NCBI GenBank assembly: GCA_019113645.1
Contig: DXGZ01000041.1
Location: 1-34,322 of the forward strand
Direction of reading: 5' to 3'
DNA length: 34,322 nucleotides
Origin: Candidatus Mediterraneibacter vanvlietii
Lineage (GTDB): Bacteria; Bacillota; Clostridia; Lachnospirales; Lachnospiraceae
Part shown: positions 1-34,322 of the stretch, piece by piece
Position numbering within the stretch: the first letter of the stretch is position 1
Layout of the letters: the number at the start of each line of letters is the position of its first letter
Notes under the pieces: generated by a model
The model's database searches: none
Told to the model about the DNA's origin: nothing
The model's input: only the letters and a program-made list of their open reading frames with translations
Made by a program: the position numbers and the translations under genes

Positions 1-824
1 GATTCCAGTATGATCCTTCCATAATTACTTCCTCTGTGCAGCTTTTCAGTATCGAGGAAATATTCAAGGCGGTAAGAATTCCCTATAAACTCTTCCGTAG
101 TGATACGGGTGTGTTCGACATGCAGAAAGTCCCCTTCTGTCTTCACATCTATCTCAAGATATCCCCATGTATTCTTCTTGATCGCAAATGTCTCTTTACG
201 CGGCTCCGTCAGAGAGATGAAGGCCCTGCTTTCTTCCTCGAGTGTCAGGAAAATCTTTTCTTTCTGCTTGCATCCTACAAGGAATTCCTCCAGCGCCTGC
301 TGATCCAGTTCCCAGCGGCGCATATTGTCATAGAGTGCCTGTATCCTCTTATCTTCATATTTGAGGATCTCATAAAAATCCCTTGACCGGAACAGTTTGA
401 CCGCCTCCGCCGCATCACGAAAAGAAAGTTTCTTAAAGTCATCCAGGCTCTGTACTTTACCATAGCTTGTCATCACATACGGCTTCTCTATGATCGCTGT
501 AAAGGCAATATCAAATTCCCCGCCATTGCAGACGATCGTAAACTTACCGTGCTCTACATGGCCCGGCACAAGCCCTGTCCCGTCATATGTATAATAAATG
601 TTGACCGGATTGGAATCAAAACCCTGCTCATCGCAGTGCACACGATAAGAAGAGGGATACACGAGCCCGCGGATCGTACCCTCCCCCTGATTCTGAAGGG
701 AAAAACTCCCTCTGTATTTTTCACCCTCGCCGACACGCATTATAATCCTTGTCTCCGGGAAAATAATCTCCGGCTGTGGGATATGAAAGTCTCCTTTGGC
801 AAAACGTTTGATCTTATTCTTCAA
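1..824 (-). CDS. DUF5717 family protein, N-terminal part (runs off left edge)
   Basis: An open frame on the minus strand runs from about 824 to the window edge without a stop, giving about 274 residues of a longer protein. The N-terminus (MKNKIKRFAKGDF) followed by a beta-rich segment resembles the DUF5717 family, large proteins of unknown function that I associate with Lachnospiraceae. The best start is TTG at 824-822, because AGGTGA lies five bases upstream; an in-frame GTG at 833-831 is the alternative but overlaps that ribosome site. No signal peptide or membrane segment is visible in this part. It has its own promoter at 881-910. The family assignment is from memory of the N-terminal pattern, and the function is unknown. 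Confidence 0.7.
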   Translation of the reverse strand, partial: MKNKIKRFAKGDFHIPQPEIIFPETRIIMRVGEGEKYRGSFSLQNQGEGTIRGLVYPSSYRVHCDEQGFDSNPVNIYYTYDGTGLVPGHVEHGKFTIVCNGGEFDIAFTAIIEKPYVMTSYGKVQSLDDFKKLSFRDAAEAVKLFRSRDFYEILKYEDKRIQALYDNMRRWELDQQALEEFLVGCKQKEKIFLTLEEESRAFISLTEPRKETFAIKKNTWGYLEIDVKTEGDFLHVEHTRITTEEFIGNSYRLEYFLDTEKLHRGSNYGRIILE

Positions 825-880
825 ATCAGTCACCTACTCACAATTCTTCTTCTGCCAAATGGCAAAATACGCTACTATGA

Positions 881-910
881 ATTATAGCATTGTTGTATAG
901 TAACATGCAA
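881..910 (-). promoter_or_regulatory. Sigma-A-type promoter for the DUF5717 gene
   Basis: On the minus strand TTGCAT (910-905) is followed after 18 bases by a perfect TATAAT (886-881), about 57 bases before the TTG start of the DUF5717 gene. Confidence 0.6.
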
Positions 911-954
911 TGGCGGATTCAAAGAATTTATGTCGAATTGTATACATGTATTCA

Positions 955-1407
955 TCACTTGTGGCCCGCAAAATCCTTGACCATCTGTTTGTAGTCTAAC
1001 TTCTCATATCCAAGCCTCTCATATAAAGAGATGGCTCTTGTGTTATCCTCTTCTACTTCGAGTCTGATCCGGGTGATTCTGTCTTTGTTTTTCTCTTCAA
1101 TATAAGAGAAAAATTCTCTTCCCAATCCTTTGGAGCGGAAATCTTCCCTAATATAGAGTTCCTCGATCCAGAGGACCTGTCCTCCCGCTTCCTGTGAAAA
1201 TGTTCTGGCAGTCAGACCATATCCGGCCGTCCTGCCCTCATATTCCAGCAGATAGATTTCTGCATATGTGTCAGAACGAAGCGCCTCGTCCGCAGTCCTT
1301 TCCAAATACTCATGCGGGATCGGATGGAGCACTGCATCTGAACTGTAAAACTCTTCTGCCATCCTTATATATAATTCCCTGTCGTTTTCTGTCATTTTCC
1401 GTATCAT
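955..1407 (-). CDS. GNAT family N-acetyltransferase
   Basis: This 150-residue protein has the single-domain length and layout of GNAT acetyltransferases, which transfer acetyl from acetyl-CoA to an amine. The acetyl-CoA pyrophosphate-binding motif A is visible as RSKGLGREFF near residues 90-100, preceded by the beta-4 strand WIEELYI and followed by the typical end NTRAISLYERLGYEK. The ATG start has GGAGG nine bases upstream. It is monocistronic: a promoter lies just upstream (1440-1468), and the preceding gene ends in a terminator. The substrate cannot be inferred from sequence or context. Confidence 0.85.
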   Translation of the reverse strand: MIRKMTENDRELYIRMAEEFYSSDAVLHPIPHEYLERTADEALRSDTYAEIYLLEYEGRTAGYGLTARTFSQEAGGQVLWIEELYIREDFRSKGLGREFFSYIEEKNKDRITRIRLEVEEDNTRAISLYERLGYEKLDYKQMVKDFAGHK

Positions 1408-1439
1408 TTATTTTTACCTCCATCTACAGATATGATCCT

Positions 1440-1468
1440 ATACTATCCTATTTTCCCCTTCTTATCAA
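1440..1468 (-). promoter_or_regulatory. Sigma-A-type promoter for the GNAT gene
   Basis: On the minus strand TTGATA (1468-1463) and TAGTAT (1445-1440) are separated by 17 bases, about 30 bases before the GNAT start codon. Confidence 0.6.
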
Positions 1469-1500
1469 CAAATCCAAAGATTTTCTAAAGTATATAGGAC

Positions 1501-1551
1501 AAAACAGCCGGAATACAAGTGACGCCTGTGCGCGTGCTCGTATTCCGGCTG
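1501..1551 (-). terminator. Rho-independent terminator after the hom-apgM unit
   Basis: A perfect 12-bp inverted repeat (CAGCCGGAATAC at 1505-1516 and its complement at 1540-1551) encloses a loop with additional short pairing. On the minus strand the stem is followed by TTTT, as expected for a terminator of the apgM transcript. Confidence 0.8.
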
Positions 1552-1604
1552 AAATTCTCCTCTCCGGATGTTCTATTTTTCAGATCTTCTATTGTGATGT
1601 TCTT

Positions 1605-2837
1605 CTATTTTTCAAGCAGATGATCGATCAGAGTATATCCTTTTTCGATAAAGATACCTGTCTCCTGACCGGTTTTCTCATTATAACTGTCTTTTCCCTG
1701 AACCGGCTTTGTACTGTCATAGATCATATACGGCACCGGATCCGATGTATGGGTGCGCACACGCACCGGTGTCGGATGATCCGGCATGATGAGCATGCGG
1801 AAATCCGTGCCGGACTTCTCAAGGGCCTCCGTTACCGGACCGATCACCTGATCGTCGATATACTCGATCGCGCAGATCTTGTCTTCCGCGCTCCCCTGAT
1901 GCCCCATCTCGTCAGGCGCCTCGATATGTACATAGACAAAATCATAGCCGTCTTCTGTCAGCGCTTTCACGGCCGCCTGTCCTTTTCCCCGGTAATTGGT
2001 ATGCAGACCGCCGTTGGCACCCTCTACAATGATGTTGTGCATCCCGGCTCCCACTGCAATTCCTTTCAGCAGGTCAACCGCAGAGATCATAGCCCCTTTC
2101 ACGCCGTTCTTCTCTTCAAATGAGGTCAGCGCAGGCCGTGTCCCCGCTCCCCAGAACCATGCAGAGTTAGCAGGATTTTTCCCCTCTGCGCGGCGCTTCA
2201 CATTAATCGGATGGTCTTTCAGAATATCATAGCTTCTGACCATCATATCCCGCAGTACCAGGTCTGACGGCAGATAGTCTCCGATCCGTTTTGTCAATAT
2301 ATCATGGGGAGCTGTCAGATCCACTACTTTCCCGTTATTCTGGATCAGCAGATGGCGATAGCTTGTTCCCACATAAAATGTATATCCGGGGGCATAGCAG
2401 GGGCGCTCAGACGCGCTGCCATGCGCAAATTCATCCTTCAAAGCCTCGATCAGGACAGCAGCATCCTCCGTGCTGATCTCCCCGGAACTGTGATCTAATA
2501 TCGTATGATCTTCGTATCGCTCTTCTCCCTCCGACAACGTGACAAGATTGCATCGGAAAGACACATCAGCTTCCCCCATGTCAGCACCGATACTCAAAGC
2601 CTCCAGCGGTGAACGTCCGGAGTAATACTTCCGGGGATCATACCCGATCACAGACAGATTTGCCGTATCGCTCCCCGGCGCCATCCCTTCCGGCACTGTA
2701 CGCGCCATTCCGATCTCCGCGTTCTTTGCAAGGCGGTCCATATTCGGAGTGCGGGCGGCTTCCAGCGGAGTTTTCCCATCCAGCCTGTCAATCGGCTCAT
2801 CTGCCATCCCGTCACACAAGATCACAATATATTTCAT
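1605..2837 (-). CDS. apgM: ApgM-type phosphoglycerate mutase homologue; candidate homoserine kinase analogue
   Basis: This 410-residue protein belongs to the alkaline-phosphatase superfamily, cofactor-independent phosphoglycerate mutase branch of the archaeal (COG3635) type. Visible signatures are the N-terminal metal site CDGMADEP (D9), the nucleophile region PGSDTANL (S56), and the metal-ligand segments EAPDEMGHQ and MPDHPTPVR...THTSDPVP. The family interconverts 3- and 2-phosphoglycerate, but bacterial members beside threonine genes have been annotated as predicted functional analogues of homoserine kinase. Here the gene lies 30 bases downstream of hom in the same operon, and no thrB is in view, so a threonine-pathway role is the better contextual guess. 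The ATG has AGGAGG five bases upstream. The fold is certain; the substrate is inferred. Confidence 0.88.
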   Translation of the reverse strand: MKYIVILCDGMADEPIDRLDGKTPLEAARTPNMDRLAKNAEIGMARTVPEGMAPGSDTANLSVIGYDPRKYYSGRSPLEALSIGADMGEADVSFRCNLVTLSEGEERYEDHTILDHSSGEISTEDAAVLIEALKDEFAHGSASERPCYAPGYTFYVGTSYRHLLIQNNGKVVDLTAPHDILTKRIGDYLPSDLVLRDMMVRSYDILKDHPINVKRRAEGKNPANSAWFWGAGTRPALTSFEEKNGVKGAMISAVDLLKGIAVGAGMHNIIVEGANGGLHTNYRGKGQAAVKALTEDGYDFVYVHIEAPDEMGHQGSAEDKICAIEYIDDQVIGPVTEALEKSGTDFRMLIMPDHPTPVRVRTHTSDPVPYMIYDSTKPVQGKDSYNEKTGQETGIFIEKGYTLIDHLLEK

Positions 2838-2867
2838 TTCTTCCTCCTGTTATCAGTCTGCTGTATC

Positions 2868-4085
2868 CTAGTCTTCAATACGGATCATGTGAAGGATTCC
2901 GTTGATCCGGGAAGATTTCTTTTGATATTCGCCTTCCGTCATCACTTCTGTCACGATACCAAACTCATCATTCAATTCGTCAACCGTAACCTTCCGGACC
3001 GGTCCGAATACATTTTCAATCTCTCCGAGGCGCTCATCCGCACTGCCACTGATCCGGACAAAGAATCTCTTTTCTGTATCCTCGATAGGAAGAAGCGTCA
3101 GTTTCTCATTCTTCCACATTGTCATGATATTTCTGTGCAGATGCTTTGCCTCGTCTACAACGTCCGCCACTACTGCACTGGCTGTCGGGAGCTTGCCCGC
3201 GCCGCTGCCGTAGAACATAGCGTCTCCAAGCATATTTCCGTGCACGAACACAGCATTAAATACGTCGTCCACACTATAGAGCGGATGCTCTTTGTTCAAA
3301 AGCATCGGAGCTACGATTGCATGCACATGATCATCATGACGTTTGCTGGACGCGATCAGTTTGATCGTCATTTCCAGTTTCTTTGCGTAAAGCATATCTT
3401 TCTTTGTGATCTTTGTGATACCTTCTGTATAAATATCCTCAAAATCAACCTGCTGCCCGGAGATGAGCGAAGAAAGGATCGCGATCTTGCGGCAGGCATC
3501 ATATCCTTCCACATCTGCTTCCGGATTGCGCTCCGCATAGCCGTTGTCCTGAGCTTCTTTCAGGACCTCATCATAATCAGCCCCTTCATAAAACATCTTA
3601 CTGAGCATATAGTTGGTTGTTCCATTCAGGATGCCTGTGATCTCCTCAATCTTGTCTGCTGTCAGGCAGGAATTCAGTGCGCGGATGATCGGGATGCCGC
3701 CGCCCACGCTTGCTTCAAACAGGAAATTAAGCTCTCTGTCACGTGCAATTGAAAGGAGCTCTGCCCCGTGCTTTGCAACCAATGCCTTATTGGATGTGAC
3801 AACACTCTTTCCCGCCTCAAGGCAGCGTTTCACAAATGTATATGCAGGTTCAATGCCCCCCATCACCTCAACTACGATACGGATTTCCGGATCATTGATG
3901 ATCACATCCACATCATGAACGATCTTCTCCTGGATCGGATCACCCGGAAAATCTCTGAGATCGAGCACATATTTGATATTGATCTCATTGGCTGCACGCT
4001 GATTGATGACATCACTGTTCGTATTGATCACTTCCACGACTCCGGAACCCACGGTGCCGTATCCCATTACTGCTATATTTACCAT
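2868..4085 (-). CDS. hom: Homoserine dehydrogenase
   Basis: The enzyme reduces aspartate semialdehyde to homoserine with NAD(P)H, the branch step toward threonine and methionine. The 405-residue protein has the N-terminal Rossmann motif (GYGTVG at residues 8-13), the SNKALVAKHG segment, the catalytic-domain motif EASVGGGIPII and the NGTTNY motif, followed by a C-terminal ACT-like domain (about residues 345-405, ISGSADERLGEIENVFG). The ACT domain usually mediates threonine feedback inhibition. The ATG has AGGAG six bases upstream. It follows prfB by 56 bases and precedes apgM by 30 bases, so hom and apgM are very probably cotranscribed. Nothing is missing compared with the family. Confidence 0.96.
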   Translation of the reverse strand: MVNIAVMGYGTVGSGVVEVINTNSDVINQRAANEINIKYVLDLRDFPGDPIQEKIVHDVDVIINDPEIRIVVEVMGGIEPAYTFVKRCLEAGKSVVTSNKALVAKHGAELLSIARDRELNFLFEASVGGGIPIIRALNSCLTADKIEEITGILNGTTNYMLSKMFYEGADYDEVLKEAQDNGYAERNPEADVEGYDACRKIAILSSLISGQQVDFEDIYTEGITKITKKDMLYAKKLEMTIKLIASSKRHDDHVHAIVAPMLLNKEHPLYSVDDVFNAVFVHGNMLGDAMFYGSGAGKLPTASAVVADVVDEAKHLHRNIMTMWKNEKLTLLPIEDTEKRFFVRISGSADERLGEIENVFGPVRKVTVDELNDEFGIVTEVMTEGEYQKKSSRINGILHMIRIED

Positions 4086-4141
4086 CGTTTTCTCCTTATC
4101 TGTACTCTCTGATTTAGGGTCTGCATAAACTGCAGACCGGA

Positions 4142-5261
4142 CTATTCTTCCGCCCGCGGTCCTGTTTCTGCACTCAGGTATGCGTTGATAAACGGATCGA
4201 TATTGCCGTCCATCACGGCGTTTACATTGCTGACCTCTGTATTGGTCCTGTGATCTTTCACAAGGGTATAGGGCTGCATGACATAGGAACGTATCTGGTT
4301 TCCAAAATTGATATCCCGTACCTCGCCCCTGATATCTGACATTTTCTCTGCCTGCTCCTGCTGTTTCATCAGATAGAGCTTAGATTTGAGCATCTGCATC
4401 GCCTTATCCTTGTTCATATGCTGGGAACGTTCATTCTGACACTGAACTACAATACCGGTCGGAAGGTGAGTAATCCGCACTGCGGACGAAGTCTTGTTGA
4501 TATGCTGACCGCCCGCACCGCTGGACCGGTAAGTATCGATCTTCAAATCATCGTCATTGATCTCGATGTCGATGTCTTCCTCAATATCCGGAATCACATC
4601 ACAGGAAGCAAAGGATGTCTGCCTCTTTCCGGCGGCATTGAACGGTGAAATGCGCACAAGACGATGCACGCCTTTCTCAGAACGCAGATAGCCGTAGGCA
4701 TTCTCGCCTTTCACCTCAAAGGTAACCCCTTTGATACCGGCCACATCTCCCTCCAGATAATCCAGCTCCTCTACATCGTATCCTTTCTTCTCTGCCCATC
4801 TTGTATACATGCGATACAGCATGCCTGCCCAGTCGCAGGATTCCGTACCGCCGGCACCCGCATGGAGCGTCACGATGGCATTGTCTTTGTCGTACGGGCC
4901 TGTCAGAAGTGTACTGATCCGAAGCTCTTCAAACGTCGTCTCGAATGTTTCCAGTTCCTCTTCGATCTCTTTCGACGTCTCCTCATCCGGCTCTTCCTCG
5001 CTCATCTCGATGAGGAGTTTCATATCCTCATAATCTGAGCAGAGCTGTTCAATTTCCTTGACAGAATCCTCAAGGCCCTTTAATTCTTTCATAACCTGCT
5101 GGGAAGTATCCGGATCATCCCAGAATCCGGGTTCCTCCAGCCTTTTCTGTAGTTCTTCAATTCTGAGTTTCTTTGACGCTAAGTCAAAGTGAATCCCTCA
5201 GATCTTTCAGCGGTTCCTCATATGCAGTCAGTCTTGACTTTAATTCATCTAATAAAACCAC
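4142..5261 (-). CDS. prfB: Peptide chain release factor 2, with programmed +1 frameshift
   Basis: RF2 recognises UGA and UAA stop codons and triggers peptide release. The main frame carries the SPF anticodon-like tripeptide (RISPFNAAGK) and the catalytic GGQ motif (GAGGQHINKTSSA). The first 25 codons lie in another frame that ends at an in-frame TGA (5186-5184). Skipping T5186 joins them as join(complement 5261..5187, 5185..4142) into a 372-residue protein, the usual RF2 length. The preferred start is GTG at 5261-5259, five bases after AGGTGA; another GTG three codons upstream (5270) is less well placed. The gene is 70 bases downstream of secA on the same strand, a common pair in Firmicutes. 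It is not a pseudogene; see the frameshift entry. Confidence 0.95.
5183..5198 (-). promoter_or_regulatory. prfB: RF2 autoregulatory +1 frameshift site
   Basis: The minus strand reads AGGGATTCACTTTGAC. An internal Shine-Dalgarno-like AGGGA is followed by the slippery CTT codon and the TGA stop with a 3' C. The spacing is identical to the classical bacterial site (AGGGGGTATCTTTGAC). When RF2 is scarce the ribosome slips +1 past TGA and completes RF2. Confidence 0.95.
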
Positions 5262-5331
5262 CTTATTCACCTCTTTCTCACATTTCATTTTGATATATTC
5301 TGCTGCCCCGCACTAGGGCTTGAACTGCGGC

Positions 5332-7923
5332 TTACGCCTTGTTCGCGCCAAGCTGCTTTCGGCCGCAGCACTGTTTGTATTTCTTTCCGCTTCCACACGG
5401 GCACGGATCGTTCGGATAGATCTTCTTCTCCGCACGTTTCTTCGGGGCACGCACAGAAGTGTCGTCTTTATTCGTTCCGGTCACTTTCGCAACCTCTTCA
5501 CGCTCTACTTTCTGCTCCACACGGATATGGAAAAGTGTACGGATGGTCGTCTCCGCGATCATGTTCGTCATTTCGCCGAACATATTGTAACCAGTCATCT
5601 TGTACTCCACAAGCGGGTCTCTCTGTCCGTATGCCTGCAGTCCGATGCCCTGACGGAGCTGATCCATATCGTCAATATGATCCATCCATCTTGCATCGAT
5701 GACTTTCAGGAGGACTACACGTTCAATCTCACGGATCTGCTCAGCCTCGGGGAACTCTGCCTCTTTTGCCTCGTACGCCTTGACCGCGCGCTCTTTCAGC
5801 AGATGCTTGAACTCCTTCTGGCGCATATCACGGCATTCCTTTGTATCCGGCAGCTCCATCTGGGGGATCACATTATGAAGATTGACATCCAGTCCTTTGA
5901 TATCCCAATCTTCTGGATCCGCTTCCGGAGATGCAAAACGGTCTGTGATATTCTCCACGTACTCCGTGATCATATTGTAGATCGTATCTCGCATACTCTC
6001 ACCGTCGAGCACCCGGCGTCTCTCACCGTAGATGATCTCTCTCTGCTCATTCATAACCTGGTCATACTCAAGCAGGTTCTTACGGATACCAAAGTTGTTG
6101 ATCTCCAGTTTCTTCTGCGCAGACTCGATCGCATTGGAGAGCATCTTGTGCTCGATCTGTTCACCCTCCTGTACACCAAGCGCATTAAATACACTCATCA
6201 GACGTTCAGAGCCGAACAGTCTCAGAAGATCGTCTTCCAGGGAAATATAAAAACGGGATTCTCCCGGGTCCCCCTGTCGTCCGCTTCGGCCGCGGAGCTG
6301 ATTATCGATACGTCTTGACTCATGGCGCTCCGTACCAATGATCTTCAATCCTCCTGCTGCCCTTGCCTCGTCGTCCAATTTGATATCGGTTCCACGGCCC
6401 GCCATATTGGTAGCAATAGTCACCGCTCCATGAACACCGGCGTCAGCTACGATCTCAGCTTCCTGCTCATGATACTTGGCATTCAATACATTGTGCCTGA
6501 TTCCTTCTTTTTTCAGCATTCCGCTTAACAGCTCGGATACTTCGATCGTGATCGTGCCGACAAGCACGGGCTGCCCCTTTGCGTGCGCCTGCTTCACTTC
6601 CTCAATGACAGCCTTATACTTCTCCTTCTTGGTCTTATACACAGCATCTTCAAGATCCACACGCTGTACCGGCTTGTTGGTCGGAATCTCGATAACGTCC
6701 ATGCCGTATATATCACGGAACTCTTTTTCCTCAGTAAGCGCCGTACCCGTCATACCGCTCTTCTTGTCAAATTTATTGAACAGGTTCTGGAATGTGATCG
6801 TCGCCAGCGTCTTGCTCTCCCGGCGCACTTTCACATGTTCCTTCGCCTCGATCGCCTGATGAAGCCCGTCGGAATAACGGCGGCCCGGCATGATACGTCC
6901 GGTGAACTCATCGACGATCATAACTTCACCTTCTGAAGTCACGACATAATCCTGATCTTTAAACATCAGATTGTGCGCACGAAGTGCCAGGATGATATTA
7001 TGCTGGATTTCCAGGTTCTCCGGATCAGCCAGATTCTCAATGTGGAAGAACTGTTCTACTTTCTTGACGCCGTCTTCTGTCAGATTGACTGTCTTCTCTT
7101 TCTCATTGACGATAAAATCTCCGGTCTCCTCGATCTCCTCGCCCATGATCGCGTTTATCTTGGAGAACTCCCCGCTGGCTTCGCCCCGCTCAAGCTGGCG
7201 CGCCAGAATATCGCAAGCCTCATACAGCTTTGTTGATTTCCCGCTCTGTCCGGAAATGATGAGCGGTGTCCTTGCCTCATCGATCAGGACGGAGTCGACC
7301 TCATCGATGATCGCAAAATGCAGTCCTCTCTGCACCAGCTGTTCTTTATAGATGACCATATTGTCACGCAGATAATCAAATCCGAGCTCATTGTTCGTCA
7401 CATACGTGATGTCACAGTTATATGCTTCCCGACGCTCTTTATTATCCATGCCATTGAGCACAACGCCTACCGTAAGTCCAAGGAATTCATGGACCTTTCC
7501 CATCCACTCGGCATCACGTTTCGCCAGATAGTCGTTTACTGTAACGATATTGACGCCTTTTCCTTCCAGCGCATTCAGATATGCCGGGAGTGTGGATACA
7601 AGCGTCTTACCTTCACCTGTCTTCATCTCGGCGATACGGCCCTGATGAAGTATGATACCTCCGATAAGCTGCACCCTGTAATGACGCATCCCGAGTACTC
7701 TGAACGCCGCCTCCCTCACGACTGCATATGCTTCCGGAAGAATATCGTCCAGAGTCTCACCCTCGCCCAGACGCTCCTTGAATTCCCGTGTCTTTCCTTT
7801 GAGTTCCTCATCAGAAAGTGCTTTCATCTCAGGCTCCATGGACTCAATCCTGTCAACGAGCGGATAGATCCGCTTCAGTTCGTTCTCGCTGTGGGTGCCG
7901 AAAATCTTCTCTATAATACCCAT
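5332..7923 (-). CDS. secA: Preprotein translocase ATPase SecA
   Basis: SecA drives post-translational export of unfolded preproteins through SecYEG. The roughly 863-residue protein has the Walker A segment (MKTGEGKTL, near residue 100), the DEAD-type Walker B region ([16 protein letters not shown]), NBD2 motifs ([22 protein letters not shown]) and the helical scaffold ([20 protein letters not shown]). The C-terminal zinc-binding SEC-C motif [13 protein letters not shown] contacts SecB or the ribosome. The start is ambiguous: ATG at 7923 gives the family-like [12 protein letters not shown], but AAGGAG is 13 bases away, whereas a TTG three codons upstream (7932) is four bases from the same site. 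A promoter overlaps the end of the upstream hisA gene, so secA is probably transcribed separately, with prfB following. Confidence 0.97.
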
Positions 7924-7990
7924 ATTACCCAATTAACTCCTTATAAATAGTCTTGCACCGGCGCACAGCCCCGATGCACTTACGTTTTCC

Positions 7991-8019
7991 ATTTTAACAC
8001 TAACGAGAGGCTAATTCAA
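7991..8019 (-). promoter_or_regulatory. Sigma-A-type promoter for secA
   Basis: On the minus strand TTGAAT (8019-8014) and TAAAAT (7996-7991) are 17 bases apart. The -35 box overlaps the stop codon region of the upstream hisA-like gene. A small GC-rich stem (GCATCGG pairing with CCGGTGC) lies in the leader between this promoter and secA. Confidence 0.6.
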
Positions 8020-8793
8020 CAAATAACTATATCTTTTCACTTCCCTGTAAGGCAGCTCTCCCCCGAACAGATCCAGGGCGCTCCCGACGGTGAAGTCAAC
8101 GCTGCCGCCGCTCACTGCCGCAAAGTGCTCCAGATCTTCCATGGAACTGATGCCGCCGGCATATGTGACCGGTATCCCGCGCCACGCTCCCAGCATGCGC
8201 ACAAGCTCTTCTTCCATCCCGGAACGTTTTCCTTCCACATCCACTCCGTGGATCAGGAACTCATCACAGCAGCCTGCCAGCTCTGTCAGCACATCTTCCG
8301 TCAGTCTCATATCCGTAAACTTCTGCCACCGGTCCGTTACCACATAATAGCCGTCCTCTCTCTTTCTGCAGCTCAAGTCCAGTACGATATGCTTCTTTCC
8401 CACTGCCGAGATCAGCTTATCCAGATTTTCTCTTTGAAAGGCGCCGTCCTGAAACACATAGGAAGTGACGATCACATGGCTTGCTCCCGCGTTCAGAAAG
8501 TCCCTCGCATTTCCTGCATGAATGCCTCCTCCGATCTGCATTCCTCCCGGATATGCAGCCAGTGCTTCCACAGCCTGTCGCTTTGTATCTTCATAGTACC
8601 GCGAACCGGCCGGATTCAGGAGAATGATATGTCCCCCACTGAGTCCGTCTTTTTGGTAAAGTCCTGCATAAAATGCTGCACCAAGTTCCGAGGCAAAATT
8701 AGTACTGGCCTGATCGCCTTCATCGCGCAGGCTGCCTCCCACAATCTGCTTTACTTTTCCGTTATGTATATCGATACATGGTCTGAATCTCAT
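8011..8793 (-). CDS. hisA: Eukaryotic-type ProFAR isomerase (HisA/HIS6-like)
   Basis: This 260-residue (beta/alpha)8-barrel protein matches the yeast/plant HIS6 type of 5'-ProFAR isomerase rather than the common bacterial HisA. Its start, RPCIDIHNGKVKQIVGGSL, is characteristic of that branch, and it keeps the catalytic aspartate of the first strand (CIDIHNG), the GGGIH segment after strand 3, the HGVDVEGKRSG loop and the phosphate-binding YAGGISSMEDL. The reaction is the Amadori rearrangement of ProFAR to PRFAR, the fourth step of histidine synthesis. It stands alone: no other his gene is in this window. The ribosome site before ATG 8793 is weak (GTGAGAAAAAG), and a long hairpin lies 50 bases upstream. 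The family is clear; whether it works in histidine synthesis here is inferred. Confidence 0.88.
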   Translation of the reverse strand: MRFRPCIDIHNGKVKQIVGGSLRDEGDQASTNFASELGAAFYAGLYQKDGLSGGHIILLNPAGSRYYEDTKRQAVEALAAYPGGMQIGGGIHAGNARDFLNAGASHVIVTSYVFQDGAFQRENLDKLISAVGKKHIVLDLSCRKREDGYYVVTDRWQKFTDMRLTEDVLTELAGCCDEFLIHGVDVEGKRSGMEEELVRMLGAWRGIPVTYAGGISSMEDLEHFAAVSGGSVDFTVGSALDLFGGELPYREVKRYSYLLN

Positions 8794-8843
8794 CTTTTTC
8801 TCACTTTCTCTCCGTCACTGCTCTCTCCCTGCTCAAATTGCAG

Positions 8844-8878
8844 GAACTGCCGCAGGAAGAACTGCTCTTCCTGCGGCA
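8844..8878 (-). terminator. Perfect 15-bp hairpin between the lipoprotein gene and hisA
   Basis: ACTGCCGCAGGAAGA (8844-8858) and its exact complement (8864-8878) enclose a five-base loop, giving a very stable GC-rich stem 36 bases after the lipoprotein stop codon. On the minus strand it is followed by TTCCTGCAATTTG, not a clean U tract, so termination may be partial and some transcription may continue into hisA. Confidence 0.6.
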
Positions 8879-8913
8879 GTATCTGTTTCTCTTTGAATAC
8901 TTGCTGTGGCAGA

Positions 8914-9258
8914 TTACCGGTCATTCTGTGTATTATCTTTAGTACCGTTGTCATCTGTCAGATCATCCGCTGCTTTGTCGATCCCGTCTGTCACATCATC
9001 GGTGACATCATCCACACCGTCTGTCACATCATGCACAGCATCATCCAGAATACCGTCTCCTTCTGTCGCATCATTCATCGTTCTGTCTTCAGTCGTATCA
9101 CTATTGCTGCTGTCCGTGACGTTATTATCATTTCTCTCAGTATCTGTTGTGGACTGGTCAGCGCCGTTGTCTGCATTATCCCTGCTGCCGCAGGCAGTTG
9201 TCCCCAAAAGTACGAATGTACATGTCATAAGCAGCAGAAGCTTCTTCATTTTTTTCAT
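8914..9258 (-). CDS. Small acidic, low-complexity lipoprotein
   Basis: The 114-residue product has a lysine-rich start (MKKMKKLLLLM), a hydrophobic segment and a lipobox-like LGTTAC, so it should be processed at Cys and anchored to the outer face of the membrane. The mature part is almost wholly Asp/Thr/Asn/Ser, with repeats of the type DVTDGVDDVTDDVTDGID near the C-terminus and no recognisable domain. The start chosen is ATG 9258, nine bases after GGGAG; a longer reading up to 9345 would bury the signal peptide. It lies 90 bases after the sigma factor gene and has its own promoter (9317-9345). Many Lachnospiraceae carry such short acidic lipoproteins; I cannot assign a function. Confidence 0.75.
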   Translation of the reverse strand: MKKMKKLLLLMTCTFVLLGTTACGSRDNADNGADQSTTDTERNDNNVTDSSNSDTTEDRTMNDATEGDGILDDAVHDVTDGVDDVTDDVTDGIDKAADDLTDDNGTKDNTQNDR

Positions 9259-9316
9259 AAAAGCAGTCTCCCTTTCCATAAATATTGTTGTACTTCTACT
9301 ATTTGCACATTTTAAA

Positions 9317-9345
9317 TATTTATGCACAGGATCTGACTTTTTCAA
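9317..9345 (-). promoter_or_regulatory. Sigma-A-type promoter for the lipoprotein gene
   Basis: On the minus strand TTGAAA (9345-9340) and TAAATA (9322-9317) are separated by 17 bases, in the gap between the sigma factor gene and the lipoprotein gene. Confidence 0.5.
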
Positions 9346-9348
9346 AAA

Positions 9349-10182
9349 CTATTTTGCATTTTTTCTGAGTTTTTCCAATGCCCTTGCTTCAATCTGCCTT
9401 ACCCGCTCTCTTGTTACACCGAGAATTTCACCGATTTCCTCCAGCGTGTGGGTTTTTTCGTCGCCAAGCCCGTATCTCAGACAGATAACCTGCCGTTCCC
9501 GGTCTCCCAGTGTCTCCAGAAGCTCTTTTACTTCCTCCTGCTGCACCAGGGCATTCATCGCCTCCTCCGGAGTAGGCTCCGTTCTGTCTTCCACCATATC
9601 TCCCAGACTGTTCTCCCCGTCGTCCCCGACAGGGGTTTCCAGAGATACCGGACTCTGCAGATAATTAATGATGTTTTTCACGTCCTCTTCCGTCTTATCA
9701 CCCAGCTTCTCCGCTATCTCTCCCGGAGTCGCATCGCGTCCCAGTGACTGCTGGAGATCTCTGGCTGTTTTCTGTACCCGTTTCATGTTCTCTGCCACAT
9801 GCACCGGAACGCGGATTTCACGGGACTGCTGGTCTATCGCCCTCTGCATGGCTTCTTTGATCCACCAGGAGGCGTAAGTGGAAAAGCGGTTTTCTTTTGT
9901 ATAATCATATTTTTCAACTGCCCGCATCAGTCCCATATTGCCTTCCTGGATCAGATCCATGAGCGGGATCCCTCTGCCTGTATAATGCTTCGCCAGAGAG
10001 ACAACGAGTCTTAAATTTCCCTCCGAAAGTCTCTTTCTGGCCTCCTCGTCTCCCCGGGCACTTTTTTCTCCGAGATCCCGTTCTTCCTCCTCGCTCAAAA
10101 GCGGGATCTGCCCGATCTCATTCAGATAGATCTGCAGGGCTTCCGACACTTTTTCCGTCTGGTTCTGCTGTTCTTTTTCCAT
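9349..10182 (-). CDS. RpoD/SigA-family sigma factor (short, no region 1.1)
   Basis: This 277-residue sigma-70 protein starts directly with region 1.2 ([20 protein letters not shown]). It continues through region 2 ([33 protein letters not shown] is the 2.1-2.2 segment, read in two pieces; [14 protein letters not shown] is 2.3-2.4), region 3, and the region 4.2 helix-turn-helix ([20 protein letters not shown]). Region 4.2 matches housekeeping factors, but in region 2.4 the two residues equivalent to E. coli Q437 and T440, which read position -12, are Glu and Gln. It is therefore more likely a secondary factor than the primary SigA. ATG 10182 has AAGGTG nine bases upstream; GTG at 10194 is an alternative. 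It begins 17 bases after the fbp stop, so the two genes are probably cotranscribed. Confidence 0.9.
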
Positions 10183-10199
10183 AATCAGTTGCACCTTTT

Positions 10200-12152
10200 C
10201 TATAGTTTTTCAATAATCTCGCCATTTCTGTAAGCTGCAAGCAGCTGCTCCAGATCTTTTACCTGTTCTTTAAGTTCCCTGCCATTGTCCGTATCACCTA
10301 CCAGGATACGGTCACGGACTCTCTGGACAACTGTCAGTTCTGAGTGAATATCATTTTCTTTTTCAATCGCATCTTCCGTGGACTCAAACGGCTCATGTGC
10401 CACCAGCAGAAGTCCGTAAGAATTATAAATGAGCGTATATCCCGCTATCCCGGTCTGTTTCTGATACGCCTTGGAAAAACCTCCGTCAATGACCATAACT
10501 TTTCCGCCGCATTTGACCGGGCTCTCTCCGTCTTTTCTCTTGACCGGCACGTGTCCGTTGACAATATGTCCATCCACAGGATCAAGACCAAATTCCCTCA
10601 TGATATTGTCGATGACTTTTTCATTTTCTATGTATGAATAATACGGGTTCTTCTTCTCTACATGCGTTTCCTTTTCCGCAATAAAATACCGTTCAAAAGT
10701 CGCCATCTTGTTTTTCCCGAACAGCGGTGAATCCGGATGGAGCCAGATATACCACATGATGTCCCTGCCGTCTTCCCGCTCCTTTTTATCAAGAGCAAAG
10801 AACCCCTTCCTCACATAAGCATCCAGTGTATCATAGAGCTCTCTGCCCCGGTATTTCTTCCCGTAGACTTCTGTCTCTTTCAGACTGCCGTCCTGATCAA
10901 GGGGCACGCATCCGTGATAGAGGAGATTATCGTTATATACCTTATAGAGACTTCCTTTTGCCAATAAAAAGCGCATATGCTGCTGAAGTTTCTCGCAGTT
11001 GGTGAACGCCTTTTCCAGACGTTCCATGATATCCTCCTCTTCTTCTGTCAGCATGTACGGATCTTCAGGATCTATCGTCGGGAAATATGTATCCAGGAGC
11101 TTATACTCTTTTCCCTCCAGCTCTATTGTTCCTTTCTCATAATCGATCCGGTGCAGCAGTGCACGGTTATCGAGGTGGAAAGACTTCTGTCTTTGAATGA
11201 TCTTTCCCTCAACTTTAAACTGTATAATGGATATTGCTTTGTGGATCCTGAGATTCATCTGCATCTCATCAGTATCCGGCCGGTCCGGCACTTTCAGTCT
11301 GAAACAGGTACACGGGTCGTCTTTATATACTTTGAGGGCAAATGTTGCCAGCGGGAGCAGGTTGATCCCGTACCCGTCTTCCAGGATATCCAGATTGCCA
11401 TACCTTGCACAGATCCTGATCACATTGGCGATACATCCTCTCTGGCCAACTGATGCACCCATCCACAGGACGTCATGATTTCCCCACTGGATATCAAGTG
11501 AATGATATGTCATAAGTTTGTCCATTATAATATGCGGTCCCGGACCTCTGTCGTAAATATCTCCCACGATATGGAGATGATCCACAACAAGCCTCTGGAT
11601 CAGCTCTGAGATCGCCACAATGAAATCTTCTGCCCGCCCTATCCTTATGATAGTAGAAATAATTTCATTATAGTAGGATTCTTTATCGCTCACTTCTGCT
11701 TTCTCAGTGATCAGTTCCTCGATCACATAGGCAAAATCTTTCGGAAGCGCCTTTCTGACCTTCGATCTGGTATACTTGCTCGCTGCACGCTTGCTCACCT
11801 CTATCAATAGATAAAGGTGCACCCTGTACCAGTCATCCATGTTCGTCTCTGTCGTTTTGATCATATCCATCTTCTGCTTCGGATAATAGATCAGTGTTGC
11901 AAGGGATCGTTTATCCCTGATACTCATTGTATTTCCGAACACATCATCGATCTTGCGGCGTACAGAGCCGGATCCGTTCTTCAACACATGGGCAAAAGCC
12001 TCGTATTCCCCGTGGACATCTGTCAGAAAATGCTCCGTTCCTTTCGGCAGATTCAGTATTGCCTGCAGGTTGATAATTTCCGTAGATGCTGCCGCGATCG
12101 TTGGATAAAGATCTGACAGCCGCTCCAGATATCTGGTTTCAAGATTTTTCAT
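10200..12152 (-). CDS. fbp: Class III fructose-1,6-bisphosphatase
   Basis: The enzyme hydrolyses fructose 1,6-bisphosphate to fructose 6-phosphate in gluconeogenesis. The 650-residue length and the calcineurin-type metallophosphatase motifs [16 protein letters not shown] and [10 protein letters not shown] are those of the Firmicute class III (Fbp/YydE) family. ATG 12152 is preceded by GGAGG at five bases and gives [12 protein letters not shown]; the longer open frame to 12209 has no ribosome site. It lies 69 bases downstream of dapB and directly upstream of the sigma factor gene, with which it appears to form a transcription unit. No truncation or lost motif is seen. Confidence 0.96.
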
Positions 12153-12221
12153 GTACTCCTCCCTGACTTTCTCGAAGTCACATATCAAAAGACCGCTTCT
12201 TTCTAACATTCAAACGCCGTT

Positions 12222-12980
12222 TTACAAGCCGACCACATCTCCCATATCGTACATGCCCGCCGCTTTCCCGGCCAGATATTTGCCTGCCTCCACAGCGCCT
12301 TTTGCAAATACACTTCTGGAATATGCCGAATGCCTGAACTCGATCACCTCATCTGTTCCCGCGAAGATCACCTCGTGATCCCCTACAATAGTTCCTCCGC
12401 GCACAGCCGAAATCCCGATTTCCTTTTTCTCCCTCTTCTGCCTCACCTGGCTTCTGTCATATACATAATGATATTCACGATCCAGTGCATCATTCAGGGA
12501 ATCCGCGAGCGCCAGTGCTGTTCCGCTCGGAGCATCCAGCTTCTGATTGTGGTGGCGTTCCACGATCTCCATATCATATCCTGCAGGAGCAAGCACTGCT
12601 GCCGCACTTTTAAGCAGCTTAAGGAGCAGGTTGATCCCCAGCGACATATTTGCCGATTTGAGGATCGCGATCTCTTTTGACGCCTCCTCAACCTTTTTAA
12701 GCTGTTCCTCCGAAAGCCCCGTTGTACAGAGGACCACCGGAAGTTTTTTCTCCACACAATAGTCGAGAAGACCGTCCACTGCTTTTGCCGTGGAGAAATC
12801 AATGACAACATCCACGTCTGTGTCACACTTTTCAACGGAGTCAAATACCGGATAATCGTTCGGCACTCCCGCAAAAGCGTCAACTCCCGCAGCAATAACT
12901 GCATTCTCCTCTCCTTTTACGATCTCAGTGATCATTCTTCCCATCTTACCATTGCATCCATGCAGCATAAACTTTACCAT
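12222..12980 (-). CDS. dapB: 4-Hydroxy-tetrahydrodipicolinate reductase
   Basis: DapB reduces 4-hydroxy-tetrahydrodipicolinate with NAD(P)H on the way to diaminopimelate and lysine. The 252-residue length is normal. The nucleotide-binding loop GCNGKMGRM is at the N-terminus, and the catalytic/substrate motif ERHHNQKLDAPSGTAL is in the middle. ATG 12980 has AGGAGG nine bases upstream; the longer frame reaching 13112 reads through the upstream terminator hairpin and is rejected. It is separated from the SSB-like gene by that hairpin, so it probably has its own promoter or depends on read-through. No dapA is in view. Confidence 0.96.
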   Translation of the reverse strand: MVKFMLHGCNGKMGRMITEIVKGEENAVIAAGVDAFAGVPNDYPVFDSVEKCDTDVDVVIDFSTAKAVDGLLDYCVEKKLPVVLCTTGLSEEQLKKVEEASKEIAILKSANMSLGINLLLKLLKSAAAVLAPAGYDMEIVERHHNQKLDAPSGTALALADSLNDALDREYHYVYDRSQVRQKREKKEIGISAVRGGTIVGDHEVIFAGTDEVIEFRHSAYSRSVFAKGAVEAGKYLAGKAAGMYDMGDVVGL

Positions 12981-13011
12981 TATATTCAACCTCCTGTATT
13001 TTCCCATATAA

Positions 13012-13059
13012 AAAAGGATATCATATCTGAGAGTTAATCTCAATATATGATATCCTTTT
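13012..13059 (-). terminator. Terminator between the SSB-like gene and dapB
   Basis: Arms AAAAGGATATCATAT (13012-13026) and ATATGATATCCTTTT (13045-13059) are perfectly complementary over 15 bp, and the 18-base loop contains a second stem (TGAGA/TCTCA). Flanking A and T runs on both sides make it bidirectional in form; it serves the minus-strand SSB-like gene. Confidence 0.85.
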
Positions 13060-13096
13060 AACAAACACTGCGCGTTACAATTCACACCTGACTTGT

Positions 13097-13726
13097 TTAT
13101 TCGTCCATACATTCCAGTTTGCTTACCGAAACCTCATATGCCGTCCGCGTCTCTGTCTCTGTCTCTGAAAGTTTTTTTACATATTCCCTGCTCTGGATCC
13201 GCCCCAGTATCCTCACATGCTCGCCCACTTCAAAGCCGGAGGCATAGCGTGCATTTCTGCCCCAGCAAATACACGGGATGTAGTCCGATTTTCCATAGGG
13301 ACGGTTCACAGCCAGCAGGAGGTCGGCGATTTCTCTTCCGAGCGGTGTCTTCCTGTACACCGGTCGTTTACACATGTATCCCTCCAGGAGGATATGGTTC
13401 GTCCTCGCACCGTCCGGCTCTTCCTCCACGAACTCGATTTCCCGCGCGAATACCGACAATACAAGCCGGTTCCTCTGTTCTTCATGACGATTATAGGAAC
13501 GGAACTGTCCCGTTACCATGATACACCGGTTCCGGTAATCCTGCGTCACATCGACCAGGCGCTCCGACACCATGACCGGAATCCTGTCATTCGAGCTGCT
13601 CAGCCGCCTGACAAGGATATCCACCATGTAAAACCCCTCTCCGAACACCTCGTGGCTGTATGTAAACTCTGACACCACTGTTCCTATGACTGTTACCTGA
13701 TTGTTCTCAATGATCTTATCTGACAT
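13097..13726 (-). CDS. Single-stranded DNA-binding-like protein with two OB folds
   Basis: The 209-residue protein consists of two SSB-like OB-fold units. The C-terminal unit (about residues 108-207) is close to classical SSB: LLEGYMCKRPVYRKTPLGRE, LLLAVNRPYGKSDYIPCICW and a GRIQSREY segment. The N-terminal unit (about 8-100) is a divergent version beginning NQVTVIGTVVSEF. It ends ...LECMDE and lacks the acidic DDDIPF-type tip through which standard SSB recruits partners. The ATG is 11 bases after AAGGGAG. The gene is transcribed divergently from typA and ends in a strong hairpin. Its role is probably binding single-stranded DNA as a paralogue of the main SSB; this is inferred from the fold. 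Confidence 0.85.
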   Translation of the reverse strand: MSDKIIENNQVTVIGTVVSEFTYSHEVFGEGFYMVDILVRRLSSSNDRIPVMVSERLVDVTQDYRNRCIMVTGQFRSYNRHEEQRNRLVLSVFAREIEFVEEEPDGARTNHILLEGYMCKRPVYRKTPLGREIADLLLAVNRPYGKSDYIPCICWGRNARYASGFEVGEHVRILGRIQSREYVKKLSETETETRTAYEVSVSKLECMDE

Positions 13727-13851
13727 AATCTGTAGTTCTCCCTTCCTCTTTCTGGTATTTTTGAGTCAATACTAAATTTATGAATCTGCCGTCATGTTTA
13801 GAACTGATTTTTCAATGATTCGTTCGACATCTTTCTCGATGGCTCTTATAG

Positions 13852-14019
13852 AAGTGACAGTTCAGCCCGCGCCATTCGCAAAGCCGCACTCCGTGCTTAC
13901 CGCGGCTATGCCGCATCTTTGCTCATATGCCGGCGCTCAGCTCATCGGGGAGGACAGGGACAGACTCTTATGCAGGCACAACTCTGTCCCTGCCCTCCCC
14001 GATGGCTGAACTGTCACTT
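13852..14019. repeat. 168-bp multibranched palindromic element
   Basis: The outer arms AAGTGACAGTTCAGCC (13852-13867) and GGCTGAACTGTCACTT (14004-14019) are perfectly complementary. Inside are two large branches. The first (about 13869-13936) pairs GCGCC, CAT and GCAAAG with CTTTGC, ATG and GGCGC, and contains two small stems (GCAC/GTGC and GCGG/CCGC). The second pairs 13943-13964 with 13983-14004 over 22 bp with one mismatch and an 18-base loop. The element sits between the divergent SSB-like gene and typA, immediately upstream of the typA promoter. It has no credible coding frame. It may be a MITE/REP-like mobile repeat or a structured RNA. Confidence 0.8.
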
Positions 14020-14045
14020 GTAAATTATAGATTTTGTGATAGAAT
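14018..14045 (+). promoter_or_regulatory. Candidate sigma-A-type promoter for typA
   Basis: TTGTAA (14018-14023) and TAGAAT (14040-14045) are 16 bases apart. The -35 box abuts the right end of the palindromic element, about 55 bases before the typA start. Confidence 0.45.
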
Positions 14046-14100
14046 AAGAAAGTTACAGTTACAATTTATGACATTATATAAGGAAAGAGTGTTGACAAAT

Positions 14101-15927
14101 ATGAAAACAAAACGTGAAGATGTAAGAAATATTGCGATTATCGCTCATGTTGACCACGGTAAGACAACGCTGGTTGATGAGCTTTTAAAGCAGAGCGGTG
14201 TATTCCGCGAGAACCAGGAGGTTGCTGAACGTGTCATGGATTCCAATGACATCGAACGCGAACGCGGAATTACTATTTTATCAAAAAATACTGCAGTACA
14301 CTACAAAGGAGTAAAGATCAACATCATCGACACTCCGGGCCATGCCGATTTCGGCGGCGAGGTGGAACGTGTCCTCAAGATGGTAAACGGTGTTATTCTC
14401 GTGGTCGATGCTTTTGAGGGAGCCATGCCCCAGACAAAATTCGTCCTCAGAAAAGCTCTGGAGTTAAGTCTTCCTGTCATTGTATGTATTAACAAGATAG
14501 ACCGTCCGGAAGCACGCCCGGACGAAGTGATCGATGAAGTACTTGAACTCTTCATTGACCTTGGCGCATCCGATGAACAGCTTGAATGCCCGTTCGTCTA
14601 CGCTTCTGCCAAAGCGGGGGTAGCCGTACTCGACCTCACCGATGAAGAACGAGATATGAAACCGCTCTTCGAAACGATCCTTGACTATATCCCGGCTCCC
14701 GTGGGAGATCCCGATGCCCCGACGCAGGTGCTGATCAGTACCATCGATTACAATGAATATGTCGGCCGCATCGGTATCGGAAAAGTAGACAATGGTACCA
14801 TTGCCGTTAATCAGGAAATGGTACTTGTCAACCATCACGATCCTGACAAGCAGGAGAAAGTAAAGATCAGCCGGCTTTACGAGTTCGATGGCCTCAACAA
14901 AGTCGAGGTAAAGGAAGCCACCATCGGTTCCATCGTGGCGATCTCCGGCATCTCCGACATTTCCATCGGAGATACCCTCTGCTCTCCAGAGAAACCGGAA
15001 CCCATCCCGTTCCAGAAAATCTCAGAGCCTACTATTGCCATGCAGTTTATCGTGAATGACAGCCCCTTTGCAGGGCAGGAAGGAAAATATGTGACCTCCC
15101 GGCATCTGCGGGACCGTCTCTTCCGCGAACTCAACACGGATGTCAGCCTGCGTGTGGAAGAAATGGAGAATACAGACAGTTTTAAAGTATCCGGACGCGG
15201 CGAGCTCCATCTTTCCGTCCTTATCGAAAATATGCGCAGGGAAGGCTATGAATTTGCAGTCAGCAAAGCGGAAGTTCTCTATAAAACAGATGAGAACGGA
15301 AAAAAGCTGGAGCCTATGGAGCTGGCATATATTGATGTACCGGATGAATTCACCGGCGTTGTGATTGAAAAACTGGGACAGAGAAAGGGCGAACTCCGGA
15401 ACATGGGCACTACCGGGGGCGGCTACACTCGTCTGGAGTTTTCTATCCCGTCCAGAGGGCTTATCGGCTACCGCGGGGAATTTCTGACCGACACAAAAGG
15501 AAACGGAATCCTGAACACAAGTTTCGATGGATATGCGCCGTACAAAGGAGATATCCAATATCGCAAACAGGGCTCTCTCATCGCTTTCGAAACAGGAGAA
15601 TCCGTCACTTACGGATTGTATAGTGCGCAGGAGCGTGGTACACTGTTCATAGGTCCCGGCGAAAAAGTATATGCCGGCATGGTCATCGGCCAGAATGGAA
15701 AAGCCGAAGATATCGAGCTCAATGTCTGCAAGACAAAGCATCTGACCAACACGCGTTCCTCCAGTGCCGACGAGGCACTCCGGCTCACGCCGCCGCGCAT
15801 CCTCAGTCTGGAGCAGGCGCTTGATTTCATTGATACAGACGAACTGCTCGAAGTAACACCGAAATCTCTGCGTATCCGAAAGAAAATCCTCGATTCCAGG
15901 ATGCGCAAAAGAGCAAATATGAAATAA
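14101..15927 (+). CDS. typA: Ribosome-associated GTPase TypA/BipA
   Basis: TypA/BipA is a translational GTPase of the EF-G family that binds the ribosome and supports 50S assembly and stress adaptation. The 608-residue protein shows all G motifs: AHVDHGKT (G1), ERGITI (G2), [11 protein letters not shown] (G3), NKID (G4) and SAKAG (G5). The EF-G-like domains III and V and the BipA-specific C-terminal domain ([29 protein letters not shown]) follow. ATG 14101 gives [21 protein letters not shown], close to known homologues. AAGGA lies 16 bases upstream and would better serve an in-frame TTG at 14092, so three extra residues are possible. An upstream frame to 13927 enters the palindrome and is not coding. 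The PsiE-like gene follows after 14 bases. Confidence 0.96.
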
Positions 15928-15941
15928 ATAAGGAGATACCT

Positions 15942-16556
15942 ATGGAGAAATATGCACGCCTCTTTCTGAAACATCTGACAAAAATCATGGAATTTGTTAT
16001 TGCCGCCCTTCTGGCATGCGGCATTATCATTATGATCGTCCAGCTCATATTCTCCATAGGTGCCCTCCCTGACCTGAATACTTATCCGAACTATGACGAT
16101 CTGCTCACCGCCTGCTTCAATCTGATCATCGGCGTTGAACTTATCCGCATGCTTTATCTGCATACCCCGATCACAGTATTTGAAGTACTGCTGTTTGCCA
16201 TTGCGCGGCAGGTTATCATTGACCATTCCTCGCCTCTGAACAGCCTGATCGGTGTCATAGCCATCGCCATATTGTTTGCCACAAGGAAGTTTCTGTTTGC
16301 CGCTTTCGATGAGACTGAAAAGACCGTCTTCCGCTCTTCGCAGAAAGTGTATCAGATCAACCGGCTGTTCCATCTGGACATCCCCTTCAGTGACAAAGAC
16401 GACACCCTGCTGGATGTCCTTCTCCAGAAAATGGAGGAAGACGATACAGAACCCGGCACAGGAGCGTGTGTGTATTTTACAGATCTCGGACTGCGGATCG
16501 CCAAGATCAAAGATGGAAAAATCACACGGATCGAAGTGATTCGTTCTATACATTGA
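15942..16556 (+). CDS. PsiE-like membrane protein with CorC/HlyC-like C-terminal domain
   Basis: The 204-residue protein has three or four predicted membrane segments in its first 125 residues (for example FVIAALLACGIIIMIVQLIF and SLIGVIAIAILFA), in the pattern of the PsiE (phosphate-starvation-inducible E) family. The cytoplasmic C-terminus (about 135-204) looks like a transporter-associated CorC/HlyC domain: INRLFHLDIPFSDKDDTLLD, then a strand-rich end YFTDLGLRIAKIKDGKITRI. The ATG is six to seven bases after AAGGAG and 14 bases after the typA stop, so it is cotranscribed with typA. The function is unknown. The domain assignments rest on pattern recognition and need a profile search. Confidence 0.65.
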   Translation: MEKYARLFLKHLTKIMEFVIAALLACGIIIMIVQLIFSIGALPDLNTYPNYDDLLTACFNLIIGVELIRMLYLHTPITVFEVLLFAIARQVIIDHSSPLNSLIGVIAIAILFATRKFLFAAFDETEKTVFRSSQKVYQINRLFHLDIPFSDKDDTLLDVLLQKMEEDDTEPGTGACVYFTDLGLRIAKIKDGKITRIEVIRSIH

Positions 16557-16644
16557 CGCTGTTCCATGTTATAATATTTACATAATACATACACATATTT
16601 AACACATGTTTATGTAAAATATGAACAAAAAGGAGTTGAACAGT

Positions 16645-17202
16645 ATGAATTTTATCATCAGTGGAAAAAACATCGAAGTAACTCAGGGACTCAAAGACGC
16701 GATCGAACAGAAATTAGGAAAGCTTGAGAGGTACTTCACTCCTGAAACAGAAATCATCGTAACCTTGAGCGTAGAGAAAGGACGCCAGAAGATCGAGGTA
16801 ACAATCCCGGTCAAAGGAAACATCATCCGCTCAGAGCAGACGAGCAATGACATGTATGTATCCATCGATCTTGTAGAAGAGATCATCGAGCGCCAGCTCC
16901 GCAAATACAAAAACAAGCTGGTGGCGAAGAATCAGGGACATCCCACTTCGGCCGCACCGACCGGAAGTATCCGGAAAGAATTCATAGATTCCGAGGAAGA
17001 ATCCCCCGAGGATGACGAAATCCGTATCGTGCGCACGAAAAAATTTGGTATCAAACCAATGTATCCGGAAGACGCCTGCATCCAGATGGAGCTTCTGGGA
17101 CACAGCTTTTTCGTATTCTCCAATGCGGAGACGGAAGAGGTCAATGTAGTATATAAGAGAAAAGACGGTTCTTTCGGACTGATCGAGCCTGAATTTTCAT
17201 AA
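16645..17202 (+). CDS. hpf: Long-form ribosome hibernation promoting factor
   Basis: HPF binds the 30S decoding region and, in its long form, dimerises ribosomes into inactive 100S particles in stationary phase. The 185-residue protein has the N-terminal HPF/RaiA domain (MNFIISGKNIEVTQGLKDAI, about 1-100), a charged linker and the C-terminal dimerisation domain beginning KKFGIKPMYPEDACIQMELL. ATG 16645 is nine bases after AAGGAG; the upstream ATG at 16621 has no ribosome site. It follows the PsiE-like gene by 88 AT-rich bases and ends in a strong terminator. The context suits a translation/stress cluster with typA. Confidence 0.95.
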   Translation: MNFIISGKNIEVTQGLKDAIEQKLGKLERYFTPETEIIVTLSVEKGRQKIEVTIPVKGNIIRSEQTSNDMYVSIDLVEEIIERQLRKYKNKLVAKNQGHPTSAAPTGSIRKEFIDSEEESPEDDEIRIVRTKKFGIKPMYPEDACIQMELLGHSFFVFSNAETEEVNVVYKRKDGSFGLIEPEFS

Positions 17203-17232
17203 GTCGTAATAGTTCAGTTGTCTTACGTAAGG

Positions 17233-17269
17233 CGCCGGGTTTATGCCTGCATAAAACCCGGCGTTTTTT
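17233..17269 (+). terminator. Rho-independent terminator after hpf
   Basis: CGCCGGGTTTATGC (from 17233) pairs with GCATAAAACCCGGCG (to 17263) with one bulged A and is followed directly by TTTTTT (17264-17269). Confidence 0.92.
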
Positions 17270-17288
17270 CAATCATATAAATGTTCTC

Positions 17289-17942
17289 TTATTCTTCCCA
17301 TACTTCCACGCCGTTCCCGGTCCGGGCAAACCAGCATGTGCCTGCTTTATCTATAGCCGCCTGTCCATTGGTTCCTTCAAGCACCTCTTTCGTAAAAGCA
17401 CTCTCTTCCTCTTCCGGAACGAGCAGGAAGATGTCCACCCTGTCTGTATAAACTGTATCCAGGATATACAGATCTCTCCGGGCAATAAGATACTGTATTT
17501 TCCCAAGTCCGGTATAATCCGTATGAATAACCAGTTTAAATCCGAAGATCCGGGTAATGATCACAGTATCCGAAAGCGCTGCGGCAGATGCAGCCGTATA
17601 TGCACGCACCAGTCCGCCTGTCCCGAGGAGCGTGCCGCCGAAATATCTCGTCACGACCACAAACACATCTGTCACATTCCGTCCGCGGATCACTTCAAGG
17701 ATCGGTTTTCCGGCGGTTCCGGCAGGCTCCCCGTCATCGCTCATCCTCTCTGACGCAGGATTTCTTCCGATCACATAAGCCCAGCAGTGATGTCTTGCAT
17801 CCCAGTATCTTTTTTTAACCTCTTCCAGATGAGCAAATGCTTCTTCTTCTGAGACAACAGGATAGACTTCTGCGATAAAGCGGGACTTTTTCTCTGTATA
17901 CTCTCCCGCGCCTCCCCTGTATACGGTATCATATCTGTCCAT
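17289..17942 (-). CDS. YigZ/IMPACT family protein
   Basis: The 217-residue protein matches the YigZ/UPF0029 family, bacterial relatives of the N-terminal part of the eukaryotic translation regulator IMPACT. Conserved segments include EKKSRFIAEVYPV, the block DARHHCWAYVIG, SDDGEPAGTAGKPIL and VVTRYFGGTLLGTGGLVRAY, followed by the smaller C-terminal ferredoxin-like domain. ATG 17942 has AAGGAG six bases upstream; the frame to 17978 has no ribosome site. The molecular function is not established. It is transcribed divergently from the penicillin-binding protein gene and convergently with hpf. Confidence 0.93.
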   Translation of the reverse strand: MDRYDTVYRGGAGEYTEKKSRFIAEVYPVVSEEEAFAHLEEVKKRYWDARHHCWAYVIGRNPASERMSDDGEPAGTAGKPILEVIRGRNVTDVFVVVTRYFGGTLLGTGGLVRAYTAASAAALSDTVIITRIFGFKLVIHTDYTGLGKIQYLIARRDLYILDTVYTDRVDIFLLVPEEEESAFTKEVLEGTNGQAAIDKAGTCWFARTGNGVEVWEE

Positions 17943-18054
17943 CAGGCTCTCCTTTCCGTCAGAAAATCCACTCGGCAAACTGACTCTAATATATTAGCAA
18001 AAAATGTAGAAAATATGAAGATTTTATTTTTAACTTTATTTATATGCGCATATT

Positions 18055-18063
18055 TGATATAAT
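18055..18063 (+). promoter_or_regulatory. Extended -10 promoter of the PBP gene
   Basis: TGATATAAT fits the extended -10 form (TG-n-TATAAT) 30 bases before the GTG start. The region 17 bases upstream is AT-rich without a good -35 box, which an extended -10 tolerates. Confidence 0.55.
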
Positions 18064-18092
18064 CATGGGAGTTGAAAAGGAGGATGTTATTC

Positions 18093-20750
18093 GTGAATTA
18101 CGGAAAAAGAAACCTTTCCAGAAGAAAAAAAAGTATTTCTTCTAAAAAGAGAATGAAAAAGAAACGAGTAGGCGTACGGTTCTTTAAAGCTCTTATCATA
18201 TGTATACTCCTTCTGGGAGTCATATGTCTCGTAGGAGGCGCGGTCTTTGCCAAGAAGATCATAGACAATACTCCCGCAGTCTCGGCAGATGACATACTTC
18301 CCCAGGGATATACGACTAATATTACTGATCAGAGCGGAAACGTGATCGAGACTCTGAAAGATTCCGATTCCAACCGTGTCTATAAAACATATGAGGAGAT
18401 CACGGCAAATTCCGAGTATCTTCCCCATGCATTCGTGGCGATCGAGGACGAACGTTTTTACGAACACAATGGGGTCGATCTCCAGGGTATCATAAGAGCC
18501 GGTATCGTAGGCATCACCAACGGTTTCAATTTTACCGAAGGTGCCAGTACCCTGACCCAGCAGCTTATAAAAAATAATGTATTCCCGAACTTTGTCAATG
18601 AGGAAACGTTTTTCGACAGAGTCGAACGAAAGCTGCAGGAACAGTATCTCGCCCTTCAGATTGAAAAAGAGATGAGCAAGGAAGAGATCCTTGAAGCCTA
18701 TATGAACACGATCAACCTTGGCCAGGGATGTCTCGGCGTACAGACAGCTGCAACCCGTTACTTCAACAAAGATGCTGCTGACCTTACACTTTCCGAATGT
18801 GCGGTCATTGCAGCCATCACGCAGAATCCGACCAACTATGATCCGGTGACAAATCCTGAAAAGAATGCCACACGCCGTGAAACCGTTCTCAGCAATATGC
18901 TGGACCAGGGGTACATTACCCAGGCAGAATATGACGAGGCCATGGCAGACCAGGTATACGACCGGATCCTCGAAACTGCAGCCGTCACGGCGGACACAAC
19001 ACCTTACTCCTATTTTACGGATGCACTGATCGAAGACGTAGTACAGGATCTGATGGATGAGAAAGGGTATACCGAAACACAGGCATACAATCTGATCTAC
19101 AGTGGCGGGCTTACCATCAAATCCACGCAGGATACATCTATTCAGGCTATCTGTGACGAAGTAGTATCTGACGAGAGCTATTATCCGGCAACAGAATATG
19201 GCTTGGAATATGCTATGACGATACACCGGGCAGACGGTTCTTCCGAGAACTACAGCAAAGAGAATCTCCGGACTTTCATCAGTGAAAACTATGATAGTGA
19301 GAATCCGCTGGTCTTCTCCTCCGAAGATGAAGCATTACAGATGATCGAAGCTTATAAAGCAACACTCAATATCAATACTGATGCCGGCGATTATGTAGAC
19401 GAAAGATACACGATCACGCTGCAGCCTCAGGTCTCTTTCGTAGTCATGGATCAGTACACCGGACAGGTGAAAGCTATTGTCGGCGGCCGCGGTGAAAAAT
19501 CAGGTAATCTGACATTCAACCGCGCCACGGACGATCCGCAGCAGCCGGGTTCTGTATTCAAGATCCTGTCGACCTACGCTCCGGGCCTGAATGAAGGCAA
19601 GATCTCACTTGCGACAACAAAAGTAGATGAACCTTACGAGTATGAGAGCGGCCAGAACGTTCCCAACTCCTATAGCGGATACCGCGGATCCATGACTGTC
19701 CGGGATGCCATCCGGATATCATGTAATACGATTGCCGTACAGACACTTACCGATGATGTCGGACTCAGGACCGGATACGATTATCTGAAAAACAATTTTG
19801 AATTTTCAACAATCGTGGAGGATGATATTGCCCAGGCAACGGCCCTCGGAGGTATCACCAAAGGTGTCTACAATCTCGAGCTGACTGCTGCATTTGCATC
19901 TCTTGCAAACAGTGGCACATACACTGATCCGGTCCTCTATACAGAGATTCTTGACCATGACGGAAATGTTCTGATCGATAACACTGCCCCTGCAACACAC
20001 GAGGCAGTCAAAGATTCCACCGCTTATCTCCTGACAAGCGCGATGGAGGATGTAGTAAACAGCGGTACCGGATATGGTGCCGGTCTGAGCAATATGGCTA
20101 CAGCCGGAAAAACCGGTTCAACAGATGATTACGTAGACCGCTGGTTTGTCGGCTTCACGCCCTACTATACTGCTGGTATCTGGGGTGGTTATGATGCTAA
20201 TAAATCCATGTCGGGATATGGTTCCTGGCATCTTTCCATCTGGAATGCCATCATGGAACGGATTCATCAGAATCTTGAATACAAAGATTTTGAAATTCCG
20301 ACTTCCGTCGTACAGAAATCCATCTGTACGGAAACCGGGCTTCTTGCAGTCAGCGGCTGCCCGGCAAGAACCGACTATTTTGACAAAGACACACTGCCTA
20401 CGGAAAGCTGTCCGGGTCATGTCCAGGAACAGGAACCTGACAATACCTCCGATACTGATACCACTGATAATGCCGGCAACACTAATACCGGTGATGCTAA
20501 TACAGGTAATGGAAATACCGGTGGTGAGACCGGCGGCGGCAATACCGGCGGCGAGACCGGCGGCGACACCGGCGGCGAGACCGGTGGCGGCAATACCGGC
20601 GGCGAGACCGGTGGCGGCAATACCGGCGGCGGCGAGACCGGCGGCGGTGATAACGGCGGCGGCAATACCGGTGGCGGTGATACCGGTGGCGGTGATACCG
20701 GCGACACCGGTAACGGCGGCGACACCGGCGGGACACCACCCCAAGGTTAA
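18093..20750 (+). CDS. Class A penicillin-binding protein (PBP1A-type)
   Basis: This bifunctional peptidoglycan synthase polymerises lipid II and cross-links stem peptides outside the membrane. The 885-residue protein has a basic cytoplasmic N-terminus and one membrane anchor (about 30-53). A GT51 glycosyltransferase domain carries VAIEDERFYEHNGVD near residue 118 and GASTLTQQL near 150. The transpeptidase domain has the catalytic SVFK near 487, SCN near 541 and KTGST near 673. A Gly/Thr-rich tail of roughly 80-90 residues ends the protein. The start is GTG 18093, nine bases after AAAAGGAGG. The gene is monocistronic between an extended -10 promoter and a bidirectional terminator. The tail is low complexity and may act as a wall-spanning spacer. 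Confidence 0.96.
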   Translation: MNYGKRNLSRRKKSISSKKRMKKKRVGVRFFKALIICILLLGVICLVGGAVFAKKIIDNTPAVSADDILPQGYTTNITDQSGNVIETLKDSDSNRVYKTYEEITANSEYLPHAFVAIEDERFYEHNGVDLQGIIRAGIVGITNGFNFTEGASTLTQQLIKNNVFPNFVNEETFFDRVERKLQEQYLALQIEKEMSKEEILEAYMNTINLGQGCLGVQTAATRYFNKDAADLTLSECAVIAAITQNPTNYDPVTNPEKNATRRETVLSNMLDQGYITQAEYDEAMADQVYDRILETAAVTADTTPYSYFTDALIEDVVQDLMDEKGYTETQAYNLIYSGGLTIKSTQDTSIQAICDEVVSDESYYPATEYGLEYAMTIHRADGSSENYSKENLRTFISENYDSENPLVFSSEDEALQMIEAYKATLNINTDAGDYVDERYTITLQPQVSFVVMDQYTGQVKAIVGGRGEKSGNLTFNRATDDPQQPGSVFKILSTYAPGLNEGKISLATTKVDEPYEYESGQNVPNSYSGYRGSMTVRDAIRISCNTIAVQTLTDDVGLRTGYDYLKNNFEFSTIVEDDIAQATALGGITKGVYNLELTAAFASLANSGTYTDPVLYTEILDHDGNVLIDNTAPATHEAVKDSTAYLLTSAMEDVVNSGTGYGAGLSNMATAGKTGSTDDYVDRWFVGFTPYYTAGIWGGYDANKSMSGYGSWHLSIWNAIMERIHQNLEYKDFEIPTSVVQKSICTETGLLAVSGCPARTDYFDKDTLPTESCPGHVQEQEPDNTSDTDTTDNAGNTNTGDANTGNGNTGGETGGGNTGGETGGDTGGETGGGNTGGETGGGNTGGGETGGGDNGGGNTGGGDTGGGDTGDTGNGGDTGGTPPQG
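20515..20740 (+). repeat. GC-rich tandem coding repeat (Gly/Thr tail of the PBP)
   Basis: Imperfect units of the form GGCGGC-(GAG, AAT or GAT)-ACCGGC repeat many times, encoding GGETGG, GGNTGG and GGDTGG blocks. The local composition is far more GC-rich than its surroundings. Such runs slip during replication and are hard to assemble, so the exact repeat number is uncertain. Confidence 0.85.
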
Positions 20751-20755
20751 AAAAT

Positions 20756-20803
20756 AAAAAGAGCGGAATCCTTTCTAACAAGGGGAAGGGTTCCGTTCTT
20801 TTT
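20756..20803. terminator. Bidirectional terminator between the PBP and symporter genes
   Basis: AAAAAGAGCGGAA (from 20756) pairs with TTCCGTTCTTTTT (to 20803) with G-T wobbles and further GC pairs inside. A and T runs on both flanks fit termination of the plus-strand PBP gene and the minus-strand symporter gene. Confidence 0.85.
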
Positions 20804-20842
20804 CTATATTTTCACATAAATTAATCTGTTCTGTCTTTTCTT

Positions 20843-22204
20843 CTAATCCATTTTATTATAAATATCTTTATTAAGCACGCCCTCTTTGAAGTTCACAATA
20901 ACATTCGTAGCTGCATCGCCAATAACATTAAGCGTGATAACAGCCATCCCTGGCAGATAATTCATTGCAAGGACTAATGAGTAGCCAATCATGCACAGCT
21001 CTGACGTCATTCCAAGACCGGACATAATAACATATACCATTGTTGTTCCTGCCACAGGGATTGCAGGGCATCCCATCGCTGTACAGATTGATAGAAATGC
21101 AGCCACAACCAGAGTTGAAGGTGTGATATCGATGCCTGCCGCTGTGGCAATGAATGTGATTGCTATCATATGCATTGCTGTCGTACCGTTCATATTGATC
21201 GTCATCCCCGTCGGAAGAACGAAACTGCTGATCTCTTCCGTGCATCCGAGCTCATTGATACATGTCTTTGTATTCAGTGGAAGCGTTGCAGCAGATGAGT
21301 TTGTCGCTGCCGCAAACAGACCGATCTTAAACGATTTTTTAAGGAACGGGATCGGGTTCAGCCGCGTGGTAAGGAAGATACCGATCGGATAGATGGTGGA
21401 TACAAGTACCAGGCTTACAATGATAGTTGTTATCATCCAGACAAGCGTCGGTCTGATATATTCCACACCATAAACAGCAAGTGTCCTGCAGATCATGCAG
21501 AAAATTGCCACGGGTCCCACTTTGTCGATAAGAAAATTCAGAAACATCTGAATAATATCATTGAGATTTTCAAGTACTTTCTTCAATGGGTCTGTCTTCT
21601 CTCCCAGAAAAGTCATGCACAGGCCCAGGATGATCGCTACTACCACAACTGCAAGGATCTCATTGTTGGATGCAAACGCAGAAAAGATATTGGATGGAAC
21701 TGCTGTGATGATAGCTGTCAGCGGATTGTATCCTTCCATCGTTACTGCCTCTGTCGCCATTTCATTTGGCAGATTAACATTAAACCATCCCATAGATTTT
21801 ACAAAGTAGGCCGCTGCTCCGGCCAGTGCTGCTGCTACAACATAAAAACAGATATATGCAATAAAAGTTTTCCCTGCGATCTTTCCCAGTCTCTCAGGAT
21901 TAGCCAGGCTGCACATTGCAAGACTCAGCGATGTCAATACCAGCGGTACGATCGCCATCTGGAGCCCTCTCATGAACAGTTGTCCGACAATATAGAGGAT
22001 CCCCAGTCCTTCAAATCCGTCTGTCGTCGTGATATCCTGGAAAAATATCGCGTCTATTATATTCCAGACTCCTTCATTCCCATTTCCATTTAGGAATTCT
22101 CTGAGGATAAGACACAGAAAGCCGACTACAAAACCGGCGATCACTGCGATAATCATTCTTTTGACGATTGATCCTCTCTTTTTTTCTTTCTTTTCGTTTG
22201 CCAT
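20843..22204 (-). CDS. Dicarboxylate/amino acid:cation symporter (SLC1/DAACS family)
   Basis: This 453-residue membrane transporter has the DAACS fold, with several hydrophobic helices, the serine-rich re-entrant loop motif AAATNSSAATLPLN and the ion/substrate motif NMNGTTAM (NMDGT in many relatives) in the C-terminal half. Members take up glutamate, aspartate, C4-dicarboxylates, serine or threonine with Na+ or H+; the substrate here is not clear. The ATG is four bases after AAGGTGG. The gene is monocistronic with a strong promoter at 22288-22316. Its promoter carries the same upstream element as the carbohydrate operon, which suggests joint control. Confidence 0.93.
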   Translation of the reverse strand: MANEKKEKKRGSIVKRMIIAVIAGFVVGFLCLILREFLNGNGNEGVWNIIDAIFFQDITTTDGFEGLGILYIVGQLFMRGLQMAIVPLVLTSLSLAMCSLANPERLGKIAGKTFIAYICFYVVAAALAGAAAYFVKSMGWFNVNLPNEMATEAVTMEGYNPLTAIITAVPSNIFSAFASNNEILAVVVVAIILGLCMTFLGEKTDPLKKVLENLNDIIQMFLNFLIDKVGPVAIFCMICRTLAVYGVEYIRPTLVWMITTIIVSLVLVSTIYPIGIFLTTRLNPIPFLKKSFKIGLFAAATNSSAATLPLNTKTCINELGCTEEISSFVLPTGMTINMNGTTAMHMIAITFIATAAGIDITPSTLVVAAFLSICTAMGCPAIPVAGTTMVYVIMSGLGMTSELCMIGYSLVLAMNYLPGMAVITLNVIGDAATNVIVNFKEGVLNKDIYNKMD

Positions 22205-22287
22205 AATTCCACCTTCCCCGTTTCTTTGTTTTTAATCTGTATACAAACGACCGCTCATTGTGTATACTGCACGAATGCTTTACATGT

Positions 22288-22316
22288 ATTTTACGATTGA
22301 GGAAGTTTAATGTCAA
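22288..22316 (-). promoter_or_regulatory. Strong sigma-A-type promoter of the symporter
   Basis: On the minus strand a perfect TTGACA (22316-22311) and TAAAAT (22293-22288) are 17 bases apart. The leader of about 80 bases contains two TGTATAC half-palindromes (22238-22245 and 22261-22267). Confidence 0.8.
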
Positions 22317-22323
22317 CATTTTT

Positions 22324-22338
22324 TCTTTATTTCAAAGA
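22324..22338. promoter_or_regulatory. Candidate regulator site upstream of the symporter -35 box
   Basis: TCTTTATTTCAAAGA is an imperfect palindrome (TCTTT...AAAGA) seven bases upstream of the -35 box. The identical 15-mer lies at 30899-30913, six bases upstream of the -35 box of the carbohydrate operon. The flanks also match (GAAAAA on one side, AAAA on the other). The likely binder is the DeoR regulator encoded at 22592-23449, by inference only. Confidence 0.5.
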
Positions 22339-22405
22339 TTTTTCTATGTTTTAACCAATTTTTTTGTTTTATTTTTGTTATATATTTTTTGATTTATGCA
22401 TTTTA

Positions 22406-22416
22406 TCTTTGTTTCA
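22406..22416. promoter_or_regulatory. Candidate second operator upstream of the symporter
   Basis: TCTTTGTTTCA here differs by one base from TCTGTGTTTCA found twice at the carbohydrate operon promoter (30877-30887 and 31002-31012). The region is AT-rich, so chance resemblance is possible. Confidence 0.3.
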
Positions 22417-22481
22417 AAAATATTTTCAAAACATATCAAAAGAATTCTCTTTATTTCTCTGCGAATGTCTCTTCATATACG

Positions 22482-22539
22482 AAAACAGGGGGCCGGATTT
22501 GGATAAGCATATATCCTTACTTCCGGCGCCCCCTGTTTT
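22482..22539 (-). terminator. Terminator of the carbohydrate operon (after deoR)
   Basis: AAAACAGGGGGC (from 22482) pairs with GCCCCCTGTTTT (to 22539), extended by CCGGA pairing past a two-base bulge and an inner GGATA/ATATCC stem. It lies 53 bases after the regulator gene and ends in TTTT on the minus strand. Confidence 0.8.
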
Positions 22540-22591
22540 GGCGTACATTCTGTCAATATTCAGTTTCCATCATTTTTCCAGATAGAGTGGC

Positions 22592-23449
22592 TTAATAAAT
22601 CAGCTCTATCCCATATTCGTTGCAATAATCGACCCATTCGTCATCTGGTTTTCTATCCGTAACAAGATAGTTCACACGTTTCAGATCGATCAGATTAACA
22701 AACGCTGACTGCCCGAACTTGGAATAATCCGCCAGAAGAGCCACTTCCTCCGCCTGGGCAAGCATAGCCTTTTTGATCTCCGCCTCGCTCTCATTGGAAT
22801 CCAGGACGCCTTTTTCAATACTCAGGCCCTTGCAGCTGATCAGCGCAAGATCCACATTATACTTTTCAACATTGGTCTTTGCCAGCTGGCCCTGAAGAGA
22901 CAGAGCCTTTTTGTTAAATTCCCCGCCCGTGGAAATAATATTAAAGGGCGATTGCTGAAATTCCCGAAATACTTCTGTGGAATTTGTCACGATCGTAATC
23001 TCCTGAGACTCCGGGATAATCTTCAGTGCCTCTACCACTGTCGTGCTGGAATCTGCAATAATCGTGCTCTTTCCCTCTAGAAGTTTCGCTGTCTTTCTGG
23101 CGATCTCCTGTTTCTCTCTCAGATGTCTGCTCAACCTCCTGTAAAAATGGATGCCTTCTTTCTGAGCGCCCTCATTCCAGATAGCGCCACCGTGTATCCT
23201 TGTAAGGATTCCTTCAGTCTCGAGCTTATCCAGATCTCTTCGAATCGTTTCTTCCGTCACCCGGCATATCCTGCTCAGATCACTGACAGTTACCTTTTTT
23301 TCGGTCTGAACAGTCTGGCGGATGACCATCAATCTCTCTTTGCCGGCCATACTTTCTTCCCTTTCCCCGCTCACGGTATTTATCCTTTCTTTATCTAATA
23401 ATATACCTTCCGGGTTGGTTTTTGCAAGACTTTTGTCCTGTGAAAGCAT
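22592..23449 (-). CDS. DeoR/GlpR-family transcriptional regulator
   Basis: The protein has a DeoR-type winged helix-turn-helix (KVTVSDLSRICRVTEETIRRDLDKLETEGILTRIHGGA, read in parts, about residues 50-90) and a C-terminal sugar-phosphate-sensing domain with DSSTTV, TNSTEV and the DSNESEAEIKKAML segment. Such proteins usually repress a neighbouring carbohydrate operon and are released by a phosphorylated sugar intermediate. It is the last gene of the minus-strand operon, 83 bases after the aldo/keto reductase. ATG 23449 has AAAGGAGG five bases upstream, giving 285 residues. A later Met (23350) would give the usual length but has a weaker site, so an N-terminal extension of 33 residues is likely. 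Confidence 0.92.
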   Translation of the reverse strand: MLSQDKSLAKTNPEGILLDKERINTVSGEREESMAGKERLMVIRQTVQTEKKVTVSDLSRICRVTEETIRRDLDKLETEGILTRIHGGAIWNEGAQKEGIHFYRRLSRHLREKQEIARKTAKLLEGKSTIIADSSTTVVEALKIIPESQEITIVTNSTEVFREFQQSPFNIISTGGEFNKKALSLQGQLAKTNVEKYNVDLALISCKGLSIEKGVLDSNESEAEIKKAMLAQAEEVALLADYSKFGQSAFVNLIDLKRVNYLVTDRKPDDEWVDYCNEYGIELIY

Positions 23450-23532
23450 GTTATCCTCCTTTAAAACCTACATGTTTGAGGTTGAAGTCAAATGAAACAG
23501 TCTTTAAAAAGCAGACAGCCCAATTTTACCGA

Positions 23533-24525
23533 TTATTTGTCAATCTCTTCTGCCAGTTCTCTCATGTAAGCCACATCCTCCGGATCAAGATCCAGTTCTG
23601 CAGATTTTACATTTTCCTCAATCTGCTCTGCTGTAGTTGATCCGCTGAGAAGGTTCATGAAATCTCCCTGTGCCAGAATCCATCCAAGTGCAAGATTGGC
23701 GATCGTGCAGTTGTATTTCTCACAAAGCGGTTTCCACTTGTCCATCATATCCATAGCAGCCTGCATGTTATCCGGCTGGAACCATTTTTTCGGAATCTGC
23801 GCGCCTACCGGTTTGTAGTCTCTTGGCATTGTTCCTGATAAAAGTCCCATCTCAAGCGGCGAGTAGGCCTGGATTGTCACGCCGTTCTCGCGGCAGCAAG
23901 GAATGATCTCTTCTTCGATTCCACGGTCAAGGATAGAATATTTCGCCTGCACGATATCAAGATCTCCCCATTTCAGGTATTCTTCGATGTGATGAATATC
24001 CACATTTGCAGCTCCGATCGCTCTGATCTTCCCCTGAGCCTTCAGATCATTAAGTACATCCATTGTCTTTTCGATCGGCACGTAATACGGGGAGCCTTCG
24101 ATTGACTGCCAGTGCGTCATGTATACATCTACATAATCCGTACCCATGCGCTCCAGAGATGCCTTGATCTCTTTCTTTACGGACTCGCTGTTTAAGTTCT
24201 TGTAAAGCTGGATACCATTTACGACATTAAACATATCGCCTTTCATTTCCTGATCCCACGTAACTCCGCATTTTGTGATGATCACAAGATCCTCACGGTT
24301 CATACCCTCAAGCGCTTTTCCAAGGATCTTTTCACTGTTTCCGAAGTTATATCCCGGTGCTGTATCGATCAGGTTAACGCCTGCTTTCGGTGCTTCTCTG
24401 ATCGTGTCAACTACAACCTGGAGATCATGGTCTCCGCCCCATGCAGACCCGCCGCCGATGGACCATGTGCCAAGACCGATTCTTGAGATATCAATACCTG
24501 TTTTTCCTAATTTCATTGTTTTCAT
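23533..24525 (-). CDS. Aldo/keto reductase
   Basis: The 330-residue NADPH-dependent (beta/alpha)8 oxidoreductase has the AKR start MKLGKTGIDISRIGLGTW and the catalytic tetrad residues in DTAPGYNFGNSE (Asp, Tyr), VIITKCG (Lys) and VYMTHWQ (His). The cofactor-binding end is near LLSGSTTAEQIEENV. ATG 24525 is about ten bases after AAAGGA; the frame to 24597 overlaps the kinase gene and lacks a site. It lies 46 bases after the PfkB kinase in the carbohydrate operon and probably reduces or oxidises a sugar or a keto-sugar intermediate. The exact substrate is unknown. Confidence 0.93.
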   Translation of the reverse strand: MKTMKLGKTGIDISRIGLGTWSIGGGSAWGGDHDLQVVVDTIREAPKAGVNLIDTAPGYNFGNSEKILGKALEGMNREDLVIITKCGVTWDQEMKGDMFNVVNGIQLYKNLNSESVKKEIKASLERMGTDYVDVYMTHWQSIEGSPYYVPIEKTMDVLNDLKAQGKIRAIGAANVDIHHIEEYLKWGDLDIVQAKYSILDRGIEEEIIPCCRENGVTIQAYSPLEMGLLSGTMPRDYKPVGAQIPKKWFQPDNMQAAMDMMDKWKPLCEKYNCTIANLALGWILAQGDFMNLLSGSTTAEQIEENVKSAELDLDPEDVAYMRELAEEIDK

Positions 24526-24571
24526 AACTGATTTATTCCTTTCTCCTGTCCGGTACCTGTCCGTACAGATT

Positions 24572-25549
24572 TTACTGCTGCTGTCCGTAGTCCACAAGGT
24601 ACTTCGCGAGCATCTTATCTACATCCGACTTCTCTTTGACTCCTCCGGTAGCGCCGACATACTGGACCGACACAGCCGCCGTACAGTTTGCATAGACGGC
24701 ACAGTCCCGGATGCTCTTGCCCTCAAGAAGTCCGGTTATAAATCCTGATGCAAAATTATCTCCGGCGCCGATCGTGTCGATGGCTGTCACTCCTTTGCAT
24801 GCCGGAACAATCTGTGCTCCTTCCGCATTGCGGATATAGCAGCCTCTCTTACCAATCTTCATGACCACATTCTTCACTCCGCACGCATACAGCTTATCGG
24901 CAACCTTTGCCTCGTCTGTCTCGCCTGTCATTTCGCTGGCTTCTTCAAAGTTCGGGAAGAAATAATCCACATAACCCAGCGCCTCCGTGATATCCTCCAG
25001 TTTTTCATTTAATCTGGGGGATACCATATCCGCACAGATGATCATGCCTTCTTCTTTGGCTTTCTTAAACACAGATACCATTGCCTTGTTATCAAACAGC
25101 GGATTATTAAAAATACTTGCAAACGAGAGGATCTTCGCATCCTTCAGAGCGGACAGATCCAAATCATCATATTTGAATTTCCACAGGCTGCCCTGACGGT
25201 TCGTAATAAACGTACGTTCCCCGTCCGCAGCTACCAGTCCCACGTTGATCGAGGTGTCAATTCCGGGATCCTGTTTGATATATGTAGTATCAATCCCAGT
25301 ACGTTCACAATGACTCAGCACAAAAGCGCCCGCCACATCGACGCCGATACAGCTCATCAGCGACACCTTATGTCCCAGCCTTGTAATGATCGTAGCTTCA
25401 TTTACGGCATCCCCGCCTATGGTCATGGAAATCCCATCCACCGGATAGGAGACGGTATCAAACACCTCTTTGCTCACCGGGCGCAGCGGCAGATCCACGA
25501 TCGCCGCCCCGATGATAATTACATCTGTACCTTTACCCACTTTATTCAT
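24572..25549 (-). CDS. PfkB-family sugar kinase
   Basis: This 325-residue ribokinase-fold kinase has the N-terminal glycine motif (MTIGGDAVNEATI) and the C-terminal PfkB signature DTIGAGDNFASGF, with the catalytic Asp and anion hole. The chosen ATG at 25549 follows GGAAGG by four bases and overlaps the aldolase stop codon by eight bases, which implies translational coupling. In context it should phosphorylate the ketose (or ketose phosphate) that the aldolase cleaves. It could be a ribokinase-, fructokinase- or 1-phosphofructokinase-like enzyme; the sequence does not decide. Confidence 0.92.
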   Translation of the reverse strand: MNKVGKGTDVIIIGAAIVDLPLRPVSKEVFDTVSYPVDGISMTIGGDAVNEATIITRLGHKVSLMSCIGVDVAGAFVLSHCERTGIDTTYIKQDPGIDTSINVGLVAADGERTFITNRQGSLWKFKYDDLDLSALKDAKILSFASIFNNPLFDNKAMVSVFKKAKEEGMIICADMVSPRLNEKLEDITEALGYVDYFFPNFEEASEMTGETDEAKVADKLYACGVKNVVMKIGKRGCYIRNAEGAQIVPACKGVTAIDTIGAGDNFASGFITGLLEGKSIRDCAVYANCTAAVSVQYVGATGGVKEKSDVDKMLAKYLVDYGQQQ

Positions 25550-26381
25550 CAGCCCTTCCATCATCACCAAACAATTTGATCTTATACATTGCGCGCTCTT
25601 TCACCGCCTGTCTTACAGCTCGTTCTACAGCCAGGAACGGCTCGTCCTTATGCTCGTTTATCGCCTCCATCGCAGCCTGACACAGTTCTGTATGGATATT
25701 GATCTTTGCGATTCCAAGAGAGATTGCTTTTTTGATATCCTCATCGCCGATGCCGGAAGCGCCGTGCAGTACGATAGGAACATCTACTGTATTTGCAACT
25801 TCCTCAAGTATATCAAACGCCAATTTCGGTTCGGAAGAGTATACTCCGTGTACATTTCCGATAGCAACTGCCAGAGAATCACATCCTGTTCTGTCCACAA
25901 AATCCTTCGCCTGTTTCGGATCTGTATAGTGATACTCCGCCAGAGCTTCTTCATATATTGTCTCATTTCCTACATGCCCGAGCTCGGCCTCCACAGGAAT
26001 GTTATATGCATGGAAATAATCAACACATCTCTTTATCTCCGCAACATTTTCCTCATACGGAAGAGCCGAAGCGTCACGCATTACAGAGTTCATGCAGTGG
26101 TTTACCGCATTCTGCAGGATCGTCATATTGCGTCCGTGATCCCAGTGCAGGATAACCGGCACAGTTGCCTTTTTCGCCATAGATTCCATCATATAACAGT
26201 AGTCTTCAAAGGAAGTGTTCCCCGTAAATCCAGTTCCAAAAGAGATAATGATCGGGGCGCGCAGTTCCTCTGCGGCATCGATAACTCCCATCAGCATCTC
26301 TGCATTCCACACGTTAAAATGAGGAATTGCATAATGTCCTTCGCTTGCTTTCTTTTCCCAATATCTGATATCTGATATCAT
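25542..26381 (-). CDS. Class II ketose-bisphosphate aldolase
   Basis: The 279-residue zinc-dependent aldolase cleaves ketose 1,6-bisphosphates (fructose, tagatose or similar) into dihydroxyacetone phosphate and an aldehyde. Zinc and catalytic segments are visible: PVILHWDHG (Asp, His), VEAELGHVG, LAVAIGNVHGVY, VLHGASGIG and KINIHTEL. The usual SVMIDGS is SVMRDAS and LHGGSG is LHGASG here, which may reflect an unusual substrate. The ATG is eight bases after AGGAG. It lies between the sorbitol-dehydrogenase-like gene and the kinase, with which it overlaps. Confidence 0.92.
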   Translation of the reverse strand: MISDIRYWEKKASEGHYAIPHFNVWNAEMLMGVIDAAEELRAPIIISFGTGFTGNTSFEDYCYMMESMAKKATVPVILHWDHGRNMTILQNAVNHCMNSVMRDASALPYEENVAEIKRCVDYFHAYNIPVEAELGHVGNETIYEEALAEYHYTDPKQAKDFVDRTGCDSLAVAIGNVHGVYSSEPKLAFDILEEVANTVDVPIVLHGASGIGDEDIKKAISLGIAKINIHTELCQAAMEAINEHKDEPFLAVERAVRQAVKERAMYKIKLFGDDGRADE

Positions 26382-26414
26382 AACTTATTCTCCTTTCTCA
26401 CCACGTTTGAACGT

Positions 26415-27470
26415 CTACTCCGCAACCTTCACTACACCTTTGATCATCTCGGTCTTCTTGACCGGATCAATTGCGTCTTCGAACGCCTGCTGCACATCTT
26501 TGTAATCATAGATATTTGTTACCATATCTTTGACATTGAACTTGCCTGTAGCGATCGCTTCGATCGTCTGCGGGAAGTTATTACAGTAACGGAACGATGT
26601 CTGGATCGTAACCTCACGGTTGATCTTCAGGAAATCGATCGGTACCGGTTTGGACTGTGTGCCAACCATCATGATCTTTCCGCCGCGCGCAACAATCTGA
26701 ACAGCCTGCTGAGCAAGGAATACGGATCCGCCACATTCAAATACGAGCTCTACTCCGTGATCGCCGTACAGTTCTTCGGAGCGCAGGAATGCGACTGTAT
26801 CCTGCTCTTTTCCGTTGATCACTCTCTTAGCCCCAAGTTTCTTTGCCAGTTCCAGACGTTTCTCGATCACATCTACGACTGTGATGTCTGTAGCGCCAAG
26901 GCTTAAACATGCCTGAAGGACCATCAGACCGATCGTTCCTGCTCCCAGGATGACAATACTCTTTCCAAGTTTTGCCTCTCCGAGGATTGCCGCATGCATG
27001 CCAACTGCCGCAGGCTCTACCAGCGCGCCCTCCAGAGTTGTCATTCCTTCCGGAATATGATAGGTCCATTCCTCCGGATGTGCCATGTACTGTGTCAGCG
27101 CTCCTTTATAGTTCGGCTGTGTAGCCATAAAGTCTACGCTCGGGCAGATATTGTAACGTCCGGTACGGCAGTAATCACATGTGTTGTCCGGTACGCCCGG
27201 CTCGATGAGCACTTTGTCTCCAACTTTGAACTTCGTTACTTTTGATCCTACGGCTGCAACTTCGCCTGCAACCTCATGGCCGAGACCGATCTTCTGGTTC
27301 GGATCTTTCGGAGGGATGAATGGTCCGAACTCAAAACCGTGGATATCAGACCCACACATTCCCACATACTCTACTTTAAGGAGGATTTCATTCTCCTTCG
27401 GCTCCGGAATCGGACACTCCTGAATCTCAAAATGTTTCGGAGTGACTAAGATTGCTTCTGAATTTTTCAT
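26415..27470 (-). CDS. Zinc-dependent polyol dehydrogenase (sorbitol dehydrogenase-like)
   Basis: The 351-residue medium-chain dehydrogenase closely follows the sorbitol/xylitol dehydrogenase subgroup: catalytic-zinc region CGSDIHGFEFG and GHEVAGEV, GALVEPAAVGMHA, and the NAD Rossmann loop VILGAGTIGLM followed by VVDV with an acidic NAD-type residue. The structural-zinc lobe reads PDNTCDYCRTGRYNIC, three cysteines with Asp or another residue in the first position. The likely reaction is oxidation of a polyol to a ketose. ATG 27470 is eight bases after GGAAG; the longer frame to 27521 lacks a site. It is the fourth gene of the operon. Confidence 0.92.
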   Translation of the reverse strand: MKNSEAILVTPKHFEIQECPIPEPKENEILLKVEYVGMCGSDIHGFEFGPFIPPKDPNQKIGLGHEVAGEVAAVGSKVTKFKVGDKVLIEPGVPDNTCDYCRTGRYNICPSVDFMATQPNYKGALTQYMAHPEEWTYHIPEGMTTLEGALVEPAAVGMHAAILGEAKLGKSIVILGAGTIGLMVLQACLSLGATDITVVDVIEKRLELAKKLGAKRVINGKEQDTVAFLRSEELYGDHGVELVFECGGSVFLAQQAVQIVARGGKIMMVGTQSKPVPIDFLKINREVTIQTSFRYCNNFPQTIEAIATGKFNVKDMVTNIYDYKDVQQAFEDAIDPVKKTEMIKGVVKVAE

Positions 27471-27530
27471 CTTCGTTACTTCCTTCCTTTTATTTAATAT
27501 TCTGCGCGAAATATCCAGCACAGACTATAT

Positions 27531-28910
27531 TTAATCGATATTACCAATATCTTCTACAGATTCTCCCCTTGTCTCAACACCGAATACAGCAACGCATACG
27601 GCAATGACAATTGCCACTATAGAAATCAGAACAAATACACCGCCACTTCCCATCGCGCTTGCTGCAATGTATGTAACCAGGAACGGGAAGAAGATATTGC
27701 TGACACGTCCGATCGCGTTACAGAAGCCAGAACCTGATAGTTTTGCCGACGTAGGCCACATCTCCGGTACATATACGGCTGATGCATAGCACACATACAT
27801 GTAAATAACTGTATTCAGTAAGAACGTTGATACGATCAGAGGCGTCATCGATGTCTGCTGGCTTGTAACAACACCAAGTACTGCCATCAGCACAAGCAGG
27901 ACAACACCTGTAACCCTTCGCGGAATCTTATCCATATAAAGAGATGCGATAAAGATACCAAACGGTGCCCCGAAAAGGCCGAACATTGTCATGAACTGAG
28001 ACTGGGATGTATCATAACCAAGGGATACAAGCAGTGAAGGCATCCACGTCATCAAGGTATACTGAATTGTATTCATTCCGATCAGTACAAGGGATCCGAC
28101 AATCGTTCTTCTGAGCAGTTTTCCTTTAAACAATGCAGAATACGGAAGCTGTTTTACCGGCTTTGGTTCTTCTGTTACAGGAGGAAGCGGTTTGCCTGTT
28201 GATGCTTCGATCTCTTTTTCAATCTTTGTAAGGATAGCATCTGCCTCGTCCACTCTGCCCTGAGACTCCAGCCATCTCGGTGACTCCGGAAATTTCTTTG
28301 CAATAAGAACAGCTGCAATAATTGAAAGAATCGACGGAATCATATACTGGATTCTCCAGTTTGCATTCAGGCTTACACCTGTCAGACCAATCAGGAAAGC
28401 TATACCGTTGCTTACCGGGTGAGACCAGTTTCCGATAAAGGAGTTACGGCTGGACCATGTACCACGATTTCTTCCCGGAACATACTCCGTAAATCCCGCA
28501 AACAGAACAACCAGAAGAGCACCGAGACCAAATCCCTGAATAAGCCTGAATACATACAGTACATATACATTCGGCGAAACCGCGCCACCGATCATAGCTA
28601 TGATGTGTATTACTTCATATAACAAAATACTTTTTTTACGTCCGATCTTATCGCCGATAGGACCTCCGACAAGTGCTCCGAAGAGCTGTCCTGCCGTATA
28701 TGTCGTTCCCCACATTGCAAGGAGTGTTGTTCCCGACTCCAGCCAGTGAAGTTCATTGAGCAGCACATTCTGTACAGAACCGCCGATTGCATTTGACCAG
28801 CAGACAAGTAGGGCAAATGCTGTAATAAGCCACATTTTTATGTGCCAGCCCGAATTCGGCAGGCGATCCAGCCTTGCGCCGATATTCGCGCTCTTTTTAT
28901 TTGATGCCAT
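27531..28910 (-). CDS. MFS sugar porter family transporter
   Basis: The 459-residue protein has twelve hydrophobic segments and sugar-porter signatures: GDKIGRKKS between helices 2 and 3, FPESPRWLESQGR after helix 6, and VETRGES at the C-terminus. This family brings in sugars, inositols and other polyols unmodified by proton or sodium symport. That fits an operon whose first steps are dehydrogenases rather than a phosphotransferase system. ATG 28910 is preceded by AGAGGAA; the frame to 28976 runs through a hairpin and is not used. The substrate is not predictable from sequence alone. Confidence 0.92.
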   Translation of the reverse strand: MASNKKSANIGARLDRLPNSGWHIKMWLITAFALLVCWSNAIGGSVQNVLLNELHWLESGTTLLAMWGTTYTAGQLFGALVGGPIGDKIGRKKSILLYEVIHIIAMIGGAVSPNVYVLYVFRLIQGFGLGALLVVLFAGFTEYVPGRNRGTWSSRNSFIGNWSHPVSNGIAFLIGLTGVSLNANWRIQYMIPSILSIIAAVLIAKKFPESPRWLESQGRVDEADAILTKIEKEIEASTGKPLPPVTEEPKPVKQLPYSALFKGKLLRRTIVGSLVLIGMNTIQYTLMTWMPSLLVSLGYDTSQSQFMTMFGLFGAPFGIFIASLYMDKIPRRVTGVVLLVLMAVLGVVTSQQTSMTPLIVSTFLLNTVIYMYVCYASAVYVPEMWPTSAKLSGSGFCNAIGRVSNIFFPFLVTYIAASAMGSGGVFVLISIVAIVIAVCVAVFGVETRGESVEDIGNID

Positions 28911-28943
28911 AATTTTTTCCTCTCTTCCTTTCTTTGTTATGTC

Positions 28944-28983
28944 CGGCGGCATGGCCGGCAGAGGTTTAATCGCCATGCCGCCG
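28944..28983. other. Intra-operon hairpin
   Basis: CGGCGGCATGGC (28944-28955) and GCCATGCCGCCG (28972-28983) form a perfect 12-bp stem with a 16-base loop between the epimerase stop and the MFS start. On the minus strand no T run follows, so it is more likely an mRNA-stability or processing stem than a full terminator. Confidence 0.7.
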
Positions 28984-28989
28984 TTCGGA

Positions 28990-29682
28990 TCAACGGTTAA
29001 GATCCTTTAGTTCATCGTCTACTTCACTCTGCATGATAGCCCACGCAGTCTTGATATCCGGGTCTTTATTCCAGAGAGCCGGCGGACCGAGAACTACCAT
29101 ATCTGCACCCGCCTCATACAGAGGGGCATAAACTCCTGCATTCATAGAGCCGTCAGCCTCGATCAGGAAGTCCAGCCCCATCTCTTCTCTCCATTTTACA
29201 AGTGTGCGGATTTTATCGTACATCTGTGTAATAACCTTCTGTCCCGCATAGCCTGCATCCACGATCATAATCGTAACTTTTGAAAGCAGCGGCAGGTAAT
29301 AGCGGATTGCTTCAAGCGGCGCGGCGGGATTCATTGCGATTCCCGCCTTGCAGCCAAGAGAGAGGATTTTATTGATTGTGACGAAAGCATCACTCTCAAT
29401 ACAGTCGGTATGCGGAGTTATATAATCTGCTCCAGCCTCCGCGCACGCCTCGATAAAGTCCTGCGGGTGTTTTACCATCAGGTGGGCATCCATTGGTTTT
29501 TTGACCACTTTCTTCAATACTGCCATAAAGTCAGGCCCTACGCCGAATGTCTTGACATAATTGCCATCCTTAATATCAATGTGGAGAAAATCTGCATGTT
29601 CATCGATATATCTCACCTGATTTTCAAAATCATATAAGTCACAGCATCCCATTGAGGGAGCCAGCAAAAGTTTCTTTTCCAT
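28990..29682 (-). CDS. AlsE-like ketose (phosphate) 3-epimerase, RPE family
   Basis: The 230-residue TIM-barrel protein belongs to the ribulose-phosphate 3-epimerase family and resembles E. coli D-allulose-6-phosphate 3-epimerase (AlsE) more than housekeeping RPE. Shared blocks are IDEHADFLHIDIKDG, KPMDAHLMVKHPQDFI, VKWREEMGLDFLIEADGS and IKTAWAIM. Metal ligands are present (His and Asp in HIDIKDG, His in DAHLMV, Asp in EADGS). The C-terminal phosphate-binding loop, GTSGLF in AlsE, is GPPALW here, so the substrate may differ or lack a phosphate. The ATG is eight bases after AGGAG and five bases after the preceding gene. It should invert C3 of a ketose or its phosphate. Confidence 0.88.
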   Translation of the reverse strand: MEKKLLLAPSMGCCDLYDFENQVRYIDEHADFLHIDIKDGNYVKTFGVGPDFMAVLKKVVKKPMDAHLMVKHPQDFIEACAEAGADYITPHTDCIESDAFVTINKILSLGCKAGIAMNPAAPLEAIRYYLPLLSKVTIMIVDAGYAGQKVITQMYDKIRTLVKWREEMGLDFLIEADGSMNAGVYAPLYEAGADMVVLGPPALWNKDPDIKTAWAIMQSEVDDELKDLNR

Positions 29683-29687
29683 CCGGA

Positions 29688-30770
29688 TTACTCCTCATCA
29701 TCAAAGTCATAGTGGAAGATTACTTTGATTGCTTCTTTCCTTGCCATTGCATCAAATCCTTCCTCATACTGTGATAAACCGAGTCTGTGTGTGATCATCG
29801 GCTGAACCTTGATCTGGCCGGATGCAAGCAGACGGATCGCATTTCTCCATGACGTGGAGTCATATGCCATGTGGCCGATAATGCTCTTGTTCCAGGATGT
29901 AATATCATTAATAGAGAAATCAAGCGGCTTGAATCCCATTCCGACACGGACAACCTCGCCGTTCGGCCGGAGCATCTCGATTGCCTGTTTCAGGGCGATG
30001 TTAGCACCTGAACACTCGATAACAAGTCCAAGGTTATCTCTTCCACAGATTTCAGTACATCTCTTAACCACATCTTCTTTAGATCCGTTTACCACATGCG
30101 TAGCACCTACTTCAAGGGCAACCGGGAAGCGGGTCGGAACATCCTCGTCAAGTCCTACCATTACAATGTTGACAGCACCCATGATACGTGCAATCTGTAC
30201 GGAGAAAAGTCCGAGCGGGCCTGTTCCGAATACCACAACATCCTGTCCCGGCATAAGATGGCTCTGCTGGGCTACAGCCTTGTATGCATTACAGATTGGA
30301 TCAAGCACTGCTGCTTCTTCGTATTTCACATTCTCAGGGATTTCCCAAATCGCATGTTTGTGAATTGCGAGGATTTCACCCGGTACCTTGCAATACTTGG
30401 AGAAGCCGCCGCCCCATGTATTGTTATCCAAACCTAAGTTTACTTTTTCTTCACAGCAGAGAAAATCACCCTGTTCACAAGCCGGGCAGACACCGCATAC
30501 GTGAGCGCTGTTATCGGATACAACCCTCTGTCCGACTTTCCAGTCTTTTACATTTTCTCCCACTTCTACGATATCTCCTGCAAACTCATGTCCACGGATG
30601 GAGTTGAATTCATCTGATCCGTTATCCACTCTCCAGTGCTTCATATCAGCTCCGCAGATAGCGGCTGCCTTGATCTCAATGATAATATCATCCGGTCCAC
30701 AAGTCGGCTTCGGGACATCAATCATTGTATATCCGCCAAATTCTTTACCAAATCTTGCTATTGCTTTCAT
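29688..30770 (-). CDS. Zinc-dependent medium-chain alcohol/polyol dehydrogenase
   Basis: This 360-residue dehydrogenase is the first gene of the carbohydrate operon. It has the catalytic-zinc residues in AAICGADMKHW and RGHEFAGDI, a complete structural-zinc lobe (CGVCPACEQGDFLCC), the cofactor-binding loop VVFGTGPLGLF and a C-terminal dimer segment. Relatives oxidise polyols, threonine or sugar phosphates; it is distinct from the second dehydrogenase at 26415-27470. The ATG is seven bases after AGGAG and about 95 bases from the promoter at 30864-30892. Two zinc dehydrogenases in one operon suggest two oxidation steps or two substrates. Confidence 0.92.
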   Translation of the reverse strand: MKAIARFGKEFGGYTMIDVPKPTCGPDDIIIEIKAAAICGADMKHWRVDNGSDEFNSIRGHEFAGDIVEVGENVKDWKVGQRVVSDNSAHVCGVCPACEQGDFLCCEEKVNLGLDNNTWGGGFSKYCKVPGEILAIHKHAIWEIPENVKYEEAAVLDPICNAYKAVAQQSHLMPGQDVVVFGTGPLGLFSVQIARIMGAVNIVMVGLDEDVPTRFPVALEVGATHVVNGSKEDVVKRCTEICGRDNLGLVIECSGANIALKQAIEMLRPNGEVVRVGMGFKPLDFSINDITSWNKSIIGHMAYDSTSWRNAIRLLASGQIKVQPMITHRLGLSQYEEGFDAMARKEAIKVIFHYDFDDEE

Positions 30771-30863
30771 TTTTCAATCTCCTCTTCCTTCTTAACATTC
30801 GGGGGATCCCCCCTTTGCTTGATACTCGTTTCCGGCCAGAAACTTTATTTTTTATCTGTCTGT

Positions 30864-30892
30864 ATTTTATTACTTTTCTGTGTTTCAGTCAA
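30864..30892 (-). promoter_or_regulatory. Sigma-A-type promoter of the carbohydrate operon
   Basis: On the minus strand TTGACT (30892-30887) and TAAAAT (30869-30864) are separated by 17 bases. The spacer contains the sequence TGAAACACAGAAAA, which is repeated upstream at 30999-31012. Confidence 0.8.
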
Positions 30893-31012
30893 TTATTTTC
30901 TTTGAAATAAAGATTTTTCAGCATTTTTAACACTAATCCTTTTCCCAAATCTACTTTTTGCGTTTTTTTCAATACTATTTTTTGGTTATTTTGCACATTT
31001 TTCTGTGTTTCA
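30874..31012. repeat. Pair of 14-bp direct repeats, candidate operators
   Basis: TTTTCTGTGTTTCA occurs at 30874-30887 (inside the promoter spacer) and at 30999-31012, 125 bases apart. One copy in the promoter and one upstream is the arrangement expected for repression by looping, as known for DeoR-family repressors. Binding here is inferred. Confidence 0.5.
30899..30913. promoter_or_regulatory. Candidate regulator site upstream of the carbohydrate operon -35 box
   Basis: The minus strand reads TCTTTATTTCAAAGA six bases upstream of TTGACT, the same 15-mer as upstream of the symporter promoter (22324-22338). It is an imperfect palindrome flanked by GAAAAA and AAAA in both places. Confidence 0.5.
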
Positions 31013-31026
31013 CATATTTCAGGCAT

Positions 31027-31070
31027 GAAAACAAAGAAAAGCGCCGGAACCTGAAACAGTTCCGCCGCTT
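31027..31070 (-). terminator. Terminator after the ROK glucokinase fragment
   Basis: AAGCG-C-CGGAAC (31039-31050) pairs with GTTCCG-C-CGCTT (31059-31070) across one C-C mismatch. On the minus strand it is followed by TTTTCTTTGTTTT. It separates the fragment from the carbohydrate operon promoter. Confidence 0.8.
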
Positions 31071-31112
31071 ACTTTCTATCTGCAGCTTCTCAATATTTAT
31101 TTATATTTTCTT

Positions 31113-31799
31113 CTATGCATTGTCGAGAACCAGCTTCGCCGCGCCGCAGATGCCTGCATCATTACCGAGCTTCGCGAGCACGAATCTTACATTCTTATTC
31201 GCAAAGAATGCTCTCTCCATGTATGGCTCTCTTATGTACGGGATAAGTACTTCTCCGGCTTTGGATACGCCGCCGCCAATGACAAATACTGCCGGATCCG
31301 TCACTGCTGCAAGATTAGCCAGTCCGTATCCCAAATATCTTCCAAATGTAGTGGCGATTTCCTTTGCCACATCATCTCCTGCTTTCACTGCATGGAAGTC
31401 CGCGCCCTTGTTGGAACTGAACGCGCCAGGGACGTTCTCCCAGACGATATACCTCGGATATTTTCCATCGGTTGCACACCTCATTTCTTTTACAATCCGT
31501 ATTGCCTCATAAAAGAGGTTACTCCGTGAGCCGCCAAGCCCGGCTCTTTTCCCGGCAATGCTCATATCCTGGCAGGGCGAGCCGAAGGTGATGATGTCCA
31601 CCGGCTCTACCTCTGCGCCGTCCATCCGGGAGACATCGCCGTAATGCTTCATAAAAGGCAGCCGCTTTGTGGTCACCCGGATGGGGAACGGCTCAATCTC
31701 CGATGCCCAAACGGGGGTAATGCCGGAGAGCAAGCCGCCCAGGGGGAAGCCGCCGGAGCCGTCAAAGAGGCTGCCGAGGGTCAGTTTGTCATGGAGCAT
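31113..31799 (-). pseudogene. Chimera: N-terminal C5-DNA methyltransferase joined in frame to C-terminal ROK glucokinase
   Basis: The frame begins as a cytosine-5 DNA methyltransferase: SAM-binding motif I (LGSLFDGSGGFPLGGLL), catalytic PCQ motif IV (FGSPCQDMSIAGKRAGL) and motif VI (WENVPGAF). After about residue 134 (bases 31385-31406, GADFHAVKAG) it becomes the last 94 residues of a ROK glucokinase (IATTFGRYLGYGLANLAAV, VFVIGGGVSKAGEVL, LGNDAGICGAAKLVL). Missing are the target-recognition domain and motifs VIII-X of the methyltransferase, and the ATP-binding N-terminus and zinc motif of the kinase; neither half should be active. ATG 31799 overlaps the upstream HNH gene by 11 bases, while the 3' end keeps the kinase stop and terminator. 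It is a mobile-element junction, deletion scar or assembly error. Confidence 0.85.
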
Positions 31800-32406
31800 T
31801 GACAACACCCCCATCCCAGAAATCAAAAAATGCGCTGTTCTGCGAGAGTTCCGCATAACGCGCACATTTTCCAGCGACTTTTCTTTCAATCCAATCCGGT
31901 GCTTTTCCAGTATCGTTATATCTCCCATACTGTCCAAACATACAAAGCATTCCAATATTCCGCGCTTTTACTGCATCTTCAAAGGTATCAAAATAGCCAA
32001 GGTGTATCTCTTGCTGGCAGATTTTTATTCTTGCCCGGAATTTGCGCCTTGGCGGATAATAACTCACGCCACTGACACCGGAAGTATTATTTTTCTGCAG
32101 CGGCTGGTTCATCTGGTTCTGCTGATGTGTACAATAACGGATATTGCACCTGCGATTGTCAAATGTGTCCAGATTTATATGGTCTATTTCATAGCCCGGC
32201 CTGTGTTCAAACAGATAATCATGGAGGGTTCGTCCCTTACAGTCAATCACATAATATTGGCTGCCATTTCCTTTGCTGCCCAGATAAAATTTAACTGTAC
32301 GAATCTTTTCGACCATATCGGCATCTATCACAAAAATCTGACCGCTTGCCAGTTCCCCATAGGCTACAAGGCCGTCTTCAGAAAACCGATATTTTACATT
32401 ACTCAT
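31789..32406 (-). CDS. HNH endonuclease with AP2 DNA-binding domain
   Basis: The 205-residue protein has an HNH nuclease segment (YEIDHINLDTFDNRRCNIRY, about residues 70-90) followed by an AP2-like domain (NTSGVSGVSYYPPRRKFRAR...HLGYFDTFEDAVKAR, about 107-150). This is the layout of free-standing homing endonucleases common in phages. ATG 32406 is nine bases after GGAGG and overlaps the upstream methyltransferase gene by eight bases. Its own end overlaps the cytosine methyltransferase start by 11 bases. It probably cleaves a specific site in related genomes lacking the gene. The target is unknown. Confidence 0.9.
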   Translation of the reverse strand: MSNVKYRFSEDGLVAYGELASGQIFVIDADMVEKIRTVKFYLGSKGNGSQYYVIDCKGRTLHDYLFEHRPGYEIDHINLDTFDNRRCNIRYCTHQQNQMNQPLQKNNTSGVSGVSYYPPRRKFRARIKICQQEIHLGYFDTFEDAVKARNIGMLCMFGQYGRYNDTGKAPDWIERKVAGKCARYAELSQNSAFFDFWDGGVVNAP

Positions 32407-33673
32407 CTGCAATTACCTCCGCCATATCAAGTGCCTGTTCGTAGGTATGTTCCTTTCCATCCCGGATCAACAGCACACCATCCGCACTGTTGCCATGCTG
32501 GTTCATGTAACGCATAACTGCCACATCTACAAACTTTGGTTCCAATTCCACCCCATAACAGATCCGCCCGATCTGGTCACAGGCAATCAGCGTGGATGCT
32601 GAACCCAGAAACCCATCCAGTACGATTCCATTTACCTGTGTGCTTTGCTGTATCAGATACGCAATGAGAGGAACAGGTTTACTGGAAGGATGACCATGTC
32701 CGTCCTCTTTTGAATTCTTGATTCCATCAAATTCAAAGACGGCTTTCTGTTTCTGGTCTCCATACCACTTGTGCTTTCCATCCTTTCTCCAGCCAAAGAT
32801 GATCGGTTCCATGTTGAACTTCCAGTCTGTCCGCATCAGCGGAGCCCTGGGCTTTTTCCAGATGAGTCCGGCGCCGACCTTGAACCCGGCATCCTCAAAG
32901 GCGTCATAAAACACACGCGCTTTCATAGTGGCGTAAAATTCATAGATAGAAGCGTCAATGGCCATGGCATCTTTGAAGTTCGTAAATGCTTTCATGAGGA
33001 ACTCGTAGGCCTGGGCATCCTCCAGATCGTCGTTTGCGATCCGCCCGGACTGGCTCTCCAGTTTAACAAAATACGGGGCGTCCGTGCAGACCAGGTTGAC
33101 CTTCGTGTCTCTAAGAAGCAAACGGAACGTCTCCGGGTCTGTGGAATCCCCGCAGATGACGGTATGTTTTCCAAGCCGCCAGATGTCACCTGCTTTGGAA
33201 AAGCAGGGCTTCTCCAGTTCCGCTTCCACATCGAAGTCATCTTCCTTCGCCTCATCATCTGTACCAAACAGGTCTGCCAGTTCCTTTTCATCAAAACCGG
33301 TCAGCAGGGGATCAAAGTCCATACCCTGCAAGGACTCAATCTCCACCCGCAGAAGTTCCTCATCCCATCCGGCATCCATCGCCATGCGGTTGTCCGCAAT
33401 GATATAGGCTTTCTTCTGCGCTTCCGTCATTTCATCCACAAAAACGCACGGAACTTCTTTGTATCCTTCTGCCTTTGCGCCGATAAGACGTCCGTGTCCT
33501 GCCAGAACGTTGTAATCTCTATCAACAATAATCGGATTTACAAATCCAAACTCCCGTAAAGAAGCCCGAAGCTTGTTTATCTGCTCCGGGCTGTGTGTCC
33601 TTGCATTATTGATATATGGGACAAGCCGATTAATATCAACCAACTGGAATTCTGTAATTGTTTTATGTTCCAT
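32399..33673 (-). CDS. ParB-like nuclease domain fused to DNA N6/N4 methyltransferase
   Basis: The 424-residue protein begins with a ParB/sulfiredoxin-like domain (VDINRLVPYINNARTHSPEQ, NPIIVDRDYNVLAGHGRLIGA, about 10-100). It continues as a permuted amino-methyltransferase: catalytic motif IV first (VNLVCTDAPYFV, about residue 205), then HPSSKPVPL and SAM motif I (VLDGFLGSASTLIACDQ) near the C-terminus. Motif IV is DAPY instead of the usual DPPY, and motif I is DGFLGSAST, both slight departures. Such fusions are typical of Clostridia phages, where they methylate phage DNA. ATG 33673 is six bases after AAGGAGG and overlaps the upstream HNH gene by 11 bases. Confidence 0.9.
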   Translation of the reverse strand: MEHKTITEFQLVDINRLVPYINNARTHSPEQINKLRASLREFGFVNPIIVDRDYNVLAGHGRLIGAKAEGYKEVPCVFVDEMTEAQKKAYIIADNRMAMDAGWDEELLRVEIESLQGMDFDPLLTGFDEKELADLFGTDDEAKEDDFDVEAELEKPCFSKAGDIWRLGKHTVICGDSTDPETFRLLLRDTKVNLVCTDAPYFVKLESQSGRIANDDLEDAQAYEFLMKAFTNFKDAMAIDASIYEFYATMKARVFYDAFEDAGFKVGAGLIWKKPRAPLMRTDWKFNMEPIIFGWRKDGKHKWYGDQKQKAVFEFDGIKNSKEDGHGHPSSKPVPLIAYLIQQSTQVNGIVLDGFLGSASTLIACDQIGRICYGVELEPKFVDVAVMRYMNQHGNSADGVLLIRDGKEHTYEQALDMAEVIADE

Positions 33674-34277
33674 GCTGCACCTCCTTCGGCAGAATTGTAC
33701 GGATTCTTTGGACGATTTTTGAAATAGTCGAATGTGAAACATTATTTATCCGCCCTAATTCGCACATAGACATTCCGAAATGCTCATACAGAATATATAA
33801 TGTGAGCCAGTCTGCTAACGGTATGGCTAATTCATGTTTGGCGGCATGCGGATCAAACAATCCCGTACTAATCGCATGAGCATTATTTTCAGCAACTGTA
33901 CACCATTCGAGATTTGAGAGGGCATTATTCTGTTTGTTGCCATCTTTATGGTTTACTACAAGATTTTGCCTTTCTCCAATCCACGCATTTAGCATCATTC
34001 TATGTGCCTTAAGATGTTTTTTGATTCCATCTATCGTGATGCGATACGTAACATAGCCATACTTATCGATTGATCCGTTTAGTTTCATTATCCTGTATTT
34101 TTCAACTAAATTTCCTGCCTTGGAATACTGTCTGTGACAAATTGAATAGAAGTTCCCGTAGCGATCACAAACATAACAATCGTTCTCTGGGCAAAAATGA
34201 TAATCATCCACACCGAGAGTCTTCATCTGTTCATCAACCCAAATTAATGCTCCTTCCGAATGAGATGTAGTTTTCAT
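33663..34277 (-). CDS. HNH homing-type endonuclease with C-terminal helix-turn-helix
   Basis: The 204-residue protein contains an N-terminal segment of NUMOD/zinc-like character (FCPENDCYVCDRYGNFYSIC), a HNH nuclease core (LKAHRMMLNAWIG, NHKDGNKQNNALSNLEWCT, about residues 95-140) and a C-terminal helix-turn-helix (GMSMCELGRINNVSHSTISK, about 170-190) that probably recognises DNA. ATG 34277 forms an ATGA overlap with the stop of the gene upstream and follows GGGGG by eight bases; the ATG at 34292 is less well placed. It is a free-standing homing-type endonuclease in a phage gene array. Confidence 0.88.
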   Translation of the reverse strand: MKTTSHSEGALIWVDEQMKTLGVDDYHFCPENDCYVCDRYGNFYSICHRQYSKAGNLVEKYRIMKLNGSIDKYGYVTYRITIDGIKKHLKAHRMMLNAWIGERQNLVVNHKDGNKQNNALSNLEWCTVAENNAHAISTGLFDPHAAKHELAIPLADWLTLYILYEHFGMSMCELGRINNVSHSTISKIVQRIRTILPKEVQHGT

Positions 34278-34322
34278 CGCACCAGCCCCCATTCCGCAAA
34301 TTTCTCAAAACCGCCAAGGCTC
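34274..34322 (-). CDS. 3' end of an unidentified phage-region gene (runs off right edge)
   Basis: The last 15 codons of a minus-strand frame, encoding SLGGFEKFAEWGLVR, end in a TGA that overlaps the start of the HNH gene as ATGA. Fifteen residues are too few to assign a family. The overlap is the main evidence that the frame is real. Confidence 0.5.
   Translation of the reverse strand, partial: SLGGFEKFAEWGLVR

Follow-up and report, generated by a model that had tools for sequence, protein, structure and literature searches.

The join of a phage cytosine methyltransferase gene to a glucokinase gene considered here most likely belongs to a chimeric, mis-binned contig and marks neither a phage insertion site nor a new kind of gene. 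The window, namely the whole of contig C26 (34,322 bp) in the 144-contig assembly G000, most likely contains a one-off union of two unrelated DNA pieces brought together in a metagenome contig. With moderate confidence, the join is considered to be a chimera of contig ends or of reads, such that no source DNA molecule would carry it, with contig-end joining or a chimeric read presumably having created it.

Examination of the list of open reading frames and their translations revealed that the ORF at 31113-31955 on the minus strand remains open across positions 31385-31406. The N-terminal part of its predicted product matches PF00145 (residues 60-189; E 1.7e-25; profile positions 3-125 of 324) and the C-terminal part matches PF00480 (residues 187-278; E 1.4e-14; profile positions 201-293 of 294), confirming the in-frame join of a methyltransferase to a glucokinase described in an earlier note. 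The first half corresponds to the 5' part of a phage C5-cytosine methyltransferase gene (31394-31955, minus strand; PF00145, phrog_116) found as a 699-amino-acid frame in the phage record holding L033. The second half is the 3' part of a ROK glucokinase gene, glk (31113-31393, minus strand; PF00480), comprising the last 94 of some 313 codons, with the native gene being found in L241, L240, and G074:C48. As also described in that note, FDGSGG, PCQ, and ENV, which we take to be C5-methyltransferase motifs I, IV, and VI, are intact in the translation of the methyltransferase half, and the host terminator was retained, with a terminator-like hairpin lying 3' of glk at 31064-31045 (minus strand; two such sites per 701 scanned bases, as compared to 0.7 ± 0.8 in shuffles).

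Because the glk frame contains no stop before that of glk itself, a frame that stays open past the join needs only a one-in-three frame match. Moreover, missing from the fused protein are the methyltransferase stretch QRRKR (QRR), presumably a later motif of that enzyme, and the glucokinase stretches DIGGTT and CGCGNRGC, presumably its ATP and zinc motifs. That a functional methyltransferase-glucokinase fusion protein is encoded is hardly credible since, despite the open frame, the methyltransferase profile is matched only to position 125 of 324 and the ROK profile only from position 201 of 294, all three stretches lie on the lost sides, and a 26-mer spanning the junction had no match in viral_contigs or genome_contigs. 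Judging from its sequence, the protein encoded by the join is not expected to be active.

The junction could be assigned to a single base, 31393 (minus strand), this being the last base identical to the phage, the first identical to glk, and the sole base common to both parents at the break. Around the break, the parental sequences read GACTTCCAGTCCGTC (phage) and GACGTCTTTGATGCAGTG (glk). With the break given as a slash, the phage reads ...GCGCGGACTTCCA/GTCCGTC, the window reads ...GCGCGGACTTCCA/TGCAGTG, the native glk of a 99.9% identical relative reads ...GACGTCTTTGA/TGCAGTG, and glk relatives read ...TTTGA/TGC or TTTGA/CGC. In BLAST searches, similarity to phage stopped at 31393 in all eight phage loci (L030-L036 and L080), and similarity to glucokinase began between 31391 and 31397 in each of 12 glk loci, two of which are the same C92 gene. 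The earlier suggestion that the parents share a short stretch near GACTTCCATGCAGTG did not hold, as only one base is common to both at the breakpoint; an attachment core at the junction was rejected on the same grounds. No direct repeats were found within 31250-31550, a region containing one unrelated palindrome, and an Rfam scan of the window returned nothing at gathering thresholds. The junction 26-mer found no match in the viral_contigs or genome_contigs collections, from which near-identical records are possibly omitted, and the native glk 27-mer found none in viral_contigs.

The phage segment (31393-34322, minus strand; 2,930 bp) corresponds to positions 13315-16244 of the 44,294-bp record holding L033. 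Over these 2,930 bases, aligned without gaps, identity is 99.90% with L031 and 99.86% with L033, both IMG/VR phages, and 98.06% with L032 (57 differing sites). Apart from the methyltransferase fragment, the segment encodes an HNH endonuclease (31789-32412; PF13392, phrog_99), a ParB-like/N6-N4 DNA methyltransferase (32399-33742; PF01555, PF02195, phrog_498), and a second HNH endonuclease (33663-34292; PF13392, phrog_59, alignment), all on the minus strand. The gene encoding the last of these is present in L031, L032, and L033 and missing at this position in L030, L034, L035, L036, L038, L040, and L080, a distribution that makes it look like a mobile insertion. In the L033 record, DNA polymerase and helicase genes precede the methyltransferase gene, and terminase and portal genes follow it.

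According to one earlier reading, the join arose by site-specific recombination of an element that carries its crossover site within its own methyltransferase gene. This is very unlikely. The phage does encode integrase/invertase-family proteins, and a native 5' contig from another assembly, G074:C48, ends where a reciprocal junction would fork the assembly. However, the common core amounts to one base, and the methyltransferase gene is unbroken in relatives, with the 699-amino-acid frame in the L033 record being matched at residues 1-699 in the L032 record; the L031 methyltransferase likewise continues beyond the break, up to the end of the L031 contig. In addition, the integrase/invertase-family genes occupy 40.7-44.3 kb of the L033 record, far from the break at 16.2 kb, that is, 24 kb away in the linear record or 16 kb away with the record ends joined, although attP is not always found beside its integrase. 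Finally, a search for the reciprocal junction, as proposed in the earlier note (the missing glucokinase N-terminus joined to the methyltransferase C-terminus), revealed neither the second methyltransferase half nor a matching glk 5' half in the G000 draft. The integrase/invertase-family genes themselves form three neighboring reading frames (L139, 686-4294) with which the L033 phage record closes, and membership in the invertase family suggests integrases of the serine type.

Turning to the host side, positions 1-31393 appear, from sequence identity, to be chromosomal DNA of Candidatus Mediterraneibacter faecipullorum that was mis-binned in G000. Positions 26116-31393, the sole part so compared, are 99.9% identical over 5,279 bases to L240 (DWWO01000005.1, Candidatus Mediterraneibacter faecipullorum ChiW19-954), and the contig shows 80-87% identity to G036 along its whole length. 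A diverged counterpart of the locus is present elsewhere in the bin, on contig C92, corresponding to C26 positions 1615-20422 and 31110-31393 at 70-86% identity and including apgM, prfB, secA, hisA, dapB, typA, and the homoserine dehydrogenase gene, a neighborhood normally present in single copy. C92 is 70-84% identical to G036, and its best long match among 40 other genomes searched is to G005 (81% over 12.5 kb). G005 also best matches C123 (long matches of 83-88%; eight other genomes searched). Species affinity was thus compared for C92 and C123, two of the 143 other G000 contigs. Because C26 is nearest to Ca. M. faecipullorum and C92 and C123 are nearest to G005, C26 looks like a contaminant in the G000 bin from another species of Mediterraneibacter, with C92 appearing to come from a species other than that of C26. 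The intact glucokinase that, according to the earlier note, would point to an assembly chimera if found elsewhere does exist in the literal sense, on C92, but on a contig apparently from another species than that of C26. G000 is listed at 98.03% completeness and 2.04% contamination.

Several other features of these genomes were noted. Between the PBP1A gene and glk, positions 20843-30770 contain a polyol/sugar catabolism cluster and a dicarboxylate-type symporter, with the cluster comprising a DeoR regulator, an aldo-keto reductase, a sugar kinase, a class II aldolase, two Zn-dehydrogenases, an MFS transporter, and a ribulose-phosphate epimerase. Long matches to this cluster occur in six of 40 other genomes of the genus (G036, G004, G013, G050, G009, and G042), with no match in the compared part of C92. 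A repeat of some 139 bases found at the start of C123 (L161, 1-139) has copies on at least 25 other G000 contigs (83-99% identity), often at contig ends; it has no Rfam match, and none of the copies listed is on C26. Lastly, G012, listed at 6% contamination, holds two glk copies on separate contigs (G012:C49 and G012:C102) and is perhaps a mixed bin like G000.

Comparison with the related glk locus, as had been proposed earlier, showed that the native gene crosses the junction point in the 99.9% identical relative. The genome to which DWWO01000005.1 belongs, G074 (the ChiW19 MAG), has the 5' part of glk on contig C48, the last base of which is glk base 659, corresponding to window junction base 31393. 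The 3' glk contig, L240, begins 44 bp before the junction base and reads as native glk across it. The break in the other faecipullorum assembly accordingly falls on this very base, and the sequence flanking it is native on either side. The two contigs have 45 bases in common, with one mismatch, and overlaps among the 24 G074 tips compared were of 43, 40, and 28 bases. The idea that the ChiW19 sample must contain junction reads, given where C48 ends, was given no weight, since at such a fork the native path should share an exact overlap with the 3' contig, rather than 45 bases with one mismatch. A 288-base typed query for the phage methyltransferase gene found no match in G074 or G075. That the phage inserts at glk base 659 by a low-homology mechanism with the crossover in its methyltransferase gene, such that the faecipullorum contig break would be the trace of a reciprocal junction in a second sample, is also highly improbable. 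At the adjacent glk base 660, T, C, and G were found in 45, 23, and 1, respectively, of the 69 ungapped loci among 80 fetched, mostly from different species; variation at this base among strains, if present, could also break an assembly there.

These observations can be accommodated by the favored reading of a chimera, in which a faecipullorum contig stopping at an assembly break inside glk would have been fused end to end, over a single shared base, with a piece of phage DNA, the resulting chimera then being binned with a Mediterraneibacter of another species. Two break points of assemblies may accordingly have been brought together at the join. In support of a chimera, the parents have one base in common and no core; the bin mixes species, with C26 and C92 both carrying the secA/prfB/typA locus; G074:C48 ends at the junction base, with the neighboring glk base 660 being variable; and phage bases 16245 and 13314, immediately past the junction and the outer end of the contig, respectively, vary among relatives (L032 vs. 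L033 at 16245, and L033 vs. L031 and L032 at 13314). Likewise, a query covering 10.6 of the 44.3 kb of the phage matched only C26 within G000, the second methyltransferase half and a faecipullorum-type glk 5' half were not found in this assembly, and the junction 26-mer was not matched in viral_contigs or genome_contigs.

At the level of assembly, three pairs of G000 contig tips, all from one repeat family, have exactly 131 bp in common (67 of 288 tips compared), with two further pairs having 21 and 19 bases in common. This pattern suggests that G000 was built by a de Bruijn assembler using a long k, with overlaps of 131. Since such a program would not ordinarily join sequences that share one base, the two parents must have been bridged either by a read, whether genuine or chimeric, or in scaffolding. 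One published description (PMC8035907) reports MEGAHIT assembly with k up to 127, with samples assembled individually except for one BioProject. This k differs from the 131-base tip overlaps in G000.

Other findings speak against a chimera. The contig is unbroken at the join, where a break would be expected had well-covered native paths been in competition, and glk base 660 was found to vary from species to species. The evidence from the phage is also weak. L031 and L033 differ, per bin, by 3-14% upstream of position 13315, by 0-0.6% within 13315-16245, and by 0-2.6% beyond. Inside the segment, they differ at five sites (13317 and four more), with the next difference at 16260, 16 bases past the join. 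Polymorphic sites account for 72 of 700 positions in that stretch, or about one in 10; L032 departs from the window at 57 sites within the segment, the outer HNH gene is missing in L030, and forks at both segment ends are obtained from no one pair of the known phages. The support that the phage sequences lend to the reading of the segment as a piece of an assembly graph is, therefore, only suggestive. The outer contig end had also been explained by a k-mer overlap of 55 bases lying beyond the HNH insertion, an idea dropped following alignment and tip comparison.

The main rival is a real recombination scar in one faecipullorum strain, generated by illegitimate recombination or by a deletion reaching from a nearby prophage into glk, that fused the methyltransferase gene with glk, with loss of the first two thirds of the latter. 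Because no one pair of the known phages forks at both ends, confidence in a chimera is moderate and the scar is a tentative possibility that deserves serious weight. It is the main rival since joining two sequences over one base is not something that a de Bruijn assembler should do without help. Indeed, such an assembly should not invent a join, and the contig is unbroken there; the one-base overlap suits end joining; the L033-type phage has integrases, so that a prophage state is possible; and related phage sequence is found in other genomes of the genus, the closest being in G041 (95% over 770 bp). In the last case, G041:C14 was considered as a second phage-host junction and rejected, as it is a mosaic phage relative up to the contig end and uninformative on glk. 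On the other hand, the breakpoint is the exact contig end in the other faecipullorum assembly, where native glk is present, and falls at a position where one phage relative differs. Moreover, G036, G004, G002, and C92 are collinear over some 5 kb on the 5' side of glk, so that no prophage lies that close to glk in these, and the adjoining 10.6 of the 44.3 kb of the phage, when used as query, matched only C26 within G000. Of the other explanations raised earlier, a prophage deletion scar is less probable than a chimera, and mis-assembly at microhomology fits best as regards the chimera but not as regards the microhomology, as the overlap is one base.

The case serves as a warning, with a striking in-frame fusion having been encountered on an apparently mis-binned contig despite the listed completeness and contamination values. 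A real join that recurred elsewhere would suggest that the phage inserts by an unusual route. Serine-integrase attachment junctions join phage to host, as seen here inside a gene and with a phage that has integrase/invertase-family proteins; unlike such junctions, the present one offers no common core, has its integrase genes far away, and yielded no reciprocal junction. Prophage deletion and illegitimate-recombination scars are abrupt phage-host joins with minimal homology, as is the join in the window; in contrast to such scars, however, the breakpoint here is where a contig of another faecipullorum assembly ends, and the relatives compared have no prophage in the roughly 5 kb lying 5' of glk. 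The contig also resembles the chimeric and contaminated metagenome-assembled genomes dealt with by GUNC (PMC8201837) in being made of two sources and binned with another species. It differs from these in that its foreign chromosome comes from within the genus and its other source is phage DNA, a 2.9-kb piece at one end of the contig.
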